Below are positions 1 through 64,000 of a DNA stretch of 64,000 nucleotides, one piece after another. Both the position numbers and the translations under genes were made by a program. Where the stretch lies: the NCBI RefSeq assembly GCF_014899185.1, contig NZ_CP045201.1, forward strand, positions 852,501 to 916,500, in the 5' to 3' direction. This DNA comes from Pseudooceanicola spongiae. Its GTDB lineage: Bacteria > Pseudomonadota > Alphaproteobacteria > Rhodobacterales > Rhodobacteraceae. The stretch's first letter is position 1; each line of letters starts with the position of its first letter. The notes beneath the pieces were generated by a model that had not been told where the DNA came from, did no database searches, and was given only the letters and a program-made list of their open reading frames with translations.

Positions 1-206
1 CTCTCCCGACCTCGGCAAACTCCTTGGGAAAGGGCTGCGCCCCGAACCGCCGTAGGGGACGTTTGCAGCATCCTTACCTTTGGTCATCAGAAAGGGATTT
101 GACAATTTCTGGCCTCCACTAGGTTAAGTGAGAGAGCGGAATACGTTGATGTTTTGCTTTTTTCTGAATTTATCGGACTATTATCTTGCTCAAACTTCTA
201 TGCTAG

Positions 207-1466
207 ATGCATGAAAACCGGCTGGAGCACGGTCAACCAATCACGCGCAGCGATGTGCGGGAAATGTGTGGAACACGACACGGAATGACGATGCAGCACG
301 ACTTTCAGGATGACATCGACGCAATCGGGCGGAGCAAAATCGTCCCTACCTTGCTTGAGACTGTCATATTGGCCACTGGGATGGGGTTTGCAGCCGTCGC
401 CCGCGTCACCCAATCTCGCTGGGTGACCTGCCGAGCTCTCGATCATATATCTTTCGGCCTCACACCAGGCGATGAGTTGGAAGTGGAGAGCACGCTATGT
501 CATGAGGTCAGGCAGTATGACCGTGAAATTGTCATAGACGATGTTGCCACTGACCCGATCTACGTCAATCACCACTGTCCAGCCCGATATGGCTTTCGCA
601 GCTACATCTCGGTGCCGATCCGCAGAGCGGATGGGGCATTTTTTGGGACGCTCTGCGCCATTGATCCAGCGCCGCGCAATCTGAAGGAAGACCGCATCCT
701 GTCGATGTTTCGGCTTTTTGCCAAGATGATTGGCGAGAGCCTTGATGCCGAAGAGGCGCTGTCGCAGAGTCAGGTTGAACTGACACGCGAACGCACGATT
801 GCTGGCGTGCAGGAACAGTTCATTGCAATTCTCGCCCATGATCTTCGGAATCCGATCAGTGCATTGACTGCCGGTCTTCGCATGATCGAGAAAGGCGATA
901 TCGATAGCCGTGGTTTGGAGCTCGTCGACCTGATGCGGGGCTCGGTCAATCGCATGGGGTTGCTGATCGAAAACCTGTTGGATCAGGCGCGCAAGCGCAA
1001 TGGCGCGGGAATCGTCATCGAGCGGATACAAACCGATGACCTGAGCAAAACACTTGAACAGATCATCGCGGAGCTTCAGGCCGTTGCCCCGGACAGGAAA
1101 ATTGAAGCAGACATCGACCTGCCTGTTTCTGTCCATTGCGATTCCCCGCGAGTGTCGCAACTCTTTTCAAACCTCCTCGCCAATGCGCTGACACATGGTG
1201 CGCAAGGAGCCGCGATTCAGGTCAAAGCGCGCGCCACTGAACAAAGCTTCACACTCTCCGTCGCGAACTGCGGTGAGAAAATCGCTGACGAAATGTTGCC
1301 GAACCTGTTCAAGCCGTTCGAGCGGGGCGACGTTCGCCCGAGCCGGGAGGGCTTGGGCCTTGGCCTGTTCATCGCATCAGAAATCGCGCGCGGCCATGAT
1401 GGCACGTTGAACGTGGAATCCACCGACGACGAAACGGTATTCACGTTTCAAATGCCTAACGTCTAG
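207..1466 (+). CDS. GAF-domain sensor histidine kinase
   Basis: This 419-aa protein is read as a soluble two-component sensor kinase. An N-terminal GAF domain (about residues 45-190) is followed by a HisKA dimerisation region with the H-box FIAILAHDLRNPISAL near residue 210, where the His would be phosphorylated. A C-terminal HATPase has an N-box (SNLLANALTHG) and G-box (GLGLGLFIASE). There are no membrane segments, so it should sense a cytoplasmic ligand or light. No response regulator lies beside it, so its partner is unknown. The ATG at 207 has no clear Shine-Dalgarno; a later ATG near 285 is possible. The codon use looks more A/T-rich than in the core genes to the right, which fits an accessory origin. 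Confidence 0.85.
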   Translation: MHENRLEHGQPITRSDVREMCGTRHGMTMQHDFQDDIDAIGRSKIVPTLLETVILATGMGFAAVARVTQSRWVTCRALDHISFGLTPGDELEVESTLCHEVRQYDREIVIDDVATDPIYVNHHCPARYGFRSYISVPIRRADGAFFGTLCAIDPAPRNLKEDRILSMFRLFAKMIGESLDAEEALSQSQVELTRERTIAGVQEQFIAILAHDLRNPISALTAGLRMIEKGDIDSRGLELVDLMRGSVNRMGLLIENLLDQARKRNGAGIVIERIQTDDLSKTLEQIIAELQAVAPDRKIEADIDLPVSVHCDSPRVSQLFSNLLANALTHGAQGAAIQVKARATEQSFTLSVANCGEKIADEMLPNLFKPFERGDVRPSREGLGLGLFIASEIARGHDGTLNVESTDDETVFTFQMPNV

Positions 1467-1713
1467 GGCCGATGGTTCGTCAGGAGCAGGTGGCGCTCAT
1501 CTGTTCTTTGACCAAAGATAGGGCGTTGTTCGCTATTCGCGGCATCTGATACCCTGTCAGCACAACGACATACACTGAACCCACGCATGCCGCTTTGGCG
1601 CGCGCCGCCCTCTGATTTATCCCCACTTTTTCACACCACCCACACCTCGACCGCCCGGCGCGGCCGGGGCCGTACTGCTGCGTGCGCGCAGCCCTTCCAC
1701 AGTAGCTACCCCC

Positions 1714-3231
1714 ATGAAAAACCTCGATGACCTGCGCCGCGCCCGCAAAGCCGCCGCCGACCAGATGCAGCAAGCCGCGCTGAAGCTCGGCGAGCTGGAA
1801 GGCGAGACGGAAGTCGACGATCAGGCGCTGGCCACGGCGCAGACCGATTTTGATGGTGCTGACGCCGAGTTTCAGGCTGCATATTGCGCGGTCAGCATTC
1901 TCGTCGGGGCGTCCAATACGCGGGGGCTGATCCTGCATGGCCGGGGGATCAGGACCAGCGATATCCGGGTGATCTACAGCGTGTTCCAGGACAGCACGAA
2001 CCCCGAAAGCATCGGCGTCGCCTTCCGCGATCTGTCGCACTCCAAGCTGGGCTTTCTTGAGGTCTTCGGGGCCGCGAAGAGCTTTGCCCAGGATCCAGCC
2101 TTGGCGAAGAACTGGTTCTTCGACAATGAGATCGACGCGCTGCGGGCCTTCCGGTTCTCTGTCGTCGGGGTGAGTATCTGGCCCACAAACGAAGGCAATA
2201 CGCCCAGCGTGATCCATTCGATCTCGGTCCTGGCCCCGTTCACGTCGGGCGGCGAGCCTCTCAGCATCACCCGCTCTGGTGAGGACGGAACCAAGGTCAC
2301 CCAGCTGCAGCCGGGTCTTGCCGTCGCCGTGCAGCTGCGGGGGACCAAGGGGCTTGTGGTCGACAATATGGTGATCGAGAGCACCGCCGCGTCGGATGCG
2401 CTGCTGGACATCCGCAATTGCGACGGGTTTGAGATCGGCACCCTTCATTTTGAGGGGGTCGAGCTGACCGCGCGATATGCCGCTCTGGTTGCTCTGCAGG
2501 AGAGCTTCGGCCGCATCGGTGCGATCACCGGGTACGACATTGCGACCGGTGGTATCAGTCTGGCCACGGACACCTGCATCATTCGCGGGCAGGGCGATGC
2601 CTTTGTGGATTGCAACGTGATCTCTCTCACGGGCAAGCATTATCCAGGGGCGAGCGTGAGCATCGTGCGCGCCGCACAGGGCAATATCGCGCGCATCAAC
2701 AAGTGGGTCGATAAGGTTGTCCCCTCGGGCACCGGCGGGAATTACGTTCTCGGCGCGCCGCATCTGCCGGTGACGGACTACACGCCGGGCGGGGTGCATA
2801 TCCCGCTGATCTCGCATTTTGACGGGATCGAAGTCCTGCCTGCTGTTGCGGCGCAGGGCGTCGGATCGACGGTTGTCGATGCCGCCGGGGGGGAAGTCGT
2901 TCTGACCTTCAACGAGTTCAGGGATAGCTGTGCGATGTATGACCCGGCAACGGGCACGGTGATCATCCCGCGCTCGGGGGTTTACAGGGTCAGCGCGAAG
3001 GTCAAGGCGGAGGATGGCTTCACGGCCACGGTCGTCATTCGCCGCAATGGCACCGATATTCTGAACAAGTGGACCCATAACGCGGAGGGCGATCCCGAGC
3101 AGGACACCCTCAACCAGAGCCACGGCCCTGACATGTTGTTGAACGCGGGCGACACGCTGAAGCTCTACCTGAGGTCCGGGCGCGCGCGGATCGACATCAC
3201 CTGTAACTTCTCTGTCGTGTGGAGTGCGTGA
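1714..3231 (+). CDS. Prophage relic: HK97-type capsid N-terminus fused to tail-spike-like protein
   Basis: This 505-aa reading frame looks like two phage genes joined in frame. Residues 1 to about 55 (starting MKNLDDLRRARKAAADQMQ) form a charged, Ala/Glu-rich helix like the N-terminal scaffold region of HK97-type major capsid proteins. From about residue 60 the sequence becomes repetitive short beta strands (about 60-380), as in right-handed beta-helix tail spikes. It ends in a C1q/TNF-like jelly roll (about 395-505, with SGVYRVSAKVKAEDG and VVIRRNGTDIL). No capsid core remains. In an intact phage these ends lie many genes apart, so the simplest reading is a large internal deletion joining capsid start to tail-fibre end near 1880-1900. 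Whether it is expressed is unknown. The assignments rest on sequence pattern, not a search. Confidence 0.65.
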   Translation: MKNLDDLRRARKAAADQMQQAALKLGELEGETEVDDQALATAQTDFDGADAEFQAAYCAVSILVGASNTRGLILHGRGIRTSDIRVIYSVFQDSTNPESIGVAFRDLSHSKLGFLEVFGAAKSFAQDPALAKNWFFDNEIDALRAFRFSVVGVSIWPTNEGNTPSVIHSISVLAPFTSGGEPLSITRSGEDGTKVTQLQPGLAVAVQLRGTKGLVVDNMVIESTAASDALLDIRNCDGFEIGTLHFEGVELTARYAALVALQESFGRIGAITGYDIATGGISLATDTCIIRGQGDAFVDCNVISLTGKHYPGASVSIVRAAQGNIARINKWVDKVVPSGTGGNYVLGAPHLPVTDYTPGGVHIPLISHFDGIEVLPAVAAQGVGSTVVDAAGGEVVLTFNEFRDSCAMYDPATGTVIIPRSGVYRVSAKVKAEDGFTATVVIRRNGTDILNKWTHNAEGDPEQDTLNQSHGPDMLLNAGDTLKLYLRSGRARIDITCNFSVVWSA

Positions 3232-3274
3232 GGGCTGCGCGAATGACACTCAAACGAAACGGCGGAGGACGTGC

Positions 3275-3352
3275 ATGTCAACTGCCGAAGCGCTGCGCTC
3301 CGATCAGCCGCCCGAACAGATCGCGCGCCAAAATGATGAGGCGTGGAAATGA
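3275..3352 (+). CDS. 25-aa prophage-relic ORF coupled to lipoprotein gene
   Basis: This tiny frame starts with ATG about 7 nt after a strong GGAGG and reads MSTAEALRSDQPPEQIARQNDEAWK. Its TGA overlaps the ATG of the next lipoprotein gene (ATGA), the usual sign of translational coupling. It follows the tail-spike-like relic by 43 nt. I do not recognise the product. It may be a trimmed lysis-module protein or a leader needed to translate the lipoprotein. Confidence 0.45.
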   Translation: MSTAEALRSDQPPEQIARQNDEAWK

Positions 3353-3531
3353 GGTGCGGGGCAGTGTTGATGGCTCTGGCGTTCGCCGCCTGCACGCCAA
3401 CGATCCCGAGCGACGCCGGATGCACTACATACGGTGCGGAGCGCAGCCACATGCCCAGACCGCTTCCCAACGGCAAGCTTGGTACGTCGGTTGCTGTCAC
3501 TGATGCGGCCATGACTGGAGCCTGCAGGTGA
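3349..3531 (+). CDS. Small prophage-type lipoprotein (possible Rz1-like spanin)
   Basis: This 60-aa protein begins MRCGAVLMALAFAACTPT. The short hydrophobic stretch followed by FAAC is a lipobox, so the mature protein would be an outer-membrane-directed lipoprotein starting at Cys15. The remainder has two further Cys, a YGAERSHMPRP segment and a MTGACR end, a pattern I associate with small lipoproteins beside Rhodobacterales prophage lysis genes. An outer-membrane spanin role is therefore possible but not shown. The ATG at 3349 overlaps the stop of the 25-aa ORF. An in-frame GTG at 3343 is a less likely start. Confidence 0.5.
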   Translation: MRCGAVLMALAFAACTPTIPSDAGCTTYGAERSHMPRPLPNGKLGTSVAVTDAAMTGACR

Positions 3532-3657
3532 GCTGAGCGGGGCGGTACGACCGTTTTCGCCCCGTCACTGGTTTGTTGAATCACATGCAGTGCGGTAGCC
3601 GATCGATTGCGATCGGCACGTGACGCAAACATCTTCGCTTCACTGCAAGACTTCGGA

Positions 3658-5457
3658 TCACGCTGCCGTTGCTGGACGAGATCGCCACTTTCCGTCATTT
3701 CCGTTGTTGTGTGATCTTCCGGTGTCCTGATCGTGGGAAACGGAAAAGCGCGAAACAAGGGAAACGAGTTTGTCAGCATTGGACTGAAGGCGTTGTGTGA
3801 CCGCCAAAGAGTTTTCAACCATGGCCACATTTCTCTGCGTCACGCTGTCAAGGTCGCTGATGCCGCTGTTGATCTCACCCAAGCTTACCGATTGCTCCGA
3901 TGCGCCTGCACTGATGTCCGCTATAAGAGTTGAGATATTGCTCACCCGTTCCACGATCCGCTCCAGACTCTTGCCTGCGGTATCTACCTCCGATACTCCG
4001 CGTGATACCAACTGCGCGCTATTGCCGATCAAGGATTTAATCTCGTTTGATGCGTCAGAAGAGCGTTGTGCCAGCGCACGTACTTCAGAAGCGACGACGG
4101 CAAACCCACGGCCGCCCTCACCGGCACGGGCTGCTTCGACCCCGGCGTTGAGTGCCAACAGATTGGTCTGAAAAGCGATGTCGTCTATCAGACCGATGAT
4201 CGAAGCAATCTGGTCGGAGGACTGCTTTATGCCGTTGATTGCAACAATGGCATTGCGCACCACCTCGTCGCCTTTGTTGGCCTCGACCTGCGCTTCGGCG
4301 ACGATAGTTTCGACCCCACGTGCACCCGTGGCAGCAGACCGGACGCTGGTGGTAATAAGTTCCAGCGCCGCGGCAGTTTCCTCGAGTGTTGCAGCCTGAC
4401 TCGTCGTGCGTCGCGACAGATCGGTACTCGAAGTCGTGATGTCGCTCGCTTCCTCCCTAATCATCGCCGAGACATCGACCACTTGTGCAATGACCGTGCT
4501 GAGCACGTCGATTGTACGGTTGTAGTTAATTCGCAGCGTCTCGTAGTCATCGGGGAATGGATCGTTGATGGTATGGGACAGATTGCCTTCTGACAGATGC
4601 TTCAATCCGATGCCGAGTTCCTTGACGACACGTTGCTGTGTTCCCTCCTTCAGCTCACGTTCCAGCTCTCGCGCCTTGACCAACGTGCGTCGCAACGCCT
4701 CAAGTGCAGTTGCGATATTGCCGACCTCATCTTCACGTCCGACGCCAGAAATCGCAGCGTCAAGGTTTCCGTTGGCCACGTTGACGATCGAGGCCTTTAC
4801 CGAGTTCAGCGGTCCGGTGATCCTTTTTGATATGATCAGAGTCAGGACGACGGTTGCGGCAATCGTTGCACATGAAAGGGCAAGTAACAGATTGATCCAA
4901 AGAATATTCTCTTTCCGGGCCAACTCGCCTGCCTGATTACCAAGAGTCTCAATCTCTTCGCCAAGAACCTCCATCACATCTTCCAGGTCGCCGAACGCAG
5001 TGTCGAATTTAGGACGTTGCACCGCAGCTTTATCAGCGTCAGTCAGAGCGAGCGTAAACGTCGAGAGCGACTGTTCGATATAGGCTTCTAAAAGAGGTGC
5101 CACGGCATCCACACCGGAACGGACTTTTTGTGCCAGCGGCAGGGCTTCAAGAGCAGAAATAGACGCGCGGAATTCCGCGGCATGTGCCTCAATTTCCTGC
5201 TTGGCGGTGGCCTTCTCCTCGGCTGCTCCCTCCGGACCGGTCAGATATGCAGAGAGGACATCGGAGCGCATGGTATCATGCATCATGTCGGCCTGTTTCT
5301 GATGCAGGACTGCAGACGTGGCCGTTACGGAAACCGCAAGCGCCGCATTGCTACGGGTCATACCAATCAGGCCGAAGCCTGCAGTGATCCCTATGGCAGC
5401 GGTCGATACCAGGCAAATTAGCAAGAGCCGGTAGCGTACTGAAACGAATTTTTTCAT
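3658..5457 (-). CDS. Methyl-accepting chemotaxis protein
   Basis: This is a 599-aa membrane chemoreceptor. An N-terminal membrane segment (about residues 8-30) precedes a periplasmic region of about 150 residues that looks like a four-helix-bundle sensor. A second membrane segment (about 184-208) leads into HAMP (about 209-262) and the methyl-accepting coiled coil. The conserved signalling tip is clear ([20 protein letters not shown]). Family members sense a ligand and control CheA through CheW. No CheR-tethering pentapeptide is seen; the tail ends RSRPATAA. The chosen ATG sits directly before the first membrane helix; an in-frame TTG 36 nt upstream is possible but less natural. The gene is more A/T-rich than most of the window and lies between a prophage relic and a tRNA, suggesting acquisition. 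Confidence 0.9.
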
Positions 5458-5880
5458 AGGGCCATGTACCTTTTCAGACCGAGTCGATTCCAACCTCCCA
5501 CGTGGAGATAAAGAAAATCACAACTCTGGTGGTCCGGCCTGAAGGGATAGTCCCGAAACTTCGTTTTAAATCCCACGGTGCCACGCTTTTCGTTCTCAGC
5601 GTATCGTGAACATTGCGCGACGAAGCCGGACAAAACGTCATCCAGGTTGACGTTTCCGCTGCGAATTATGGCTTTTCGAATAAGATTGGGGGCATTTCTG
5701 AGCGTGCTGCAACTATGAGAGGCAACCATATGTGCAAAGATGGTGGACGCCTTGGAGGCCTTCGGTGCCACCGAAAAGAATCATGGTCCACTTTCCAGCT
5801 AACCCATTGATAAGTGGTAGGTCGAAAACAAGGTGCGTGGCGCAGTTACCCATTGAAATTATTGTATAAAATGGGTTTAT
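5458..5880. other. Intergenic region between MCP and tRNA-Ile2
   Basis: This 423-nt stretch is relatively A/T-rich. It holds only short frames without convincing ribosome binding sites or protein-like composition. The MCP promoter should lie here, reading leftwards. No integrase fragment and no second copy of the tRNA 3' end were found. Confidence 0.5.
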
Positions 5881-5956
5881 TGGTAGGCCCGGCAGGATTT
5901 GAACCCGCAACCAAAGCGTTATGAGCGCTCTGCTCTAACCGTTGAGCTACAGGCCC
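5881..5956 (-). tRNA. tRNA-Ile2(CAT), lysidine-type
   Basis: The minus strand folds as a complete tRNA with encoded CCA. The acceptor stem is GGGCCTG pairing with CGGGCCT, the anticodon stem is GAGCG/CGCTT around loop CTCATAA, and the T loop is TTCAAAT. The anticodon CAT could mean Met or Ile2. Acceptor pairs C4-G69 and C5-G68 are, as I recall, determinants for the lysidine synthetase TilS, so tRNA-Ile2 reading AUA is preferred over elongator Met. The 3' end faces the accessory region to the left, the usual geometry for integration at a tRNA. Confidence 0.9.
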
Positions 5957-6179
5957 TACCTTGGGCGAGAGTGGTAGTTTGCGCACGCGGGAGCGTCAAG
6001 AGCAGCGCTTTGTGAGTGCAAAGCAGTGGCCCGGCATTTGTTGGTTGCCACTGGAATTGCGCGGCCGGTACGCGGCTTGGGCGGCTTTGTGATTGCGCCA
6101 ATGAGGCAGATCGGCTACCGGGTGCCGCAACGTTCCCGGTGTTTTCCGGGGAAAATCGCGGCGTGAGAAGGAGCCAGCA

Positions 6180-7223
6180 ATGACCGAGGGCAAGAACGGC
6201 ATTACCTACGCGGATGCAGGTGTCGATATCCACGCCGGGAATGAGCTGGTTGAGCGGATCAAGCCTGCAGCCAAGCGTACCAGCCGCCCCGGCACGATGT
6301 CGGGTCTCGGCGGCTTTGGGGCTCTGTTCGATCTGAAGGGCGCTGGCTACGAGGATCCGATCCTTGTTGCAGCAACGGACGGAGTGGGCACCAAGTTGCG
6401 CATCGCAATCGATACCGGACACGTCGACACGATCGGCATCGATCTGGTCGCAATGTGCGTCAATGATCTGGTTTGCCAGGGCGCGGAGCCGCTGTTCTTC
6501 CTCGACTACTTCGCCACCGGCAAGCTGGAACTGGAAAGCGCGACGGCGATTATCGAAGGCATTGCCAAAGGGTGTGAACTGTCTGGTTGCGCCTTGATTG
6601 GCGGCGAAACTGCGGAAATGCCCGGCATGTACGCCAAGGATGACTTTGATCTGGCGGGCTTTGCCGTTGGTGCGATGGAGCGCGGTTCCGACCTGCCGAA
6701 GGATGTCGCGGCCGGTGATGTGCTTCTCGGGTTGGCGTCGGATGGGGTGCATTCCAACGGGTATTCGCTGGTGCGCAAGCTGGTTGACGTCTCGGGCCTT
6801 GGCTGGGACGCCGCGAGTCCCTTTGGCGAGGGCACTCTGGGCGAGGCGCTGCTGACGCCGACGCGGCTCTATGTGAAATCCTGTCTTGAGGCGGTACGCG
6901 CAGGCGGCGTGCATGCGCTGGCGCATATCACAGGCGGTGGCTTGACCGAGAACCTGCCGCGCGTCCTGTCGGGACATGGTGCGGAAATCGATCTCGATTC
7001 TTGGGAAAAACCGGGCGTCTTCCAGTGGCTTCAAGGGATTGGCGGCACCTCAACAGCGAATATGCTGGAAACGTTCAACTACGGGATTGGCATGGTGCTC
7101 GTCATCGCGCCTGAGCGCGCCGATGCCCTCAGCGCGCTGCTGTCTGAGGCAGGCGAGACCGTCTTCCGCCTCGGCACGGTTCAGGAAGAACCGGGCGTGC
7201 GCTATACCGGCGCGGGTTCGTGA
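6180..7223 (+). CDS. purM: Phosphoribosylformylglycinamidine cyclo-ligase (AIR synthetase)
   Basis: This 347-aa cytosolic enzyme closes the imidazole ring in purine synthesis (FGAM + ATP to AIR). The start matches the family ([20 protein letters not shown]). Later blocks are equally typical: a glycine-rich [12 protein letters not shown], the ATP/metal segment [12 protein letters not shown], the [11 protein letters not shown] loop, and [13 protein letters not shown]. The length is normal. A GAAGGAG ribosome binding site lies just upstream of the ATG. It is followed after 10 nt by purN, so the two steps are encoded together. The other purine genes here (purC, purS, purQ) form a separate cluster about 11 kb away. 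Confidence 0.97.
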
Positions 7224-7233
7224 GGCTGGCCAA

Positions 7234-7824
7234 GTGAGCAAGCGCGTCGCGATTTTGCTGTCCGGTGGCGGATCCAACATGGTCCGTCTGGTTGAGAGCA
7301 TGGGGCAGGGGCATCCGGCGAGACCCGTCCTTGTGATGTCGAATGACCCGAAAGCGGGTGGCCTGATCAAGGCGGCCGACATGGGGGTGCCGGTTGCCTC
7401 GGTCGATCACAAACCTTTCGGCAAGGACCGCGCCGCGTTCGAGGCACAGTTGATCGCACATCTGGACGCCGCAGAACCAGATATCCTCTGTCTGGCCGGT
7501 TTCATGCGCATCCTGACGCCTGATTTCATTCGTCATTTCGAGGGGCGGATGTTGAATATCCACCCCTCCTTGCTGCCGAAATACAAAGGACTGCACACCC
7601 ACGAACGCGCCATTGCCGCTGGTGATACCGAGGCGGGGTGTTCGGTTCACGAAGTCACTGCCGAACTCGACGGGGGCCCGATCCTGGGGCAGGCACAGGT
7701 GCCTGTTTTGCCGGATGACACCGCAGATACCCTCGCGGCGCGCGTACTGGTGCAGGAGCATCGCCTGTACCCCGAGGCGCTGCGTCGCTTCGCGGCCGGG
7801 GATCGCAGCCGCTTTCAGCTCTGA
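7234..7824 (+). CDS. purN: Phosphoribosylglycinamide formyltransferase
   Basis: This 196-aa protein transfers the formyl group from 10-formyl-tetrahydrofolate to GAR in purine synthesis. The N-terminus KRVAILLSGGGSNMVRLVES contains the phosphate loop. The catalytic block LNIHPSLLPKYKGLHTH carries the Asn-x-His, and HEVTAELDGGPILGQ supplies the conserved Asp. The GTG at 7234 is chosen because it begins the family's usual N-terminus and lies 10 nt after purM; the longer upstream frame is purM read out of frame. The stop is immediately followed by the stop of the convergent HxlR gene. Confidence 0.96.
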   Translation: MSKRVAILLSGGGSNMVRLVESMGQGHPARPVLVMSNDPKAGGLIKAADMGVPVASVDHKPFGKDRAAFEAQLIAHLDAAEPDILCLAGFMRILTPDFIRHFEGRMLNIHPSLLPKYKGLHTHERAIAAGDTEAGCSVHEVTAELDGGPILGQAQVPVLPDDTADTLAARVLVQEHRLYPEALRRFAAGDRSRFQL

Positions 7825-8214
7825 TCAGCTGTTGCGCGCATCATAGGCCGATCGGGCGCTTTGCACGTCGGCCAAGTGATGTTTCGTCCAGCCATAGAGC
7901 GTGCGAAACGGCGGCAGAAGGGTGTTGCCCAGATCGCTCAGTGCATATTGCACGGCGACGGGTGAGGAATGAATCACCTCGCGGGTGACCAGCCCGTTGC
8001 GCTCCAGCTTGCGCAGGGTCTGGGTCAGGGACTTTTGCGAGATCCCCTCCAGTTGGCGTTTGATGTCATTGAAGCGGGTCGGGCCCCGATCCAGCACCGT
8101 CAGGATCATCATCGACCACTTGTCCGCGATCTGATCGAACAGTTCCCGATTGGGGCAGTCCACCGAAAAGGCTGTCACGTCACAACGGACATACTCGTAG
8201 CTGAAATCTTCCAT
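7825..8214 (-). CDS. HxlR-family transcriptional regulator
   Basis: This 129-aa winged-helix regulator has the family's N-terminal Cys-containing segment (DCPNRELFDQIADKWSMMIL) and recognition region (SQKSLTQTLRKLERNGLV). HxlR proteins often respond to electrophiles or redox stress through a conserved Cys; here Cys residues occur at positions 12 and 20. The ATG is preceded by GAGG at good spacing. It is divergent from an Old Yellow Enzyme gene about 100 nt away, an arrangement typical of a regulator controlling its neighbouring detoxifying reductase. That regulatory link is inferred from position. Confidence 0.85.
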   Translation of the reverse strand: MEDFSYEYVRCDVTAFSVDCPNRELFDQIADKWSMMILTVLDRGPTRFNDIKRQLEGISQKSLTQTLRKLERNGLVTREVIHSSPVAVQYALSDLGNTLLPPFRTLYGWTKHHLADVQSARSAYDARNS

Positions 8215-8255
8215 GCGGTTACCTCGGGGTGACGTGGTGCACTTCAGGTGCGTGA

Positions 8256-8284
8256 TTGACACTAGGTCTCTCGAATATACTTAA
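8256..8284 (+). promoter_or_regulatory. Candidate promoter for the Old Yellow Enzyme gene
   Basis: The HxlR/OYE intergenic region contains a perfect TTGACA (8256-8261). Two possible -10 elements follow: TATACT at 8276 (14-nt spacing, short) or ACTTAA at 8279 (17 nt). The HxlR operator should overlap here, but I could not assign a clean inverted repeat. Confidence 0.35.
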
Positions 8285-8313
8285 GCCCGGACGAGATTGA
8301 AAGGATACTTCTC

Positions 8314-9423
8314 ATGTCCCATCCGACCGACATTCTGTTCCGTCCCTTCACCCTGAAGGGGCTGGAACTGAAGAACCGCATCGTCATGGCGCCGATGACG
8401 CGCTCCATGGCACCCGAAGGCCTGCCGGGTCAGCCGCAAGCCGATTACTATACCCGTCGCGCCGAAAACGAAGTCGGCCTGATCCTCTCCGAGGGCACCG
8501 TGATTGACCGTCCGGCATCGCGCAACACCGCCGGCATTCCGTTTTTCCATGGCGAAGCACTCAACGGCTGGAAAACCGTGATCGACTCTGTGCACGCCGC
8601 TGGTGGACGTATGGGGCCGCAAATCTGGCACACCGGTTCGACCCGTGGCGGCAAGTGGGAACCAGAAGCGCCGGTCGAGAGCCCCTCCGGTTTGATCGGC
8701 CCGAATGACCCCCGCGGCGTCGAAATGTCTGAGGACGATATTCAAGCGACCATCGCAGCCTTCGCCTCGGCCGCCGCAGATGCCAAGCGTCTGGGCTTCG
8801 ATGTGGCCGAGCTGCACGGCGCGCATGGCTATCTGATCGACCAGTTCTTCTGGGCGGGCAGCAACCTGCGCACGGATGCCTGGGGCGGCAAGACCCTTGC
8901 CGAGCGTTCGCGCTTCGCAGTTGAAGTGGTCAAGGCCGTCCGTGCTGCCGTGGGCCCGGACTTTCCCATCATCCTGCGGATCAGCCAATGGAAACAACAA
9001 GACTTTACGGTCAAGCTCGCCGAAAACCCTGAGGAAATGGAAGCATGGCTGCAACCGCTGGCCGACGCTGGCGTTGACGTCTTCCATTGCTCGCAACGTC
9101 GTTTCTGGGAGCCTGAGTTCCCCGAGATTGACGGCGAAGAGGGGCTGAACTTCGCAGGTTGGGTCAAGAAGATCACGGGCAAGCCGACGATCTCGGTTGG
9201 CTCGGTCGGCCTGTCGGGGGAATTCATCGCATCCTTCGGTGGCGAAGGCTCGCAAGCAACCTCGCTCGATAAACTGGTGGCGCGGATGGAGCGTGACGAG
9301 TTTGATCTGATCGCCGTTGGCCGCGCCCTGATCAGTGATCCGGCATGGGCGGCAAAGGTCAAACGGGGCGCGGCAGACGAACTGCAAGGCTTCGAAGCCA
9401 AGGATCTGGCCGAACTGGTCTGA
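8314..9423 (+). CDS. Old Yellow Enzyme family NADH:flavin oxidoreductase
   Basis: This 369-aa TIM-barrel flavoenzyme belongs to the Old Yellow Enzyme group, which reduces activated C=C bonds such as enals and enones with NAD(P)H via FMN. Visible family blocks are LELKNRIVMAPMTRSMAPEG near the N-terminus, the active-site segment DVAELHGAHGYLIDQFFW (His-Gly-Ala-His-Gly), and the C-terminal phosphate-binding part FDLIAVGRALISDPAW. The length is normal. The divergent HxlR gene suggests induction by electrophiles. The natural substrate cannot be told from sequence. Two hairpins downstream end transcription. Confidence 0.93.
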   Translation: MSHPTDILFRPFTLKGLELKNRIVMAPMTRSMAPEGLPGQPQADYYTRRAENEVGLILSEGTVIDRPASRNTAGIPFFHGEALNGWKTVIDSVHAAGGRMGPQIWHTGSTRGGKWEPEAPVESPSGLIGPNDPRGVEMSEDDIQATIAAFASAAADAKRLGFDVAELHGAHGYLIDQFFWAGSNLRTDAWGGKTLAERSRFAVEVVKAVRAAVGPDFPIILRISQWKQQDFTVKLAENPEEMEAWLQPLADAGVDVFHCSQRRFWEPEFPEIDGEEGLNFAGWVKKITGKPTISVGSVGLSGEFIASFGGEGSQATSLDKLVARMERDEFDLIAVGRALISDPAWAAKVKRGAADELQGFEAKDLAELV

Positions 9424-9446
9424 TCGTCGAGCCAATGAAAAAGACC

Positions 9447-9472
9447 CACCCCTGCGCTGCTGTGCAGGGGTG
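9447..9472 (+). terminator. Hairpin downstream of OYE gene
   Basis: CACCCCTGC and GCAGGGGTG form a perfect 9-bp stem with an 8-nt loop. No T tract follows, so it may be an RNA-stabilising structure ahead of the better terminator at 9485. Confidence 0.5.
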
Positions 9473-9484
9473 AACAAGCGGACA

Positions 9485-9514
9485 GACCACGACGCGGTGC
9501 TTCGTGGTCTTTTC
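9485..9514 (+). terminator. Rho-independent terminator
   Basis: GACCACGA pairs with TCGTGGTC, followed directly by TTTTC. It ends the OYE transcript before the rnd gene. Confidence 0.7.
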
Positions 9515-9584
9515 AACCCCGCCAATGCACTTTATGACGGTGAAGTGAACGCGGGATGAGCCCGCACCCCAAAGAAAGTGCGAG

Positions 9585-10745
9585 ATGCAGACGATTACCA
9601 GTACCGAGGGCTTGGCGGCCTTCTGCGAGCAGGCAAAATCCCATCCTTACGTCACTGTCGACACCGAGTTTCTGCGCGAGCGCACGTATTACTCCCAGCT
9701 CTGCCTGATTCAGTTGGCTTTTCCCGGTCCGGAGGCCACCTGTGCCGCGATCGTCGATCCGCTGGCCGAAGGGCTGTCGCTTGAACCCCTGTATGACCTG
9801 TTTCGCGATACCTCTGTCGTAAAGGTGTTCCACGCCGCACGTCAGGATCTTGAGATCTTCTTTGTCGATGCGGGTCTCATCCCCGAACCCTTGTTCGACA
9901 CGCAGGTTGCGGCCATGGTCTGCGGCTTTGGTGAACAGGTCGGATACGAGACTCTGGTGCGCAAGATCGCGCATCATCCGCTCGACAAATCCTCGCGCTT
10001 TACAGACTGGTCGCGCCGTCCGCTGAGCGATGCTCAGCTGAAATACGCGCTGGCTGATGTCACCCACCTGCGCGAGATTTACGAATACCTCGCCAAGCAG
10101 ATCAAAAAAGCAGGCCGCGAAAAGTGGGTCGAGGAAGAATTGGGCATTCTGACCAGTCCCGACACCTATATCGTGCAGCCTGACGAGGCCTGGCAACGGG
10201 TGCGCACCCGCACGAGTTCGGGACGCTTCCTGGCCATCCTCCGCGAGCTGGCCAAGTTCCGCGAGAGTTTTGCCCAGACGCGCAACGTGCCGCGCAACCG
10301 TGTCTACAAGGACGACGCCATGGTGGAGCTGGCCTCAACCAAACCCCTGAATGCGCAGGATCTGTCCCGGTCGCGTCTGTTGCTGCGCGAGGCCCGCAAG
10401 GGCGAGATCGCCGATGGCATCATCGCCGCCGTCAAAGCTGGGATGGAGTGCCCTGACAGCGATCTGCCGCGTCCTGACATGTCGGCGGAGAAACTGCAGG
10501 TCAACCCGGCGCTGGCAGATCTGCTGCGTGTCTTGTTGAAAGCCAAGTCCGACACGGCGGGTGTAGCGGCCAAGCTGATTGCAGCGACCTCTGAGCTGGA
10601 TGCGCTGGCGGCGGGTTTGCGCGATGTGCCGTCGTTGCATGGCTGGCGTCGGGATGTATTTGGGGCTGACGCCCTGCGCCTCTGCGATGGAGAGATCGGT
10701 CTGGCCACCAAGGGCCAGAAAGTCGTCACCGTCGATCTGCGCTAA
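9585..10745 (+). CDS. rnd: Ribonuclease D
   Basis: This 386-aa 3'-5' exoribonuclease takes part in tRNA 3'-end maturation. The DEDD exonuclease domain occupies about residues 1-170: Exo I is VDTEFLRERTYYSQLCLIQ (Asp and Glu metal ligands), Exo II has KVFHAARQDLEIFF, and Exo III has YALADVTHLREIYEYL (DEDDy Tyr). Then an HRDC nucleic-acid-binding domain (about 205-285) and a C-terminal helical domain follow. The length agrees with RNase D. The ATG is preceded only by a weak AAAG/GAG element. A hairpin with a T run follows the stop. Confidence 0.95.
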   Translation: MQTITSTEGLAAFCEQAKSHPYVTVDTEFLRERTYYSQLCLIQLAFPGPEATCAAIVDPLAEGLSLEPLYDLFRDTSVVKVFHAARQDLEIFFVDAGLIPEPLFDTQVAAMVCGFGEQVGYETLVRKIAHHPLDKSSRFTDWSRRPLSDAQLKYALADVTHLREIYEYLAKQIKKAGREKWVEEELGILTSPDTYIVQPDEAWQRVRTRTSSGRFLAILRELAKFRESFAQTRNVPRNRVYKDDAMVELASTKPLNAQDLSRSRLLLREARKGEIADGIIAAVKAGMECPDSDLPRPDMSAEKLQVNPALADLLRVLLKAKSDTAGVAAKLIAATSELDALAAGLRDVPSLHGWRRDVFGADALRLCDGEIGLATKGQKVVTVDLR

Positions 10746-10759
10746 AACACCGATAAAGC

Positions 10760-10794
10760 AAGGGGGCGCCGCGCAGCATGCGTGCGCCCCTTTT
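10760..10794 (+). terminator. Terminator of rnd
   Basis: AAGGGG(G)CGC and GCGCCCCTT form a GC-rich stem followed by TTTTC. It lies between the convergent rnd and lipoprotein genes and is a weaker terminator on the opposite strand. Confidence 0.65.
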
Positions 10795-10797
10795 CTA

Positions 10798-11313
10798 TCA
10801 GCGGGTCTTGCTGAGAGCGTTCTGCCCGCCGACCACTTCGATCTTGCTGACGCCTGACAATTCGATATCCGAGAGCCGCGTCGCAGCAACCACTTTGCGC
10901 GAGGCATCTGTGCCGACGGGCAAAAGGCCACCACGCGTTACGGGCAGATATGCCTTCAAGGTGTATTGTGCCACGCCATCAACCGGGCCATCCACGCTCT
11001 GCGGAACCAGACCAACCTGGAACGAGCCCTGATAGGCCGCCGTGGCGCTGACGCGAATGATCGCGCCGCCGGGCACTTTTTCAATGTCCAGGGTATCAAT
11101 CCGGGCGACGGGATCGCGCCGGTCGACGACCTCTTTCTTGCTGCTCAGCAGACGCTCGGGAATCAGCGGGTTGGCGGTGCCTGCGGTGGTGTTGACAGGT
11201 GCTGAATAGCTCCGTCCGAACCAATTGGCCGGGTTGGCCCGGCTGTTTCGGATTGTGGCGCATCCGGCCAATGTGAGGGCGGCGATCACCACGACGGGAA
11301 TAGTCTTGCGCAT
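10798..11313 (-). CDS. Conserved lipoprotein
   Basis: This 171-aa protein has a lipoprotein signal, MRKTIPVVVIAALTLAGC, with the lipobox LAGC making Cys18 the modified residue. The mature part has no catalytic motif I recognise; it contains a Ser/Asn-rich linker (about 19-55) and then a beta-rich domain. It is probably a periplasm-facing membrane lipoprotein of unknown function. The ATG at 11313 is chosen because it begins the signal peptide; an extension upstream would bury it. It is divergent from sufE with about 140 nt between them. Confidence 0.75.
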   Translation of the reverse strand: MRKTIPVVVIAALTLAGCATIRNSRANPANWFGRSYSAPVNTTAGTANPLIPERLLSSKKEVVDRRDPVARIDTLDIEKVPGGAIIRVSATAAYQGSFQVGLVPQSVDGPVDGVAQYTLKAYLPVTRGGLLPVGTDASRKVVAATRLSDIELSGVSKIEVVGGQNALSKTR

Positions 11314-11454
11314 ATGTCCGGGGCCTTTGTGAACCAGTGTCTCCATCTAACCCACTCGGGGACGGTTGAAAAGCCGCGCGTGGCTCTGGACCTTCCCGGG
11401 ATCGGCGGCTACCTCGGTGGGCATAGCATCGGAACACTGCAGAGGAAGCGGAAT

Positions 11455-11853
11455 ATGGCGCAGGAAGCCTTTGAAGAGATCGTCGCGGACTTTGAGTTTC
11501 TCGAGGATTGGGAGGATCGCTATCGTCATGTCATCGATATGGGCAAGGCAATGGACCCACTGCCGGATGCGCTGAAGGTGCCCGCTACCAAGGTGGACGG
11601 ATGCGCCAGTCAGGTCTGGCTGCATCCGCGCCCTGAAAACGGCACCTTCTATTTTGACGGCGAAAGCGATGCGATGATCGTGCGCGGGCTGATTGCCGTG
11701 CTGCGCGCACTCTACAATGGCGTCCCGATGGATCAGCTGGCCAAGGTCGATGCCCATGCCGAACTGGCGCGGCTCAGCCTTGAGGACAACCTTTCGGCGC
11801 AACGCTCCAACGGGCTGCGGGCCATGATCAAGCGGATCGGCGAGCAGGCGTAA
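11455..11853 (+). CDS. sufE: Cysteine desulfuration protein SufE
   Basis: This 132-aa protein accepts persulfide sulfur from the SufS desulfurase and passes it to the SufBCD scaffold for iron-sulfur cluster assembly. The family signature KVPATKVDGCASQVWL carries the acceptor Cys, and DAMIVRGLIAVL follows. The frame is open further upstream, but the ATG at 11455 gives the usual SufE N-terminus (FEEIVADFEFLEDWEDRY) and follows a GAGGAAG ribosome binding site. No other suf genes lie in the window. Confidence 0.95.
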   Translation: MAQEAFEEIVADFEFLEDWEDRYRHVIDMGKAMDPLPDALKVPATKVDGCASQVWLHPRPENGTFYFDGESDAMIVRGLIAVLRALYNGVPMDQLAKVDAHAELARLSLEDNLSAQRSNGLRAMIKRIGEQA

Positions 11854-11855
11854 AG

Positions 11856-12371
11856 TCAGCGCGTCTGGGCCTGTGCGACGTAGCGCCTGAGCGAGCGGAC
11901 AAAGGCATCAATGGCCTTCTCCGCGGTGCTGGCAGGGAAGGCGGCGACAATCTGTGGGTCCAGTTTGGCCGACAACTTGTCGATATGGGCGCAGCGGATC
12001 GCCTCGTCACTGACGGACAGAGGCAATGCCCCTGCCGCGACCAGAAGTTCGATCCTCTGGTGAATGGCGCGCATGCCCGCAAAAGACGTGATCATCGGCC
12101 CTGCCAGCTTGGGCAGATCCCGCCAGCTGAGGCCGTCGTAAATCTCCTGCGTGACCCGTTGCCCGGCGCCGAGGCAGTCATAGGCGACGCATCCTGAATA
12201 GCCTTTCGGTATCAACTGACTGTGGATCGAACAGTCATGACCTGAGAGGTTGGGGCAGGGCAGACCTGCAGGCTTGTCGATGGCAAAGCTGTCACCTGCG
12301 TCCAGCGCCAAAGCCAGGCAGCACAGGGCCGCGCATTGGCTGCAGTCGGCCTTCAACTCGGGTGCAGTCAT
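11856..12371 (-). CDS. Cysteine-rich protein (possible metal-cluster domain)
   Basis: This 171-aa protein has a Cys-rich N-terminal half: CSQCAALCC (residues 10-18), then CPNLSGHDCSIHSQL, then GYSGCVAYDCLGAGQ. The number and spacing of these Cys suggest bound zinc or an iron-sulfur cluster. The same block, as I recall, begins some proteins annotated as pentapeptide-repeat proteins, but no pentapeptides follow here; the C-terminal half is plain helical sequence. Its ATG overlaps the stop of the DUF1638 gene (ATGA), so the two are translated together and probably act in the same process, the corrinoid methyl-transfer system encoded upstream. Its exact role is unknown. Confidence 0.65.
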   Translation of the reverse strand: MTAPELKADCSQCAALCCLALALDAGDSFAIDKPAGLPCPNLSGHDCSIHSQLIPKGYSGCVAYDCLGAGQRVTQEIYDGLSWRDLPKLAGPMITSFAGMRAIHQRIELLVAAGALPLSVSDEAIRCAHIDKLSAKLDPQIVAAFPASTAEKAIDAFVRSLRRYVAQAQTR

Positions 12372-13021
12372 CGGGTGGCCTCCTCCGTCAGCTCTCGTGC
12401 CAGATCGCCGTAGCCGGTGAAGCGGCGCTCAAAGGACAGGCCCAAGCGGGCTGCGCAGTCGCGCGCCTTCTCGGTGAGGCCGGGGTCCTCTGTCTGGGCC
12501 AAGAATACCAGCGTTTCATAGTTGGAAAAGTACATCTCGCGCAGGTCCGGATGGCGGTCGAGACCAAGAGGCTGCCAAACGAAGGCATCGAACTGCCGAG
12601 CGAGGAAATCTGTAAGGTAGAAGGATGTCACCTCGCCGCGCGCCTCGAATTCTGCGACGCCATCGAAAAACGCATAGCAATGCGGCCCGGAGAGCATCGT
12701 AACGCCCATCTCCCTGCAGGCCACCTCCAGTAGCCCCCCGGTGCCACAATCGGCATATAGGACGAAAATGCGCGGATAGGTGGCGCGATGCTCGGCCACT
12801 TTGGCGCGCACGGCGTCGGTGATCCGGTCAGGCGTATTGTGCAGAATCGCGGGCAGACAGATCAGATCCAGATGATCCCAGCCGTTGATGCGTTTCAGTG
12901 CAAGCACTTCGCGCGCCAATGCGCCACAGGCGATCAGCAATGTACGCTCGGCGCGCGGTGCGAGATCCCGCAGGTCCGCGCCGTCGCAGGTCAGAACCGG
13001 GTCAGTCGGAAGCGCACTCAT
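12368..13021 (-). CDS. DUF1638 family protein
   Basis: This 217-aa cytosolic protein matches the DUF1638 pattern: an N-terminal LLIACGALAREVLAL, a middle FVLYADCGTGGLLEVAC and a GPHCYAFFDGVAEFE segment. Conserved Cys and His residues suggest a metal or cofactor site. In Rhodobacterales this family commonly sits beside corrinoid methyltransferase components, and I recall genetic evidence tying such neighbours to cobalamin-dependent methionine synthesis, but I cannot confirm that here. It is flanked by a 54-aa membrane protein (1 nt away) and the Cys-rich protein (4-nt overlap), forming a tight three-gene unit. Confidence 0.75.
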   Translation of the reverse strand: MSALPTDPVLTCDGADLRDLAPRAERTLLIACGALAREVLALKRINGWDHLDLICLPAILHNTPDRITDAVRAKVAEHRATYPRIFVLYADCGTGGLLEVACREMGVTMLSGPHCYAFFDGVAEFEARGEVTSFYLTDFLARQFDAFVWQPLGLDRHPDLREMYFSNYETLVFLAQTEDPGLTEKARDCAARLGLSFERRFTGYGDLARELTEEATR

Positions 13022-13022
13022 C

Positions 13023-13187
13023 TCAGCGCCGTTTCTTGTTCAGCACCACGCGCAGCAGCAGGACGCCCCCGATCAGGATGGGCATGCCAACGGGGGCAAG
13101 CTGCGGATAGCTGGACGCAACCCAGACGGTGACGCCGGCAAAGGCGACGACAGCGGCGAGCAGCAGCATGAATTGGGGCCAGGGCAT
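13023..13187 (-). CDS. 54-aa small membrane protein
   Basis: This small gene starts with an ATG about 7 nt after a strong GGAGG. It encodes one or two hydrophobic helices: about residues 6-25 (MLLLAAVVAFAGVTVWVA) and 32-48 (VGMPILIGGVLLLRVVL), ending in a basic NKKRR tail. It stops 1 nt before the DUF1638 start, so it is the first gene of that operon. Its function is unknown. The basic C-terminus predicts a hairpin with a cytoplasmic tail. Confidence 0.65.
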   Translation of the reverse strand: MPWPQFMLLLAAVVAFAGVTVWVASSYPQLAPVGMPILIGGVLLLRVVLNKKRR

Positions 13188-13232
13188 AGGGGATCCTCCT
13201 GCCTTTTAGGTAATGGGTTGGGGCGGAAACAA

Positions 13233-13254
13233 AAGGCCCGCCGAAGCGGGCCTT
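13233..13254 (-). terminator. Terminator after the corrinoid protein gene
   Basis: AAGGCCCGC and GCGGGCCTT form a perfect 9-bp stem with a CGAA loop. Read leftwards it is followed by TTTTGTTT, as expected for a terminator or attenuator between the corrinoid gene and the small-membrane-protein/DUF1638 genes. Confidence 0.75.
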
Positions 13255-13294
13255 GTCGGAATACCAAGAATACCCCGGTCAGATCCGCCGCAAA

Positions 13295-13996
13295 TCAGCT
13301 CGGCGCGCGGTTGTGTTTGCGCGCCATGAAGGATTTCGCGGTCTCGACGGCGACGGCGGCATCCCGGCAATAGGCATCTGCGCCAATGGCACGACCGAAT
13401 TCCTCGTTCAGAGGGGCACCGCCGACCAGCACGATATAGTCGTCGCGTTTGCCTTGTTCCTTCAGCGTGTCGATCACGACCTTCATGTAGGGCATCGTCG
13501 TGGTCAACAGCGCCGACATCCCGAGGATATCTGCCTTTTCGTTTTCCAGCGCCTCAAGATAGCCATCGACGGCGTTGTTGATGCCGAGGTCGACGATCTC
13601 GAAGCCCGCACCCTCCATCATCATGGCGACGAGGTTCTTGCCGATGTCGTGGATATCGCCCTTGACCGTGCCAATAACCATCTTGCCGATGGTCGGCGCG
13701 CCGGTTTCCACCAGCAGGGGCTTCAGGATCGACATGCCGCCCTTCATCGCATTGGCGGCCAGCAGCACCTCGGGTACAAACAGGATACCGTCGCGGAAGT
13801 CGTTGCCAACGATGGTCATGCCGCCGACCAGAGGCCGGGTGAGGATGTCGTAGGGGGTCCAGTTCCGCTCAAGAAGGATGTTGACGGACTCCATGATCTC
13901 GTCTTTCAAACCATCATAGAGGTCGTCCATCATCTGATCGACAAGGTCGTCGTCGCTGAGGTCGGACAGGATGATATCGTCTTCTTCGTCGGACAT
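13295..13996 (-). CDS. Corrinoid (B12-binding) methyl carrier protein
   Basis: This 233-aa protein carries a methylcobalamin between methyltransferases. An N-terminal helical cap domain (about residues 20-105, LLERNWTPYDILTRPLV) precedes a B12-binding Rossmann domain. The latter has all signature parts: GDIHDIGKNLV (DxHxxG, with the His as lower cobalt ligand), MSALLTTT (SxL) and VLVGGAPL (GG). The architecture equals MtbC/MtaC and the middle of MetH. The very acidic start (MSDEEDDIILSDLSDDDL) follows an ATG at 13996. With the homocysteine methyltransferase at 15408-16424 it would form two parts of a split methionine synthase. The pterin-binding part and the reactivation domain are not in the window. 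Confidence 0.92.
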   Translation of the reverse strand: MSDEEDDIILSDLSDDDLVDQMMDDLYDGLKDEIMESVNILLERNWTPYDILTRPLVGGMTIVGNDFRDGILFVPEVLLAANAMKGGMSILKPLLVETGAPTIGKMVIGTVKGDIHDIGKNLVAMMMEGAGFEIVDLGINNAVDGYLEALENEKADILGMSALLTTTMPYMKVVIDTLKEQGKRDDYIVLVGGAPLNEEFGRAIGADAYCRDAAVAVETAKSFMARKHNRAPS

Positions 13997-14183
13997 GTGC
14001 GTTCCTGTGTCTGTTTGCGCGCTAAGGATCAGTCCATAGACCAAGCCTTGTCGCAACTCGGGTCAAGCGACTTTGCGAAATGCGACTTATCGCGCGATGC
14101 TGCCGACTTATAGCGTTTCTGACAAAAAGAAATATTGAAAAAATTTCATGGAGATCATGGGGCTGACAGTCTAAGTTCCGTCT

Positions 14184-15272
14184 ATGTTCCAGACAGACTC
14201 ACATCCCGTTGAAAAAGAGACCCGCAAAGGCCGTGCCGCAGGCAGCAATGCCAGTGGCCGTTTCGAGGCGCATGAGCGTGTGCCCGAAGACGACGGCTGG
14301 GATATTCCGGAGGAAACCGGTCAGATCCGCACCCAGGTGCGCGACGAAATAGCGCGCAGCCTGATCAGTTACAATGCATCGCCCGACCTGCCCTTTGATC
14401 GATCGATCAACCCCTATCGCGGGTGTGAACATGGCTGCATCTATTGCTTTGCCCGTCCCACCCATGCCTACCTTGGTCTCTCTGCCGGGCTGGATTTCGA
14501 AACCCGTTTGATCGCGCGGCCGAATGCGGCGGCGGTGCTTGCTGAAGAATTAGGCAAGCGCAGCTATCAGGTGGCGCCAATTGCCATCGGGACCAACACA
14601 GATCCTTATCAGCCGATCGAGAAACAGCGCGGAATCATGCGGGAATGTCTTGAGGTCCTGTGGGAGCATCGTCACCCGGTTGCGATCGTCACCAAAGGCA
14701 CGGGAATTCTGCGCGACATGGATATCCTGCGCAAGATGGCGAAACTGGGGCTGGTGCGCGTCGGGATCTCTCTCACCACTCTGGACCGCGACATCGCCCG
14801 AACGATGGAGCCTCGGGTGCCCGCGCCGGAAAAACGCCTGCAAGTGGTACGCTCTCTGGCGCGGGCACAGATCCCCGTGCGGGTCATGGTCTCGCCCGTG
14901 GTGCCGGGGCTGACGGACGCTGAGGTTGAGGCGATCCTGACCGCTGCGCAGGCTGCGGGCGCCAGCTCCGCCAGCTGGATCATGCTGCGTTTGCCACGAG
15001 AAGTGTCGCCGTTGTTTCAGGATTGGCTGGCCGAGCATTATCCAAACCGGGCCGCCCGCGTGATGGCCCGCTTGCGCGAAATGCATGGCGGCAAGGAGTA
15101 CGACGCCAACTGGCATCGTCGGATGCGCGGGGAAGGGCCCTATGCAGCGATGATCGGTCAGCGCTTCAAGACAGCGGCCAAACGGCTGGGGCTGGATGAG
15201 GCGCAACCGCCGCTGCGCTGTGATCTGTTTCGCGTGCCGGTCAAGCCGGTTGAGCAGTTGAGCCTGTTTTGA
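14184..15272 (+). CDS. PA0069/SplB-like radical SAM protein
   Basis: This 362-aa radical SAM enzyme has the cluster motif RGCEHGCIYCFARPTHAY (CxxxCxxC) near residue 80. A conserved RSLISYNASPDLPFDRSINP segment precedes it, typical of the PA0069 family related to spore photoproduct lyase. The partial barrel continues with PIAIGTNTDPYQPIEK and IVTKGTGILRDMDIL. The C-terminus ends VEQLSLF. The substrate is unknown for this family in proteobacteria; a DNA-repair role is sometimes assumed from SplB similarity. It is transcribed opposite to, and sits between, two corrinoid-pathway genes. A repeat element and a hairpin follow. Confidence 0.88.
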   Translation: MFQTDSHPVEKETRKGRAAGSNASGRFEAHERVPEDDGWDIPEETGQIRTQVRDEIARSLISYNASPDLPFDRSINPYRGCEHGCIYCFARPTHAYLGLSAGLDFETRLIARPNAAAVLAEELGKRSYQVAPIAIGTNTDPYQPIEKQRGIMRECLEVLWEHRHPVAIVTKGTGILRDMDILRKMAKLGLVRVGISLTTLDRDIARTMEPRVPAPEKRLQVVRSLARAQIPVRVMVSPVVPGLTDAEVEAILTAAQAAGASSASWIMLRLPREVSPLFQDWLAEHYPNRAARVMARLREMHGGKEYDANWHRRMRGEGPYAAMIGQRFKTAAKRLGLDEAQPPLRCDLFRVPVKPVEQLSLF

Positions 15273-15296
15273 GGGAGTTGGCGCGTCTGGCGACGC

Positions 15297-15336
15297 GACA
15301 AGCCTCCGGCGGGAATATTAAGAGCAAGAAGAAGCT
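15297..15336 (+). repeat. Intergenic hairpin/GTATTT-type repeat, variant copy
   Basis: CCTCCGGCGG followed by GAATATTAAGAGCAAGAAGAAG resembles the elements at 24095, 27803 and 31686: a GC-rich half, a TATT core, then GCAAGA-GA. It lies just after the radical SAM gene. This copy is more diverged than the others. Confidence 0.45.
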
Positions 15337-15360
15337 GGGTGTATCGCCGGGGGAAATGCA

Positions 15361-15386
15361 AAAGGCGCCCGTTCAGGGGCGCCTTT
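15361..15386. terminator. Bidirectional terminator
   Basis: AAAGGCGCC pairs with GGCGCCTTT between the convergent radical SAM gene and the homocysteine methyltransferase gene. Flanking A and T runs suit both directions. Confidence 0.7.
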
Positions 15387-15407
15387 GGGTTGGTCAGCTT
15401 TGGTCTG

Positions 15408-16424
15408 TCAGACGCGGCGCCGGCGCGTTGCGCGACGGGTGGGAGCGTCGCTGAGATCGCCTGTGCCATCATTGGCGGAAGAAAACCCGCCCAGCAGTTC
15501 GGTGATCTGTTCGAGTGTCGGACGCGGGCCGCGGGGCCGTGAGGAGAGCGCCTCGTGCATTTTGGAGAGGTGGTCGGGCATGGTGCCACAGCAGCCGCCG
15601 ATGATCATTGCGCCACAGTCGCGCGCCATGACGGCGTATTCGCCCATCAGCTCGGGTGTGCCGTCATAGTGGATGTGACCGTCTTCGTATTTCGGGATGC
15701 CCGCATTGCCCTTGGCGATGATTGGACGTTCGACACCCATGGCGGCAAAGCCCAGCACGGTGCGCAGCAGGTCGGAAGCGCCGACGCCACAATTCGCGCC
15801 ATAGGCAATGGGCGGATTTTCCAGCTTTTCCACCATTTTGACCATCGCCTCTGAGGTCACGCCCATCATGGTGCGACCGGCGGTGTCGAAACTCATCGTG
15901 CCGCACCAAGGCATGTCGGCGAGTTTGAACGCCTCGGCAGCGGCCTTGTATTCTTCGGGTGCCGAGATCGTCTCAAGCCAGAGAACGTCGGCGCCTCCCT
16001 CTTTCAGACCTTCCGCCTGCTGGTGAAAAATTTCGACAGCAAGCTCATGTGTCAGCGGGCCCATGGGGGCCATAATTTCACCGGTCGGGCCGACAGACCC
16101 CGCGACGATCACAGGACGCCCGGCCTTGTCGGCAACCTCGCGGCCAAGTTCGGCCGAGATGCGCGACAGTTCGCCCGCGCGCTTTTCCGCATTATGAAGC
16201 TTGAGGCGTGAGGCATTGCCGCCAAAGGAGTTGGTCAAAAAGATATCCGAGCCTGCGTCCACGGCGCCCTGATAGAGCTTCATGATGCGATCGGGATGCT
16301 CCTCGTTCCACATTTCTGGTGCGTCGCCAGAGCTGAGGCCCATGTTGAAGAGGTTCGTGCCAGTGGCGCCATCGGCCATCAGCCAATCTCGTTTCTCCAG
16401 CAGGCGGGAGAGGGCATTCGTCAT
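15408..16424 (-). CDS. bmtB: Homocysteine S-methyltransferase (BmtB-type)
   Basis: This 338-aa zinc-dependent enzyme is expected to move a methyl group, probably from the corrinoid protein encoded nearby, to homocysteine, giving methionine. The N-terminal LMADGATGTNLFNMGL is the homocysteine-binding start of the family. The zinc-binding Cys lie in YGANCGVGASD and IIGGCCGTMPDHL. The C-terminal tail is Arg-rich. The size equals the homocysteine domain of MetH, so this is that module as a separate protein. The ATG at 16424 follows GGAG; the frame continues upstream but overlaps the intergenic space. It lies 34 nt after the mprF-like gene and may share its transcript. The name bmtB follows common Rhodobacterales usage. 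Confidence 0.9.
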   Translation of the reverse strand: MTNALSRLLEKRDWLMADGATGTNLFNMGLSSGDAPEMWNEEHPDRIMKLYQGAVDAGSDIFLTNSFGGNASRLKLHNAEKRAGELSRISAELGREVADKAGRPVIVAGSVGPTGEIMAPMGPLTHELAVEIFHQQAEGLKEGGADVLWLETISAPEEYKAAAEAFKLADMPWCGTMSFDTAGRTMMGVTSEAMVKMVEKLENPPIAYGANCGVGASDLLRTVLGFAAMGVERPIIAKGNAGIPKYEDGHIHYDGTPELMGEYAVMARDCGAMIIGGCCGTMPDHLSKMHEALSSRPRGPRPTLEQITELLGGFSSANDGTGDLSDAPTRRATRRRRV

Positions 16425-16458
16425 AGCGGACTCCTTGCGGGTTTCACGGCCGCGTTTC

Positions 16459-18369
16459 TCACATGGGTGCAGCCGGGGCAATTCCATGGTCTTCATACGC
16501 CTCCTCGTCCCCGGTTGGAAGGGGATGGGCAGGTGAGGGGCGCCTTCGCATGGTCAGAGCCAGATCGATTGCCCCAAGGATCAGCGACGCATGAGACGGG
16601 GCTGCGATATACAGAGGGATGCGGCGTGGCGCAAAGCTGTCCTTGAACCGGCACAGCCCGTCTCCCCCTGTCCGTTTGGCGACATGCGCACGAAAGCGGG
16701 CCAGAAGGGCGTGTTCGGCGACGCTGCGGGCAGGCATCGCGGCGAGGGAGAGCGGCACGCCGTCCCGAGCCGCGTCCTCGATCGCGCGCAGGACCAGCAG
16801 GTGCATGGTGCCGTCGGGCAGGCTTGCGCCATGGCGCATCAGATCCAGACAGAGCTGGTTTGGGTTCGTGTGGAAGCTAACGAAGGCCACCAGCTGCTGC
16901 TCACGCCAGGCGCAATACACGCGCTGATGATGGATATATCCGACCTCGAAACGCCCTGTGGAGAGGCCGCGAGGTTCGCCATGTGTCTGTTTCCATTGCT
17001 GATCGAGCCTGGCCATCTGCTCCAGCAGGCAGGGGGACAGTCCTGCGGCAGGCTGCGTGATCTCGACACCGGCCTTTTCGGCCTGACGGATTTTGCGGCG
17101 CAGTTGGCGATGGCGCGCCCCGGAGAGGCAGAAATCACCAGGGTCCAGTACGGCCTCATCAGCGACCCGGGCCACACGCCAACCGGCGCGGCGCGCGGCG
17201 ATGGCGTGGGAGGCCGTGCATTTATACACCAGCGGGAGCCGGTTGGAGGCGCGCGCTGCGGCGGCGAGCCGTGGCAGCAGTGCCGTGATCGGGCCGTTCA
17301 GGGGGTCAAACAACAGCGTCAGGCTCTGTGAGGTATCAACCGTCAGCGCATTGGCATGCGGGCTGGCCAATACGCGGGCGCTGTTCTGGCGTGCAATCCC
17401 TACCTCGGCGCGCGCGGCCTGCTGTAGCAGCGCCTCTGGCACGCGCCGTGTGATGCGTTCGCGGGGCAAGGTGTCAATCTGGGCACGTGGGCGAAACACA
17501 TGTGCCGAGGCGATCACGGCAGGCAGGGCGTAGTAGATCAGGCGAAACGCGAGGATGGCAGCGATCAGATCAGCCTCGGCCACCTGTGGAAGCAGGGCGA
17601 GCATCGTCAGTTCGAACGGACCCACTCCGCCGGGCGTTCCGGCGAAAAGTCCAGCTCCGAGGGCCAGCAGGAATGCCGGGAACAGGGTTGTGAAGGCCAG
17701 GCCTTCAGGCAGAAAAACCTGCAGGGCAGCCGCGGCGGCGAGAGTATCGATCAGCGCGAAAAAACCTATTGCGCTCATGGCTTGAAGGCTCGGCAGCCGC
17801 AGCTTGAGGTGGTGGATCCTGAGGGTGGGAAACAGCAGGCTGATCAGCGGCAGGCTGAGGGCGAGGGCGATGGTGCATCCCGCAAGCCAGCCCGGCAGCA
17901 GCGACGGCGCCAGTAGCACACAGGCCAGAGCGGCAATCACCGCCCAGGCCAGCAGAAAGGAGGCCGCCACGGCAGCCGTTACCTTGGCGGCGCGGATCGG
18001 GCCGAGATCTGGCAGCAAGCGCCAGCGCGCCAGCGTACCTGTCAGCATACCGAGGCCAAGCACCTGCGACAGGGCGATGGCTGTGATGCCGGATGTCTGG
18101 GCGCGCCCCTCAGAGACCCCGGTGCGCAGATGACGGTGCATGACCGCATCGTAGCGTCCGAGCGACCAGAAACTGACCGCTGTCGCCGCCGCAGCTGCCA
18201 GCCATTGCGGGTAGGTCACCGCAGTGAAGGCCTGCCACATCAAGGCGGGCTCAAGCGCGGTCAGGCGCCCTGCCAACATCCAGAAACAGACCGCGCCAAC
18301 CAGAAAAGGTACCGCAAGACGAACCCATCCACTGCGCGCCCAAAGACGCGATCCCATTGCCCAAGCCAT
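16459..18369 (-). CDS. MprF-like bifunctional flippase/aminoacyl transferase
   Basis: This 636-aa integral membrane protein has about eight hydrophobic segments in residues 1-320, including the AGTPGGVGPFE loop typical of the UPF0104/flippase half. A soluble DUF2156 domain (about 330-600) follows, with SLTLLFDPLNGPITALLPRL, SGARHRQLRRKIRQAEKAGV and GYIHHQRVYCAW. MprF proteins add lysine or alanine from tRNA to phosphatidylglycerol and flip the lipid, lowering surface charge. It is shorter than the classical 840-aa MprF, and related Rhodobacterales proteins may make other aminolipids, so the exact product is open. The ATG at 18369 is preferred to an upstream TTG. It precedes bmtB by 34 nt. Confidence 0.8.
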   Translation of the reverse strand: MAWAMGSRLWARSGWVRLAVPFLVGAVCFWMLAGRLTALEPALMWQAFTAVTYPQWLAAAAATAVSFWSLGRYDAVMHRHLRTGVSEGRAQTSGITAIALSQVLGLGMLTGTLARWRLLPDLGPIRAAKVTAAVAASFLLAWAVIAALACVLLAPSLLPGWLAGCTIALALSLPLISLLFPTLRIHHLKLRLPSLQAMSAIGFFALIDTLAAAAALQVFLPEGLAFTTLFPAFLLALGAGLFAGTPGGVGPFELTMLALLPQVAEADLIAAILAFRLIYYALPAVIASAHVFRPRAQIDTLPRERITRRVPEALLQQAARAEVGIARQNSARVLASPHANALTVDTSQSLTLLFDPLNGPITALLPRLAAAARASNRLPLVYKCTASHAIAARRAGWRVARVADEAVLDPGDFCLSGARHRQLRRKIRQAEKAGVEITQPAAGLSPCLLEQMARLDQQWKQTHGEPRGLSTGRFEVGYIHHQRVYCAWREQQLVAFVSFHTNPNQLCLDLMRHGASLPDGTMHLLVLRAIEDAARDGVPLSLAAMPARSVAEHALLARFRAHVAKRTGGDGLCRFKDSFAPRRIPLYIAAPSHASLILGAIDLALTMRRRPSPAHPLPTGDEEAYEDHGIAPAAPM

Positions 18370-18766
18370 TGCTCTAACCCTTCCACTCAACCCACTTCAG
18401 GGAGTAGGCAGGCTTTCTTGCCGAGTTCTTAATGCCGTCGCCAGAAACCCGTCGCATTGTAGTGGATCCGGCGTGCCGCGCGCAGGGCCACGGCCAAATT
18501 CGCGTTCTATCCCAAGGAGCTGGTCGGTCTGCGCCGGAACACCCAGGGGAACGGGGTCTGTCATGGGGCGTTTGAGCGCTTGGAGCAGGGTGCTGAAGAC
18601 ACCGCTGCCCGAGGGCTGCAATCCGGTGCGTTTACCGCCATTTCCTGAGGTTTTCGCGACGCTTGCAGTCGCGCGCGACGCGGCGTTACTTGCGACACAT
18701 CACGAGGTACACTAAGAGGGCGCAAAGGCGAGACTCTCTCGCTGCATCAAAAGAGGCCGTTCGCCC
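18370..18766. other. Divergent intergenic region mprF-like/purC
   Basis: This 397-nt region separates divergent genes and should hold both promoters. A 74-codon leftward frame has no ribosome binding site and no protein-like features, so no gene is called. Imperfect promoter-like hexamers near 18663 (TTGCAG, then GTTACT) could serve purC. Confidence 0.4.
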
Positions 18767-19525
18767 ATGGCACGACGCAAGAAAATCTATGAAGGCAAGG
18801 CCAAGATCCTGTACGAAGGCCCGGAGCCGGGAACGATCGTGCAGTACTTCAAGGATGATGCAACCGCCTTCAACGCCCAGAAAAAGGACGTGATCGAAGG
18901 CAAGGGCGTGCTGAACAACCGCTTGTCGGAATTCTTCATGACCGGGCTGAACAACATCGGTGTACCGACCCATTTTATCCGCCGTCTGAACATGCGTGAG
19001 CAGCTGTGCCGCAGCTGCGAGATCATTCCCCTCGAAGTGATCGTGCGCAATTTCGCGGCCGGGTCGATGTCCAAGCGTCTGGGCATCGAAGAGGGCACGC
19101 CGCTGCCACGGCCCATCGTCGAATATTGCTACAAGGACGATGCCCTGGGCGACCCGCTGGTCACCGAGGAGCATATCGCCGCCTTCGGCTGGGCCAGCCA
19201 GCAGGACATGGATGACATCGTGCACCTCGCGCTGCGGGTGAACGACTTCCTCTCCGGGGTCATGATGGCGGTCGGCATCAAGCTGGTCGACTTCAAGATC
19301 GAGATCGGCCGCGTCTATGAAGGCGACTTCCAACGTCTTGTTGTTGCTGATGAAATCAGCCCCGACAGCTGCCGCCTCTGGGATATCGAAACCGGTCAGC
19401 ACCTCGACAAGGACGTGTTCCGCCGTGACCTTGGCAGCCTGACGGATGCCTATACCGAAGTGGCGCGCCGCCTTGGCGTGCTGCCGAAAAACACCGGGCC
19501 GTCCAAGCCCACGCTGATCAATTAA
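18767..19525 (+). CDS. purC: SAICAR synthetase
   Basis: This 252-aa cytosolic enzyme joins aspartate to CAIR in purine synthesis. The N-terminus [20 protein letters not shown] is the ATP-binding start of the family. It is followed by [14 protein letters not shown], the [16 protein letters not shown] block and the substrate loop [10 protein letters not shown]. The length is normal. An ATG follows a weak GAGG. The purS gene begins 12 nt after the stop and purQ lies 580 nt further on. Confidence 0.97.
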
Positions 19526-19537
19526 GGAGCCTTGCCG

Positions 19538-19768
19538 ATGAAAGCCCGCGTCCATGTCATGCTGAAGAATGGCGTCCTCGATCCGCAGGGCGAAGCCGTG
19601 CGCCACGCGCTCGGTGCGCTTGGGTTTGATGGGGTCCAGGGGGTCCGTCAGGGCAAGGTCATCGAGCTTGATCTGGCCGATGGTACCCCTGAGGCCACCG
19701 TCACCGAAATGTGCGAAAAGCTGCTGGCGAACACCGTGATCGAGAGCTACTCGGTCGAGCTGGTCTGA
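19538..19768 (+). CDS. purS: FGAM synthase subunit PurS
   Basis: This 76-aa protein is the small bridging subunit of the three-part formylglycinamidine ribonucleotide synthase (PurS-PurQ-PurL), which channels ammonia from PurQ to PurL. It shows the family pattern ARVHVMLKNGVLDPQGEAV, the GVRQGKVIELDL strand and CEKLLANTVIESY near the end. The ATG at 19538 is preferred over an in-frame start 6 nt upstream, because AAGGAG lies about 8 nt before it. A strong terminator follows, so purQ is transcribed separately. purL is not in the window. Confidence 0.95.
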   Translation: MKARVHVMLKNGVLDPQGEAVRHALGALGFDGVQGVRQGKVIELDLADGTPEATVTEMCEKLLANTVIESYSVELV

Positions 19769-19806
19769 GCGACGCACCCCACGCCTGAGGCGCGGGAGAC
19801 CCCCGA

Positions 19807-19844
19807 AAAAAGACCCCGGCCGCGACAGCGGTGCGGGGTCTTTT
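19807..19844 (+). terminator. Terminator of purC-purS
   Basis: AAAAGACCCC pairs with GGGGTCTTTT around a GC-rich loop. It is symmetrical enough to act on both strands and separates purS from purQ. Confidence 0.8.
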
Positions 19845-19917
19845 GCTGTGCCCGGAGCGGGCATTCTGACGGCGCCGGGCCGCACGGCAAAGTGGCGAAA
19901 ACCGCCAGATCGGGGTG

Positions 19918-19957
19918 TCGGTATCCGGTCGGTATTGCGTCGGTATCTGAACGGTGC
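19918..19957 (+). repeat. Phased TCGGTAT array, copy 1
   Basis: TCGGTAT occurs at 19918, 19929 and 19940, exactly 11 bp apart, with a degenerate fourth unit ACGGTGC at 19951. The one-turn spacing places all units on one face of the helix, as in iteron or operator arrays. A near-identical array lies at 37203-37242. This copy is about 150 nt upstream of purQ and just after the purS terminator. No known protein is assigned to it. Confidence 0.65.
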
Positions 19958-20108
19958 GGAAAATCGCAAACTGCACGTCAGGTCACCATTGCTTTACCCC
20001 GGTGCGATATGCAGGCGCAGGCGCGGCTAAAGGCTTGATCTGCCGGTGCGGCGCGCGTATCAGCCACGGGATATTCCGCCCGTCCCTTTTTGCCATGGAG
20101 TGCCGCCC

Positions 20109-20777
20109 ATGAAAGCTGCCGTCCTCGTCTTTCCCGGATCCAATTGCGACCGTGACCTGCAAACCGCCTTCGAGGCCGTGGGCGTCGACGTCACCATGGT
20201 CTGGCACAAGGAGTCCGAGCTGCCCGAGGGCATCGACATTGTCGGCATCCCCGGTGGCTTTTCCTATGGCGACTATCTGCGCTGCGGTGCGATTGCGGCG
20301 AACTCGCCAATCTGCACCTCGCTCAAGCGGCATGTCGAACGCGGCGGCTATGCCATCGGCGTCTGCAACGGTTTTCAGATCCTGACCGAAACCCGCATTC
20401 TGCCGGGCGCGCTGCTGCGCAACGCCGGGCTGAAGTACATCTGCAAGCATGTGCCGCTGACGGTGACGACGACGGACTCGATCTTTACCCAAGGCTATGA
20501 AGCGGGTGCCAGCATCTCGGTGCCGATCGCGCATCACGACGGCAACTATCAGGCCGATGCGGAGCTGCAGGCCCTGCTGAAGGGCGAGGACCGGATTGCC
20601 TTCACCTATGGCGACAACCCCAACGGGTCGGCTGCCGACATCGCCGGCGTGCTGAGCGACAACCGTCGTGTGCTGGGCATGATGCCCCACCCGGAGCGGG
20701 CCGCGGACGAGGCCCATGGCGGATCTGACGGCGCTGCGGTCTTTACCGGTATCGTCAGCGCGCTGGTCGCGGCCTGA
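20109..20777 (+). CDS. purQ: FGAM synthase glutaminase subunit PurQ
   Basis: This 222-aa class I glutamine amidotransferase releases ammonia for FGAM synthesis with PurS and PurL. The nucleophile elbow is YAIGVCNGFQILTE (Cys in GVCNGF), and the catalytic His-Glu pair lies in MMPHPERAADEAHGG near the C-terminus. The N-terminus KAAVLVFPGSNCDRDLQ is typical. The ATG at 20109 is chosen over the longer frame because it begins this conserved strand. It is separated from purS by a terminator and the TCGGTAT array, so it probably has its own promoter. Confidence 0.97.
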   Translation: MKAAVLVFPGSNCDRDLQTAFEAVGVDVTMVWHKESELPEGIDIVGIPGGFSYGDYLRCGAIAANSPICTSLKRHVERGGYAIGVCNGFQILTETRILPGALLRNAGLKYICKHVPLTVTTTDSIFTQGYEAGASISVPIAHHDGNYQADAELQALLKGEDRIAFTYGDNPNGSAADIAGVLSDNRRVLGMMPHPERAADEAHGGSDGAAVFTGIVSALVAA

Positions 20778-20911
20778 CGGCCCGACCGGTTTCACGACAA
20801 ACAAAAGTTTCGGCGTAATCGAGCCGGTCGGGCCAGACACTGCCGCTGGCCCGCCGCAAGGCCTCTGCGTGCCGGCTTGAGTGGGCGCGCGGGGCGGAGT
20901 ACCCTCAGCGC

Positions 20912-22675
20912 ATGGCAAAAAAACCTTCCCGACGCGGCCTGAATGGCCGCAAGAGCCGCACCATCTCGTGGCGGGCGCGTGTCGCCCTTGGTCTGTTCAT
21001 CGTGCTGGTGGTGGCGGTCGTGGCGATCACCAATGCCATGCTGATGAGCCGCTTTACCGAAACGACGCGCAACCGGGCCGAACTGCGGCTGGCGCTGTTC
21101 GGGGCCAATCTGGTCAGCGAACTGCGGCGCAATTCCATCGTGCCGCAACTGCTGGCGCGCGACCCCGAGCTGATCGGGGCGCTCAATTCTGCCGATTACA
21201 GCCGCTCGACCCAGCGGCTGATTTCGTTTGTCGACGAGATCGGCGCGGCCAGCCTGATGCTGCTGGACAAGGACGGGCGCACGGTGGCGGCGACGGATCG
21301 CAACCGTCTGGGCGAACAGCACAAGTCGGATGCCTATTTCGTCGAGGCGCAACGCTCCAACGAGACGGTTTTTTCGGTGATCCAGCGCGAGGCGTCAGGA
21401 TTTCTGTTCGCCTATTCGCGCCGGGTCGAGCTGCAGGGGCAGTTTCTCGGCGTGATCATCGTTGAGGTCGATCTGCAGAAATTTGAACGGACCTGGGCCG
21501 GGTTCTCGGATGCGCTGCTGGTGATGGATTCCCAGGGCCAGATCATCCTCGCGACCGAGCCGGTCTGGCGCGGGCTGACCGAGCCGCAGGCGGTGGCGCG
21601 CGAAACCCCCGACAGTGCCATTCAGCGGGCGCTGATGGCGACGACGGACTGGGGCTCGGAAGTCGACGGCTATCTGCAGGGCGAGGCGGTGATGCGGGTG
21701 AGTTCGCGCATCCCGTTCCGCGGCTGGCAGGTGGCGAGTTACACAACCTATTCGAGTGTGCGCGAAAAAGTGAACGGCGTTCTGGCGCTGGAGATCATGG
21801 GATTCGCGATCCTGCTGGCGCTGGCCTTCTATGTGCTGAGCCGCAAGACGATGCTGCGGATGGCGCTGTTTCAGCGGGAATCGGCGGAACTTCGCGCACT
21901 TAACGCAAGGCTGCAGCGAGAGATCGCCGAGCGTGAGCGGATGGAAAAGAGCCTTGAGGTGGCGGGACAAACGCTGGCGCAGAGCCAGAAACTGGCCGCC
22001 TTGGGCGAGATGTCGGCGGCGGTAAGCCATGAGCTGAACCAGCCGCTGGCGGCGATGAAGACCTACCTTGCTGGCGCCATGCTGTTGCTGCGCCGCAACC
22101 GTCCTGACGAGGCGCTGTCGAGCTTTGGGCGCATCGACGATCTGATCGGGCGGATGGGCGCGATCACACGACAGCTTAAAAGTTACGCAAGTAAGGGCGG
22201 CGACAGCTTTGCGCCTGTAAACGTTGGCGAGTCCCTTGCGACCTCGCTGTCGATGATGGAGCCGCAACTGCGTCTGCGAAAGGTGCGGATCACCCGCGCA
22301 TTGCCGGAAAAACCTGTTATGGTGATGGCCGACAAGGTGCGGCTGGAACAGGTGATGATCAACCTGTTGCGCAATGCTCTGGATGCGACCTCCAGCGTCG
22401 AGGATGCCCAGATCGACATCCTGTTGTCGGCCGGCGAGACGGCGACGCTGACGGTGCGCGACAATGGCTATGGCATCGCCGATCTAGATGCGCTGTTTGA
22501 GCCTTTCTACACCACCAAGCAGCCCGGCGATGGCGTCGGACTGGGGCTTGCCATCTCCTCCGGCATCGTCAACGACCTCGGCGGGCGTCTGACGGCACGG
22601 AACGCAGTAGGGGGTGGGGCTGTTTTTGAAGTACAGCTTCCTATCTTGTCAGAAGAAATAGAAGCCGCAGAGTAG
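20912..22675 (+). CDS. dctB: DctB-like sensor histidine kinase
   Basis: This 587-aa membrane kinase has a first transmembrane helix (about residues 23-45), a periplasmic PAS-like double sensor (about 46-290) and a second helix (about 293-315). A coiled coil follows, then HisKA with AVSHELNQPLAAMKTYL (His near 372) and HATPase with NLLRNALDATSS and GVGLGLAISSGIV. The layout and the H-box match DctB, which senses C4-dicarboxylates and phosphorylates DctD. The dctD-like gene starts 18 nt downstream. The transporter genes (dctPQM or dctA) are not in the window, so the ligand is inferred from family only. Confidence 0.85.
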   Translation: MAKKPSRRGLNGRKSRTISWRARVALGLFIVLVVAVVAITNAMLMSRFTETTRNRAELRLALFGANLVSELRRNSIVPQLLARDPELIGALNSADYSRSTQRLISFVDEIGAASLMLLDKDGRTVAATDRNRLGEQHKSDAYFVEAQRSNETVFSVIQREASGFLFAYSRRVELQGQFLGVIIVEVDLQKFERTWAGFSDALLVMDSQGQIILATEPVWRGLTEPQAVARETPDSAIQRALMATTDWGSEVDGYLQGEAVMRVSSRIPFRGWQVASYTTYSSVREKVNGVLALEIMGFAILLALAFYVLSRKTMLRMALFQRESAELRALNARLQREIAERERMEKSLEVAGQTLAQSQKLAALGEMSAAVSHELNQPLAAMKTYLAGAMLLLRRNRPDEALSSFGRIDDLIGRMGAITRQLKSYASKGGDSFAPVNVGESLATSLSMMEPQLRLRKVRITRALPEKPVMVMADKVRLEQVMINLLRNALDATSSVEDAQIDILLSAGETATLTVRDNGYGIADLDALFEPFYTTKQPGDGVGLGLAISSGIVNDLGGRLTARNAVGGGAVFEVQLPILSEEIEAAE

Positions 22676-22693
22676 TTGAAGGCGGAGACATAT

Positions 22694-24031
22694 ATGCAAA
22701 AGGCCATGAAGATCGCGATCGTCGATGACGAGCAGGACATGCGTCAGTCGATCAGCCAGTGGTTGGCCCTGTCGGGCTATGACACTGAGACTTTCCCGAG
22801 CGCGGAAGAAGCGCTGAAGAAACTGGGGCCGGATTATCCGGGCATCGTGATTTCGGACATCAAGATGCCGGGAATGGACGGTATGGCGTTCCTGAAGAAA
22901 CTGATGGGCAGTGACTCGGCTTTGCCGGTGATCATGATCACCGGGCACGGCGATGTGCCGATGGCGGTGGAGGCGATGCGTCTTGGCGCGTTCGACTTCC
23001 TTGAAAAGCCGTTCAACCCGGACAAGATGACGGCGCTGGCCAAGAAGGCCGCCAATGCGCGCCGTCTGGTGATGGACAACCGCCAGCTGCGCAAGGAGCT
23101 GTCGGATGGTGGCCAGATCATGCGCAAGCTGATCGGCACCAGCCCGGTGATGGAGCGTCTGCGCGAGGATATCCTCGACCTCGGTCAGGCGGATGGCCAT
23201 GTGCTGATCGACGGCGAAACCGGCACCGGCAAGACGCTGGTGGCGCATTCGTTGCACGCGGTCGGCGCGCGGGCGGGCAAGAAATTCGTGCTGATTTCCT
23301 GTGCGGCGCTGGAAGAAGAGGCGCTGAGCAAGCGTCTGTTCGGCCCGATGATGCCCGAGGACAGCCGTCTGCCGGCGATCGAGGAAGCGCGCGGCGGCAC
23401 GCTGGTGCTGGAGGATGTCGAGGCACTGTCCGACAGTCTGCAGGCGCGTCTGCTGAGCGTGATCAACGAGCAGGGGATGCCGGGCGAGACGCGGATCGTC
23501 GCGATTTCCAACCTGCAGGAGCAGGATCGCACCTGCGAGGACATGCTGCGCCCGGATCTGTTCTATCGCCTCGCGGCGCTGCGGATCACCGTGCCGCCGC
23601 TGCGCCAGCGCGGCGAGGACATCCTGACGCTGTTCACGCGGTTGTCGGAGCAGTTCAGCGATGAATATGGTTGCGATGCGCCGCAGGTCTCGGCGCAGGA
23701 AGCGGCTCAGCTGTTGCAGGCGCCCTGGCCGGGCAACGTGCGTCAGCTGATCAACGTGGCCGAGCGCGCCGTGCTGCAATCGCGCCGCGGCTCTGGCACC
23801 ATCGCCAGCCTGCTGATGAGCGAGCATGAGGAAATGCAGCCCGTCATGACGACGGAGGGCAAGCCGCTGAAGGAATATGTCGAGGCGTTCGAGCGGATGC
23901 TGATCGACAACACCATGCGGCGACACAAGGGCTCGATTTCGTCGGTGATGGACGAGCTGTGTCTGCCACGCCGGACGCTGAACGAGAAGATGGCGAAATA
24001 CGGGCTGCAACGCTCGGATTATCTGGGCTGA
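22694..24031 (+). CDS. dctD: DctD-like NtrC-family response regulator lacking GAFTGA
   Basis: This 445-aa regulator has a receiver domain (acceptor Asp about residue 54 in VISDIKMPG), an AAA+ domain and a C-terminal Fis-type helix-turn-helix (HKGSISSVMDELCLPRRTLN). Walker A is GETGTGKT near residue 173 and Walker B is GGTLVLEDVE near 235. The arginine-finger region RPDLFYRL and sensor II PWPGNVRQL are present. Between ELFG-like RLFG and Walker B the family's GAFTGA loop is missing, replaced by PMMPEDSRLPAIEEARGG. GAFTGA contacts sigma-54, so this protein probably does not activate sigma-54 promoters; Rhodobacter NtrC shows the same loss. The ATG at 22694 follows GGAG; an upstream TTG is less likely. 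Confidence 0.88.
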   Translation: MQKAMKIAIVDDEQDMRQSISQWLALSGYDTETFPSAEEALKKLGPDYPGIVISDIKMPGMDGMAFLKKLMGSDSALPVIMITGHGDVPMAVEAMRLGAFDFLEKPFNPDKMTALAKKAANARRLVMDNRQLRKELSDGGQIMRKLIGTSPVMERLREDILDLGQADGHVLIDGETGTGKTLVAHSLHAVGARAGKKFVLISCAALEEEALSKRLFGPMMPEDSRLPAIEEARGGTLVLEDVEALSDSLQARLLSVINEQGMPGETRIVAISNLQEQDRTCEDMLRPDLFYRLAALRITVPPLRQRGEDILTLFTRLSEQFSDEYGCDAPQVSAQEAAQLLQAPWPGNVRQLINVAERAVLQSRRGSGTIASLLMSEHEEMQPVMTTEGKPLKEYVEAFERMLIDNTMRRHKGSISSVMDELCLPRRTLNEKMAKYGLQRSDYLG

Positions 24032-24054
24032 AGCGGGTCTGAGGTCTGGCAGGG

Positions 24055-24086
24055 GGCGGAGCGGCGTAGGCCGGCTCCGCCTTTTT
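24055..24086 (+). terminator. Terminator of dctBD
   Basis: GGCGGAGC pairs with GCTCCGCC and is followed by TTTTT. It is a clear rho-independent terminator 24 nt after the dctD stop. Confidence 0.85.
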
Positions 24087-24094
24087 GCTGTTGA

Positions 24095-24145
24095 GGGGGC
24101 GCTGCCCCCGCCTGCGGCCCCCCGAAGTATTTTGGGCAAGATGAC
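24095..24145 (+). repeat. GC-hairpin/GTATTT-GCAAGATGA intergenic repeat
   Basis: GGGGGCGCTGCCCCC is a hairpin followed by a second GC-rich arm, then CCGAAGTATTTTGGGCAAGATGACA. Almost the same sequence occurs at 31686-31740, with a shorter piece at 27803. It appears to be a REP-like repeat of this genome, placed right after the dctD terminator. Confidence 0.65.
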
Positions 24146-24756
24146 AGGGGAGAGGCGCAGGATTGGCGGAGTCGGACCATCTTGGGCGCGGCGCGGTTTA
24201 CCCTGTGTTTAGGGGCGGGCGTTAGACCGGGGTGCAGAGCGGGTTCGGGCGCGCGAAAGGGTCCAAGGTCTGGCTGGGGTTGCACAATCGGGGGCGCTTG
24301 CCCGGGGTGTGTGATTTTCTCCATTGTCATTGGGCGGTGCTGGGCCTTATGTTCAATTGACGGGGTTGGGTGTTTCCAGCTCCGCGAGAGTTTCGCTGAA
24401 GACGGGCGTGACGGAGTGACATCCGGCCCCGGTTTCAGAAAAGATTGAACCCTGACAACAGGGTTTGTGCATCGCCGGAGGGCCTCAGGGTCCGGCCGGC
24501 AAAGAATGGGCGGTGCGCCCTCCGACGCGGGAGGTTCCTGAAACAGGGACCGATACCGCGAGAGGGGGCAGCCGTCGGAGAAGAAACGCGATGAGGCGTG
24601 TGAGGAGAGAGACAGTGAGTGGGAGCGCCCTGATGGACGCCCGCGACGCTGTTACATCCACCGCCGACATTGCCCCTGACAGACGCGCTCTACGTACCCT
24701 TGGTCCCCCTGGCACTGCCCGGGCTCCGGGGGCGGTCTGGCGCGCAATTGGATCCA
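24146..24756 (+). promoter_or_regulatory. RNase E promoter region and long 5' leader
   Basis: This 611-nt region contains no convincing gene. A good promoter candidate is TTGTCA (24324-24329), a 17-nt spacer and TTATGT (24347-24352). Transcription from there would give a leader of about 400 nt before rne. The leader is rich in GC hairpins, for example around 24700-24735. In enterobacteria a long rne leader mediates autoregulation by RNase E cleavage, and the same may apply here. Confidence 0.5.
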
Positions 24757-27705
24757 ATGGCAAAGAAGATGCTTATCGATGCCACACACGCAGAAGAAAC
24801 GCGTGTCGTGGTTGTGGACGGAAACAAAGTTGAGGAATTCGATTTTGAGTCCGAGAACAAACGCCAGCTAGCTGGCAACATTTATCTGGCGAAAGTCACG
24901 CGGGTCGAACCGTCGCTGCAGGCGGCGTTCATCGACTACGGCGGGAATCGCCACGGTTTCCTGGCGTTTTCGGAGATTCACCCCGATTACTACCAGATCC
25001 CCGTCGCCGACCGTCAGGCGCTGATGGCGGAAGAACATGCCTATGCCGAAGCGCTGAAGGCGCGTGAGGACGAGGACGAAAAGCCCAAGCGCCGCACCCG
25101 GACGCGCAGCAAGACGCGCGCCGAAGAGGCCGGTTCGGACGATGCCAGGGTCAGTCAGGACATCGAGTCCGATGACGATAGCCCCGAAATCAGCGGCATG
25201 GAGACCATCGACCTTGATGAGGGCGATGATGAGGGCCTGTCGCCCATGGAAACCGTGGCGGAAACGCCTGTCGAGGAGTCCGATGCGTCGGAGGATGACG
25301 ACGGTGACTATGACGACGACGGCTCGGACGACGACGGTGATGACGATGGCGATGATGACCATGCCCATAACGGCAATGGCACGCGCAGCCGTGGCCGTCG
25401 CAGCCGTCGCAAGGATGCCGGTCAGAAAGACAGCGAGATCGAGCACGTCTCGGAAGATGACGACCATGACGACATCCGCCCGCCGCGCAAACCGCGCCCC
25501 AAGCGCTATCGCATTCAGGAAGTCATCAAGGTCCGTCAGATTCTTCTGGTGCAGGTCGTCAAGGAAGAGCGCGGCAATAAAGGCGCGGCGCTGACCACTT
25601 ACCTCAGCCTGGCGGGTCGCTATTGCGTGCTGATGCCGAATACGGCCCGTGGTGGCGGTATTTCGCGCAAGATCACCAATGCCGTCGACCGCAAGAAGCT
25701 GAAGGAAATCGCTGCCGAGATCGACGTGCCGCGTGGCGCGGGTCTGATCGTGCGGACCGCCGGTGCCAAGCGTACCAAGTCCGAGATCAAACGCGACTAT
25801 GAATACCTGCAGCGCCTGTGGGAACAGATCCGGGAGCTGACGCTGCAGAGCATCGCGCCGGCGAAGATCTATGAAGAGGGCGATCTGATCAAACGCTCGA
25901 TCCGCGATCTTTATAGCCGCGAGATCGACGAGGTTCTGGTGGAAGGCGAACGCGGCTATCGCAACGCCAAGGACTTCATGAAGATGATCATGCCGTCCCA
26001 CGCCAAGAACGTGAAAAACTACTCGGACGGTCTGCCGTTGTTCGCGCGCTTCCAGGTCGAGAGCTATCTGGCGGGCATGTTCAACCCCGTCGTGCAGCTG
26101 AAATCCGGTGGCTATATCGTGATCGGCGTCACCGAGGCGCTGGTGGCGATCGACGTCAACTCCGGTCGAGCGACCAAGGAAGGCTCGATCGAGGAGACGG
26201 CGACCAAGACCAACCTGGAGGCCGCCGAAGAGGTGGCGCGCCAGCTGCGTCTGCGTGACCTTGCCGGTCTGATCGTCATCGACTTCATCGACATGGACGA
26301 GCGGCGCAACAACCTGGCTGTCGAAAAGCGGATCAAGGACAAGCTGAAGACCGACCGGGCGCGTATCCAGGTCGGCCGTATCAGCGGCTTTGGTCTGATG
26401 GAGATGAGCCGTCAGCGTCTGCGCCCCGGCATGATCGAGGCGACAACGCAGCCGTGCTCTGCCTGCCATGGCACCGGTCTGATCCGCTCGGACGACAACA
26501 TGGCGCTGAACATCCTGCGCCAGATCGAGGAAGAGGGCACCCGTCGCCGCACCCGTGAGGTGCTGGTGAAATGCCCGGTCGCGATCGCCAACTACCTGAT
26601 GAACCAGAAGCGCGAGCATGTCGCGCAGATCGAGTCGCGCTACGGCATGGCGGTGATGATCGAAGGCCATCCGCATCTGGTCAGCCCGGACTTCGAGATG
26701 GAGAAGTTCAAGACTGCGACGCGTAAGGTTGTCGAAGTGGCACATATTGTTTCGGCGGACATGTCGCTGATGGACAGCGTCGATGGCAATGCCTGGGACG
26801 ATGATGACGCGGCCGAGGAGGACGAGGATGAGGTCGAGACCTCGGTCCCCGAGAAGGCTGCCGAGAAGCCCGTCGAGACCAAGGCCGAGGCGAAAGCCGA
26901 GCCGCGCAAGGACGAGACTGGCCCCGAGGCTGGGGGCGAGGGCGACGAGCAGCCCAAACCCAAGCGGCGTCGTCGGCGTCGGCGCAAGAAGAAGGGTGGC
27001 GGTCAGGACGACGGCGGCTCGGGTGATGACAATATGAGCGCCTCGGACAGTGAGTCCGACAGCGATGGCGACGACAGTGCCGATGGCGACAACGATGACG
27101 CACCGAGCACGGACAAGCCCTCGGGCAGCCGGTCGAGCCGTCGTTCGCGTGGTCGCCGCTCGGGCAATCGGGATGCCTCGCAGGAGACTGCGGGCAGCCA
27201 GACCGGGACGACCCAGGGTGACGTCGTGGCTGAGGCCCGCGAAGAGATCGCGGCTGAGGCACATGCCGAGACTACGCCTGATGCTCGGGCAGAGGTCGAA
27301 GCGGAGGCCCGCGAAGAGGTGAAAGCCGAAGCGCAGACCTCGCAGCAGGCGGTGCCTGAGGGGCAGGTTGTTGGAAGCCCGGCGACGCAGGACAGTGTTG
27401 CAGCCGTGGCTGAGAGCACGGAACCCGCTCCTGTTGCCGAGACCGTTGCGGCGGAGAAGACTTCTGATGCTTTGGCCGAGGTGTCCTCTGGCGAGGTTGC
27501 GGCGGAGGCCAGTGCCCTGACGCAGGATCCGGCGCAGGATACGGCCCGCCCGGAACCGGTGGCCGAGACGCCGAAGGCCGAGGTGCCCGCTGCGACACCG
27601 CAGGCAGAGCCCGCCATGGCGGAGGAGGCCCCCCAGCCAGAGCAGGAGACTGCCGAGGATGGCGCCAAGCCGAAACGGCGTGGCTGGTGGTCGCTGGGAA
27701 GCTGA
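24757..27705 (+). CDS. rne: Ribonuclease E
   Basis: This 982-aa endoribonuclease is the core of RNA processing and decay. The N-terminus AKKMLIDATHAEETRVVVVD is diagnostic. The S1 domain (about residues 35-290) is split by an acidic/basic insert of about 150 residues, a known feature of alphaproteobacterial RNase E. The DNase I-like catalytic part has VAIDVNSGRAT and GLIVIDFIDMDE (metal-binding Asp), and the zinc link is QPCSACHGTG. The C-terminal 280 residues are disordered: acidic tracts, an Arg/Lys patch (KRRRRRRRKKKGGG) for RNA binding, and Ala/Glu/Pro-rich sequence for degradosome partners. The ATG at 24757 is chosen because upstream codons are not family-like. Confidence 0.96.
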   Translation: MAKKMLIDATHAEETRVVVVDGNKVEEFDFESENKRQLAGNIYLAKVTRVEPSLQAAFIDYGGNRHGFLAFSEIHPDYYQIPVADRQALMAEEHAYAEALKAREDEDEKPKRRTRTRSKTRAEEAGSDDARVSQDIESDDDSPEISGMETIDLDEGDDEGLSPMETVAETPVEESDASEDDDGDYDDDGSDDDGDDDGDDDHAHNGNGTRSRGRRSRRKDAGQKDSEIEHVSEDDDHDDIRPPRKPRPKRYRIQEVIKVRQILLVQVVKEERGNKGAALTTYLSLAGRYCVLMPNTARGGGISRKITNAVDRKKLKEIAAEIDVPRGAGLIVRTAGAKRTKSEIKRDYEYLQRLWEQIRELTLQSIAPAKIYEEGDLIKRSIRDLYSREIDEVLVEGERGYRNAKDFMKMIMPSHAKNVKNYSDGLPLFARFQVESYLAGMFNPVVQLKSGGYIVIGVTEALVAIDVNSGRATKEGSIEETATKTNLEAAEEVARQLRLRDLAGLIVIDFIDMDERRNNLAVEKRIKDKLKTDRARIQVGRISGFGLMEMSRQRLRPGMIEATTQPCSACHGTGLIRSDDNMALNILRQIEEEGTRRRTREVLVKCPVAIANYLMNQKREHVAQIESRYGMAVMIEGHPHLVSPDFEMEKFKTATRKVVEVAHIVSADMSLMDSVDGNAWDDDDAAEEDEDEVETSVPEKAAEKPVETKAEAKAEPRKDETGPEAGGEGDEQPKPKRRRRRRRKKKGGGQDDGGSGDDNMSASDSESDSDGDDSADGDNDDAPSTDKPSGSRSSRRSRGRRSGNRDASQETAGSQTGTTQGDVVAEAREEIAAEAHAETTPDARAEVEAEAREEVKAEAQTSQQAVPEGQVVGSPATQDSVAAVAESTEPAPVAETVAAEKTSDALAEVSSGEVAAEASALTQDPAQDTARPEPVAETPKAEVPAATPQAEPAMAEEAPQPEQETAEDGAKPKRRGWWSLGS

Positions 27706-27728
27706 TCACAGGCTGTGAGCCGAGAGAT

Positions 27729-27760
27729 GAAACGCCGCGCAGGAGACTGCGCGGCGTTTC
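27729..27760 (+). terminator. Terminator hairpin of rne
   Basis: GAAACGCCGCGCA pairs perfectly with TGCGCGGCGTTTC over a 6-nt loop. The stem ends in TTTC but has no longer T run. Confidence 0.65.
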
Positions 27761-27802
27761 GCGTCAGGTCGGGCGTGGGACCGCTTGGGGCGGGTTGTGT
27801 TC

Positions 27803-27823
27803 AAGTATTTAAGGCAAGATGAG
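27803..27823 (+). repeat. Partial copy of the GTATTT-GCAAGATGA repeat
   Basis: AAGTATTTAAGGCAAGATGAG matches the 3' half of the elements at 24095 and 31686, without the full GC-rich hairpin. It lies between rne and tusA. Confidence 0.5.
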
Positions 27824-27867
27824 AAAGCTGGGGCGTCCCGTGAGGCAGCGGGCCGCGGGGCTTGGGA

Positions 27868-28110
27868 TCAGGCGCGGGGTTTGCGGATCACGAAGGCATG
27901 GCCGGGCTTGGCGGTGTCGAGGTCCGTGGCGGAGAGCAGCTCATACCCGGCCTGGGCGCAGAAATGCGGCATGTCGATCAGGGCCATGGGATCATCGGTG
28001 AGAATGCGCAGGCAGGCACCGGGGGCCAGGGCCATCAGGCGCTTGCGCGCGCGCAGCACGGGCAGCGGGCAGAGCAGCCCGCGGGCGTCGATATCCTCGG
28101 CAATCTCCAT
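27868..28110 (-). CDS. TusA/SirA-family sulfurtransferase
   Basis: This 80-aa protein is a small cytosolic sulfur carrier. The family signature is IDARGLLCPLPVLRARKRL, with the persulfide-forming Cys in CPLP. The later DDPMALIDMPHFCAQAGYEL segment corresponds to the second conserved block. Members serve tRNA thiolation or general sulfur trafficking. The ATG at 28110 is chosen since it gives the normal size; the frame continues upstream without support. The divergent neighbour is ccdA, a thiol-reductant transporter, which may reflect a shared sulfur or redox theme. Confidence 0.9.
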   Translation of the reverse strand: MEIAEDIDARGLLCPLPVLRARKRLMALAPGACLRILTDDPMALIDMPHFCAQAGYELLSATDLDTAKPGHAFVIRKPRA

Positions 28111-28253
28111 GGCACTCTGGATAGGAGGCGGGCGCGGGCAAGTCCAGTGGCTCCTGAGGTTGGGTGCAACAGTTTGACACGGCGATGTGAGGTGGGGCGC
28201 GGGTGACGCGCACGCGCGAACCGGGTAGGAGGGAGGCAATCCTAGGAGGGGTC

Positions 28254-29003
28254 ATGTTCGGAATCGAGATCATGGATGCGGCGCTGATGCCCGCGATGCT
28301 GGTGGCGCTGCTGGCGGGGGTGGTGTCGTTCCTGAGCCCCTGTGTGTTGCCGATCGTGCCGCCCTACCTCGCCTATATGTCGGGCGTGTCGCTGAATGAC
28401 ATGGGGCGCAGGGGGGCACGGTCGCGCGCGTTGGTGCCGGCTCTGTTCTTTGTCATGGGCCTGTCGACGGTGTTTCTGTTTCTGGGCTTTGCGGCCTCGG
28501 CCATCGGGTCGGTGTTTCTGTCCTATCAGGGGTGGTTCAACACGATTGCCGGGGTGCTGGTGATGGTGATCGGGGCGCATTTCGTCGGGCTCTACCGCAT
28601 CGGCTTTCTGGACCGCGAGGCGCGGCTGGATGCCGGGGATCGCGGCGGCAGTGCCTTTGGCGCCTATGTGCTGGGGCTGGCCTTTGCCTTTGGCTGGACG
28701 CCCTGCATCGGGCCGCAGCTGGGCGCGATCCTGTCGCTGGCGGCGCAGGAGGCCTCGCTGAGCCGCGGGACGCTGTTGCTGGCGGTCTATGCGGCGGGGC
28801 TTGGCATTCCGTTTCTGCTGGTCGCGGCCTTCCTGCCGAGCCTGACCGGGCTGATGGGCTGGATGAAGCGGCATATGGAGCAGATCGAGCGCGCCATGGG
28901 GCTGTTGCTCTGGACCATTGGCCTGCTGATGCTGACGGGCGGATTTTCGCGCTTCTCTTATTGGCTGCTTGAGACCTTTCCGGGTCTTGCCGTTCTGGGA
29001 TAA
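28254..29003 (+). CDS. ccdA: Cytochrome c biogenesis protein CcdA
   Basis: This 249-aa inner-membrane protein has six predicted helices and carries electrons from cytosolic thioredoxin to periplasmic thiol proteins needed for heme attachment to cytochrome c. The paired redox Cys are in SFLSPCVLPIVPPY (helix 1) and AFGWTPCIGPQLGA (helix 4), both typical of the short CcdA form. The ATG at 28254 follows a strong AGGAGGGG; the upstream in-frame GTG is less likely. A hairpin follows the stop. Confidence 0.94.
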   Translation: MFGIEIMDAALMPAMLVALLAGVVSFLSPCVLPIVPPYLAYMSGVSLNDMGRRGARSRALVPALFFVMGLSTVFLFLGFAASAIGSVFLSYQGWFNTIAGVLVMVIGAHFVGLYRIGFLDREARLDAGDRGGSAFGAYVLGLAFAFGWTPCIGPQLGAILSLAAQEASLSRGTLLLAVYAAGLGIPFLLVAAFLPSLTGLMGWMKRHMEQIERAMGLLLWTIGLLMLTGGFSRFSYWLLETFPGLAVLG

Positions 29004-29004
29004 G

Positions 29005-29034
29005 CCTCTACCTTTGCGAAAAGGTAAGAGTTTT
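29005..29034 (+). terminator. Terminator of ccdA
   Basis: CTCT-ACCTTT pairs with AAAGGTAAGAG (one bulged A) and is followed by TTTTC. It lies directly after the ccdA stop and before the hydrolase gene. Confidence 0.6.
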
Positions 29035-29053
29035 CTGCGCCAAGGGACAGGAC

Positions 29054-30337
29054 ATGAGCCGAGACGCCACATTCCATTCCCGCGCTGAGAGCGGCCCTGA
29101 CGGCGCAGACCCCGCGCCCGTGGTTTTGCGCCGTCAGGTGTTTTACATCCCCGGCTATGATCCGATCCATCCGCGCCGCTACCGTGAGCTCTACCGCAAG
29201 GAAGCGGCTGTGCAGGGCGCGATCTCGGGGTATGGCATCGGGGTCAAGGCGCGCCGGCGACGGGCGGCCTATGGCTGGCAGGTCAATGCCGAGATCGAAG
29301 GGCAGGCTGTCGAGGCGGATGTCGAGGTCATGCTCTGGTCCGATATCGTGCGCGACAGCATGGGGACCTCGATCGCCGGGACCTATCTGCAGCTGGCGCG
29401 CACGGCCTGGAGCTATGTCGCGTCGGGGGCGCTGCTGCGGCTGATGCGGCTGCGCAAGGGACCGGTGCTGGCGGCGCTCTATCCGGTGGGGTTTTTGCTG
29501 GCGCAGCTGCTGATTGCTGTGCTGATCGGCGGGCTGATCGGGGGCGTGTTCAACTGGGCTGCGCGCGGATCGCATCTGAACGGGCTGTCACCTTGGATCG
29601 GGATCGCGGTCGGGCTGGGCATCGTGCCGTTTGTGCTGGGCTGGTTCAAGGCGCGCGATGGTCGCTTTTACGCCTATTACCTGATGCATGACTATTCGTT
29701 CTCTGCACGCGACAAGGGCGCCTACCCGGAGCTGCTGGAGCAGCGTCTGTCCCAGTTTCGCACCCGCATTGAAGAGGCGCTGAGGGGCGATGCGCAGGAG
29801 GTGCTGGTGGTCGGGCATTCCTCTGGCGCGCATCTTGCGGTGTCGGTTCTGGCGGATCTGTTGCGGGTCGGGGGGCTGCCGGAGGGCGCTCCCGTGCTGT
29901 CGTTGGTCACGCTGGGGCAGGTGGTGCCGATGGTGTCGTTCCTGCCGGAGGCGAAGCGGTTGCGCCGCGACCTTGCCTATCTCAGCGCGCAGGATCGGGT
30001 GTTCTGGCTGGACGTCAGCGCGCCGGGCGATGGCTGTGCCTTTGCGCTGTGTGATCCTGTGGCGGTGACGGGGGTGGCCCCGGTGGACAAACGCTGGCCT
30101 CTGGTGATCTCGGCGGCATTTTCCCAGAGCCTGAGCCCGGAGAGATGGGCCGAACTGCGCTGGCGGTTCTTTCGCGTGCATTTTCAGTATCTTTGCGCCT
30201 TTGATCGCCCGAAGGATTACGACTATTTCCGCATCACCGCCGGGCCGCAGACGCTGGCGCAGCGCTATGCGGGACGGCCCGCGTCGCCGGGGCGGATCGA
30301 GCGGGCGGTGAACCGGCATACCTCGGTCGCGCCATGA
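29054..30337 (+). CDS. Membrane-associated alpha/beta-hydrolase-like protein
   Basis: This 427-aa protein has an N-terminal strand with RQVFYIPGYDPIHPRRY and two hydrophobic segments (about residues 138-165 and 174-195). A nucleophile-elbow-like VLVVGHSSGAHLAVSVLADL (GxSxG) lies near residue 256. This suggests a serine hydrolase anchored in the inner membrane. No catalytic Asp/His could be assigned with certainty. The last codons overlap the ATG of the following P450 (ATGA), so the two are co-translated and may modify the same, probably lipidic, substrate. The family is a conserved alphaproteobacterial one without a name I know. Confidence 0.7.
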   Translation: MSRDATFHSRAESGPDGADPAPVVLRRQVFYIPGYDPIHPRRYRELYRKEAAVQGAISGYGIGVKARRRRAAYGWQVNAEIEGQAVEADVEVMLWSDIVRDSMGTSIAGTYLQLARTAWSYVASGALLRLMRLRKGPVLAALYPVGFLLAQLLIAVLIGGLIGGVFNWAARGSHLNGLSPWIGIAVGLGIVPFVLGWFKARDGRFYAYYLMHDYSFSARDKGAYPELLEQRLSQFRTRIEEALRGDAQEVLVVGHSSGAHLAVSVLADLLRVGGLPEGAPVLSLVTLGQVVPMVSFLPEAKRLRRDLAYLSAQDRVFWLDVSAPGDGCAFALCDPVAVTGVAPVDKRWPLVISAAFSQSLSPERWAELRWRFFRVHFQYLCAFDRPKDYDYFRITAGPQTLAQRYAGRPASPGRIERAVNRHTSVAP

Positions 30338-31740
30338 CGCCACCAAAGCCGCCCGCGCGTGAGGGGGCGGTGTCGCTCTGGCGGTATGCGCGGCTGTTTC
30401 GGGCGGATATCCTGTCGGCGCAGCCTGCGCGGCTCTATCGGGCGTGGATGGCGGAGTTTCGCACGCCGTTCTTCCGTTCGTTCTTGATCAATCAGCCGGA
30501 GCTGGTGAAACGGGTGCTGAAGGAGCGCCCCGGTGCCTTTCCCAAATCGGCGCGCGTGGGCGAGGGGTTGCGACCCCTGCTGGGCAATTCGGTGTTTCTG
30601 AGCAATGGCGCGACCTGGGAGCGTCAGCGGCGCATCATCGACCCCGCGTTTGAAGGGGGGCGGCTGCGTGTGCAGTTTCCCGCGATGCGCGACGCGGCGC
30701 AGGCCTGCGTGGCGCGCCTGGAGGCTGTTGCGGGAACAGAGGTGGAGATCGAGGCGGAGACGAGCCATGCGGCGGCAGATGTAATCTTTCGCACGCTGTT
30801 TTCGATCCCCATTGAGCATGCACAGGCGGGCGCGGTCTTCGATCAGTTTCGCGTCTATCAGCGGGCGCAGCCGGTGCTGAATCTTGCTGCGCTGCTGCCT
30901 GTGCCCCGGTGGATGCCGCGCTATTTTCCGCGCCGGGTGCGTCGGGCTGGCCGTGCGATCCGCGGTCTGATCCGGACTTTGGTCGAGGAGCGTTTGCGTG
31001 CGATCGAGGCCGGAGTGGCGCCGGACGATCTGGCGACCCGGATCATGACGACGCGCGATCCGGTGAGCGGCGAGACATTCGATGTCGAAGAGATGGTCGA
31101 TCAGGTGGCGATCTTTTTCCTCGCCGGACATGAGACTTCTGCTTCGGCTCTGGCCTGGACGCTGTATCTGCTGGCGACGCATGAGGATTGGCAGGAGGCT
31201 GTGGCGGCCGAGGTTGCCTCGGCGCAAGAGTTGTCCTTTGCCGATCTGTCGCGGCTGGTGCTGACCCGGGACGTGTTTCGCGAGGCGTTACGGCTGTATC
31301 CGCCGGTGCCGATGATGGTGCGCGAGGCGGTTGAGCGTGATGTGTTTCGTGGGCGGGTGGTGCCTGTGGGCGCGCAGATCGTGCTGAGCCCCTGGCATCT
31401 GCATCGACATGAGCGGCTCTGGCCCGATCCGGATGCCTTCGATCCAGGGCGCTGGCAGAGCGAGGCCGGGCGGCTGGCACAGCGAGAGGCCTATATGCCG
31501 TTCTCCGCTGGGCCGCGGGTCTGTCCGGGGGCCGGGTTTGCCATGATCGAAGGCGTCGTGCTGCTGGCCGAGATCCTGCGGCGGTATCGAGTCGAGCCGG
31601 TGGTCGGTCGGGTGCCCGAACCTGTGGCGCATCTGACGGTGCGCAGTCGGACTGGCATCTGGCTGCGCCTTGTTCAGCGCGATCAGGGGGCGCTGCCCCC
31701 GCGCCTGGCGGCGCCCCCCGAAGTATTTGGGGCAAGATGA
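30334..31740 (+). CDS. Cytochrome P450 with repeat-derived C-terminus
   Basis: This 468-aa heme monooxygenase has the I-helix oxygen-binding motif IFFLAGHETSASALAW (about residue 263), the ExxR region FREALRLYPPVPMMVREA and the heme loop FSAGPRVCPGAGFAMIEG with the axial Cys. The sequence resembles bacterial fatty-acid or lipid-active P450s, but the substrate cannot be assigned. No ferredoxin or reductase gene is adjacent. The last residues (GALPPRLAAPPEVFGAR) and the stop are encoded entirely by the REP-like element at 31686-31740, so the native C-terminus was probably replaced by insertion of the repeat. It overlaps the upstream hydrolase by 4 nt. Confidence 0.92.
   Translation: MTPPKPPAREGAVSLWRYARLFRADILSAQPARLYRAWMAEFRTPFFRSFLINQPELVKRVLKERPGAFPKSARVGEGLRPLLGNSVFLSNGATWERQRRIIDPAFEGGRLRVQFPAMRDAAQACVARLEAVAGTEVEIEAETSHAAADVIFRTLFSIPIEHAQAGAVFDQFRVYQRAQPVLNLAALLPVPRWMPRYFPRRVRRAGRAIRGLIRTLVEERLRAIEAGVAPDDLATRIMTTRDPVSGETFDVEEMVDQVAIFFLAGHETSASALAWTLYLLATHEDWQEAVAAEVASAQELSFADLSRLVLTRDVFREALRLYPPVPMMVREAVERDVFRGRVVPVGAQIVLSPWHLHRHERLWPDPDAFDPGRWQSEAGRLAQREAYMPFSAGPRVCPGAGFAMIEGVVLLAEILRRYRVEPVVGRVPEPVAHLTVRSRTGIWLRLVQRDQGALPPRLAAPPEVFGAR
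31686..31740 (+). repeat. GC-hairpin/GTATTT-GCAAGATGA repeat inside P450 3' end
   Basis: GGGGGCGCTGCCCCC, a GC arm and CCCCGAAGTATTTGGGGCAAGATGA match the element at 24095. Here the repeat forms the final codons of the P450 gene, and the TGA within AAGATGA is its stop codon. The convergent dehydrogenase gene ends 6 nt beyond. Confidence 0.7.
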
Positions 31741-31746
31741 GAGAGC

Positions 31747-34155
31747 TCAGGCCCGCAGGGCGCTGCCGTCGGGATCAAAGCCGGTGTCGGTGAGGACGGT
31801 GGCGGGGCACATCTGACCGAGGATCTCGATCTCGGCAGTGGTGCCGGGACAGGCAAGGGCGGTTGGCAGAAAGCCGAAGGCGAGGCTTTTGTGCAGGTGG
31901 TGGGAATAGCCGCCGGAGGTGCAGAACCCGACCACGGTGCCGTCGTGCCAGATCGGCTCATAGGCCTGGACGTCGGCGTCGGTCGTGGTGACCTCGAAGG
32001 CGCAGAGCTTGCGGTTGGGGGGCGTGGTGCGCGCCGTCTCAGCAGCGGTGCGGCCGATGAAGGCCTCGGGTTTGGACCATTGGATGAAGCGGTCCAGGCC
32101 CGTTTCGGCCGGGGTGTAGTCTGGGGAGTATTCCCGCAACCAGGAGCCGAAGAGGCGGTCGAGGCGCAGCGACATCATGGCGCGCATGCCGAAGGGGTGC
32201 ATGTCGTGCGGCTGGCCGGCTTGCCAGAGTGTCCACCAGAGGCTGCGTTGCGCCATGGGATCGGTGTAGATCTCGTACCCGAGATCGCCGGTGTAGGAGA
32301 CGCGCTGGACGATGCAGTCGGCATTGCCGATGGTCATGCGCGCCACATCAAGGAAGCGCAGCGTGCTGACGTCCGACAGGGTACAGGCTTGCAGGACCTC
32401 TTTTGCTTTCGGACCCGCGATTTGGAATCCTGTGGAAAGGTCTGAAATATTCGTGACTTCCACGCCATCTTTGATGTTCTGCATGAACCATCGCAGGTGG
32501 TAGGCCTGGGCGGAGTAGCTGGCGGTCAGGCGGAACTCACGCTCTGACAGGCAGGAGATCGTGAAGTCGCCGATGATGCGGCCTGAGGGGGCGAGCATCG
32601 GCGAGAGCGAGATGCGGCCCGGTTTTGGCACGCGGCCCGCCATGATCGTGTTGAGCCAGCTGCGGGCGTTCGGCCCCGTGACGAGGTATTTCCCGAAGTT
32701 CTGAAGTTCATTGATTCCAACGGATTGGCGAACGGCTTTCACCTCTCGTGCGGTGGCTTGAAACGCGTTGGAGCGGCGGAAGGATGGGGTCTCGAACGTC
32801 GGCTCACCGCCTTGCGCGAAGTAGTTGGCGACTTCGAGTCCGTATTGCTGGCCCCAGACCGCACCAAGGTCGGAGAAGATGTCGTACATTGGCGTGGTGC
32901 GGAACGGGCGCGCGGCGGGAAGCTCTTCGTTCGGGTAGGAGACGGAGAAGCGTTTCTGATAGTTTTCAATGACTTTGGGCCGGGTGTAGCCCGGCGTGAT
33001 CCAGGAGCCGAAGCGTGCCACGTCGAGGGCGGTGGTGTCGCGTTCGCATTCGCCCTCGATCATCCATTGCGCCAGCATCAGGCCGACACCGCCGCCTTGG
33101 CTGAACCCGGCCATGACGGCGCAGGCGCTCCAGTAATTGCGCAATCCGGGGACCGGGCCGACCAGCGGGTTGCCGTCGGGGGCGAAGGTGAAGGGGCCGT
33201 GGATGACGTTTTTCACGCCCGCCGTGGCCAGAACCGGGAAGCGGCGATAGGCAAATTCGATTGAGTCCGAGATCTTGTCGAGGTCGTCGGGCAGGAGTTC
33301 GTGGCCAAAGCTCCACGGGGTGCCGTTGACGGCCCAGGGCTTGGCGCGTTGTTCGTAAAAGCCGATGCAGAGGCCGCGGCCTTCCTGGCGCAGGTAGCTC
33401 TCGCCCGCCGGATCCATGACGTGGGGGTGTTCGCTAGGGCGTTGATATATTTCGGGAATATCGTCGGTGACGATGTAGTGATGCTCCATCGGGTGCAGCG
33501 GCAGATAGACGCCGGCCATCGCCGCGACCTCGCGCGCCCAGAGGCCGGCGGCATTGACGACGTGCTCGGCGTGGATGGTGCCCTTGTCGGTGACGACGTC
33601 CCATGTGCCGTCGCCGCGCTGGTTGGTCTCTCGCACCATGCAGTGGGTTTCGATCAACGCGCCGGCCATCTTGGCGGCGCGGGCATAGGCGTGAGTGGTG
33701 CCGGAAGGGTCGAGGTGACCGTCGAGGGGATCGTAGAGTGCACCGATGATGCCCTCGAGGTTGGTCACGGGGGCTATATCGCGGATCTCATCCGGCGTGA
33801 CGATGCGGGTGTCGAGGCCCATGTGCCGGTGCTTGGCGCGTTCCGCCACCAGCATATCGAAGCGATCCTGTGTGTCGGCGAGAGTGACGCCACCAACGTG
33901 GTGCAAGCCGCAGGACATGCCGGTGATCTGCTCCAGCTCGCGGTAGAGGCGGATCGTGTAGCCCTGCAGCGCGGCCATATTGGTGTCGCCGTTCAGTGTA
34001 TGAAACCCGCCCGCCGCATGCCAGGTCGAGCCGGAGGTCAGCTCCGAGCGTTCCAGCAGCATGACGTCGGACCAGCCGAGTTTTGTCAGGTGGTAGAGCA
34101 CGGAACAGCCGACGACACCGCCTCCGATAACAACGACTCGGGTTGTGGTCTTCAT
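31747..34155 (-). CDS. Dimethylglycine dehydrogenase-type FAD/GcvT protein
   Basis: This 802-aa protein combines an FAD oxidase and a tetrahydrofolate-binding half. The N-terminal dinucleotide fold is VVVIGGGVVGCSVLYHL. The segment GSTWHAAGG contains the His that carries covalent FAD in dimethylglycine dehydrogenase. The oxidase part runs to about residue 380, a linker domain to about 440, and a GcvT-like aminomethyl/folate domain to the end (VSYTGDLGYEIY, GMRAMMSLRLDRLFG). Such enzymes demethylate dimethylglycine or sarcosine and pass formaldehyde to folate, as in glycine betaine catabolism. Dimethylglycine is the best guess; sarcosine or related substrates are possible. The chosen ATG lies 8 nt after AGGAG. 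Confidence 0.85.
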   Translation of the reverse strand: MKTTTRVVVIGGGVVGCSVLYHLTKLGWSDVMLLERSELTSGSTWHAAGGFHTLNGDTNMAALQGYTIRLYRELEQITGMSCGLHHVGGVTLADTQDRFDMLVAERAKHRHMGLDTRIVTPDEIRDIAPVTNLEGIIGALYDPLDGHLDPSGTTHAYARAAKMAGALIETHCMVRETNQRGDGTWDVVTDKGTIHAEHVVNAAGLWAREVAAMAGVYLPLHPMEHHYIVTDDIPEIYQRPSEHPHVMDPAGESYLRQEGRGLCIGFYEQRAKPWAVNGTPWSFGHELLPDDLDKISDSIEFAYRRFPVLATAGVKNVIHGPFTFAPDGNPLVGPVPGLRNYWSACAVMAGFSQGGGVGLMLAQWMIEGECERDTTALDVARFGSWITPGYTRPKVIENYQKRFSVSYPNEELPAARPFRTTPMYDIFSDLGAVWGQQYGLEVANYFAQGGEPTFETPSFRRSNAFQATAREVKAVRQSVGINELQNFGKYLVTGPNARSWLNTIMAGRVPKPGRISLSPMLAPSGRIIGDFTISCLSEREFRLTASYSAQAYHLRWFMQNIKDGVEVTNISDLSTGFQIAGPKAKEVLQACTLSDVSTLRFLDVARMTIGNADCIVQRVSYTGDLGYEIYTDPMAQRSLWWTLWQAGQPHDMHPFGMRAMMSLRLDRLFGSWLREYSPDYTPAETGLDRFIQWSKPEAFIGRTAAETARTTPPNRKLCAFEVTTTDADVQAYEPIWHDGTVVGFCTSGGYSHHLHKSLAFGFLPTALACPGTTAEIEILGQMCPATVLTDTGFDPDGSALRA

Positions 34156-34511
34156 GGGTCATGCTCCTGTGCTCTCTTCCTGGGATGCTGTGGGGGCTGA
34201 ACGGGCAGAGCAAGCCTGATTGCGACAGGTCGTGTCGAATTTGACGGATGCCGCTGGGATTGGCCAAGGGCGGATAGGCTGGCGGCGCGTATTGGCTGAA
34301 ATCCGGGCGATTTTCGGGCTTTGCGCATTAGTTTGCAAATTCAGTGCAGGCCTTTGCATATCTGCGAGGCACGATGGAGGTGCGCAGCTGAGGTCATGAC
34401 GGCGCATCGTCGGGAAATGCAGACTTTCCCAAAGGCGAAAATGACTTACCTTGCGCAGGGCGACCCGAAAGCGGGGTCGGATCACAGCAGATACCAAAGG
34501 CAGGCCGACTG
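34156..34511. other. Divergent intergenic region with TTTGCAAA sites
   Basis: This 356-nt region separates the dehydrogenase and DUF2254 genes. It contains TTTGCAAA at 34332-34339 and a partial copy TTTGCATA 13 nt further on. No gene is supported. Both promoters should be here. Confidence 0.45.
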
Positions 34512-35711
34512 ATGCTCCCATCCCTTTTGCGCAAGATGCACGAATTCTCGCGCCGCCTCGTGATCCGCGTCATGCTGATTGCCTTGCTGGCGGTGCTCTC
34601 GGTGGGCCTGGCAAAGCTCCTGTCCGGTCTGATCCCGGAAGCCTGGGACGGTCTGGTCGGCAAGGATGCTGTCGATCATATCCTGTCGATTATCGCCAAC
34701 TCGATGCTGACGGTCACGACGTTTTCGCTGACGGTGATGGCGGCGGCACATCGCAACGTCAGCTCTCAGTGGACGCCGCGCGCGCACCAGATGCTGTTGC
34801 AGGACACCACGACGCATACGGTTCTGGCGACTTTCGTGGGTGCTTACCTCTATGCTTTGCTGGCGATCATTCTGCGCGATACCGGGATTTTCGTGCATCA
34901 GGGGCTGGCGGTGCTGTTTGGCATGACGATGCTGGTCGTCGCGATGATCGTGATCGCGATCATTCGCTGGATCTCGCATCTTGAGATGCTGGGCAGCCTG
35001 ATCGAGACCTCGCAGAAGATCGAGGATCAGACCGCTGTCGCCTATGAAATGCGGGCCGAGTATCCCGCCCTCGGGGCACGTATACTGGATGTGGCGCAGA
35101 TCCCTGAGAGCGCCTCAAATGTCTATGCGCATCAGACGGGCTATGTGCAGAAGATCTATCAGGATCTCTTGCAGGATGCGGCGAAGGACGCGGAGGCCTG
35201 TATCTGGTTGCTGCACCCGGTGGGCGGCTTCGTCCACAAGGGTCAGATTCTGGCGCGGGTCGACAGGGAGGGAGAGGCGCTGCTGGATACCGTGCGGCGC
35301 AACGTGGCCATCGGCAGTCTGCGCAACTTTGAGCAGGATCCGATCTTTGGCCTGATCTGCCTGTCTGAAATCGCCGTGCGGGCGCTGTCACCTGGGGTCA
35401 ACGATCCGGGCACGGCTGTCGACATGATGCGGCGCATCACCCGCGTGCTGATGGATGTGAACGATCCGTTGAACGGCGCGGATCATGAGATCCTGCACGA
35501 CCGGTTGTTCCTGCCAGAACTGGAGCGCGCCGAGCTGGTCTCGAGGCCTCTTGAGCCGATCCTGCACGATTGGAACCGCCGGCCGGAGATGTTGGAGGCG
35601 ATGCACCAGACCCTCGATGCGCTGTCTGAGCATCACGATCCCGATGTCGCTGGCGCGGCGCGGAAATTGCGGGCCGAGACCTTCGCGGAGCAGATGAACG
35701 TCCCCCAGTAG
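34512..35711 (+). CDS. DUF2254 family membrane protein
   Basis: This 399-aa protein has four hydrophobic segments in its first 160 residues (about 17-40, 60-80, 105-125, 133-157), with the conserved ANSMLTVTTFSLTVMAAAHRNVSSQWTPR stretch between helices. A large soluble C-terminal part (about 170-399) contains HPVGGFVHKGQIL and ALSPGVNDPGTAVDMMRRI, both typical of DUF2254. The function is not established; the fold suggests a membrane protein with a cytoplasmic regulatory domain. It converges on the CNNM/CBS gene with only 35 nt between the stops. Confidence 0.85.
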   Translation: MLPSLLRKMHEFSRRLVIRVMLIALLAVLSVGLAKLLSGLIPEAWDGLVGKDAVDHILSIIANSMLTVTTFSLTVMAAAHRNVSSQWTPRAHQMLLQDTTTHTVLATFVGAYLYALLAIILRDTGIFVHQGLAVLFGMTMLVVAMIVIAIIRWISHLEMLGSLIETSQKIEDQTAVAYEMRAEYPALGARILDVAQIPESASNVYAHQTGYVQKIYQDLLQDAAKDAEACIWLLHPVGGFVHKGQILARVDREGEALLDTVRRNVAIGSLRNFEQDPIFGLICLSEIAVRALSPGVNDPGTAVDMMRRITRVLMDVNDPLNGADHEILHDRLFLPELERAELVSRPLEPILHDWNRRPEMLEAMHQTLDALSEHHDPDVAGAARKLRAETFAEQMNVPQ

Positions 35712-35746
35712 AGCGTTGTTTTAAAATGATCTGCTGGGGGAGTGGG

Positions 35747-37087
35747 TTACTCTGTGGCGTCCATCAGGGGACGGATCTTGAGGCGTGTCAGACGGTTGTC
35801 CTTGCGCGCCGAGACTTCAAAACGGAAGCCGTGGAAGGCGAAGACCTGGCCGACTGTCGGGATCATCTGCGCCTCGTGGATGACCAGTCCGGCGATCGTG
35901 TTGGCCTCTTCATCGGGCAGTGACCATTCCATCGCCCGGTTGAGGTCACGGATCGTCATGGCGCCATCGACAAGGTAGTTGCCATCCTCGCCCGGGCGCA
36001 CGACGTGATCGGCACCGGCGGGGTCGAATTCATCGGTGATCTCGCCGACGATCTCCTCAAGGATATCCTCAAGCGTCAGAAGACCTTGCAGCGAGCCGTA
36101 TTCGTCAACCACCAGCGCGAAGTGGGTGCGCATGTGCAGAAACTGGCGCATCTGTTCGTCGAGCGTGGTGGTTTCGGGGACGAAGTAGGGCTTCATCATC
36201 ACATCCGTCACCTTGAACTTGTCGAGCGCATTGGCGACGCTGCCGCCTTCGGTGCCCAGCTTGTAGATGGCGCGCAGCAGGTCCTTGGTGTGCAGGATGC
36301 CGATGATATTCTCGGGCTCGTTGCGGTAAACGGGCAGCCGGGTGTGGTTGGATTTCATGCATTGCGACAGGATATCGGCAGGGGCATCGGTGGCGTTGAT
36401 CATCTCGATCTGGCTCCGATGCAGCATGATTTCCTCGACAGCACGGTCACTTAGGTCGAGCGCGCCGAGGATGCGATCACGGTCTTCCTTTTCGACCACG
36501 CCCTCGGAGTGACCCAGTTGCAGGGCACCGGCGATCTCTTCGCGCACGGCGAGGATCTGGCTGTCGGGGTCGGCGCGCACGCCAAACAGACGCAGCACCA
36601 GACGCACCAGCAGACGCACCGCACTGACCACCGGAGAGGCGATGGCGATGATGAAGGCGATGGGGGCGGCGACGCGGGCGGCGGCAACCTCGGCATTGGT
36701 GATGGCGTAGGTTTTCGGCAGCACCTCGGCGAAGATCAGCACCAGAAGCGTCATCACCAGCGTCGCCAGCGCCACGCCGCCATCGCCGAAAACGCCGGTG
36801 AACAGCGAGGTCGCGAGCGAGGTGGCGAGGATGTTCACCATGTTGTTGCCCAGCAGCACGGAGCCGATAAGCCGTTCATTATCCTCGGTTATTTTCAACG
36901 CTTTTTCGGCGCCGCGGCTGCCTTTGTCGGCAATGCTGCGCAGTTTGCCGCGCGAGGCGGCTGTCAGGGCGGTTTCCGAGCCGGAGAAAAAGGCCGAGAA
37001 GACAAGCAGCAACAGAATGCCGCCTGCGGTAAGCCAGAATGTACTGTCCATTGTTCCTGTTTCGACAAGAGCTGTCGCGCTGTCCAT
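35747..37087 (-). CDS. CNNM/CorC-type CBS-domain membrane protein
   Basis: This 446-aa protein has an N-terminal DUF21/CNNM membrane domain (three to four helices, about residues 15-185, with FFSGSETALTAASRGKL). Then come two CBS domains (about 215-335) and a C-terminal CorC/HlyC domain. The family is annotated as hemolysin-like but is now linked to magnesium export or magnesium transport support. The ATG at 37087 follows a good GAGGAA site. The upstream xerD-aroKB neighbourhood is a common alphaproteobacterial arrangement. A TCGGTAT array lies about 115 nt upstream of the start, possibly in the promoter. Confidence 0.9.
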   Translation of the reverse strand: MDSATALVETGTMDSTFWLTAGGILLLLVFSAFFSGSETALTAASRGKLRSIADKGSRGAEKALKITEDNERLIGSVLLGNNMVNILATSLATSLFTGVFGDGGVALATLVMTLLVLIFAEVLPKTYAITNAEVAAARVAAPIAFIIAIASPVVSAVRLLVRLVLRLFGVRADPDSQILAVREEIAGALQLGHSEGVVEKEDRDRILGALDLSDRAVEEIMLHRSQIEMINATDAPADILSQCMKSNHTRLPVYRNEPENIIGILHTKDLLRAIYKLGTEGGSVANALDKFKVTDVMMKPYFVPETTTLDEQMRQFLHMRTHFALVVDEYGSLQGLLTLEDILEEIVGEITDEFDPAGADHVVRPGEDGNYLVDGAMTIRDLNRAMEWSLPDEEANTIAGLVIHEAQMIPTVGQVFAFHGFRFEVSARKDNRLTRLKIRPLMDATE

Positions 37088-37202
37088 GAGAGTTCCTCTT
37101 CTTTGAAGGAGTTATGGGCATGGCGACGCCATGGTTCAAGTGGTGGTGCGGGGTGCGGCGGGCAGAGGCGCGCACAAAGGCGATTTCGCGAAAATCGGGC
37201 TG

Positions 37203-37242
37203 TCGGTATCTGGTCGGTATCGCGTCGGTATCCGGGCGGTGC
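37203..37242 (+). repeat. Phased TCGGTAT array, copy 2
   Basis: TCGGTAT occurs at 37203, 37214 and 37225 with exact 11-bp spacing, and a degenerate fourth unit GCGGTGC at 37236. The flank GCGAAAATCGGGCTG also resembles that of copy 1 at 19918. It lies between xerD and the CNNM/CBS gene, reading away from the latter's start. Confidence 0.65.
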
Positions 37243-37264
37243 GCCCAGAAGGGGCGCCGCGGTC

Positions 37265-38206
37265 TCAGGCGGGCTTGCGGTTGAGGGGATGGTGATCCTC
37301 GACGAGGTCGCGCAGGCGCTCCTCGACGACATGGGTGTAGATCTCGGTGGTGGCGAGGTCGGCGTGGCCGAGCAGTGTCTGGATGGCGCGCAGGTCCGCG
37401 CCGTTCTCCAGCAGATGCGTCGCGAAGGCATGGCGCAGACGGTGCGGTGTCACCTTGTCCGGCGCGATCCCGGCGGCGACGGCCATTTCCTTGATCAGCA
37501 GATAGAAGCGGTGCCGCGTCAGGTGGCCTTCCTTGGAGCGCGAGGCAAACAGGAAGCGCGAGGTCGGCTTGCCCTGAAGCTTGGCCAGCGCCTCGTCTTC
37601 GTCGCGCACACTCAGCCAGGCCTGCATCGCGTCTTTGGCATGATCGGAGAGCGGCACGAGGCGTTCCTTGTCGCCCTTGCCCTTGATCAGCAGCATGTCG
37701 GGCGCGCCGCGCACGGCGGCGACGGGCAGGGTGACCAGCTCGCTCACCCGCATCCCGGTGGCATAGAGCAGCTCCATCAGGCAGGTGTTGCGCAGGTGGT
37801 CGCGTGAGGAACGCCCCTGACTGCGCGCGGCGTCCAGCAGGGCGTCGACCTCGGACACCGAGAGGGTCTTGGGCAGGCTGCGGGCGCGGCCGGGGCCACG
37901 GATCTGGATCGCCGGATTGTCGGCGCGCCAGCCTTCTTCAAACGCGAAGCGGTAAAGCTGGCGGATGGAGGACAGACGCCGCGCCCGGGTGGCCTTGGAA
38001 AAGCCCTGCGCTTCGCAGTGGATCAGGTAGCCCTCGACCCCCGCGCGGTCGAGCGTCTGCCAACTGAGGCCGCGTGCGCCGAGCCAGTCCTGCGCGTCCT
38101 TGAGGTCGCGGCCATAGGCCAGCAGGGTGTTGCGCGCGGCCCCGGCCTCGGCGGCCTGTGCATCGAGGAAGGCGGAAATCCAGCGGTGATCGGGAGTGCC
38201 GGTCAT
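37265..38206 (-). CDS. xerD: Tyrosine recombinase XerD
   Basis: This 313-aa recombinase resolves chromosome dimers at dif with XerC and FtsK. The N-terminal SAM-like domain (about residues 5-90) is followed by the catalytic domain. All active-site residues are visible: Arg in ATGMRVSEL, Lys in the IKGKGDKERLVPL turn, His-x-x-Arg in TPHRLRHAFATH, His in LGHADLATT and the nucleophile Tyr in TTEIYTHV. The length is exactly that of Xer proteins, and the housekeeping neighbours (aroK, aroB) argue against a phage integrase. XerD is preferred over XerC from the neighbourhood. Confidence 0.92.
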   Translation of the reverse strand: MTGTPDHRWISAFLDAQAAEAGAARNTLLAYGRDLKDAQDWLGARGLSWQTLDRAGVEGYLIHCEAQGFSKATRARRLSSIRQLYRFAFEEGWRADNPAIQIRGPGRARSLPKTLSVSEVDALLDAARSQGRSSRDHLRNTCLMELLYATGMRVSELVTLPVAAVRGAPDMLLIKGKGDKERLVPLSDHAKDAMQAWLSVRDEDEALAKLQGKPTSRFLFASRSKEGHLTRHRFYLLIKEMAVAAGIAPDKVTPHRLRHAFATHLLENGADLRAIQTLLGHADLATTEIYTHVVEERLRDLVEDHHPLNRKPA

Positions 38207-38212
38207 GCTGCC

Positions 38213-39910
38213 TCAGCCCCGCCGTTCCAGCAGTAGCAGCTGCAGGGCGGCGCGGCGCGCGGTATCTTCAAGCCCAACGGCGCGGAAGGTGGCGAGGGCG
38301 TCGCCGGCATCCTTCATCTCGCCCGTCATGGCAGAGGCATAGAGGCGCATGGCACCAAGGATCGCCTCGCCCAACTGGCCGTTGTCGAGCTGACTTTGCA
38401 AACGTTGCGGCGGCCGGGCCGAGTTTGCAAACCCGGCGGCGACGATACGCGAGGCGGCGTTATAGGGCGGCGCACGGTCGGGGCGACCGGCGGCGAGGGC
38501 GATCAGGAAGGCCTCGGTGGTGTCGCGGGGGCTGAGGCCGCGCACGTTCGCCTCATACCCCGGGCCCAGCAGGGTCGCGGTGAAGGCGATGCGGCCCGCA
38601 GCCCCGGGAGCATCGGCATAGGCGGCCAGCGCCGGACCGTAGAGGCGGGCGAAGGGCTCTTCGAGCTGCGCGGCGACCATGGCCTGCCAGACATCGGGCA
38701 GCGCGGCGAGGACGGCGGCGCGATCGACGGGGTCGGCATTGATGGCGTTGTCGAAGCTCTGCACCGCCTCAACCCGGTCCCAGATCCCGCCGGAGGCCGA
38801 GGGGCGGCCATTTGTATAGACACCCAGCAGGTGATTTTCGGGCAGCGCACCGGTACGGGCAAGGCGTTCGGCGGCCTCAAGCTCGGCCTTCCAGCCGGTC
38901 AGGCCGCGCAGGTCCGACACGGCATAGGCGCGCGGCAGGGAGGCGGTGGAGAGCGGCTCGCCAATCGCCTCGGCCATGCGGAAAGAGAGCGGCGTGATGG
39001 TGGAGGGCGGCGGCAGGCGCACGGCATCCTCGTCCATATCGACGTTGAGAAAACGGGTCAGCAGGCGTTCCTCGGCCGGATCAAAGGCCCCGAGGGCGCG
39101 GGTGGTGTCGAGGATCAGCGCGGCGGTGTCCCACTGGCTTTCGCGCGCCAGACAGAAGATGCGGGCGGCCTGACCGGGGGCCAGACGCGGATCGGCAACC
39201 ATCTGCTGGCAGGCCTCGGTCTCGGTCCCTGCGAGCAGCGACAGGTCGAACCAGCTGGCAAAGAGCGCGGGCGTGCGACTGGGGCCAGCACGCTCGATCA
39301 GGGCGAGGGCGGGGTCGACGGCGCCGAGATCGAGCAGCTTGGCAAGGCGCGCCAGCAACATCAGATCCTGATCGCTGGTGTCGGAGGGGGGCTCTCCCTC
39401 GGCCAGCAGCAGGGTGTAGAGCAGGGATTGCATCGCAGGCAGCTCGCTGACGTCGAGGCCGCGGATCAGGCGGATGACATCCGCGCTGCGCGAGGCCTGC
39501 CAGAGCGTCGTCGGCAGACCGGTGATCTTGGCGGGCAGCAGACCGACGGCGCCGACCTGCTGGGCATCAAGGGGCTGAGAGCTGACCACGGGAATATCGG
39601 CGCGCTGGCTGACGGGCGGCTCATCGCGGGTCATGGGATGCGGGTGCGCAGAGGACGCCGGGCGTTGCGCGGCGATGCTGCGCGCGGTGTTGGGCATCGT
39701 GCCGGAGAGCGGACCTGTGGCGGGCAGGCTGTTGAGCCAGTCGATGGCCGACATCGGGCCATGGCTCGAGCGGGCACGCGTGGTTTCGTTGAACGATGTG
39801 GGCTCGGCAAGGAGCGCGCCGCCGAGAGGGACGCAGACCAGCGCCGCCCAGAGGCCGAGGCGCGAGGCCCGGCCCACAGCGCGAAGGGTCAGGCCCCTGT
39901 GAGTGACCAT
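38213..39910 (-). CDS. Large exported protein of unknown function
   Basis: This 565-aa protein has a signal-like N-terminus (LGLWAALVCVPLGGALLAEP, about residues 15-34), a Pro/Ser-rich stretch to about 110, and then a long helical body resembling a repeat solenoid, with Leu/Ala-rich helix pairs but no clear TPR consensus. It is likely periplasmic. No enzymatic motif was found. It lies between a 49-aa membrane protein (4-nt gap) and xerD (6-nt gap), so all three form one operon. The ATG at 39910 is chosen because it follows the small gene's stop; an ATG at 39925 would overlap it. Confidence 0.75.
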   Translation of the reverse strand: MVTHRGLTLRAVGRASRLGLWAALVCVPLGGALLAEPTSFNETTRARSSHGPMSAIDWLNSLPATGPLSGTMPNTARSIAAQRPASSAHPHPMTRDEPPVSQRADIPVVSSQPLDAQQVGAVGLLPAKITGLPTTLWQASRSADVIRLIRGLDVSELPAMQSLLYTLLLAEGEPPSDTSDQDLMLLARLAKLLDLGAVDPALALIERAGPSRTPALFASWFDLSLLAGTETEACQQMVADPRLAPGQAARIFCLARESQWDTAALILDTTRALGAFDPAEERLLTRFLNVDMDEDAVRLPPPSTITPLSFRMAEAIGEPLSTASLPRAYAVSDLRGLTGWKAELEAAERLARTGALPENHLLGVYTNGRPSASGGIWDRVEAVQSFDNAINADPVDRAAVLAALPDVWQAMVAAQLEEPFARLYGPALAAYADAPGAAGRIAFTATLLGPGYEANVRGLSPRDTTEAFLIALAAGRPDRAPPYNAASRIVAAGFANSARPPQRLQSQLDNGQLGEAILGAMRLYASAMTGEMKDAGDALATFRAVGLEDTARRAALQLLLLERRG

Positions 39911-39914
39911 CCTG

Positions 39915-40064
39915 TCATTGAACATCCAGCACCACAGGCGTTCGCATCTCTTGCACGGGAGGCGAAAAGTCCGCGCCAAGCCATGGTCCGACGTAGGCGT
40001 AGGCCACGAGGGCGATTCCCCCGAGGATAGCCAGATAAACCAGCCACTTGATAATGCGCAGCAT
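39915..40064 (-). CDS. 49-aa membrane protein upstream of the exported protein
   Basis: This short gene reads MLRIIKWLVYLAILGGIALV, one hydrophobic helix of about 20 residues, then a short periplasm-like tail ending VVLDVQ. It starts about 120 nt from the divergent aroK gene and stops 4 nt before the large exported protein, so it is the first gene of the operon that continues to xerD. The protein-like composition and position support a real gene. The function is unknown; it may anchor or assist the exported neighbour. Confidence 0.65.
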   Translation of the reverse strand: MLRIIKWLVYLAILGGIALVAYAYVGPWLGADFSPPVQEMRTPVVLDVQ

Positions 40065-40186
40065 AAAGATATTGCCCCATTCGTTTGTCCAATGGCCGAA
40101 CTTATAACTGGCCTTTTTCGCAAGATCACGTCATTCAGGCCGGAAATCCGTTAAAAGGCAGGGCAGCGCCGACAGGCGCAATCGTG

Positions 40187-40732
40187 ATGAGCTGGAAACT
40201 GAATAAAACTGTCGTCATGGTCGGCATGATGGGGGCGGGGAAAACCGCCGTAGGCAAGGCGCTGGCGCAGGTGCTGGACGTTGGCTTTCGCGATTCGGAC
40301 GCCGAGATCGAGCTGGCTGCAAATATGAGCATCGCCGAGATCTTCGGCCGTGACGGAGAGAGCTTTTTCCGCGATCGCGAATCGCAGGTCATCGCGCGGA
40401 TGCTGGAGGAGGAGCCCTGCGTCCTCTCGACCGGCGGCGGCGCTTTCATGAGCCCGGCGAACCGCAAGCTGATTTCGGAACGGGGCGTGTCGCTCTGGCT
40501 GAATGTCGATCTCGATCTGCTGTGGAGCCGGGTGAAGCACCGGGACTCACGCCCCTTGCTGAAGACGCCGAACCCGCGCGCGACGCTGCGCGGGCTGTAT
40601 GAGACGCGGATGCCGATCTACGCCGAAGCCGACCTCGAAGTGCGGGCCGAGCCGCGCTACAGCGTGTCGGACATGGCGCGTCATGTGGTCACGGCGCTGG
40701 CACAGCGTCCGGATGTACTGGAGGCTGTATGA
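40187..40732 (+). CDS. aroK: Shikimate kinase
   Basis: This 181-aa enzyme phosphorylates shikimate at O3 with ATP in aromatic amino-acid synthesis. Walker A is VGMMGAGKTAVGK; the substrate site has FRDSDAEIEL and the Gly-rich LSTGGGAFMSP. The lid carries the conserved Arg in KHRDSRPLL. The size is normal. The ATG at 40187 (or an adjacent GTG at 40184) is chosen because it begins the family's N-terminus; the longer frame upstream includes intergenic sequence. The stop overlaps the aroB start (ATGA), so the two steps are translated together. Confidence 0.96.
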   Translation: MSWKLNKTVVMVGMMGAGKTAVGKALAQVLDVGFRDSDAEIELAANMSIAEIFGRDGESFFRDRESQVIARMLEEEPCVLSTGGGAFMSPANRKLISERGVSLWLNVDLDLLWSRVKHRDSRPLLKTPNPRATLRGLYETRMPIYAEADLEVRAEPRYSVSDMARHVVTALAQRPDVLEAV

Positions 40733-41853
40733 TGCGGCATTTGCAGGAAAAATTGCGGGTTGAGCTGGGCGAGCGCGCCTATGATATCCTGATCGGGCCG
40801 GGCCTGCTGGCCGAAGCCGGGGGCCATATCGCGCCCTTGCTACGGCGCAAGAGGGTCGCCGTGCTGACGGATGAAACCGTGGCGGGACTGCACCTTGAAA
40901 CGCTGAAAGACGGTCTGGCCTCGGCGGGGATCGAGATGGTCTCGCTGGCGCTGCCTGCGGGGGAAGCCACCAAGAGCTGGCCACATTTCACCCGTGCGGT
41001 GGAATGGCTTCTGGATCAGAAAGTTGAGCGAAACGATGTGGTTGTGGCCCTCGGTGGAGGTGTCATTGGCGACCTCGCGGGATTTGCGGCCTCGGTTCTG
41101 CGGCGCGGCGTGCGTTTCGTGCAGATCCCGACCAGCCTGCTGGCGCAGGTCGACAGTTCTGTCGGCGGCAAGACCGGGATCAACGCACCCCAGGGTAAGA
41201 ACCTGATCGGCGCATTTCATCAGCCGAGCCTCGTTCTGGCCGATACCTCTGTGCTGGGAACGCTGAAACCGCGTGATTTCCTCGCGGGTTACGGCGAGGT
41301 CGTAAAGTATGGCATGCTCGGCGACGCGGCCTTTTTCGACTGGCTTGAGCGGATGGGCCCGGCACTTGCGGCCGGCGATATGGCGGCCCGTGTCGCCGCC
41401 GTCAAACGCAGCTGCCAGATGAAGGCCGAGATCGTGGTGCGTGACGAGACCGAGCAGGGCGATCGCGCGCGGCTCAACCTCGGGCACACGTTCGGCCATG
41501 CTCTGGAGGCTGCGACGGGGTATTCCGACCGGCTGCTGCATGGCGAAGGTGTGGCGATCGGCTGTGCTCTGGCGTTTGAGCTGTCGTCGAAGCTGGGCCT
41601 CTGTGCGCAGGAAGATCCCAGCCGCGTGCGGGCGCATCTGAAACAGATGGGCATGAAGGTTGACCTCAGCGATATTGCTGGCGATCTGCCGGATGCCGAT
41701 GGGCTGCTGGCGCTGATGGGGCAGGACAAGAAGGTCGTCGATGGCCAGCTGCGCTTTATCCTGGCCCGTGGCATCGGCGAGGCCTTCGTCACCTCCGACG
41801 TGCCGGGGTCCGTGGTGCGCGACCTGCTGCAAGAGGCGCTGCGCGCCCGCTGA
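40729..41853 (+). CDS. aroB: 3-Dehydroquinate synthase
   Basis: This 374-aa NAD- and zinc-dependent enzyme converts DAHP to 3-dehydroquinate. Characteristic blocks are VALGGGVIGDLAGFAAS, QIPTSLLAQVDSSVGGKTGI, GKNLIGAFHQP, AGYGEVVKYGML and NLGHTFGHALEAATG (metal-binding His). The length is normal. The start overlaps the aroK stop. A second ATG directly follows the first, and either could be used. With xerD and the CNNM gene nearby this is a well-conserved alphaproteobacterial neighbourhood. Confidence 0.97.
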   Translation: MMRHLQEKLRVELGERAYDILIGPGLLAEAGGHIAPLLRRKRVAVLTDETVAGLHLETLKDGLASAGIEMVSLALPAGEATKSWPHFTRAVEWLLDQKVERNDVVVALGGGVIGDLAGFAASVLRRGVRFVQIPTSLLAQVDSSVGGKTGINAPQGKNLIGAFHQPSLVLADTSVLGTLKPRDFLAGYGEVVKYGMLGDAAFFDWLERMGPALAAGDMAARVAAVKRSCQMKAEIVVRDETEQGDRARLNLGHTFGHALEAATGYSDRLLHGEGVAIGCALAFELSSKLGLCAQEDPSRVRAHLKQMGMKVDLSDIAGDLPDADGLLALMGQDKKVVDGQLRFILARGIGEAFVTSDVPGSVVRDLLQEALRAR

Positions 41854-42032
41854 GGCCTTGCATTCCGACCCGCAAGGGGGTGTTGTCACGGTGTCATCAT
41901 GCCGGGGCCGTGCCGCTCTCTCCCTGATCTGTACGCGCTTCTGGCCGGACGCAGCGACCGCTTGGCCCTGGACTTTGGGTTAAGGCTTTGCATGAGGAGT
42001 GTAGGGTAAGGTCAGGATATATTGGAGGAAAG

Positions 42033-43025
42033 ATGTTCAAAGCTTTGCTGGTGGAGAAGGACGAGGGCGGCACTGTCACCGCCGCTGTGAAAGAGCTGAG
42101 CGAGGCGGATCTGCCGCATGGCGAGGTGCTGGTCGCGGTCGATTATTCGACGGTGAACTACAAGGACGGTCTGTGCCTGTCGCCTAATGGCGGCGGTTTG
42201 GTGCGTCATTATCCGCATGTGCCGGGCATCGATTTTGCTGGCACCGTCGAAGAGAGCAGCGATGATCGCTACGCCAAAGGCGATAAGGTCGTGCTGACCG
42301 GCTGGCGCGTTGGCGAGGCGCATTGGGGCGGCTATTCCCAGAAAGCGCGCGTCAAGGCCGACTGGCTTGTGCCGCTGCCAGAGGGGCTGAGCACGCGGGA
42401 CGCGATGGCTGTCGGCACGGCTGGCTTTACCGCGATGCTGGCTGTCATGGCGCTGGAAGATCATGGGCTAACTCCCGAGAAAGGCGAGGTTCTGGTGACC
42501 GGTGCCGCGGGTGGCGTCGGGTCTGTCGCGACCGCGATCCTCGGGCATCTGGGTTATCAGGTGGCGGCCGTCACCGGGCGGCCGGAGACGGCTGAGTATC
42601 TGACGGCGCTCGGCGCGACGCGGATTGTCGCGCGCGGCGATCTGAACGAGACGGTCAAGCGTCCGCTGGAATCCGAAACCTGGGCGGGCTGCGTCGATGC
42701 GGTTGGCGGAGACATGCTGGCGCGCGTCCTCGGGCAGATGAAATATGGCGGATCGGTTGCGGCTGTCGGGCTGGCTGGCGGCGCGAAGCTGCCGACCTCC
42801 GTGGTGCCGTTTCTGTTGCGCGGTGTGAACCTGCTGGGCATCGACAGCGTTTTGCAGCCCTTTGCAAACCGTCAGCGCGCTTGGGCACGGGTGGCGCGTG
42901 ATCTGCCGATGGATAAGCTGTCGGCGATGATCCAGCCGGCGGTCCTTTCGGATCTGCCGAGGCTCGGCGCGGATATTCTGGCGGGTCAGGTCAAGGGCCG
43001 CGTGCTGGTCGACGTAAACGCGTAA
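42033..43025 (+). CDS. acuI: Acryloyl-CoA reductase AcuI
   Basis: This 330-aa zinc-free medium-chain reductase reduces acryloyl-CoA to propionyl-CoA with NADPH, a step of DMSP, 3-hydroxypropionate and acrylate metabolism. The N-terminus FKALLVEKDEGGTVTAAV matches AcuI/YhdH. The nucleotide-binding fold is VLVTGAAGGVGSVATAILGHLG. The conserved YSTVNYKDGLCL and VPGIDFAGTVEES are seen. An ATG follows GGAGGAAAG. A TTTGCAAA palindrome occurs near the 3' end. A universal-stress gene follows after 18 nt, probably co-transcribed. No DMSP lyase or demethylase is in the window. Confidence 0.9.
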   Translation: MFKALLVEKDEGGTVTAAVKELSEADLPHGEVLVAVDYSTVNYKDGLCLSPNGGGLVRHYPHVPGIDFAGTVEESSDDRYAKGDKVVLTGWRVGEAHWGGYSQKARVKADWLVPLPEGLSTRDAMAVGTAGFTAMLAVMALEDHGLTPEKGEVLVTGAAGGVGSVATAILGHLGYQVAAVTGRPETAEYLTALGATRIVARGDLNETVKRPLESETWAGCVDAVGGDMLARVLGQMKYGGSVAAVGLAGGAKLPTSVVPFLLRGVNLLGIDSVLQPFANRQRAWARVARDLPMDKLSAMIQPAVLSDLPRLGADILAGQVKGRVLVDVNA

Positions 43026-43043
43026 CCGAAGGGAGTGCGCCTG

Positions 43044-43457
43044 ATGTATAGCAAGATCCTCGTGCCTGTTGATCTGGCGCACCCCGACCGCTCATCCAAG
43101 GCGCTGGCGAGTGCCGCCGCCATGGCGCGCAGCTTTGCCGCTCAGGTGATCTGCGTCGGCGTCACCTCGGCGCTTGGTGGCGAGGTTGCCGCCGATCCGC
43201 GAGAGTTTGCAAACAAGCTTTCAGATTTTGCAAAGGGACAGGCGGAGGCGCTTGGTTGTGAGATCTCTGCGCATACGGTGATCAGCCGCGATATGGAGGT
43301 TGAGGTCGACCTTGAGCTGCTGAACGCCATTGAGCAGACCGGAGCCGATCTGATCGTGATGGCCAGCCATGCGCCGAAACTAACGGATCTGCTGTGGCCT
43401 TCGAACGGGGGCCGCGTTGCGAGCCATGCCAAGATTTCGGTCATGCTGGTGCGTTGA
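43044..43457 (+). CDS. Universal stress protein family
   Basis: This 137-aa cytosolic UspA-fold protein begins SKILVPVDLAHPDRSSKAL and ends with DLIVMASHAPKLTDLLWPS and HAKISVMLVR. The final part resembles the ATP-binding GS-rich loop of the family but with a divergent Gly pattern. It may bind nucleotides. It follows acuI by 18 nt. Two TTTGCAAA palindromes (43206 and 43227) lie within the coding sequence, in codons unlike the local preference. Confidence 0.9.
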   Translation: MYSKILVPVDLAHPDRSSKALASAAAMARSFAAQVICVGVTSALGGEVAADPREFANKLSDFAKGQAEALGCEISAHTVISRDMEVEVDLELLNAIEQTGADLIVMASHAPKLTDLLWPSNGGRVASHAKISVMLVR

Positions 43458-43540
43458 ACGAGCCGACTCTGGGGACCAAGTTGCTGAGCTCGCTGCCTTT
43501 TGTGTCGCGCTTTGCAAGAGGCGGGACTCGGTTTTGCAGC

Positions 43541-43571
43541 CTTGACCCGGGGCGCAACGCGCTAGGTTCTG
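43541..43571 (+). promoter_or_regulatory. Possible RpoH-type promoter of the photolyase gene
   Basis: CTTG (43541-43544), a 17-nt spacer and CTAGGTTCTG partly match the alphaproteobacterial heat-shock sigma consensus as I recall it (CTTG, 17-18 nt, CYTATnTnnG). The -10 match is imperfect, so this is only a candidate. Confidence 0.3.
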
Positions 43572-43594
43572 CTGCAATCTGTTGAGGAGCCTTC

Positions 43595-45010
43595 ATGACC
43601 AATCCGACCTTGCTGTGGCTGCGGCGCGACCTGCGCCTGAGTGATCATCCGGCGCTGAGCGCTGCCGTGGCGCGGGGCGGGCCGGTGATTGCGGTGTTCA
43701 TCCATGATGGCGGCGTCTCCGGCCTCGGGGCTGCACCGCGCTTTCGGCTCGGGCTTGGGCTGGCGGCTTTGCAGGGCGAGCTTGAAAGCAGGGGTCAGCG
43801 CCTGATCCTGCGGCGGGGGCCGGCGCGCGAGGTTCTGGAGGAACTGATTGCGGAAACCGGCGCCGATGCGGTCTATTGGTCGCGACTTTACGATCCTGAG
43901 GCAATCGACCGGGACAGTCGCATCAAATCAGCCCTCAAGGAGGCGGGTGTCGAGGCGCAGAGCTTTGCGGGGCATGTGCTGTTTGAACCCTGGGACGTGC
44001 AAACCGGGCAGGGCAGCTACTACAAGGTCTACTCGCCCATGTGGCGTGCGGTGAAGGATCGTGAGATCGCCGCGCCCTTGCACACGCCGGAGAAAATCCC
44101 GGCGCCCGAGAGCTGGCCGGAGAGCGAGACTTTGCAAAGTTGGCAGCTCGACTTTGCAATGCGGCGTGGCGGGCCCGTCGTCGCAAAGCATGTCGCGGCG
44201 GGAGAGGCGGCGGCGCAACAGGCTCTGGCCACTTTCGCCCAACGCCGGATCGAAAGCTATGGCACGCGGCGTGACTTTCCGGCCGAGGCAGCGACCTCGG
44301 ATCTGTCGCAGCACCTCAGCCTCGGGGAAATCTCGCCCAGGCAGTGCTGGCATGCTGGGTTGCGCGCGCGAGAGGCGGGCAAGACGGGGGCAGAGACCTT
44401 TCTGAAGGAAGTGGTCTGGCGCGAATTTGCCTATCATCTGATGTATCACACACCGCAGATCCTGACCGAAAACTGGCGGTCTGAGTGGAACGATTTTCCC
44501 TGGAATGAGGATGCCGGCAGCGCCGAGGCACAGGCCTGGCAAAAGGGGCGCACCGGCGTGCCTTTTGTCGACGCGGCGATGCGCGAGATGTTCGTGACCG
44601 GGCGGATGCACAATCGTGCCCGGATGATCTGCGCCAGCTATCTGACCAAGCATCTGATGTGCCACTGGAGCATCGGAGCGGAGTGGTTTCGCGACTGTCT
44701 GGTGGATTGGGACCCGGCCTCGAACGCGATGGGGTGGCAATGGGCGGCGGGCTGTGGCCCGGACGCCGCGCCTTATTTCCGCGTCTTCAACCCCGAGACG
44801 CAGGCGGAAAAGTTCGACCGAGGCGGCCTCTACCGTCAGCGCTGGATTGCGGAGGGCGCAGAGGCGCCGAGTGAGACGAGCCTGAGCTATTTCGACGCCA
44901 TCCCAAAGACTTGGGGTCTGAGCCCGCAGGATCCCTATCCCGCGCCGCTGATCGGGCTGAAAGAGGGGCGGGAACGGGCGCTTGAGGCCTATGCCGCGCT
45001 GAAAAGATGA
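43595..45010 (+). CDS. phrB: Deoxyribodipyrimidine photolyase
   Basis: This 471-aa flavoprotein repairs UV-induced cyclobutane pyrimidine dimers with light. The N-terminal antenna domain begins LLWLRRDLRLSDHPALSA. The FAD-binding helical domain includes LSLGEISPRQCW, VVWREFAYHLMYH, TGVPFVDAAMREMFVTGRMH and MGWQWAAGCGPDAAPYFRVF, all strongly conserved in class I photolyases. The length is normal. An ATG follows TTGAGGAG. The next gene is cfa, 75 nt away; in R. sphaeroides photolyase and cfa genes both belong to the singlet-oxygen stress response, so co-regulation is plausible. Confidence 0.95.
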   Translation: MTNPTLLWLRRDLRLSDHPALSAAVARGGPVIAVFIHDGGVSGLGAAPRFRLGLGLAALQGELESRGQRLILRRGPAREVLEELIAETGADAVYWSRLYDPEAIDRDSRIKSALKEAGVEAQSFAGHVLFEPWDVQTGQGSYYKVYSPMWRAVKDREIAAPLHTPEKIPAPESWPESETLQSWQLDFAMRRGGPVVAKHVAAGEAAAQQALATFAQRRIESYGTRRDFPAEAATSDLSQHLSLGEISPRQCWHAGLRAREAGKTGAETFLKEVVWREFAYHLMYHTPQILTENWRSEWNDFPWNEDAGSAEAQAWQKGRTGVPFVDAAMREMFVTGRMHNRARMICASYLTKHLMCHWSIGAEWFRDCLVDWDPASNAMGWQWAAGCGPDAAPYFRVFNPETQAEKFDRGGLYRQRWIAEGAEAPSETSLSYFDAIPKTWGLSPQDPYPAPLIGLKEGRERALEAYAALKR

Positions 45011-45085
45011 CAGAAAAATGACAAAAGGCTTTCGCAGCGCCGTGAGCTTGCTAGCATCGTGTGATCTGCCGAGAGGAATGATTAG

Positions 45086-46309
45086 ATGAGCGCCAGTCCG
45101 CAAATTATGACTGACACCAAAGGGGAAACCGGCCTGCCGCGCTATTTTGCGCAGGTCTTTCACCTCGCCCGCGATCTGCAACATGGCCAGCTTGACTTTC
45201 AGCTCGCCGATGGTCGGGTGTTTCGGGCCGAGGGGCGCGCGCCGGGGCCGGTTGCCGTGCTGCAGGTTCACAACGACGATCTGTTCGCGCGGCTGATCCG
45301 CGAGGGCGATCTGGGGTTTTGCGATGCCTATCTTGAGGGCTGGTGGTCCTCGCCTGATTTGCAGGCGTTTCTGGACATGCTGCATGCGGACAACGATGCG
45401 ATTTATGACGGGTTTCCCGGCATGGCGCTGGTGCGGGCCTTCGAGAAGGCGCGGCACTGGATGCGGCGCAATTCCAAGGCGCAGGCGAAGAAAAATATCT
45501 CGTATCACTACGATCTGGGGAATGAATTTTACAAGCTCTGGCTGGATGACAGCATGACCTATTCGTCGGCGCTATTCGAGGATCCGCAGATGAGCCTGGA
45601 GGCCGGGCAGCGGGCGAAATATGCCAGCATGGTGGACCGGATGGGCGTGAAACCGGGCGATCATGTGCTGGAAATCGGCTGCGGCTGGGGCGGGTTCGCC
45701 GAATATGCCGCGAAGGAACGCGGGCTGCGCGTGACGGGTCTGACGATCAGTCAGGAGCAGTTGAACTATGCGCGCGATCGCATTGAAAAGGCAGGACTTT
45801 CGGGGCAAGTTGATCTGAAGCTTCAGGATTACCGCGACGAACGCGGCAGCTATGACGGTATCGCCAGCATCGAGATGTTCGAGGCAGTGGGCGAACGCTA
45901 CTGGCCGGTCTATTTCGAGACGTTGAAGCGGTGTCTGAAGCCGGGGCGCGACGCGGTTCTGCAGATCATCACCGTGCAGGACAAACGCTGGGATACCTAC
46001 CGCAAGGGCGTTGATTTCATTCAGAAACACATCTTTCCCGGGGGCATGTTGCCAAGTCCGTCGGTGCTTCAGGCGGAGGTCATCAAGGCGGGCTTGCTGG
46101 TCAAGGGATCGGTGGAGTTTGGCGACAGTTACAGCCAGACCCTGCGGCGTTGGCATGATTCCTTCAACGAAAAGTGGGAGGATGTCGCCGAGATGGGATT
46201 CGACGACCGGTTTCGCCGGATGTGGAATTTCTATCTGACGGCCTGTGCCGGGGCGTTTGCGGGCGGCAATTGTGACGTGACCCAGATTACCGTGTCGCGC
46301 GCCGCCTGA
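45086..46309 (+). CDS. cfa: Cyclopropane-fatty-acyl-phospholipid synthase family protein
   Basis: This 407-aa SAM-dependent enzyme methylenates unsaturated acyl chains of membrane lipids. The lipid-binding N-terminal half is followed by the methyltransferase domain with AKKNISYHYDLGNEFYKLWL, the SAM loop EIGCGWGGFAEYAAKE and YDGIASIEMFEAVGERYW. The C-terminus contains QKHIFPGGMLPS. The ATG at 45086 follows GAGAGGAA. Some Rhodobacterales relatives make furan or other modified fatty acids rather than cyclopropanes, so the exact product is open. Position after the photolyase suggests a light/oxidative stress role. Confidence 0.9.
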   Translation: MSASPQIMTDTKGETGLPRYFAQVFHLARDLQHGQLDFQLADGRVFRAEGRAPGPVAVLQVHNDDLFARLIREGDLGFCDAYLEGWWSSPDLQAFLDMLHADNDAIYDGFPGMALVRAFEKARHWMRRNSKAQAKKNISYHYDLGNEFYKLWLDDSMTYSSALFEDPQMSLEAGQRAKYASMVDRMGVKPGDHVLEIGCGWGGFAEYAAKERGLRVTGLTISQEQLNYARDRIEKAGLSGQVDLKLQDYRDERGSYDGIASIEMFEAVGERYWPVYFETLKRCLKPGRDAVLQIITVQDKRWDTYRKGVDFIQKHIFPGGMLPSPSVLQAEVIKAGLLVKGSVEFGDSYSQTLRRWHDSFNEKWEDVAEMGFDDRFRRMWNFYLTACAGAFAGGNCDVTQITVSRAA

Positions 46310-46323
46310 GGAAAGGGGCCGCC

Positions 46324-46359
46324 TGATCACAGGGCCCACCTGTTGGGGCCAGCTGATCA
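46324..46359 (+). terminator. Hairpin between cfa and trgB
   Basis: TGATCA at each end and inner GGCCC/GGGCC arms can fold into a stem-loop just after the cfa stop. There is no T tract. It may stabilise the cfa mRNA or terminate weakly. Confidence 0.4.
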
Positions 46360-46485
46360 CGGGCAAGTCACCGCCGGATCGGGCTCTGCGCCCGGTTTGC
46401 GGTTGTGCCTGACCTCGGCTTTGGACAACACAACGGGCAGCGAGCGGGGCGCACCCGGCGCAACCCAATTGCTTCAGGAGGTTCT

Positions 46486-47610
46486 GTGGCCACTCATCTG
46501 TTTCTGTTCGGTACGTTGCGCCATGCGCCCCTGCTGGAAATCGTCGCCGGATCGCTGCCCGTGACCGAAGGCGCCGTGCGCGAAGGCTACCGGATTGCGC
46601 CTTCGGGCAATGGCGACTGGCCGGTGCTGGTGCAGGAACCGGGTGCGATGGCGCATGGGTTGCTGATCCGTGATATCGCGCCAGACGTGCTGGACCGGCT
46701 GCGGCACTACGAATCCGCCTATGACATGCATCTGGAAAAGGCGCAGGTCACTGTCGGGCAGGAGACGGTTGCGGTCGATGTCTTCGTGCCCGGCACGCCG
46801 TCGATGGTTGAGCCTGGGGTCTGGGATCTGCGGGCCTGGGTGGCGCGGCGCGCGGCGCTTGATTGTCTGTCCGCGGCCGAGATCATGCGGCTCTGGGGGC
46901 GGTTCTGTGGTGATGAGCTGCGCTTTCGCGTCGGCCAGATCGAGGCGCGGGCCGGCTCGCGTATCCGCGCCCAGACCACGCCGCCGCCGCATGTCGTGGG
47001 GCAGGGTCCGAAGACCCCTCAGGCGCAGGTGCTGAGCCAGTTTGATGATCATGCGGGCTATTTCTTCACCCGCACGTTTGATCTGCAGTATGCGACCTTT
47101 GCGGGCGGCACCTCGGATGTGGTGCGGCGCGAGGTGTTTCTGGCGCCGGATGCGGCGATTGTGCTGCCCTATGATCCGGTGCGCGACCGGGTGCTGCTGG
47201 TCGAACAGTTCCGCATGGCGCCGTTTGCGCGTGGCGAGGCGCTGCCCTGGATGCTGGAGCCTGTCGCGGGCCGTGTCGATCCCGGCGAAACCCCGGAGGA
47301 ATGCGCGCGCCGCGAGGCGGTGGAGGAGGCGGGGCTGGACCTGCGCGCCCTGCATCACGTGGCCTCGTGCTATCCGACGCCGGGGTGTTCGACCGAGTAT
47401 TTCCACATCTATCTGGGGGTTTGCGACCTGCCGGATGTCGAAACTGCCAGCCACGGCCTTGAGGAAGAACATGAGGACATCCGGACCCATGTTTTGAGTT
47501 ACGACGCCGCGATGGAACTTGTGTCCAGCGGCGAGGCGCAGAATGCGCCGCTTATCCTGTCGCTGATGTGGCTTTCGGGCAAGCGGTCCCTATTGCGGGG
47601 CGCTGCTTGA
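46486..47610 (+). CDS. trgB: TrgB-like Nudix hydrolase with gamma-glutamylcyclotransferase-like domain
   Basis: This 374-aa protein joins two domains. Residues 1 to about 130 resemble AIG2/gamma-glutamylcyclotransferase folds (HLFLFGTLRHAPLLEIVAG; conserved GTL). Residues about 185-370 are a Nudix hydrolase of the ADP-ribose pyrophosphatase type, with a complete Nudix box GRVDPGETPEECARREAVEE followed by AGLDL. The GTG at 46486 is chosen because AGGAGG lies just upstream. The following gene is cysK, as at the R. sphaeroides tellurite-resistance locus (trgA-trgB-cysK), from which I take the name. No trgA is seen here; cfa precedes instead. The substrate is inferred. Confidence 0.82.
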   Translation: MATHLFLFGTLRHAPLLEIVAGSLPVTEGAVREGYRIAPSGNGDWPVLVQEPGAMAHGLLIRDIAPDVLDRLRHYESAYDMHLEKAQVTVGQETVAVDVFVPGTPSMVEPGVWDLRAWVARRAALDCLSAAEIMRLWGRFCGDELRFRVGQIEARAGSRIRAQTTPPPHVVGQGPKTPQAQVLSQFDDHAGYFFTRTFDLQYATFAGGTSDVVRREVFLAPDAAIVLPYDPVRDRVLLVEQFRMAPFARGEALPWMLEPVAGRVDPGETPEECARREAVEEAGLDLRALHHVASCYPTPGCSTEYFHIYLGVCDLPDVETASHGLEEEHEDIRTHVLSYDAAMELVSSGEAQNAPLILSLMWLSGKRSLLRGAA

Positions 47611-47667
47611 GTTGAGGCTAAGGCCCGGATACATCAGGGCCAAAGGTAACGTAGAAGGAAGACCTCG

Positions 47668-48699
47668 ATGCAATTCGCCAAGGATCTGGCCAGCGCTGTT
47701 GGCAATACGCCGTTGATCAAGTTGCGCCGCGTCAGCGAGGAGACCGGATGCACCATTCTCGGCAAGGCCGAGTTTCTGAACCCCGGCCAGTCGGTCAAGG
47801 ATCGCGCGGCGCTTTATATCATCCGCGACGCGGTGGCGCGTGGCGATCTCAAGCCCGGCGGCACGATTGTCGAGGGCACGGCGGGCAACACCGGCATCGG
47901 TCTGGCGCTGGTCGGGGCCTCGATGGGGTTCAAGACCGTCATCGTCATCCCTGAGACGCAGAGTCAGGAAAAGAAGGACATGTTGCGCCTTGCCGGGGCC
48001 GAGCTGGTGCAGGTGCCCGCGGCGCCTTATCGCAACCCCAACAACTTCGTGCGCTATTCGCAGCGTCTGGCCGAGAACCTGGCCAAGACGGAAAAGAACG
48101 GTGTGATCTGGGCCAACCAGTTCGACAATATCGCCAACCGGCAGGCTCATATCGAGACGACCGGCCCGGAAATCTGGGAACAGACCGATGGTAAGGTTGA
48201 TGGCTTTACATGCGCCGTCGGCTCGGGGGGGACGCTGGCGGGCACCGCGATGGCGCTGCAGCCCAAGGGCGTGAAGATCGCGCTGGCGGACCCGATGGGG
48301 GCGTCCTTGTACAGCTATTACACCACCGGGGAGCTGGCGGCAGAGGGCTCATCGATCACCGAAGGCATCGGGCAGGCGCGCATCACCGCCAACCTTGAAG
48401 GCTTCACGCCCGATTTCTCGTACCAGATCCCCGACGCCGAGGCGCTGCCTTATGTCTTTGATCTGCTGTCCGAAGAGGGTCTTTGCCTCGGTGGGTCCTC
48501 TGGCATCAACGTGGCGGGCGCGGTGCGTCTGGCGCGCGAAATGGGCCCGGGCCACACCATCGTGACGATCCTGTGCGATTATGGCACGCGCTATCAGTCG
48601 AAACTGTTCAACCCCGACTTCCTGCGCGAAAAGGGTCTGCCGACCCCAAGCTGGATGACAGAGGCGCCGCGCTCCATCCCCGGCGTCTTCACCGAGTAA
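47668..48699 (+). CDS. cysK: Cysteine synthase A
   Basis: This 343-aa PLP enzyme makes cysteine from O-acetylserine and sulfide. The PLP Lys is in FLNPGQSVKDRAALYII. The substrate loop EGTAGNTGIGLAL, the phosphate-binding AVGSGGTLAGTA and the C-terminal LGGSSGINVAGA are typical. It is somewhat longer than enteric CysK, as in other Rhodobacterales. The ATG follows GAAGGAAG. It is close to trgB (57 nt) and followed by a mechanosensitive channel gene after 9 nt, so all three may be one operon. CysK is known to influence tellurite resistance in R. sphaeroides. Confidence 0.95.
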   Translation: MQFAKDLASAVGNTPLIKLRRVSEETGCTILGKAEFLNPGQSVKDRAALYIIRDAVARGDLKPGGTIVEGTAGNTGIGLALVGASMGFKTVIVIPETQSQEKKDMLRLAGAELVQVPAAPYRNPNNFVRYSQRLAENLAKTEKNGVIWANQFDNIANRQAHIETTGPEIWEQTDGKVDGFTCAVGSGGTLAGTAMALQPKGVKIALADPMGASLYSYYTTGELAAEGSSITEGIGQARITANLEGFTPDFSYQIPDAEALPYVFDLLSEEGLCLGGSSGINVAGAVRLAREMGPGHTIVTILCDYGTRYQSKLFNPDFLREKGLPTPSWMTEAPRSIPGVFTE

Positions 48700-48708
48700 G
48701 AGGCCAAG

Positions 48709-51264
48709 ATGACCGGTTCCCGCAGTCGCGTGATCCGCAGAGCTTTCCCGATCCGGGCTCTGCTGATGGCAAGTTTCATACTGGCACTGATTGCGGGGCC
48801 GGGCGCGGGCGTTCTGTCGCCCGGCACGGCTTATGCCCAGACCGATGCGGCGGTGACCAGTTCGGCGCCGCTGACCGATGCCGATTACAAGGAATGGGAA
48901 AAGGTCGCGGACCGCGCGGAAGAGGCCATTCAGGCCAACCGTGTGTCGGATGCGGCGCTTGAGGAGCTGCGGGTCGAGCTGGTGGACTGGCGCGCGCGCT
49001 TTGACGCGAACCACACCGATACCTCGGCAGCGGCCAGCGCGGTGCAGGCCCAGCTGGACACGCTGGGTGCCCCCCCGGCGGAGGGCCAGGAAGAAGCCCC
49101 CGAGATTGCCTCGCAACGGGCCTCGCTGAACGACAAGCTGGCCGAGATTCAGGCGCCATCGCGCCGGGCCGAACTGGCGCATAGTCAGGCGGATGCTCTG
49201 GTGCGCTCGATCGACAGCATGCTGCGCGCGCGTCAGACGGATGCGCTGCTGGAGCTGGGACCGGCCCCGATCGATCCGACCAAATGGCCCACGGCCGTCA
49301 CCGATTTGTCGAGCTATGTCGTCTCGATGGCCGAGGGCGCGCGTGAGGCCTGGGGCAATCAGAAAAAACGCGATGCTTTTGTCAAGAACCTGCCGGTGCT
49401 GCTGGGTCTGGTGGCCCTTGCACTGCTGCTGGTGCTGCGTGGGCGCAGCTGGTTTGAACGTCTGGCGTTCCGGCTGGTGGCCAAGGACCGTTCGGCGGCG
49501 CGCTGGCTGATTTCGTTTGTCGTGTCGCTGGGGCAGTTCATCATTCCGACCGGCGGGGCCTTCATGATCGCGGGGGCCATCACTGGCAGCGGCGTTGCCG
49601 GTGCGTCGATTGATGCTCTGGCGCCGGCGCTGCCTGCGGCGCTGTTCCAGCTGTTCTTCTCGCGCTGGATCGGGAACAACATCTTTCCGCAGTCCGAGAC
49701 CGGCGATCTGCCGCTGGAGCTGAGCACGGCTCAACGGCGCGAGGGGCGGCTTTATGCCTTGGCCTTCGGGATTCTGCTGGCGGCCGATACGCTGCTGAGT
49801 GCCGCCGGAACCGCTGCGGGCTGGGACGCTGCGACCCATAACGTGCTGCACTTCCCCATTGTCGCCCTGATCGGCCTGTTTCTGCTGCGGATTTCGCGGT
49901 TCATGGTGGTCCATGCCCGTGCCGACCAGAGCGAGAGCGAAGACCGGTCCTTCCGCCGTCACCTGATCATCCTGCTGGCGCGTGTTGTCAGCGTCATGGC
50001 GATCGTTGGCCCGCTGCTTGCGGCCGTGGGCTATTTCAAGGTCGGCAGTTCGTTCTCGATCCAGACCTTGCAGTCGCTGATGCTGATCGCGCTGCTGATG
50101 GGCCTGCAGAAGCTGACCGAGGAATTGTATGTCCTGATCACCCGCGACCGTGCCGGGGTGGCCGATGCGCTCTGGCCGGTTCTGGCGGGGTTTGTCTTTG
50201 CATTGATGTCCTTGCCGGTCTTTTCGCTGATCTGGGGGGCACGCGCCACGGATCTTGCGGAAATCTGGTCTGAGTTCAAAGGCGGCTTCAGCATTGGCGA
50301 GACCCATATCTCGCCCGGGGATTTTGTCACCTTCGTGATCGTCTTCGGGATCGGCTATGCCTTTACCCGCGTCATCCAGGGGGCGCTGAAAACCACCGTT
50401 CTGCCGAAGACCAAGCTGGATATCGGCGGGCAGAATGCGGTTGTGTCGGGGCTTGGCTATATCGGGATGTTCCTAGCGGCGCTGACGGCGATCACCACGG
50501 CGGGCATCGACCTCAGCTCTCTGGCGATTGTCGCGGGGGCGCTGTCGGTCGGCGTCGGTTTCGGGCTGCGCACCATCGTGGAGAACTTCGTTTCGGGGAT
50601 CATCCTGCTGGTGGAGCGGCCGATTTCGGAGGGCGACTGGATCGAGGCGGGCGGCCAGATGGGTTTTGTGCGCAATATCTCGGTGCGCTCGACCCGGATC
50701 GAGACGTTTGACCGCACGGATGTGATTGTGCCGAACGCCGATCTGATTTCCGGCGTCGTTACCAACTGGACCCGGGGCAACATGATCGGGCGGCTGATCG
50801 TCAAGGTTGGCGTTGCCTATGGCAACGACACCCGCCGCGTGCAGGACATCCTGCAGGAGATCGCGGAGGCCCAGCCGCTGGTGCTGCTGAACCCGCCGCC
50901 GGGGATCATCTTCAACGGCTTCGGCTCGGATTCGCTGGATTTCGAGATGCGGATGATTCTGCGCGACATCACCCAGATGCTGGTGGTGCAGACCGAGGTG
51001 AACCACCAGATCGCGGAGCGCTTCAAGGCCGAGGGTATCGAGATACCCTTTTCACAGCGCGATATCTGGCTGCGCAACCCCGAGACGCTGTTTCAGGGCA
51101 AGGGCCCGGTCTCTGTGTCGCCGCCTGAGGAACCGGCCTCCAAACCCGCGCCTGTGGCGCATCATGACCATAGTCCCACAGGAGAGCGTGCCCCGGCGCA
51201 TATGCGCGATCGCGACACCGATCACGACGGCGATACGGACGGCGACGGCGACGCGGATCGCTGA
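48709..51264 (+). CDS. Large MscS-family mechanosensitive channel (DUF3772)
   Basis: This 851-aa inner-membrane protein has a signal peptide (about residues 1-44, ending GTAYAQ) and a periplasmic coiled DUF3772 region (about 60-210). About nine to ten transmembrane helices follow (from 225), and then the MscS pore and beta domain (GVGFGLRTIVENFVSGIIL, about 615-635; ERPISEGDWIEAGGQMGFV). It should release solutes on osmotic downshock. The last about 30 residues are Asp-rich (MRDRDTDHDGDTDGDGDADR), resembling calcium-binding DxDxDG loops and placed in the cytoplasm. It starts 9 nt after cysK with GAGG upstream. Confidence 0.92.
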   Translation: MTGSRSRVIRRAFPIRALLMASFILALIAGPGAGVLSPGTAYAQTDAAVTSSAPLTDADYKEWEKVADRAEEAIQANRVSDAALEELRVELVDWRARFDANHTDTSAAASAVQAQLDTLGAPPAEGQEEAPEIASQRASLNDKLAEIQAPSRRAELAHSQADALVRSIDSMLRARQTDALLELGPAPIDPTKWPTAVTDLSSYVVSMAEGAREAWGNQKKRDAFVKNLPVLLGLVALALLLVLRGRSWFERLAFRLVAKDRSAARWLISFVVSLGQFIIPTGGAFMIAGAITGSGVAGASIDALAPALPAALFQLFFSRWIGNNIFPQSETGDLPLELSTAQRREGRLYALAFGILLAADTLLSAAGTAAGWDAATHNVLHFPIVALIGLFLLRISRFMVVHARADQSESEDRSFRRHLIILLARVVSVMAIVGPLLAAVGYFKVGSSFSIQTLQSLMLIALLMGLQKLTEELYVLITRDRAGVADALWPVLAGFVFALMSLPVFSLIWGARATDLAEIWSEFKGGFSIGETHISPGDFVTFVIVFGIGYAFTRVIQGALKTTVLPKTKLDIGGQNAVVSGLGYIGMFLAALTAITTAGIDLSSLAIVAGALSVGVGFGLRTIVENFVSGIILLVERPISEGDWIEAGGQMGFVRNISVRSTRIETFDRTDVIVPNADLISGVVTNWTRGNMIGRLIVKVGVAYGNDTRRVQDILQEIAEAQPLVLLNPPPGIIFNGFGSDSLDFEMRMILRDITQMLVVQTEVNHQIAERFKAEGIEIPFSQRDIWLRNPETLFQGKGPVSVSPPEEPASKPAPVAHHDHSPTGERAPAHMRDRDTDHDGDTDGDGDADR

Positions 51265-51395
51265 CGCCGGAGGGGCAATTTCGCTCTGAAAATCAAGCTC
51301 CTGCGCGCCGCAGAAAAATGGCGCGCAGGAAAGCGACAAAAAAGCAAAAATAGCTGTTGAACTCCAACCGGTTCCGACGCTAAAGAGACCCCCAC

Positions 51396-51485
51396 GGAGA
51401 GGTGGCCGAGTGGTCGAAGGCGCACGCCTGGAAAGTGTGTAGGCGGGAGACCGTCTCCAGGGTTCGAATCCCTGTCTCTCCGCCA
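51396..51485 (+). tRNA. tRNA-Ser(GGA)
   Basis: A complete 90-nt tRNA with encoded CCA. The acceptor stem is GGAGAGG/TCTCTCC, the anticodon GGA sits in loop CTGGAAA, and there is a long variable arm (GTGTAGGCGGGAGACCGTC) as in class II tRNAs. Discriminator G fits serine. It reads UCC/UCU codons. Confidence 0.95.
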
Positions 51486-51586
51486 TTACCCCTGAAATGA
51501 CCCGCTGACCCCGCCCTTAGGGGCTGGCTTTTGCGTGGGCGTTCAGAGGGTTGATGGCGTTTGCCGGGATTTGGCGCGGGACGGGA

Positions 51587-51814
51587 TCACAGCAGCTTTT
51601 CGATCTCCTGCGCGCTCAGCACCTTGCCGGCGGAGACCAGCTTTTCATCAATCACCAGTCCCGGCGTCGACATCAGCCCATAGGCTGCGATCTGCGCGAT
51701 ATCGGTGACCTTGACGATCTCGGCCTGTTTGCCGGCCGAGCGCGCTGCGGTCTGGGCATTGGTCCCGAGGGTGAGGCATTTCTTGCAGCCGGAGCCGAGG
51801 ATCTTGATGATCAT
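51587..51814 (-). CDS. Thioredoxin-like small redox protein
   Basis: This 75-aa protein has a thioredoxin-type active site near the N-terminus, ILGSGCKKCLTLGTNAQTA (CxxC), and the cis-Pro segment MSTPGLVIDEKLVSAGKV. Such mini-thioredoxins often lie beside permeases of the ArsP/UPF0718 type, as here, 15 nt downstream of one. It may reduce or deliver the permease's substrate or its Cys motif. The ATG follows GGAAA. The physiological substrate is unknown. Confidence 0.85.
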   Translation of the reverse strand: MIIKILGSGCKKCLTLGTNAQTAARSAGKQAEIVKVTDIAQIAAYGLMSTPGLVIDEKLVSAGKVLSAQEIEKLL

Positions 51815-51829
51815 GGGACGCGTTTCCTT

Positions 51830-52900
51830 TCAGAGAAACAGAGGTGTGAGGGCGTTGAACAGCACGCCGATGCCGAGGATCCCGCCGGTCACGACCACCA
51901 GAAACAGCACCAGCAGGGGCGTCTTGACGACACGCCTGAGCATGATGATCGAGGGCAGCGACAGCGCCGTCACGGCCATCATGAAGGCCAGAACCGTGCC
52001 AAGACCGGCCCCCTTGGTCACCAGAGCCTCGGCAATCGGCAGGGTGCCGAAGATATCGGCGTACATCGGGATACCGATCAGCGTGGCCAGCGGCACCGAC
52101 CACCAGTTGCCCTGACCCAGCAGCGCCGTGATCGTGGTGGCGGGGATCCAGTTGTGAATCACCGCACCGATGCCGACCCCGATCAGGATGTAGGGCCAGA
52201 CGCGATGCACGATCTCGGTGACCTGATCGCGGGCGAAGGCGAGACGCTCGGCGCGGGTCATGCTCTGGTCGGTGTCGCTCACGGGGGTGGTGCGCACGAA
52301 GTCTGCCACCTGATCCTCCATCCCGGCGCGCCCGATTAGGGTGCCGCCCACCACGGCGATCACCAGACCGACGGCGACATAGGCCAGCGCGATCGGCCAG
52401 CTGAAGATCGAGGCGAGCAGGATGACCGAGGCGAGGTCCACCAGCGGCGAGGAAATCAGGAAGGAAAAGGTGATGGCCAGAGGCAGGCCCGCTGCGGTGA
52501 AGCCGATAAAGATCGGGATCGACGAACAGGAACAGAAGGGCGTGATGGTGCCCAGCAGCGCGGCAAGGGTGTTGGCCCAGAGGCCGGAACGGCCCCCGAG
52601 GATGCGGCGGGTGCGTTCGGGTGGAAAAAAGCTCTGAACGTAGGAAATTGCGAAGATCAGAACCGATAGCAGCAGGAAGATCTTCAGCACGTCATAGACG
52701 AAGAACTGCACCGACCCGCCAAGGCGCGTGGCGGGGTCGAGACCGACAGCCGAGACCGAGGAGGTGACAAGATCCGACAGCCATTGCATCCTGAGCAGCT
52801 GATCATTCAGCCAGCCAAAGAGGCTCAAGTCCGTGTCTCCGGGGGGCGGGGCGGTGTGGGCAGGACTGTGGGGCGCATGAGATCTCCTCTTGCGGGACAT
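51830..52900 (-). CDS. UPF0718/ArsP-type permease
   Basis: This 356-aa inner-membrane protein has about eight hydrophobic segments and the conserved TITPFCSCSSIPIFIGF, where a Cys pair in a transmembrane helix marks this permease family. Members include ArsP, an exporter of trivalent organoarsenicals, but many homologues are uncharacterised. The start is uncertain. The ATG at 52900 has a weak ribosome site. A strong AGAGGAG precedes an out-of-frame ATG for a 17-aa peptide that ends exactly where an in-frame TTG (LSLFGWL) could begin. The thioredoxin-like gene follows. Confidence 0.85.
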   Translation of the reverse strand: MSRKRRSHAPHSPAHTAPPPGDTDLSLFGWLNDQLLRMQWLSDLVTSSVSAVGLDPATRLGGSVQFFVYDVLKIFLLLSVLIFAISYVQSFFPPERTRRILGGRSGLWANTLAALLGTITPFCSCSSIPIFIGFTAAGLPLAITFSFLISSPLVDLASVILLASIFSWPIALAYVAVGLVIAVVGGTLIGRAGMEDQVADFVRTTPVSDTDQSMTRAERLAFARDQVTEIVHRVWPYILIGVGIGAVIHNWIPATTITALLGQGNWWSVPLATLIGIPMYADIFGTLPIAEALVTKGAGLGTVLAFMMAVTALSLPSIIMLRRVVKTPLLVLFLVVVTGGILGIGVLFNALTPLFL

Positions 52901-52936
52901 CTGCGCATAGCCGGGCGTGAATGTGGTTGATCTGGA

Positions 52937-55201
52937 TCAGGACGCGGGATGTCTTGCGCCGGGCGTCGGGGGGGCGGCGGCAGAGCTGGCCTCGATCAAC
53001 AGCTGGCGCAACACGCGAATCCGGATCGGCTTGGCGATCACGTCATCAAGACCGGCAGCTTGCAGCCTCTCGGTCACGTCGTCGCCGACATGGGCGGTGA
53101 GCGCGATGATCCGAGTGTGCTGACAGGGGCCGGGGCTGGCGCGAATGGCCGCAGTCGCCTCAACCCCGTCCATCACCGGCATGGAAACATCCATCAAGAT
53201 GATGTCGAAGGGCGCCTTCTGAGCGAGCTCGACGCCGCGCTTGCCATTTTCGGCTTCGGTCACGCTGTGGCCGTCGCGTTCCAACATCCGGCGGGCAACG
53301 AAGCGGTTTGTAGGGTTGTCCTCGACCAGCAGGATGCGCTGCGGCGGGGCTGTGAGGATGTCGTCCTGATCCACATCGCGGACGGGGTGAATCTGCTGCA
53401 CGGCGGGCAGGGGCAGGCGCACCTGAAAGGTGGTGCCAAGGCCCACCTCGCTCTGCACGCAGATGGTGCCGCGCATGGCGGTTGTGATGTGGCGCGAGAT
53501 CCCCAGACCAAGCCCGGTGCCCTGAATTTGCAGCGCAATGGCCCCGTCGAGGCGGACGAAATCCTCAAATATGCGCTCGCTTTCCTCGGCGCTCATCCCG
53601 ATCCCGGTGTCGTGAACGCTGAAGGTGACCGTGTCGCCCTGCCGCTGGGAGTCGAGCGTGACACTGCCGTTGCGGGTGAATTTCACCGCGTTCGAAACCA
53701 GATTGAGCAGCACCTGACGCAGCCGTGTCGCATCGCCGATGGCCCATCCGAGAGGGCTCGCGCCGCTCTGGCGCAGGCTGTTGCCCTGAGTGCGCGCGCG
53801 CGGGGTCTCGCTGGCGAGGATGTCCTGCAGCAGCTGGTCCATGTCGAAAGGTGCGGGCTTGATCAGCACGTCGCTGTTTTCAATCTGGGTGATGTCGAGG
53901 ACGTCGTTGACGAGGTCCAGCAACGTCTGCGCCGAGGTGCGCACGACATTCAGATAGGTCGAGGTTTCGGCAGACTCATCGCCTTCGGCCATCAGGTCAA
54001 TGGTGCCGAGAATACCGTTCAGGGGGGTGCGCATCTCATGGCTGATGACACCGAGAAAGCGGGCCTTGGCGCGTTCTCCCGCCAGCGCCTGATCGCGCGA
54101 GGCGGTCAGCTCGGCCTCCGAAGCAACCTGGTGGGAAATATCACGCACGACGCAGACCAGCATGGCGATGCCAGCGCGATTGCTGACATCCATCGAGAGT
54201 TCGACGGGAAAGGACGAACCGGTGCGGTCGCGTCCGAGCAGCCGATAGCCGGTTTTTGGCCCCTGCGCGCATGACTGGAAGAGATCGGCACCCGAGACCC
54301 CCAGCAGACCACTTGCGCCTTCCCGTCGCAGGAAAGTGCCCGCCGGCAGGCCGTCAATCTCGCCCTCGGAAAGCTGGAACATCTCCTCTGCGGCGCGATT
54401 TGCGTCGCGCAGGCGGCCGCGCGGATCCAGAACCAGAATGGCATCGCGGGAGGTGCTGAAAATCGTCTCAAGTCGGGCCGAGGCGGCCAGTTTCTGCTGC
54501 AGCCGTTTCTTCGATACCTGAGCGAGAGAGCGAAACAGGATCACCATCGCCGTCAGCGCCCCAAGCAAGACCGAACTGGCCCAGGCCAGACGTTTCAGCA
54601 CATGCGCCACGTCAAGCCGGGCAATGTCGGATTGCGCCACAAACTCAAGGTTGCTGTAGGACAGGATGTCGCGAAGGCTGGGGCGAACTTGTGTCAGGGC
54701 GCGTTGCATCGTGTCCATAGCGTCGATCAGCCCGGCGTCAGAGCCGTCGATCTGGGGCGCGAAACCCTTGACAAGGCGTTGCAGGGTGCCGAAATCGTCG
54801 CCGAGCGAAGGGTTGAACAGAACGTTGGAATAGTGTTCTGCCTGCGACAGGGTGTCGAGGCGGCTATAGAGGATATCGTAGCGCTTTCTGAGGTGAGTAA
54901 GGGACTGGCTGAGGGGCTCTGCAAGGTCTGCATTGGGGCTGTCGATCGGTAGGGGATTGGTGCGCGAAAGCAACTTTGCCGCCTGCACGGAGAGTTGGAA
55001 TTCCAGAAATTCGACCTCAAGCTGCGACAGGGTCCACTGGATATTGTCCGTGGGGGAGGATGCAAGTTCACCGAGTTTCTGGCGGACATCTGTCAGCAGA
55101 TAGACAATGACAACAAGGCAGAGACCCGTGATCGTGCCCAGGAGCGCAAGCCGGATGACGCTGGTGTCCATGCCGGCCGAGTTTATTGCGAGACGTGACA
55201 T
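52937..55201 (-). CDS. Hybrid sensor histidine kinase/response regulator
   Basis: This 754-aa membrane protein has a first transmembrane helix (about residues 16-38), a periplasmic helical domain of about 165 residues, a second helix (about 207-228), then PAS (about 250-365). HisKA follows with FLGVISHEMRTPLNGILG (His near 388), HATPase (NLVSNAVKFTRNG, GTGLGLGISRHI) and a C-terminal receiver (DIILMDVSMPVMDGVEA, Asp near 669). No Hpt domain follows, so phosphotransfer requires a separate partner. The gene ends a two-gene unit with a small periplasmic protein encoded 63 nt upstream, which may feed the sensor a signal. Confidence 0.9.
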   Translation of the reverse strand: MSRLAINSAGMDTSVIRLALLGTITGLCLVVIVYLLTDVRQKLGELASSPTDNIQWTLSQLEVEFLEFQLSVQAAKLLSRTNPLPIDSPNADLAEPLSQSLTHLRKRYDILYSRLDTLSQAEHYSNVLFNPSLGDDFGTLQRLVKGFAPQIDGSDAGLIDAMDTMQRALTQVRPSLRDILSYSNLEFVAQSDIARLDVAHVLKRLAWASSVLLGALTAMVILFRSLAQVSKKRLQQKLAASARLETIFSTSRDAILVLDPRGRLRDANRAAEEMFQLSEGEIDGLPAGTFLRREGASGLLGVSGADLFQSCAQGPKTGYRLLGRDRTGSSFPVELSMDVSNRAGIAMLVCVVRDISHQVASEAELTASRDQALAGERAKARFLGVISHEMRTPLNGILGTIDLMAEGDESAETSTYLNVVRTSAQTLLDLVNDVLDITQIENSDVLIKPAPFDMDQLLQDILASETPRARTQGNSLRQSGASPLGWAIGDATRLRQVLLNLVSNAVKFTRNGSVTLDSQRQGDTVTFSVHDTGIGMSAEESERIFEDFVRLDGAIALQIQGTGLGLGISRHITTAMRGTICVQSEVGLGTTFQVRLPLPAVQQIHPVRDVDQDDILTAPPQRILLVEDNPTNRFVARRMLERDGHSVTEAENGKRGVELAQKAPFDIILMDVSMPVMDGVEATAAIRASPGPCQHTRIIALTAHVGDDVTERLQAAGLDDVIAKPIRIRVLRQLLIEASSAAAPPTPGARHPAS

Positions 55202-55264
55202 CTTCGCCCCCCGTCAAAATCGGGCTGAGGTCCCGGGCGGTTCACAGACCACAGTGCGCAGCGA

Positions 55265-55744
55265 TCACTCGGTTGCGGACATTCTGTCGAGTTGCCAGAT
55301 CGAGTTGGAATAGATCACCTCGGATTGAAACTTTGGCGATGAATCATAGGGATAGACCACCCACAATGGCCCCTTGGTGCGCAGGGTCATGGTCTGGCCA
55401 TTGCGCTGATAGGCCAGGATTGCCCCGTCGTCGGTGAAGCTGTCTACAGGCACGTCGATCGAATAATCGTTGGCGGCTGTCAGTTTCAGCGTGCCGCTTT
55501 CGATGCCGAAATGCGCCAGCAGATCGACCATACGCACGCCACGAAACACCTGTGGGCCCTCGGTCCAGATGGTGCTGGTTTCAAACTCGGTCACCGGCAG
55601 GGCCTCCAGTTCGTCCATCGTCATGCCGACCACCGCGTCGGGCAATGTCATGGTCAGAACATCCTCGGTGGAGGCGATGCCGGGAAGTGGCATGAGAGCG
55701 AGGCAGGTCAGCCCGATCAATGTAGTTCTTTTGCAACGATCCAC
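55265..55744 (-). CDS. Periplasmic molybdopterin-oxidoreductase-like protein
   Basis: This 159-aa protein has a signal peptide (TTLIGLTCLALMPLPGIAST). Its mature part resembles a small piece of the oxidoreductase molybdopterin-binding fold: LPDAVVGMTMDELEALPV, WTEGPQVFRGVRMVDLLAHF and GPLWVVYPYDSS. The cofactor-binding Cys of true sulfite-oxidase-type enzymes is not seen, so it is probably a sensor or binding protein. The GTG at 55744 is chosen because AAAGGGA lies upstream and it begins the signal peptide. It precedes the hybrid kinase on the same strand. Confidence 0.72.
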   Translation of the reverse strand: MDRCKRTTLIGLTCLALMPLPGIASTEDVLTMTLPDAVVGMTMDELEALPVTEFETSTIWTEGPQVFRGVRMVDLLAHFGIESGTLKLTAANDYSIDVPVDSFTDDGAILAYQRNGQTMTLRTKGPLWVVYPYDSSPKFQSEVIYSNSIWQLDRMSATE

Positions 55745-56120
55745 GTCTGTCCCTTTCAACGGGCCGGCCTTGTCGCGCAATCGGGCGCGGCAGGTGAAAG
55801 CCGGCAGTGCTCACGGAGAAAGACCCCGCTGCATGAATCGCTAGGTCAAAGACCTTAAGGTTCTCTATCGCTCCTCTAGGGAAATGCGGAGAAAAGGCAA
55901 AAATTAGAGAAAAATGGGTGCCTTGGAGGGGCTGCGGATGGCGCAACCTACGCGCGCCTCTGAGGCCGTGTTGTCTGCAATTTTCGTGAAATTTGCAAAG
56001 GTGCTGCCGGATCAGAATGCGCTGATTAAAGCTATCTTCACGCCTGTTCTTTCATACCAACCTGCAGATTTGGGCTGCACCGGATGTCCGGGCGCCGTGG
56101 ATGACATGCAGAGGATACTC
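55745..56120. other. Divergent intergenic region before the MCP-cheB-cheD operon
   Basis: This 376-nt region is open in the frame of the downstream MCP, but its codons do not look like protein and the ribosome site belongs to the ATG at 56121. It contains TTTGCAAA at 55992-55999. Promoters for both directions should be here; none is confidently read. Confidence 0.45.
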
Positions 56121-59100
56121 ATGGGCCTTTCCAGGATTCGCATCGCATACAGGTTGCCTGCTGCGTTCATTTTGATCGTCGCACTTTCGCTGGGGGTGCT
56201 CGGGGTCTTTTCCTATCGCTCTGCCAAAGTGACGCTGATCAACAGCGGCGAGGCTGAGCTTCTCGATATCGCCCAATCGCGCGGAGAAGCGCTGAAACAT
56301 TGGTCCGATGAGGTGGAAACAGATCTGATGATGCAGGCCCGCAGCCCACTGCTGCACAATGCCTTACGGACCTTTTCGGCGGCCTGGTCTGTGCTGGGGC
56401 CGGATGCTCAGGAAAAGCTCTACCGCCTTTATGTTGCCGACAATACCTTCCCGGCTTTCCAGCGTCTCGACTTGATGGATGCAGGGGATGGTTCGGTCTA
56501 TTCGCGGGCGCATCTCAGGTTTCATGATCACTTTCGATCTCTGATGAAGCGCGGGGCGTATCGCGACGTCTACGTTTTCGATGCTTCGGGTAACATGGTC
56601 TATTCCGTCGCAAAACAGGATGATTTCGCAAGGTCGACGACCGACGGCGCGGGCGGTGCCTTCTTGCAGGCCGTTGGGCGTATTCTGTCTGACGCTGATT
56701 TTCAGGGTCCGGAATTCATCGATTTCTTCAAATATGGCAGTGCTGGCGAATCTTCCTCCTTCGTGGTGGCCCCTGTTCGTCAGCAGGACGGGACGACCAT
56801 CGGCGCAATCGCCTATCGAATGACCATCGCGACATTGTCGGAAAACATCGGCAAGAGTGCGGGCCTTGGCCAGACGGGCCAGATTTTCGCCATTGGCCCT
56901 GACGGTATCGCGAGAACCGAGGCGACAGGTTGGCACGATGACCCTCTGCCTGAGGGGTCACCGCTGCTGGGTGCACTGACCGGGGTGAGTGCCATCCTGC
57001 ACGATCCTGCAAGCCTGGCGTTGAGCGATCTGAGTGACCAGATGACAGCCTATGCCCCGGCAAACGTCTTTGGCGGAGAGTGGATTGTCATCGCCTCAAA
57101 AAACCTCAATGAAATCCTTGAACCGGTTTCGAATTTCATGAGCAACACCGTGACCTTCGGGGGGCTGACTCTGCTGGTCGCAGCCGCGATCGGGTTGTTC
57201 ATCGCTCTTGGGGTGTCCAGACCCTTGCATGATATCAAGCAGAGCATCGAACAGGTCAGCAAGGAAGACTACGACCATGCTGTGCCCCACGGAAACCGCC
57301 GCGACGAGATTGGAGACATTGGCCGGTCGCTGGAAGAGCTGCGGATGCGTCTTGCCAGTGCCAGTGCACTGACCCGGGAAATGTCTTTCAAGAGTGCCGC
57401 GCTGGTCTCGACTTCGGCGGCGTTGATGATCACCGACGAGAATTTCAACATCACCTATATGAACGATGCCGTGAAGGTGATGATGCAAAAGCAGATCGCG
57501 GAATTCCGTACCGTTCTGAAAAGTTTTGACCCCGAAAAGCTCATTGGCGTCAATATCGACCTCTTCCATGCCAAGCCGGATCAGATAAGACGGTTGATCG
57601 AAGACCCCTCAAAAATGCCGTTTCGCACCGATATCCGCGTTGGAAATGCGCGTATTCAGATCGAACTGAGCCCGGTCTGGGGGCCGGAGGGTGAATTTGG
57701 TGGGCTTGTCGTAGAATGGGCCGATGTCACCGAAGAGCGCCGCAAGACCTCGGTTCTGAGTGCTATCGAAAGCGGGCAGATCATGGCCGAATGTGATGTA
57801 GATGGCCGATTTGTCCGCGTGAACAGCAACTTCGCCACCATGATCGGTGTGGCCGAGTCGCGCATCATTGGCCGGACCTTCATGGATATGGTCAGTCTGG
57901 ACGCGCAGACGGAGCATAGTGGTACAATTCTTGCCACGATCCATGCCGGAACAGCAGTCCAAGGGCGCTTTACCGTCAAATGCGACGCGAAGGGCGATGC
58001 GATTGTCGAGGGTGGATTTTACCCGGTGATCGATCGGCGCAATGATACGATCGGTGTCACGCTGATCGGCTCCGACGTGACTGCGGCACAGGCACAGCTG
58101 AGGATGGCCGAGGAGCGCCAGCAGATCATGCAGGCCGCGCAACAATCTGTGGTGGAATCCCTCAGCGTGGGCATGCGCGATATCTCGAATGGAGATCTGA
58201 CAACGCGTCTCAACGTGGCCTTCGCCCCCGAATACGAACAGCTGCGGACGGATTTCAATGACGCTCTGGAAAATCTGACCCGTGCCATGCGCAATATTTC
58301 CGCCGAGACTGGCGCCATGCACCACGAAACCTCCGAGATCGTGAAAGCGGCAGATGAGATGTCCGTGCGCACGGAGCGCCAGGCGATGACCCTGCAGGAG
58401 ACAGCCTCCAGTCTGGATGAGCTGACGACGAACATCACGCAAACCGCCAATGGCGCCGCGAAAGCCAATCAGGTTGTCAGCGAAGCGAGAACCCGGGCTG
58501 AACAGAGCGGCAGCGTGGTGGATGAAGCGGAAAACGCGATGGCACAGATTGCGGCTTCGTCAAAAGAAATCGTCAAGGTCATCAGTGTGATCGATGATAT
58601 TTCCTTCCAGACCAACCTTTTGGCCCTGAATGCGGGGGTTGAGGCCGCGCGTGCGGGTGAAGCTGGCCGTGGCTTTGCCGTCGTCGCAACGGAGGTGCGC
58701 GCACTGGCGCAACGCTGCGCCAATGCGGCAGCTGAAATCAACCAGCTGATCTCCGTCTCGGGGCAACATGTGTCTAGGGGGGTGGAACTGGTTGGCGTGA
58801 CTGGCGAGACGCTGAAAAAGATCGTGAATTCGATTTCCGATATCTCTGGTTACATCGCTGAGATTGCGGAGGCGGGCAAAGAGCAGTCCATTGGGCTGGC
58901 TCAGGTCAATACGGCGGTCAACCAGATCGACCATGTGACCCAGCAGAATGCCGCGATGTTCGAGGAAACGACCTCTGCCAGCCATGCGTTGGCGCAACGG
59001 GCCAATAGCCTGTCGGAAACCATCGGCCACTTTCAAATCGGAAAGACGGAGACTATGCGGCCTGCATCCCCGAAAAAGCTTCGCTCGGCCCGCGCGCCTG

Positions 59101-59168
59101 CGGTGCGGGGTAATCTCGCGATGGCTCAAGCTCCTAAATCTGATCCAAACGACTGGGAGGATTTCTGA
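56121..59168 (+). CDS. PAS-containing methyl-accepting chemotaxis protein with CheR/CheB tether
   Basis: This 1015-aa chemoreceptor has a transmembrane helix (about residues 12-32), a large periplasmic sensor of about 310 residues (probably a dCache-type fold), a second helix (about 344-364) and HAMP (about 365-417). Two PAS domains (about 425-540 and 548-660) precede the methyl-accepting domain, with signalling tip [20 protein letters not shown] near 840. The protein ends NDWEDF, matching the xWxxF pentapeptide that tethers CheR and CheB. cheB and cheD follow, so the receptor has its own adaptation enzymes. The ATG at 56121 has a good AGAGGA site; the longer frame was rejected. Confidence 0.93.
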   Translation: MGLSRIRIAYRLPAAFILIVALSLGVLGVFSYRSAKVTLINSGEAELLDIAQSRGEALKHWSDEVETDLMMQARSPLLHNALRTFSAAWSVLGPDAQEKLYRLYVADNTFPAFQRLDLMDAGDGSVYSRAHLRFHDHFRSLMKRGAYRDVYVFDASGNMVYSVAKQDDFARSTTDGAGGAFLQAVGRILSDADFQGPEFIDFFKYGSAGESSSFVVAPVRQQDGTTIGAIAYRMTIATLSENIGKSAGLGQTGQIFAIGPDGIARTEATGWHDDPLPEGSPLLGALTGVSAILHDPASLALSDLSDQMTAYAPANVFGGEWIVIASKNLNEILEPVSNFMSNTVTFGGLTLLVAAAIGLFIALGVSRPLHDIKQSIEQVSKEDYDHAVPHGNRRDEIGDIGRSLEELRMRLASASALTREMSFKSAALVSTSAALMITDENFNITYMNDAVKVMMQKQIAEFRTVLKSFDPEKLIGVNIDLFHAKPDQIRRLIEDPSKMPFRTDIRVGNARIQIELSPVWGPEGEFGGLVVEWADVTEERRKTSVLSAIESGQIMAECDVDGRFVRVNSNFATMIGVAESRIIGRTFMDMVSLDAQTEHSGTILATIHAGTAVQGRFTVKCDAKGDAIVEGGFYPVIDRRNDTIGVTLIGSDVTAAQAQLRMAEERQQIMQAAQQSVVESLSVGMRDISNGDLTTRLNVAFAPEYEQLRTDFNDALENLTRAMRNISAETGAMHHETSEIVKAADEMSVRTERQAMTLQETASSLDELTTNITQTANGAAKANQVVSEARTRAEQSGSVVDEAENAMAQIAASSKEIVKVISVIDDISFQTNLLALNAGVEAARAGEAGRGFAVVATEVRALAQRCANAAAEINQLISVSGQHVSRGVELVGVTGETLKKIVNSISDISGYIAEIAEAGKEQSIGLAQVNTAVNQIDHVTQQNAAMFEETTSASHALAQRANSLSETIGHFQIGKTETMRPASPKKLRSARAPAVRGNLAMAQAPKSDPNDWEDF

Positions 59169-59206
59169 TGATGAACTTGCCAGAGAACGGAGCTGACAGG
59201 ACATGA
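59168..59206 (+). CDS. 12-codon coupling ORF between MCP and cheB
   Basis: This mini frame, MMNLPENGADRT, begins inside the MCP stop (TGATG) and ends inside the cheB start (ATGA). It has no ribosome site of its own. It could let terminating ribosomes reach cheB, or be chance. No product function is proposed. Confidence 0.25.
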   Translation: MMNLPENGADRT

Positions 59207-60252
59207 CCTCGACCCCCACCAAAGTGCTGATCGTGGATGATCAGCCATCGGTTCAGAACCTTATCCGTCATGCACTGGCAAAGGACCCGGAGATCGAGGT
59301 TGTGGGTGTCGCAGGCGATGCCTATCAGGCGCGCGATCTGATCAAGCGGCTAAATCCTGACGTGATTACACTGGATATCGAGATGCCCCGGATGAGCGGG
59401 TTGGACTTTCTGGAGCGTCTGATGCGCCTCAGGCCAATGCCTGTGATCATGTTTTCCTCGCTCACACAGAAAGGCAGTGAGCAGGCCGTCAAAGCACTCT
59501 CCCTTGGGGCGGTTGATGTGCTGTCCAAACCGCTTGAGGGATTCACGACGGATATTTTGCAAAAGCTGACCCAGAGTGTCAAAAATGCCCGCCATGGTCA
59601 AAGTGCCAAGGGATCAGGCGTGGTCGGCCCTGTGATCAAAGGCGCGCCTGAGCAGGTCAGCATGGCGCGCTGGAACGGCAAGATCGTCCTGATGGGGGCC
59701 TCCACCGGTGGGGTGGCGGCAGTCGAGGCGGTCTTGACGCGGATGCCCTTGGACTGTCCCCCGATTGTCATTTCGCAGCACATGCCCGAAACGTTCCTCA
59801 AGAGCTTTGCTGGCCGTCTGAATGATCTCTTGCCTCAGAGAGTTCAGTTGGGGCGCCATGGCACCTCCCTTGATCAAGGCAATATTTACCTTTCGCCCGG
59901 AGGGTTGGCGCATACCGGGGTTCGTCGCAATGGAAGACTTTTTGAAGTGACCGCAATAGAGGCGCCCAAACGCAACGGACACATTCCCTCGGTGGATGAG
60001 CTGTTCTACTCAGGCGTCGATATTGCCGAAAACATCACTGCGGTACTGTTGACAGGCATCGGCAAGGACGGCGCCGAGGGGATGCGCGAACTGAAGCAAA
60101 AGGGTGCCTATTGCATTGGGCAGGATGAGGCCAGCTGCGTTGTTTACGGAATGCCTCGGGCTGCGGCGGATATGGGAATTCTGGACCAGCAGTTACCTCT
60201 TCAGGATATCGCAAGAGCAATATGTGCAAGCTGTGAGACGCGCAGGGCATGA
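59203..60252 (+). CDS. cheB: Chemotaxis response regulator protein-glutamate methylesterase
   Basis: This 349-aa enzyme removes methyl groups from chemoreceptor glutamates. The receiver domain has TLDIEMPRMSGLDFLE, with the acceptor Asp near residue 55. The methylesterase has the Ser-His-Asp triad in MGASTGGVAAVEA, VISQHMPETFLKSF and LTGIGKDGAEGM. The length is normal. It starts 34 nt after the MCP. The MCP's C-terminal WxxF motif can bind CheB, which fits a dedicated adaptation module. CheA, CheW and CheR are not in the window. Confidence 0.96.
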   Translation: MTSTPTKVLIVDDQPSVQNLIRHALAKDPEIEVVGVAGDAYQARDLIKRLNPDVITLDIEMPRMSGLDFLERLMRLRPMPVIMFSSLTQKGSEQAVKALSLGAVDVLSKPLEGFTTDILQKLTQSVKNARHGQSAKGSGVVGPVIKGAPEQVSMARWNGKIVLMGASTGGVAAVEAVLTRMPLDCPPIVISQHMPETFLKSFAGRLNDLLPQRVQLGRHGTSLDQGNIYLSPGGLAHTGVRRNGRLFEVTAIEAPKRNGHIPSVDELFYSGVDIAENITAVLLTGIGKDGAEGMRELKQKGAYCIGQDEASCVVYGMPRAAADMGILDQQLPLQDIARAICASCETRRA

Positions 60253-60264
60253 CGGGAGTACGAT

Positions 60265-60795
60265 GTGAAAAGAGCTGCTGATAGAGGCCCGAATATCAAT
60301 ATCACCCAGGGTGAATATGCGGTTTCGGAGATTGAGGGTGGTGTCATCACGACCATACTTGGGTCGTGCATCGCCACCTGCATCTGGGATCCTGTCCGTA
60401 AAGTTGGCGGCATGAACCACATTCTTTTGGCCCGGTCTCAAACCGCTGGCGGCGTCAGCGACTATGCCGGGGTCAATGCCATGGAGCTGCTTATCAACGG
60501 ATTGGTACGTCTGGGCGCGGATCGCAACCGACTGAATGCAAAGATATTTGGCGGCGCGCGCATGATCTCGGGACTCTCTGACGTTGGGAATACAAACGCC
60601 AGTTTCGTCGTTGAATACCTGGAACGAGAGGGCATTCCTTGCCTCGGCAAGAGTTTGGGCGGCGTTTCAGCGCGCCAGATCCGCTTTTTCCCCTCAGAAG
60701 GACGCGTCATGCAGCGCACCGTGGCGAGCGCGCCCGAACCTGTGGAACCCGTGCGCCAGGCTCCGCCAGAACGCAACGGCGTGGAGCTTTTCTGA
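60265..60795 (+). CDS. cheD: Chemoreceptor glutamine deamidase CheD
   Basis: This 176-aa enzyme deamidates receptor glutamines and can work with CheC-type phosphatases. The catalytic Cys lies in TTILGSCIATCIWD and the His in VGGMNHILLA; a later NAKIFGGARMI block is typical. It starts at GTG 60265 with GGAG upstream, 12 nt after cheB. The C-terminal 25 residues (EPVEPVRQAPPERNGVELF) form a Pro-rich tail. It is the last gene of the MCP-cheB-cheD operon. Confidence 0.95.
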   Translation: MKRAADRGPNINITQGEYAVSEIEGGVITTILGSCIATCIWDPVRKVGGMNHILLARSQTAGGVSDYAGVNAMELLINGLVRLGADRNRLNAKIFGGARMISGLSDVGNTNASFVVEYLEREGIPCLGKSLGGVSARQIRFFPSEGRVMQRTVASAPEPVEPVRQAPPERNGVELF

Positions 60796-60862
60796 ATTTG
60801 CGCACGAGGAATGTCCGGCCAGATCAAAGGAAGAAACGCTGCAGCCGATGTGACGGCGGATT

Positions 60863-61549
60863 TCACGCGCCCGTTTCGCGCCGCGCCCGCATCCTGCGAT
60901 AACTGAGCGAGATATGTGTGCGATGGATCGAAGCCGCTGCATCGAGATCCCCGGCCTCCAGCGCGGCCAAAACGTCGGCAACCTCACGTGCGAAAACACT
61001 CAGTTCCTCTGCAAGGTCGAGGGAGGATGTGAACAGCGATTGCACCCAGATCCGGGCCGTCTGAAAGTAGAGGTGCTGAGTGACCTCCATCAGGGGCTTG
61101 TTCGCGCAGAGTTGCGACTGGGCCAGGATGAAGTCCATGATCAGCTGCGCAAAAGGTCGCGGCGTTTCAGGGTCCGGTTGCAGGGCCATGGCGCGATCGG
61201 CAAGGTCACGAAACTGCGTCAGAAGCGCAGTCGAGGGCGGCACGGGATCAAGGCGTCCTGCGAGCTGCGCCAATTCGATCCGCAACCGATAGATCTGGTC
61301 CAACTCCTCATCCGCCAGGTCGGTGACAAAGGTGCCGACACCATGCACCGAGTGCAGAAGATGCGCGCTTTCCAGGCGCGCAAGGACACGGCGAAGCGGC
61401 GTGCGCGAGATGCCGAACTCCTCCGCCAGCTCGGCCTCGGAGAGGCGCATACCCGGAGGGTAGTCGAGCACGCAGATGCGGTCGCGCAAAATCTCCTCAA
61501 TCCGCTCGGCACGATCACGCGCCGACAGGGGCGCGCTATCCTGTGCCAT
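60863..61549 (-). CDS. GntR-family regulator, FCD subgroup
   Basis: This 228-aa repressor-type protein has an N-terminal winged helix (RICVLDYPPGMRLSEAELAE, then FGISRTPLRRVLARLESAHL) and a helical FCD effector domain (about residues 85-215) whose members often bind carboxylates with metal. Its ATG lies 14 nt inside the 3' end of the M20 deacetylase gene, so it is translated from the same operon and probably controls it in response to the operon's substrate. The convergent cheD gene ends 67 nt away. Confidence 0.92.
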   Translation of the reverse strand: MAQDSAPLSARDRAERIEEILRDRICVLDYPPGMRLSEAELAEEFGISRTPLRRVLARLESAHLLHSVHGVGTFVTDLADEELDQIYRLRIELAQLAGRLDPVPPSTALLTQFRDLADRAMALQPDPETPRPFAQLIMDFILAQSQLCANKPLMEVTQHLYFQTARIWVQSLFTSSLDLAEELSVFAREVADVLAALEAGDLDAAASIHRTHISLSYRRMRARRETGA

Positions 61550-62699
61550 GGGCGACGCCGAGCTTGCGCAAAAGGGCCAGGCACTGGGCCAACTGGTCGA
61601 TGTCGATGAATTCGTCCGGCTTGTGCGCTTGCTCTATCGAGCCGGGCCCGCAGATCACTGTCTCGATGCCAATCTGCTGGAACAATCCCGCCTCGGTCCC
61701 GAAGGGCACGCACGAGGCACCGTTGGCCCCTGTCAGGCGTTGGATCAGATCGCGCATCTGGTTGTCAGGCATCGGGATCAGGCCCGCAACCTCGCCAATC
61801 ACTTCGGTCAGAATATCGGCGCGTGGGGCGACACGGCGCATGGCGGGCAGTAAAGCCTCCTCGCAATAGGCCGCAATATGGGACTTCACGAAGGCCATGT
61901 CCGCATCGTTAACGGGCCGCATCTCCCACTCCAGAGTCGCCGCACCGGGGATCACGTTATGGGCGTGGCCGCCGTGCAAGGCCCCGATGTTGATCGTGGT
62001 GTGAGGCGGCTCAAAGGGCGAACCTTCGGGCGTGCGCGCCATCAGGTCTTGGCGCAACTCCATCAGCCGGGCGATATAGCGGCTGGCGTATTCCACAGCA
62101 TTGACGCCGCGCTCGGGCGCCGATCCATGACCTTCGGCACCGGAAAACCGCACGGTATATTCGCAGCAGCCCTTGTGGCCTTCGATCACCTGCATCTGCG
62201 TCGGCTCGCCGATCAGGGCCATCGCGGGGCGGAGACCGCGCTGTGACAGGGTTTCGACCAGAGCCCGACCGCCGAGGCAGCCGACCTCTTCGTCATGGGT
62301 GAAGGCGAAATGGATCGGTTTCGTAAGCGGCAGGGCGGCGAATTCAGGCGCCATGGCGACACATGCGGCGATAAACCCCTTCATGTCGCAGGTGCCACGG
62401 CCATAAAGACGGCCATCGCGGGCGACCATCTCGAAGGGATCGCTGCTCCAGTCCTGCTCGGCCACGGGCACCACGTCGCTGTGACCGGACAGGACCAGAC
62501 CGCCGTCGCCCGCAGGCCCCAAGGTTGCCCAGAGATTGGCCTTCTGACCCGAGGGATCGCGCAGGACCTCGACCCGCGCACCGGCGCGTTCGAGATGCCC
62601 GGCGAGGAAGGCGATCGCATCCATGTTGCTGTCGGAGGAGATCGTCGGAAATCCGACAAGCTCCCCCAGCAGCGCGATTGTTGTGTCGAGGTCGCTCAT
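61536..62699 (-). CDS. ArgE-like M20 deacetylase
   Basis: This 387-aa metallo-amidase has the M20 metal site: SGHSDVVPV (His, Asp), GRGTCDMKGFIAA (bridging Asp), FTHDEEVGCLGG (catalytic Glu) and the later CGPGSIEQAHKPDEFI (His). The dimerisation domain lies in the middle. It resembles acetylornithine deacetylase, but its operon with an ectoine-hydrolase-type M24 enzyme suggests an N-acetyl-diaminobutyrate substrate instead. The ATG at 62699 overlaps the upstream stop (TGATG). Both readings are possible; an ArgE role in arginine synthesis is not excluded. Confidence 0.9.
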   Translation of the reverse strand: MSDLDTTIALLGELVGFPTISSDSNMDAIAFLAGHLERAGARVEVLRDPSGQKANLWATLGPAGDGGLVLSGHSDVVPVAEQDWSSDPFEMVARDGRLYGRGTCDMKGFIAACVAMAPEFAALPLTKPIHFAFTHDEEVGCLGGRALVETLSQRGLRPAMALIGEPTQMQVIEGHKGCCEYTVRFSGAEGHGSAPERGVNAVEYASRYIARLMELRQDLMARTPEGSPFEPPHTTINIGALHGGHAHNVIPGAATLEWEMRPVNDADMAFVKSHIAAYCEEALLPAMRRVAPRADILTEVIGEVAGLIPMPDNQMRDLIQRLTGANGASCVPFGTEAGLFQQIGIETVICGPGSIEQAHKPDEFIDIDQLAQCLALLRKLGVAHGTG

Positions 62700-63883
62700 C
62701 AATCCTTCACGAACAGCTTGCGTTCGACGTTGCAGAGGGTTTCGGCGGCACCGTCTTCGCGGATCAGAATGGTCTCGGTGGTCTCCAGACCCCAGTCATC
62801 CATCCAGAGGCCGGGCATGAAGTGGAAGGTCATGCCGGGTTCCAGAACCGTTTCGTCCATGGCGCGGATCGAGACGGTGTGTTCGCCCCAGTCCGGCGGA
62901 TAGGACAGACCGACGGCGTAGCCGGCGCGGTTGGGTCGCTCGATCCCGACCTTCATCATCTCGACATCCAGAGCGCGGGCAATGTCACAGGCGCGGTTGC
63001 CGGGACGGGCGACTTCGATCCCGGCGTTGAGGCCCGCCGTCAGAGCTTCGGAGGCGTCGATCATGAATTGCGGCGGTTTGCCGAAGAAGATCGTGCGCGA
63101 CAGCGGCGCGTGGTAGCGGCGGTAACAGCCTGATTGTTCGATGAAAGTGGCCTCGCCGGATTTCAGCGCCTCGCCGTTCCATGTCAGGTGCGGGGCTGAG
63201 GCGTCTTCGCCCGAGGGCAGCAGCGGCACGATGGCGGGGTAGTCGCCCCAGCTGTCGGCCTCGCCCTGAACGGCGGTCTTGAACAGCTCGCCGACGAGAT
63301 CGTGTTTGCGCATGCCGGGCTCGGCCAGCTCCATCGCGCGGCCGATCACCAGCTCGGAAATCCGCGCGGCGCGGCGCATGAAGGCCAGCTCTTCATCGGA
63401 TTTTATCAGGCGTTTCCAATTGACGAGCGTCGAGCCGTCGATGATCGTCGCATCCGGCAGGCCCTCGACCAGCACCTGATGCGCCTTGGCGGTGTAGAAG
63501 TAGGTCTCCATCTCGACGCCGATGCGCTTGTCGCCGAAGCCCATGATGCGCAGGTGGCTGGCGAGGTCTTCCATCGGGTGGCAGTCGGTCGACTGGATGT
63601 AGCGGTCCGCGTAGTAAAGGATTTGACTGTTATCCATCCAGACGGTGCGCTTGGCGCCATTGGCATCCTGCATCCGGCCCCACCAGTAGGGATCGCCCTC
63701 CAGCGACAGGATGACGCCCTGGTGGACGTAAAAACTCCAGCCATCGTAACCGGTTAGCCAATACTGGTTGGAGGGGTTGGTGACGAAAAGCACATCGATC
63801 CCGGCCTCGACCATGGCGGCGCGGGTGATGCGGATACGCCGGTCATATTCGGCGGCGGAGAAGGGGGCCTTACTGGCGGTCAT
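62699..63883 (-). CDS. doeA: M24 peptidase family, ectoine-hydrolase-like (DoeA/EutD)
   Basis: This 394-aa pita-bread enzyme resembles DoeA/EutD, which opens ectoine to N-acetyl-diaminobutyrate. Matching blocks are TNPSNQYWLTGYDGWSFYVH, PLLPSGEDASAPHLTW, CYRRYHAPLSRTIFFG and PGMTFHFMPGLWMDDWGLE. The N-terminal creatinase-like domain covers about residues 1-150. Most Xaa-Pro-peptidase metal ligands are not conserved, as is usual for this subgroup. The ATG at 63883 begins the family N-terminus; longer frames lack support. It is the first gene of an operon with an M20 deacetylase and a GntR regulator. The name is tentative, since the other ectoine genes (doeB, eutABC, uehABC) are not in the window. 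Confidence 0.72.
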   Translation of the reverse strand: MTASKAPFSAAEYDRRIRITRAAMVEAGIDVLFVTNPSNQYWLTGYDGWSFYVHQGVILSLEGDPYWWGRMQDANGAKRTVWMDNSQILYYADRYIQSTDCHPMEDLASHLRIMGFGDKRIGVEMETYFYTAKAHQVLVEGLPDATIIDGSTLVNWKRLIKSDEELAFMRRAARISELVIGRAMELAEPGMRKHDLVGELFKTAVQGEADSWGDYPAIVPLLPSGEDASAPHLTWNGEALKSGEATFIEQSGCYRRYHAPLSRTIFFGKPPQFMIDASEALTAGLNAGIEVARPGNRACDIARALDVEMMKVGIERPNRAGYAVGLSYPPDWGEHTVSIRAMDETVLEPGMTFHFMPGLWMDDWGLETTETILIREDGAAETLCNVERKLFVKD

Positions 63884-64000
63884 CGCGGTTCTTTCGATTT
63901 GTGCACATCTTGAGCATACAGTGCCGGAGGGCCTTGGGAGAACCGGCAATAACATGAGCAGGATGGGGCGGCAGAGGTTTGCCTGTTTGCGACTCGGGTG

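Follow-up and report, generated by a model that had tools for sequence, protein, structure and literature searches.

Polar arrays of four 11-bp units tied to one-sided GC-skew domains on the chromosome of Pseudooceanicola spongiae

The DNA under study (the window) is a 64,000-nucleotide stretch of the Pseudooceanicola spongiae chromosome. Within it, a purS gene (Pfam PurS) is followed by a terminator-like hairpin at 19820-19836, a short array of direct repeats (array 1) and a purQ-like gene (Pfam GATase_5). A preliminary description of this DNA had placed the array between the purS terminator and purQ, and had reported three TCGGTAT heptamers one helical turn apart, a degenerate fourth unit and a near-identical array 17 kb away. 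These observations were borne out. The three heptamers of array 1 are perfect, start at 19918, 19929 and 19940 with a period of exactly 11 bp, and are followed by a related fourth unit that starts at 19951; the heptamers of array 2 start at 37203, 37214 and 37225. The features are as follows.

19897..19917, + strand: upstream flank of array 1, conserved in the flank consensus of 100 arrays, GAAAACCGCCAGATCGGGGTG
19918..19928, + strand: array 1, unit 1, TCGGTATCCGG
19929..19939, + strand: array 1, unit 2, TCGGTATTGCG
19940..19950, + strand: array 1, unit 3, TCGGTATCTGA
19951..19961, + strand: array 1, unit 4, ACGGTGCGGAA, a terminal unit of the GTGC type that is kept among 100 arrays
37188..37202, + strand: upstream flank of array 2, GCGAAAATCGGGCTG
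37203..37213, + strand: array 2, unit 1, TCGGTATCTGG
37214..37224, + strand: array 2, unit 2, TCGGTATCGCG
37225..37235, + strand: array 2, unit 3, TCGGTATCCGG, the same letters as unit 1 of array 1
37236..37246, + strand: array 2, unit 4, GCGGTGCGCCC
21000..48000 (approximate limits), + strand: domain with high GC skew (2-kb windows at about 0.08-0.18), lying 3' of array 1 and spanning array 2

Outside this domain, the skew of the window is -0.02 to 0.10 before array 1 and about 0.02-0.09 beyond 48 kb. The pattern TCGGTAT-N4-TCGGTAT matches four times in the window, twice in each array, and in none of 100 shuffles; single heptamers occur at five other places. A weight-matrix scan of the window returned array 1 and array 2 and no third array. 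Array 2 lies 3' of a tyrosine-recombinase gene (37265-38206, Pfam Phage_integrase), possibly xerC or xerD. When the window was compared with Rfam, two tRNAs alone reached the gathering score and no structured-RNA family was found at the arrays, and base-pair covariation among 100 copies of the array gave no standout complementary signal. An RNA element was rejected on these grounds.

Number, spacing and placement on the chromosome

The preliminary description had regarded restriction of the array to these two places as grounds for abandoning the element. The chromosome (genome G000, one contig of 4,365,781 bp) carries 127 heptamer pairs, split 63 to 64 between the two strands. When up to 3 mismatches were allowed in its 25 fixed positions, the four-unit pattern matched 129 times; the reversed-pattern control gave 0 in both searches. 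Shifted matches of one array may count twice in the 129, and at least 117 distinct arrays were placed, completely up to 3.53 Mb and as a lower bound beyond. A blind self-match scan covered the 75 kb of intergenic sequence within 384 kb of own DNA. It gave 13 matches at offset 11, all belonging to the array family, and 0-2 at each of the other offsets from 8 to 16. In unselected DNA, arrays score between 44 and 97 on the weight matrix, and the only two weaker matches score 33 and 11, a gap expected of maintained sites. A blastn comparison of a consensus of 71 bases with 72,556 plasmid records and 50,697 phage records gave no copy at E <= 1, a weak negative that concerns the own dialect only.

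The array is a mark of about 60 letters, with a core of 44 bp made of four near-identical 11-bp units. Its consensus was drawn from 100 arrays of the chromosome (all pairs up to 3.53 Mb and, beyond that point, those in sampled 20-kb stretches only) and reads GAAA..CGCCAAATCGGGATG, then TCGGTATCNNG, TCGGTATCNGA, ACGGTA(T/A)CNGA and ACGGTGCG, followed by a short A/T run. Both arrays of the window fit it. Heptamers 1 and 2 were the search pattern and are hence fixed; units 3 and 4 are independent of the search, and in the 100 copies their cores are nearly invariant and their spacers variable. The fourth unit, which had seemed degenerate, is real and regular, being mostly (A/G)CGGTGCG. Conservation is confined to the unit cores and short flanks and is lost past about -20 and +48. 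Head-to-tail 11-bp units with fixed ends, usually four in number, would most simply form a platform for adjacent copies of one protein. A GTTAAC-like motif flanks both sides of 17 of the 100 arrays and one side of 9, mostly about 31 bp before and about 62 bp after the first heptamer; an unselected 384 kb of own DNA contains just 11 GTTAAC sequences. By eye, the motif also lies beside arrays of two other genomes of the family (G146 and G095) and of Roseovarius.

The arrays are evenly spaced. Among the at least 117 placed arrays the mean spacing is 36.7 kb, with a coefficient of variation (CV) of 0.71 versus 0.98-0.99 for random placement (2 of 5000 simulations as low). In the fully covered part, which holds 95 arrays, the CV is 0.65 (0 of 5000 simulations as low), and 5 gaps are shorter than 10 kb where 22 are expected. 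Spacing there also depends on orientation, a result that does not rest on base composition, with medians of 41 kb for converging, 29 kb for tandem and 21 kb for diverging pairs; converging pairs are wider than diverging ones (permutation p 0.0024-0.004), as though about 10 kb 3' of each array were reserved for it. Arrays of like orientation do not cluster (57 runs, 59.4 expected).

Nearly all arrays are intergenic. Gene contexts were assigned to 91 of them after 3 edge cases and 6 in-gene cases were dropped; genes were called with a simple codon-usage finder rather than a standard annotator, and named by eye except for the Pfam-assigned genes of the window. Same-direction gaps hold 34 + 19 arrays, converging gaps 26 and diverging gaps 12, and the right-hand neighbour gene ends at the array in 60/91 (p 0.003). 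Three near-identical copies sit behind terminator-like hairpins, 3' of what appear by eye to be 5S rRNA gene ends.

Direct repeats of 11 bp bound head to tail are known from the parC/ParR centromere, the Pho box and oriT accessory sites, of which a genome has one or few, beside their own genes. The arrays are likewise 11-bp direct repeats, and their geometry of a heptamer plus 4 is that of the Pho box; they differ in being more than 100 in number, and the neighbours that they share between genomes look like housekeeping genes. Could they be operators of a PhoB-type transcription factor? The unit geometry agrees, and the 53/91 arrays in same-direction gaps are by their position upstream of some gene. 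Against this, the promoter-rich diverging gaps are the rarest (12/91, against 26 converging gaps, which have no promoter-side gene), the spacing is even, and orientation is tied to skew rather than to genes (see below). We consider this reading highly improbable. The operator or regulon reading in general was rejected, since the gene contexts favour no promoters.

Relatives and dialects

Of 198 genomes of the family, 12 carry the TCGGTAT pair, the own genome among them, and several of these occurrences are single, chance-like matches. Among the matches listed for named records, the three-unit form belongs to Rhodobacteraceae/Rhodobacterales but for one Bacteroidales record, which was dropped from the named set; the carriers listed include Roseovarius, Salinihabitans, Shimia, Pseudooceanicola, Silicimonas, Sulfitobacter and Boseongicola. 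In G192, the only other species of the genus searched, no array match was found, and a blind 11-bp self-match scan of 364 kb gave 1 match.

The same architecture is written with other letters in other genera, and these "dialects" came to light as matches to the reversed-pattern control. The dialect GTATGGCTNGC occurs in G067, G145, G105 and G135, and further GTAT or TATG dialects occur in G146, G095, G130, G197, G063 and others. For example, 10 of the 11 arrays read in G095 follow the plan GTAT, GTAT, GTAT, GTGC, and 9 of the 11 have an AAAA tract just 5' of the array, as in the own genome. The dialects suggest that the specificity of the putative binding protein drifts. A class-wide sample of 240 genomes includes 237 from outside the family. 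None of these 237 exceeds 3 GTAT-form matches apart from G303, whose 11 matches lie in two tandem places. In G329 the reversed 11-bp pattern matches 18 times, on one strand throughout, and G071 has 30 matches with an 11-bp period; both may be tandem satellites or further dialects. In G197 (loci L304, L312, L320 and L328) the units are CATATG palindromes every 11 bp that match on both strands, so polarity there must come from the spacers.

The preliminary description had also counted absence from orthologous positions in close relatives against the element, and here the outcome is divided. G192 has no match, and the sole orthologous gap compared there, between yhhQ-like and arfB-like genes (names by eye), holds a decayed remnant; other genera do carry arrays, and some of these adjoin the same ends of genes. 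The yhhQ-like/arfB-like gap carries an array in G000, in G145 and, in a different dialect, at locus L309, and the arfB-like gene adjoins an array in a named Roseovarius record (L105). The 3' end of a gltD-like gene (by eye) has an array in G000, G145, G197 and at L307. The leuC-leuD gap has arrays of two dialects, and most of 30 genomes inspected have none there. Several of the loci L303-L332 are one array fetched twice.

Neighbours shared between genomes were surveyed among genes no more than 600 bp from an array. For the counts that follow, genes of fewer than 60 residues, repeated proteins and matches below 50% identity were dropped. When the genomes were pooled, 289 array-adjacent genes gave 19 matches to genes next to arrays in the own genome, and 640 non-adjacent genes gave 14 (p 0.0017); p is 0.09 when only other dialects are counted, and group by group the sharing is not significant (p 0.11, 0.34, 0.12). 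For the 19 shared genes, the gene end agrees in 19/19 and the direction in 13/19. Across dialects, some places are retained. In two genera (L151 and L157), an array lies inside a valyl-tRNA synthetase-like gene (by eye) as a short in-frame insert.

Polarity and GC-skew domains

The strand that carries the array is also the G-rich strand of its surroundings in 93/100 arrays of the own genome, in 94/105 of the named relatives (loci below 4,000 bases dropped) and in 29/30 GTATGGCT arrays. Single heptamers lie on the G-rich strand in 33/68 cases, and 60 sampled permuted heptamers in 1804/3296; arrays in the same unselected DNA as the single heptamers do so in 19/22. Since these heptamer controls are near even, base content explains little of the polarity of the arrays. 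Skew on the array strand is positive in 85/91 arrays with a gene context (31/34 and 19/19 in same-direction gaps, 25/26 in converging gaps, 10/12 in diverging gaps), and genes of both orientations show the same shift at their third codon positions. Array orientation follows local GC skew, not gene direction, and the attention that the preliminary description gave to downstream genes was therefore probably beside the point.

The reach of this relation was estimated by regression over 844 one-kb windows, which oversample the surroundings of arrays. Downstream of an array the effect on skew is +0.088 at 0-2 kb, +0.084 at 2-5 kb, +0.065 at 5-10 kb and +0.055 at 10-20 kb, and then falls to +0.022 at 20-40 kb and +0.009 at 40-80 kb. 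Upstream it is +0.059 at 0-2 kb and +0.029 at 2-5 kb, and no farther term is significant. The regression reaches an R2 of 0.60; with replichore as the sole term R2 is 0.16, and the highest value among 200 strand shuffles is 0.385. Across 464 kb of unselected DNA, the downstream field correlates with skew at 0.66, a narrow margin over the maximum of 0.62 in 500 strand shuffles, and the upstream field still correlates at 0.35. Along a contiguous 400 kb, skew domains begin near arrays, and some skewed stretches are without an array; between a divergent array pair at 1.908 and 1.916 Mb the skew flips. With skew fading within 5 kb upstream and persisting for 20-40 kb downstream, each array seems to head a one-sided territory.

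Close to the array (0.1-1.5 kb, n=66), the named relatives run against this model, with a skew of 0.097 upstream exceeding 0.078 downstream (p 0.012), and the flank at 1.5-3 kb (n=27) agrees with it (0.049 upstream, 0.110 downstream). Among small samples of dialects, the polarity agrees in G130, G146 and G197 and is mixed in G063 and in the L310 group; the L307 group agrees on the other strand, its TATG strand being the C-rich one. All 11 arrays read in G095 have G-rich flanks, before and after, on the array strand. In the array-less G192 the skew is flat, with a 4-kb standard deviation of 0.026-0.039 per contig piece (364 kb sampled) versus 0.071 in the own genome.

These data bear on whether the arrays are selfish elements. 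REP sequences are found in about 100 copies per genome, in intergenic DNA near gene ends, with lineage dialects, and in all these respects the arrays resemble REP/BIME elements. A selfish or semi-domesticated MITE- or REP-like repeat could be evenly spaced through insertion immunity and could take its orientation from a pre-existing strand asymmetry, skew then being the cause. The mostly intergenic placement with the right-hand gene ending at the array, the dialects, the GTTAAC-like motif at fixed distances and the lack of arrays in G192 would all suit such a repeat. The arrays nevertheless differ in being direct rather than palindromic (both array regions of the window lack inverted repeats, and so lack the imperfect palindrome or stem-loop of REP/BIME), in their even spacing and in their one-sided skew territories. 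Conservation limited to unit cores and short flanks, the variation of pair spacing with orientation and the retention of some places across dialects also argue against it, and, with the skew of G192 flat, a pre-existing skew would itself need to be lineage-specific. An origin of this kind is unlikely, in our judgment.

The direction of the arrays relative to replication was considered as well. Two perfect parS-like sites at 3217213 and 3219112 of G000 suggest an ordinary origin near 3.22 Mb, and the sampled GC skew switches sign near 1.0 Mb. Of the 117 arrays placed, 74 point to the expected terminus: 22/28 within 550 kb of it and 52/89, near even, farther out. Uniform replichore polarity was rejected on these counts. 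The arrays thus resemble KOPS, the octamers read by FtsK, in being polar and skewed and in their orientation near the terminus; KOPS are polarised to dif over whole replichores, and the arrays farther out are not. No skewed 7-letter word exceeds base content, as a KOPS-like word would. Another possibility is that the arrays are cryptic one-way replication origins or restart sites, at which synthesis begins with the array strand as leading strand. The sign of the skew (a G-rich leading strand) and its downstream decay would be accounted for, as would the drop of the replichore term from 0.049 to 0.011 once arrays enter the regression. The parS pair, the 22/28 arrays near the expected terminus that still point to it, the lack of any recognised initiator box of a known kind, and an upstream effect at 2-5 kb that would go unexplained make this improbable.

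A possible one-way DNA transaction

The composition of the flanks gives further information on the process. Up to about 15 kb downstream, fourfold sites are richer in G and poorer in C, A and T than those far upstream, and the GC content around own arrays is 0.649 downstream versus 0.618 upstream (p 8e-12); the rise is not significant in the named set or in G055. The footprint is not one of simple cytosine deamination on one strand, and would fit GC-biased, strand-directed repair or conversion. This matters for the idea that the arrays are chromosomal oriT-like starts of single-strand transfer between cells. One-sided decay would be expected of such starts, and direct repeats with helical spacing occur at known oriTs. 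Downstream fourfold sites are, however, poorer in T as well as in C, unlike the C-to-T signature of exposed single strands, and the skew reaches 2-5 kb upstream too, so that we give this idea only a slim chance.

The explanation that we tentatively prefer, with somewhat less than even confidence, is that the arrays are polar 4 x 11 bp sites of a putative sequence-specific protein, which start or bound a one-way DNA transaction. Copies of the protein would fill the four units side by side, one helical turn each. The occupied site would start, or turn back and bound, a transaction directed toward the 3' side of the array that weakens over roughly 15-20 kb. Recombination-coupled DNA synthesis, following a Chi-like logic, would be the most likely process: recombination from a polar stop may yield 3' single strand over a few kb on the upstream side, with synthesis running one way on the downstream side, and we infer that a one-sided, decaying footprint with a short reach on the opposite side is what this would produce. 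Binding of a protein is suggested by the sequence, as it was in the preliminary description, and on this reading the arrays would cause the skew rather than follow it, although the skew could have come first.

Chi, the site of RecBCD/AddAB, is polar, dispersed and lineage-specific, and marks where one-way 3'-primed synthesis can begin; it is one short motif found every few kb. The arrays are similarly polar, dispersed and lineage-specific, with the array strand G-rich downstream. They differ in consisting of four phased units over 44 bp (25 positions are fixed in the search pattern), in lying about 37 kb apart, and in having dialects that vary within one family. Where Chi stimulates recombination directionally, the arrays show compositional footprints, read in one genome per species. 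The earlier statement that the array belongs to no named type held in the tests made.

The covered portions of the open-access literature, including PMC7947584 and PMC6854486, contain no description of such arrays; subscription papers and preprints lie outside this scope.

If polar sites of this kind do act on the chromosome, its strand composition would be set less by the replication origin than by hidden directional sites, which would be a new, extra level at which chromosomes are organised in this widespread family of marine bacteria. It would also offer a tractable case of DNA-binding specificity changing along with about 100 sites. A bolder and rather doubtful extension is that the system is a bacterial counterpart of recombination hotspots that are directed by motifs, in which a fast-evolving DNA-binding protein and more than 100 polar sites would split the chromosome into territories of one-way exchange or synthesis, the protein and its sites changing letters together between genera and the places being partly kept.

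A different one-way process in this family would be directional headful packaging by its gene transfer agent (GTA), with the arrays as pac sites. The GTA marker TIGR02217 is present in 154/198 family genomes. Of the 14 genomes with at least 13 three-unit matches, 12 carry this marker and a 13th (G019) has a capsid gene; packaging would fit the direction, and the decay length would equal several headfuls. On the other hand, G095, with 17 three-unit matches, has no match to the GTA g12 marker or capsid (as a draft of 350 contigs, in which absence is uncertain), and G055 and G176, with 10 pairs each, also match neither marker nor capsid. G192 carries a GTA cluster that looks complete by eye, yet no arrays. 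Of 20 regions inspected, 19 yielded a candidate small terminase and one yielded no terminase. By eye the candidate is alike in array-bearing genomes and in four array-less ones, being short and lacking a recognised DNA-binding domain. In the portion of PMC6854486 covered, the R. capsulatus small terminase is described as having no helix-turn-helix and binding non-specifically. We therefore disfavour packaging and regard it as very improbable. In both species of the genus, the GTA cluster adjoins fabF- and mltG-like genes by eye (L353, at 515490-533113 of the own genome, and L354 in G192).
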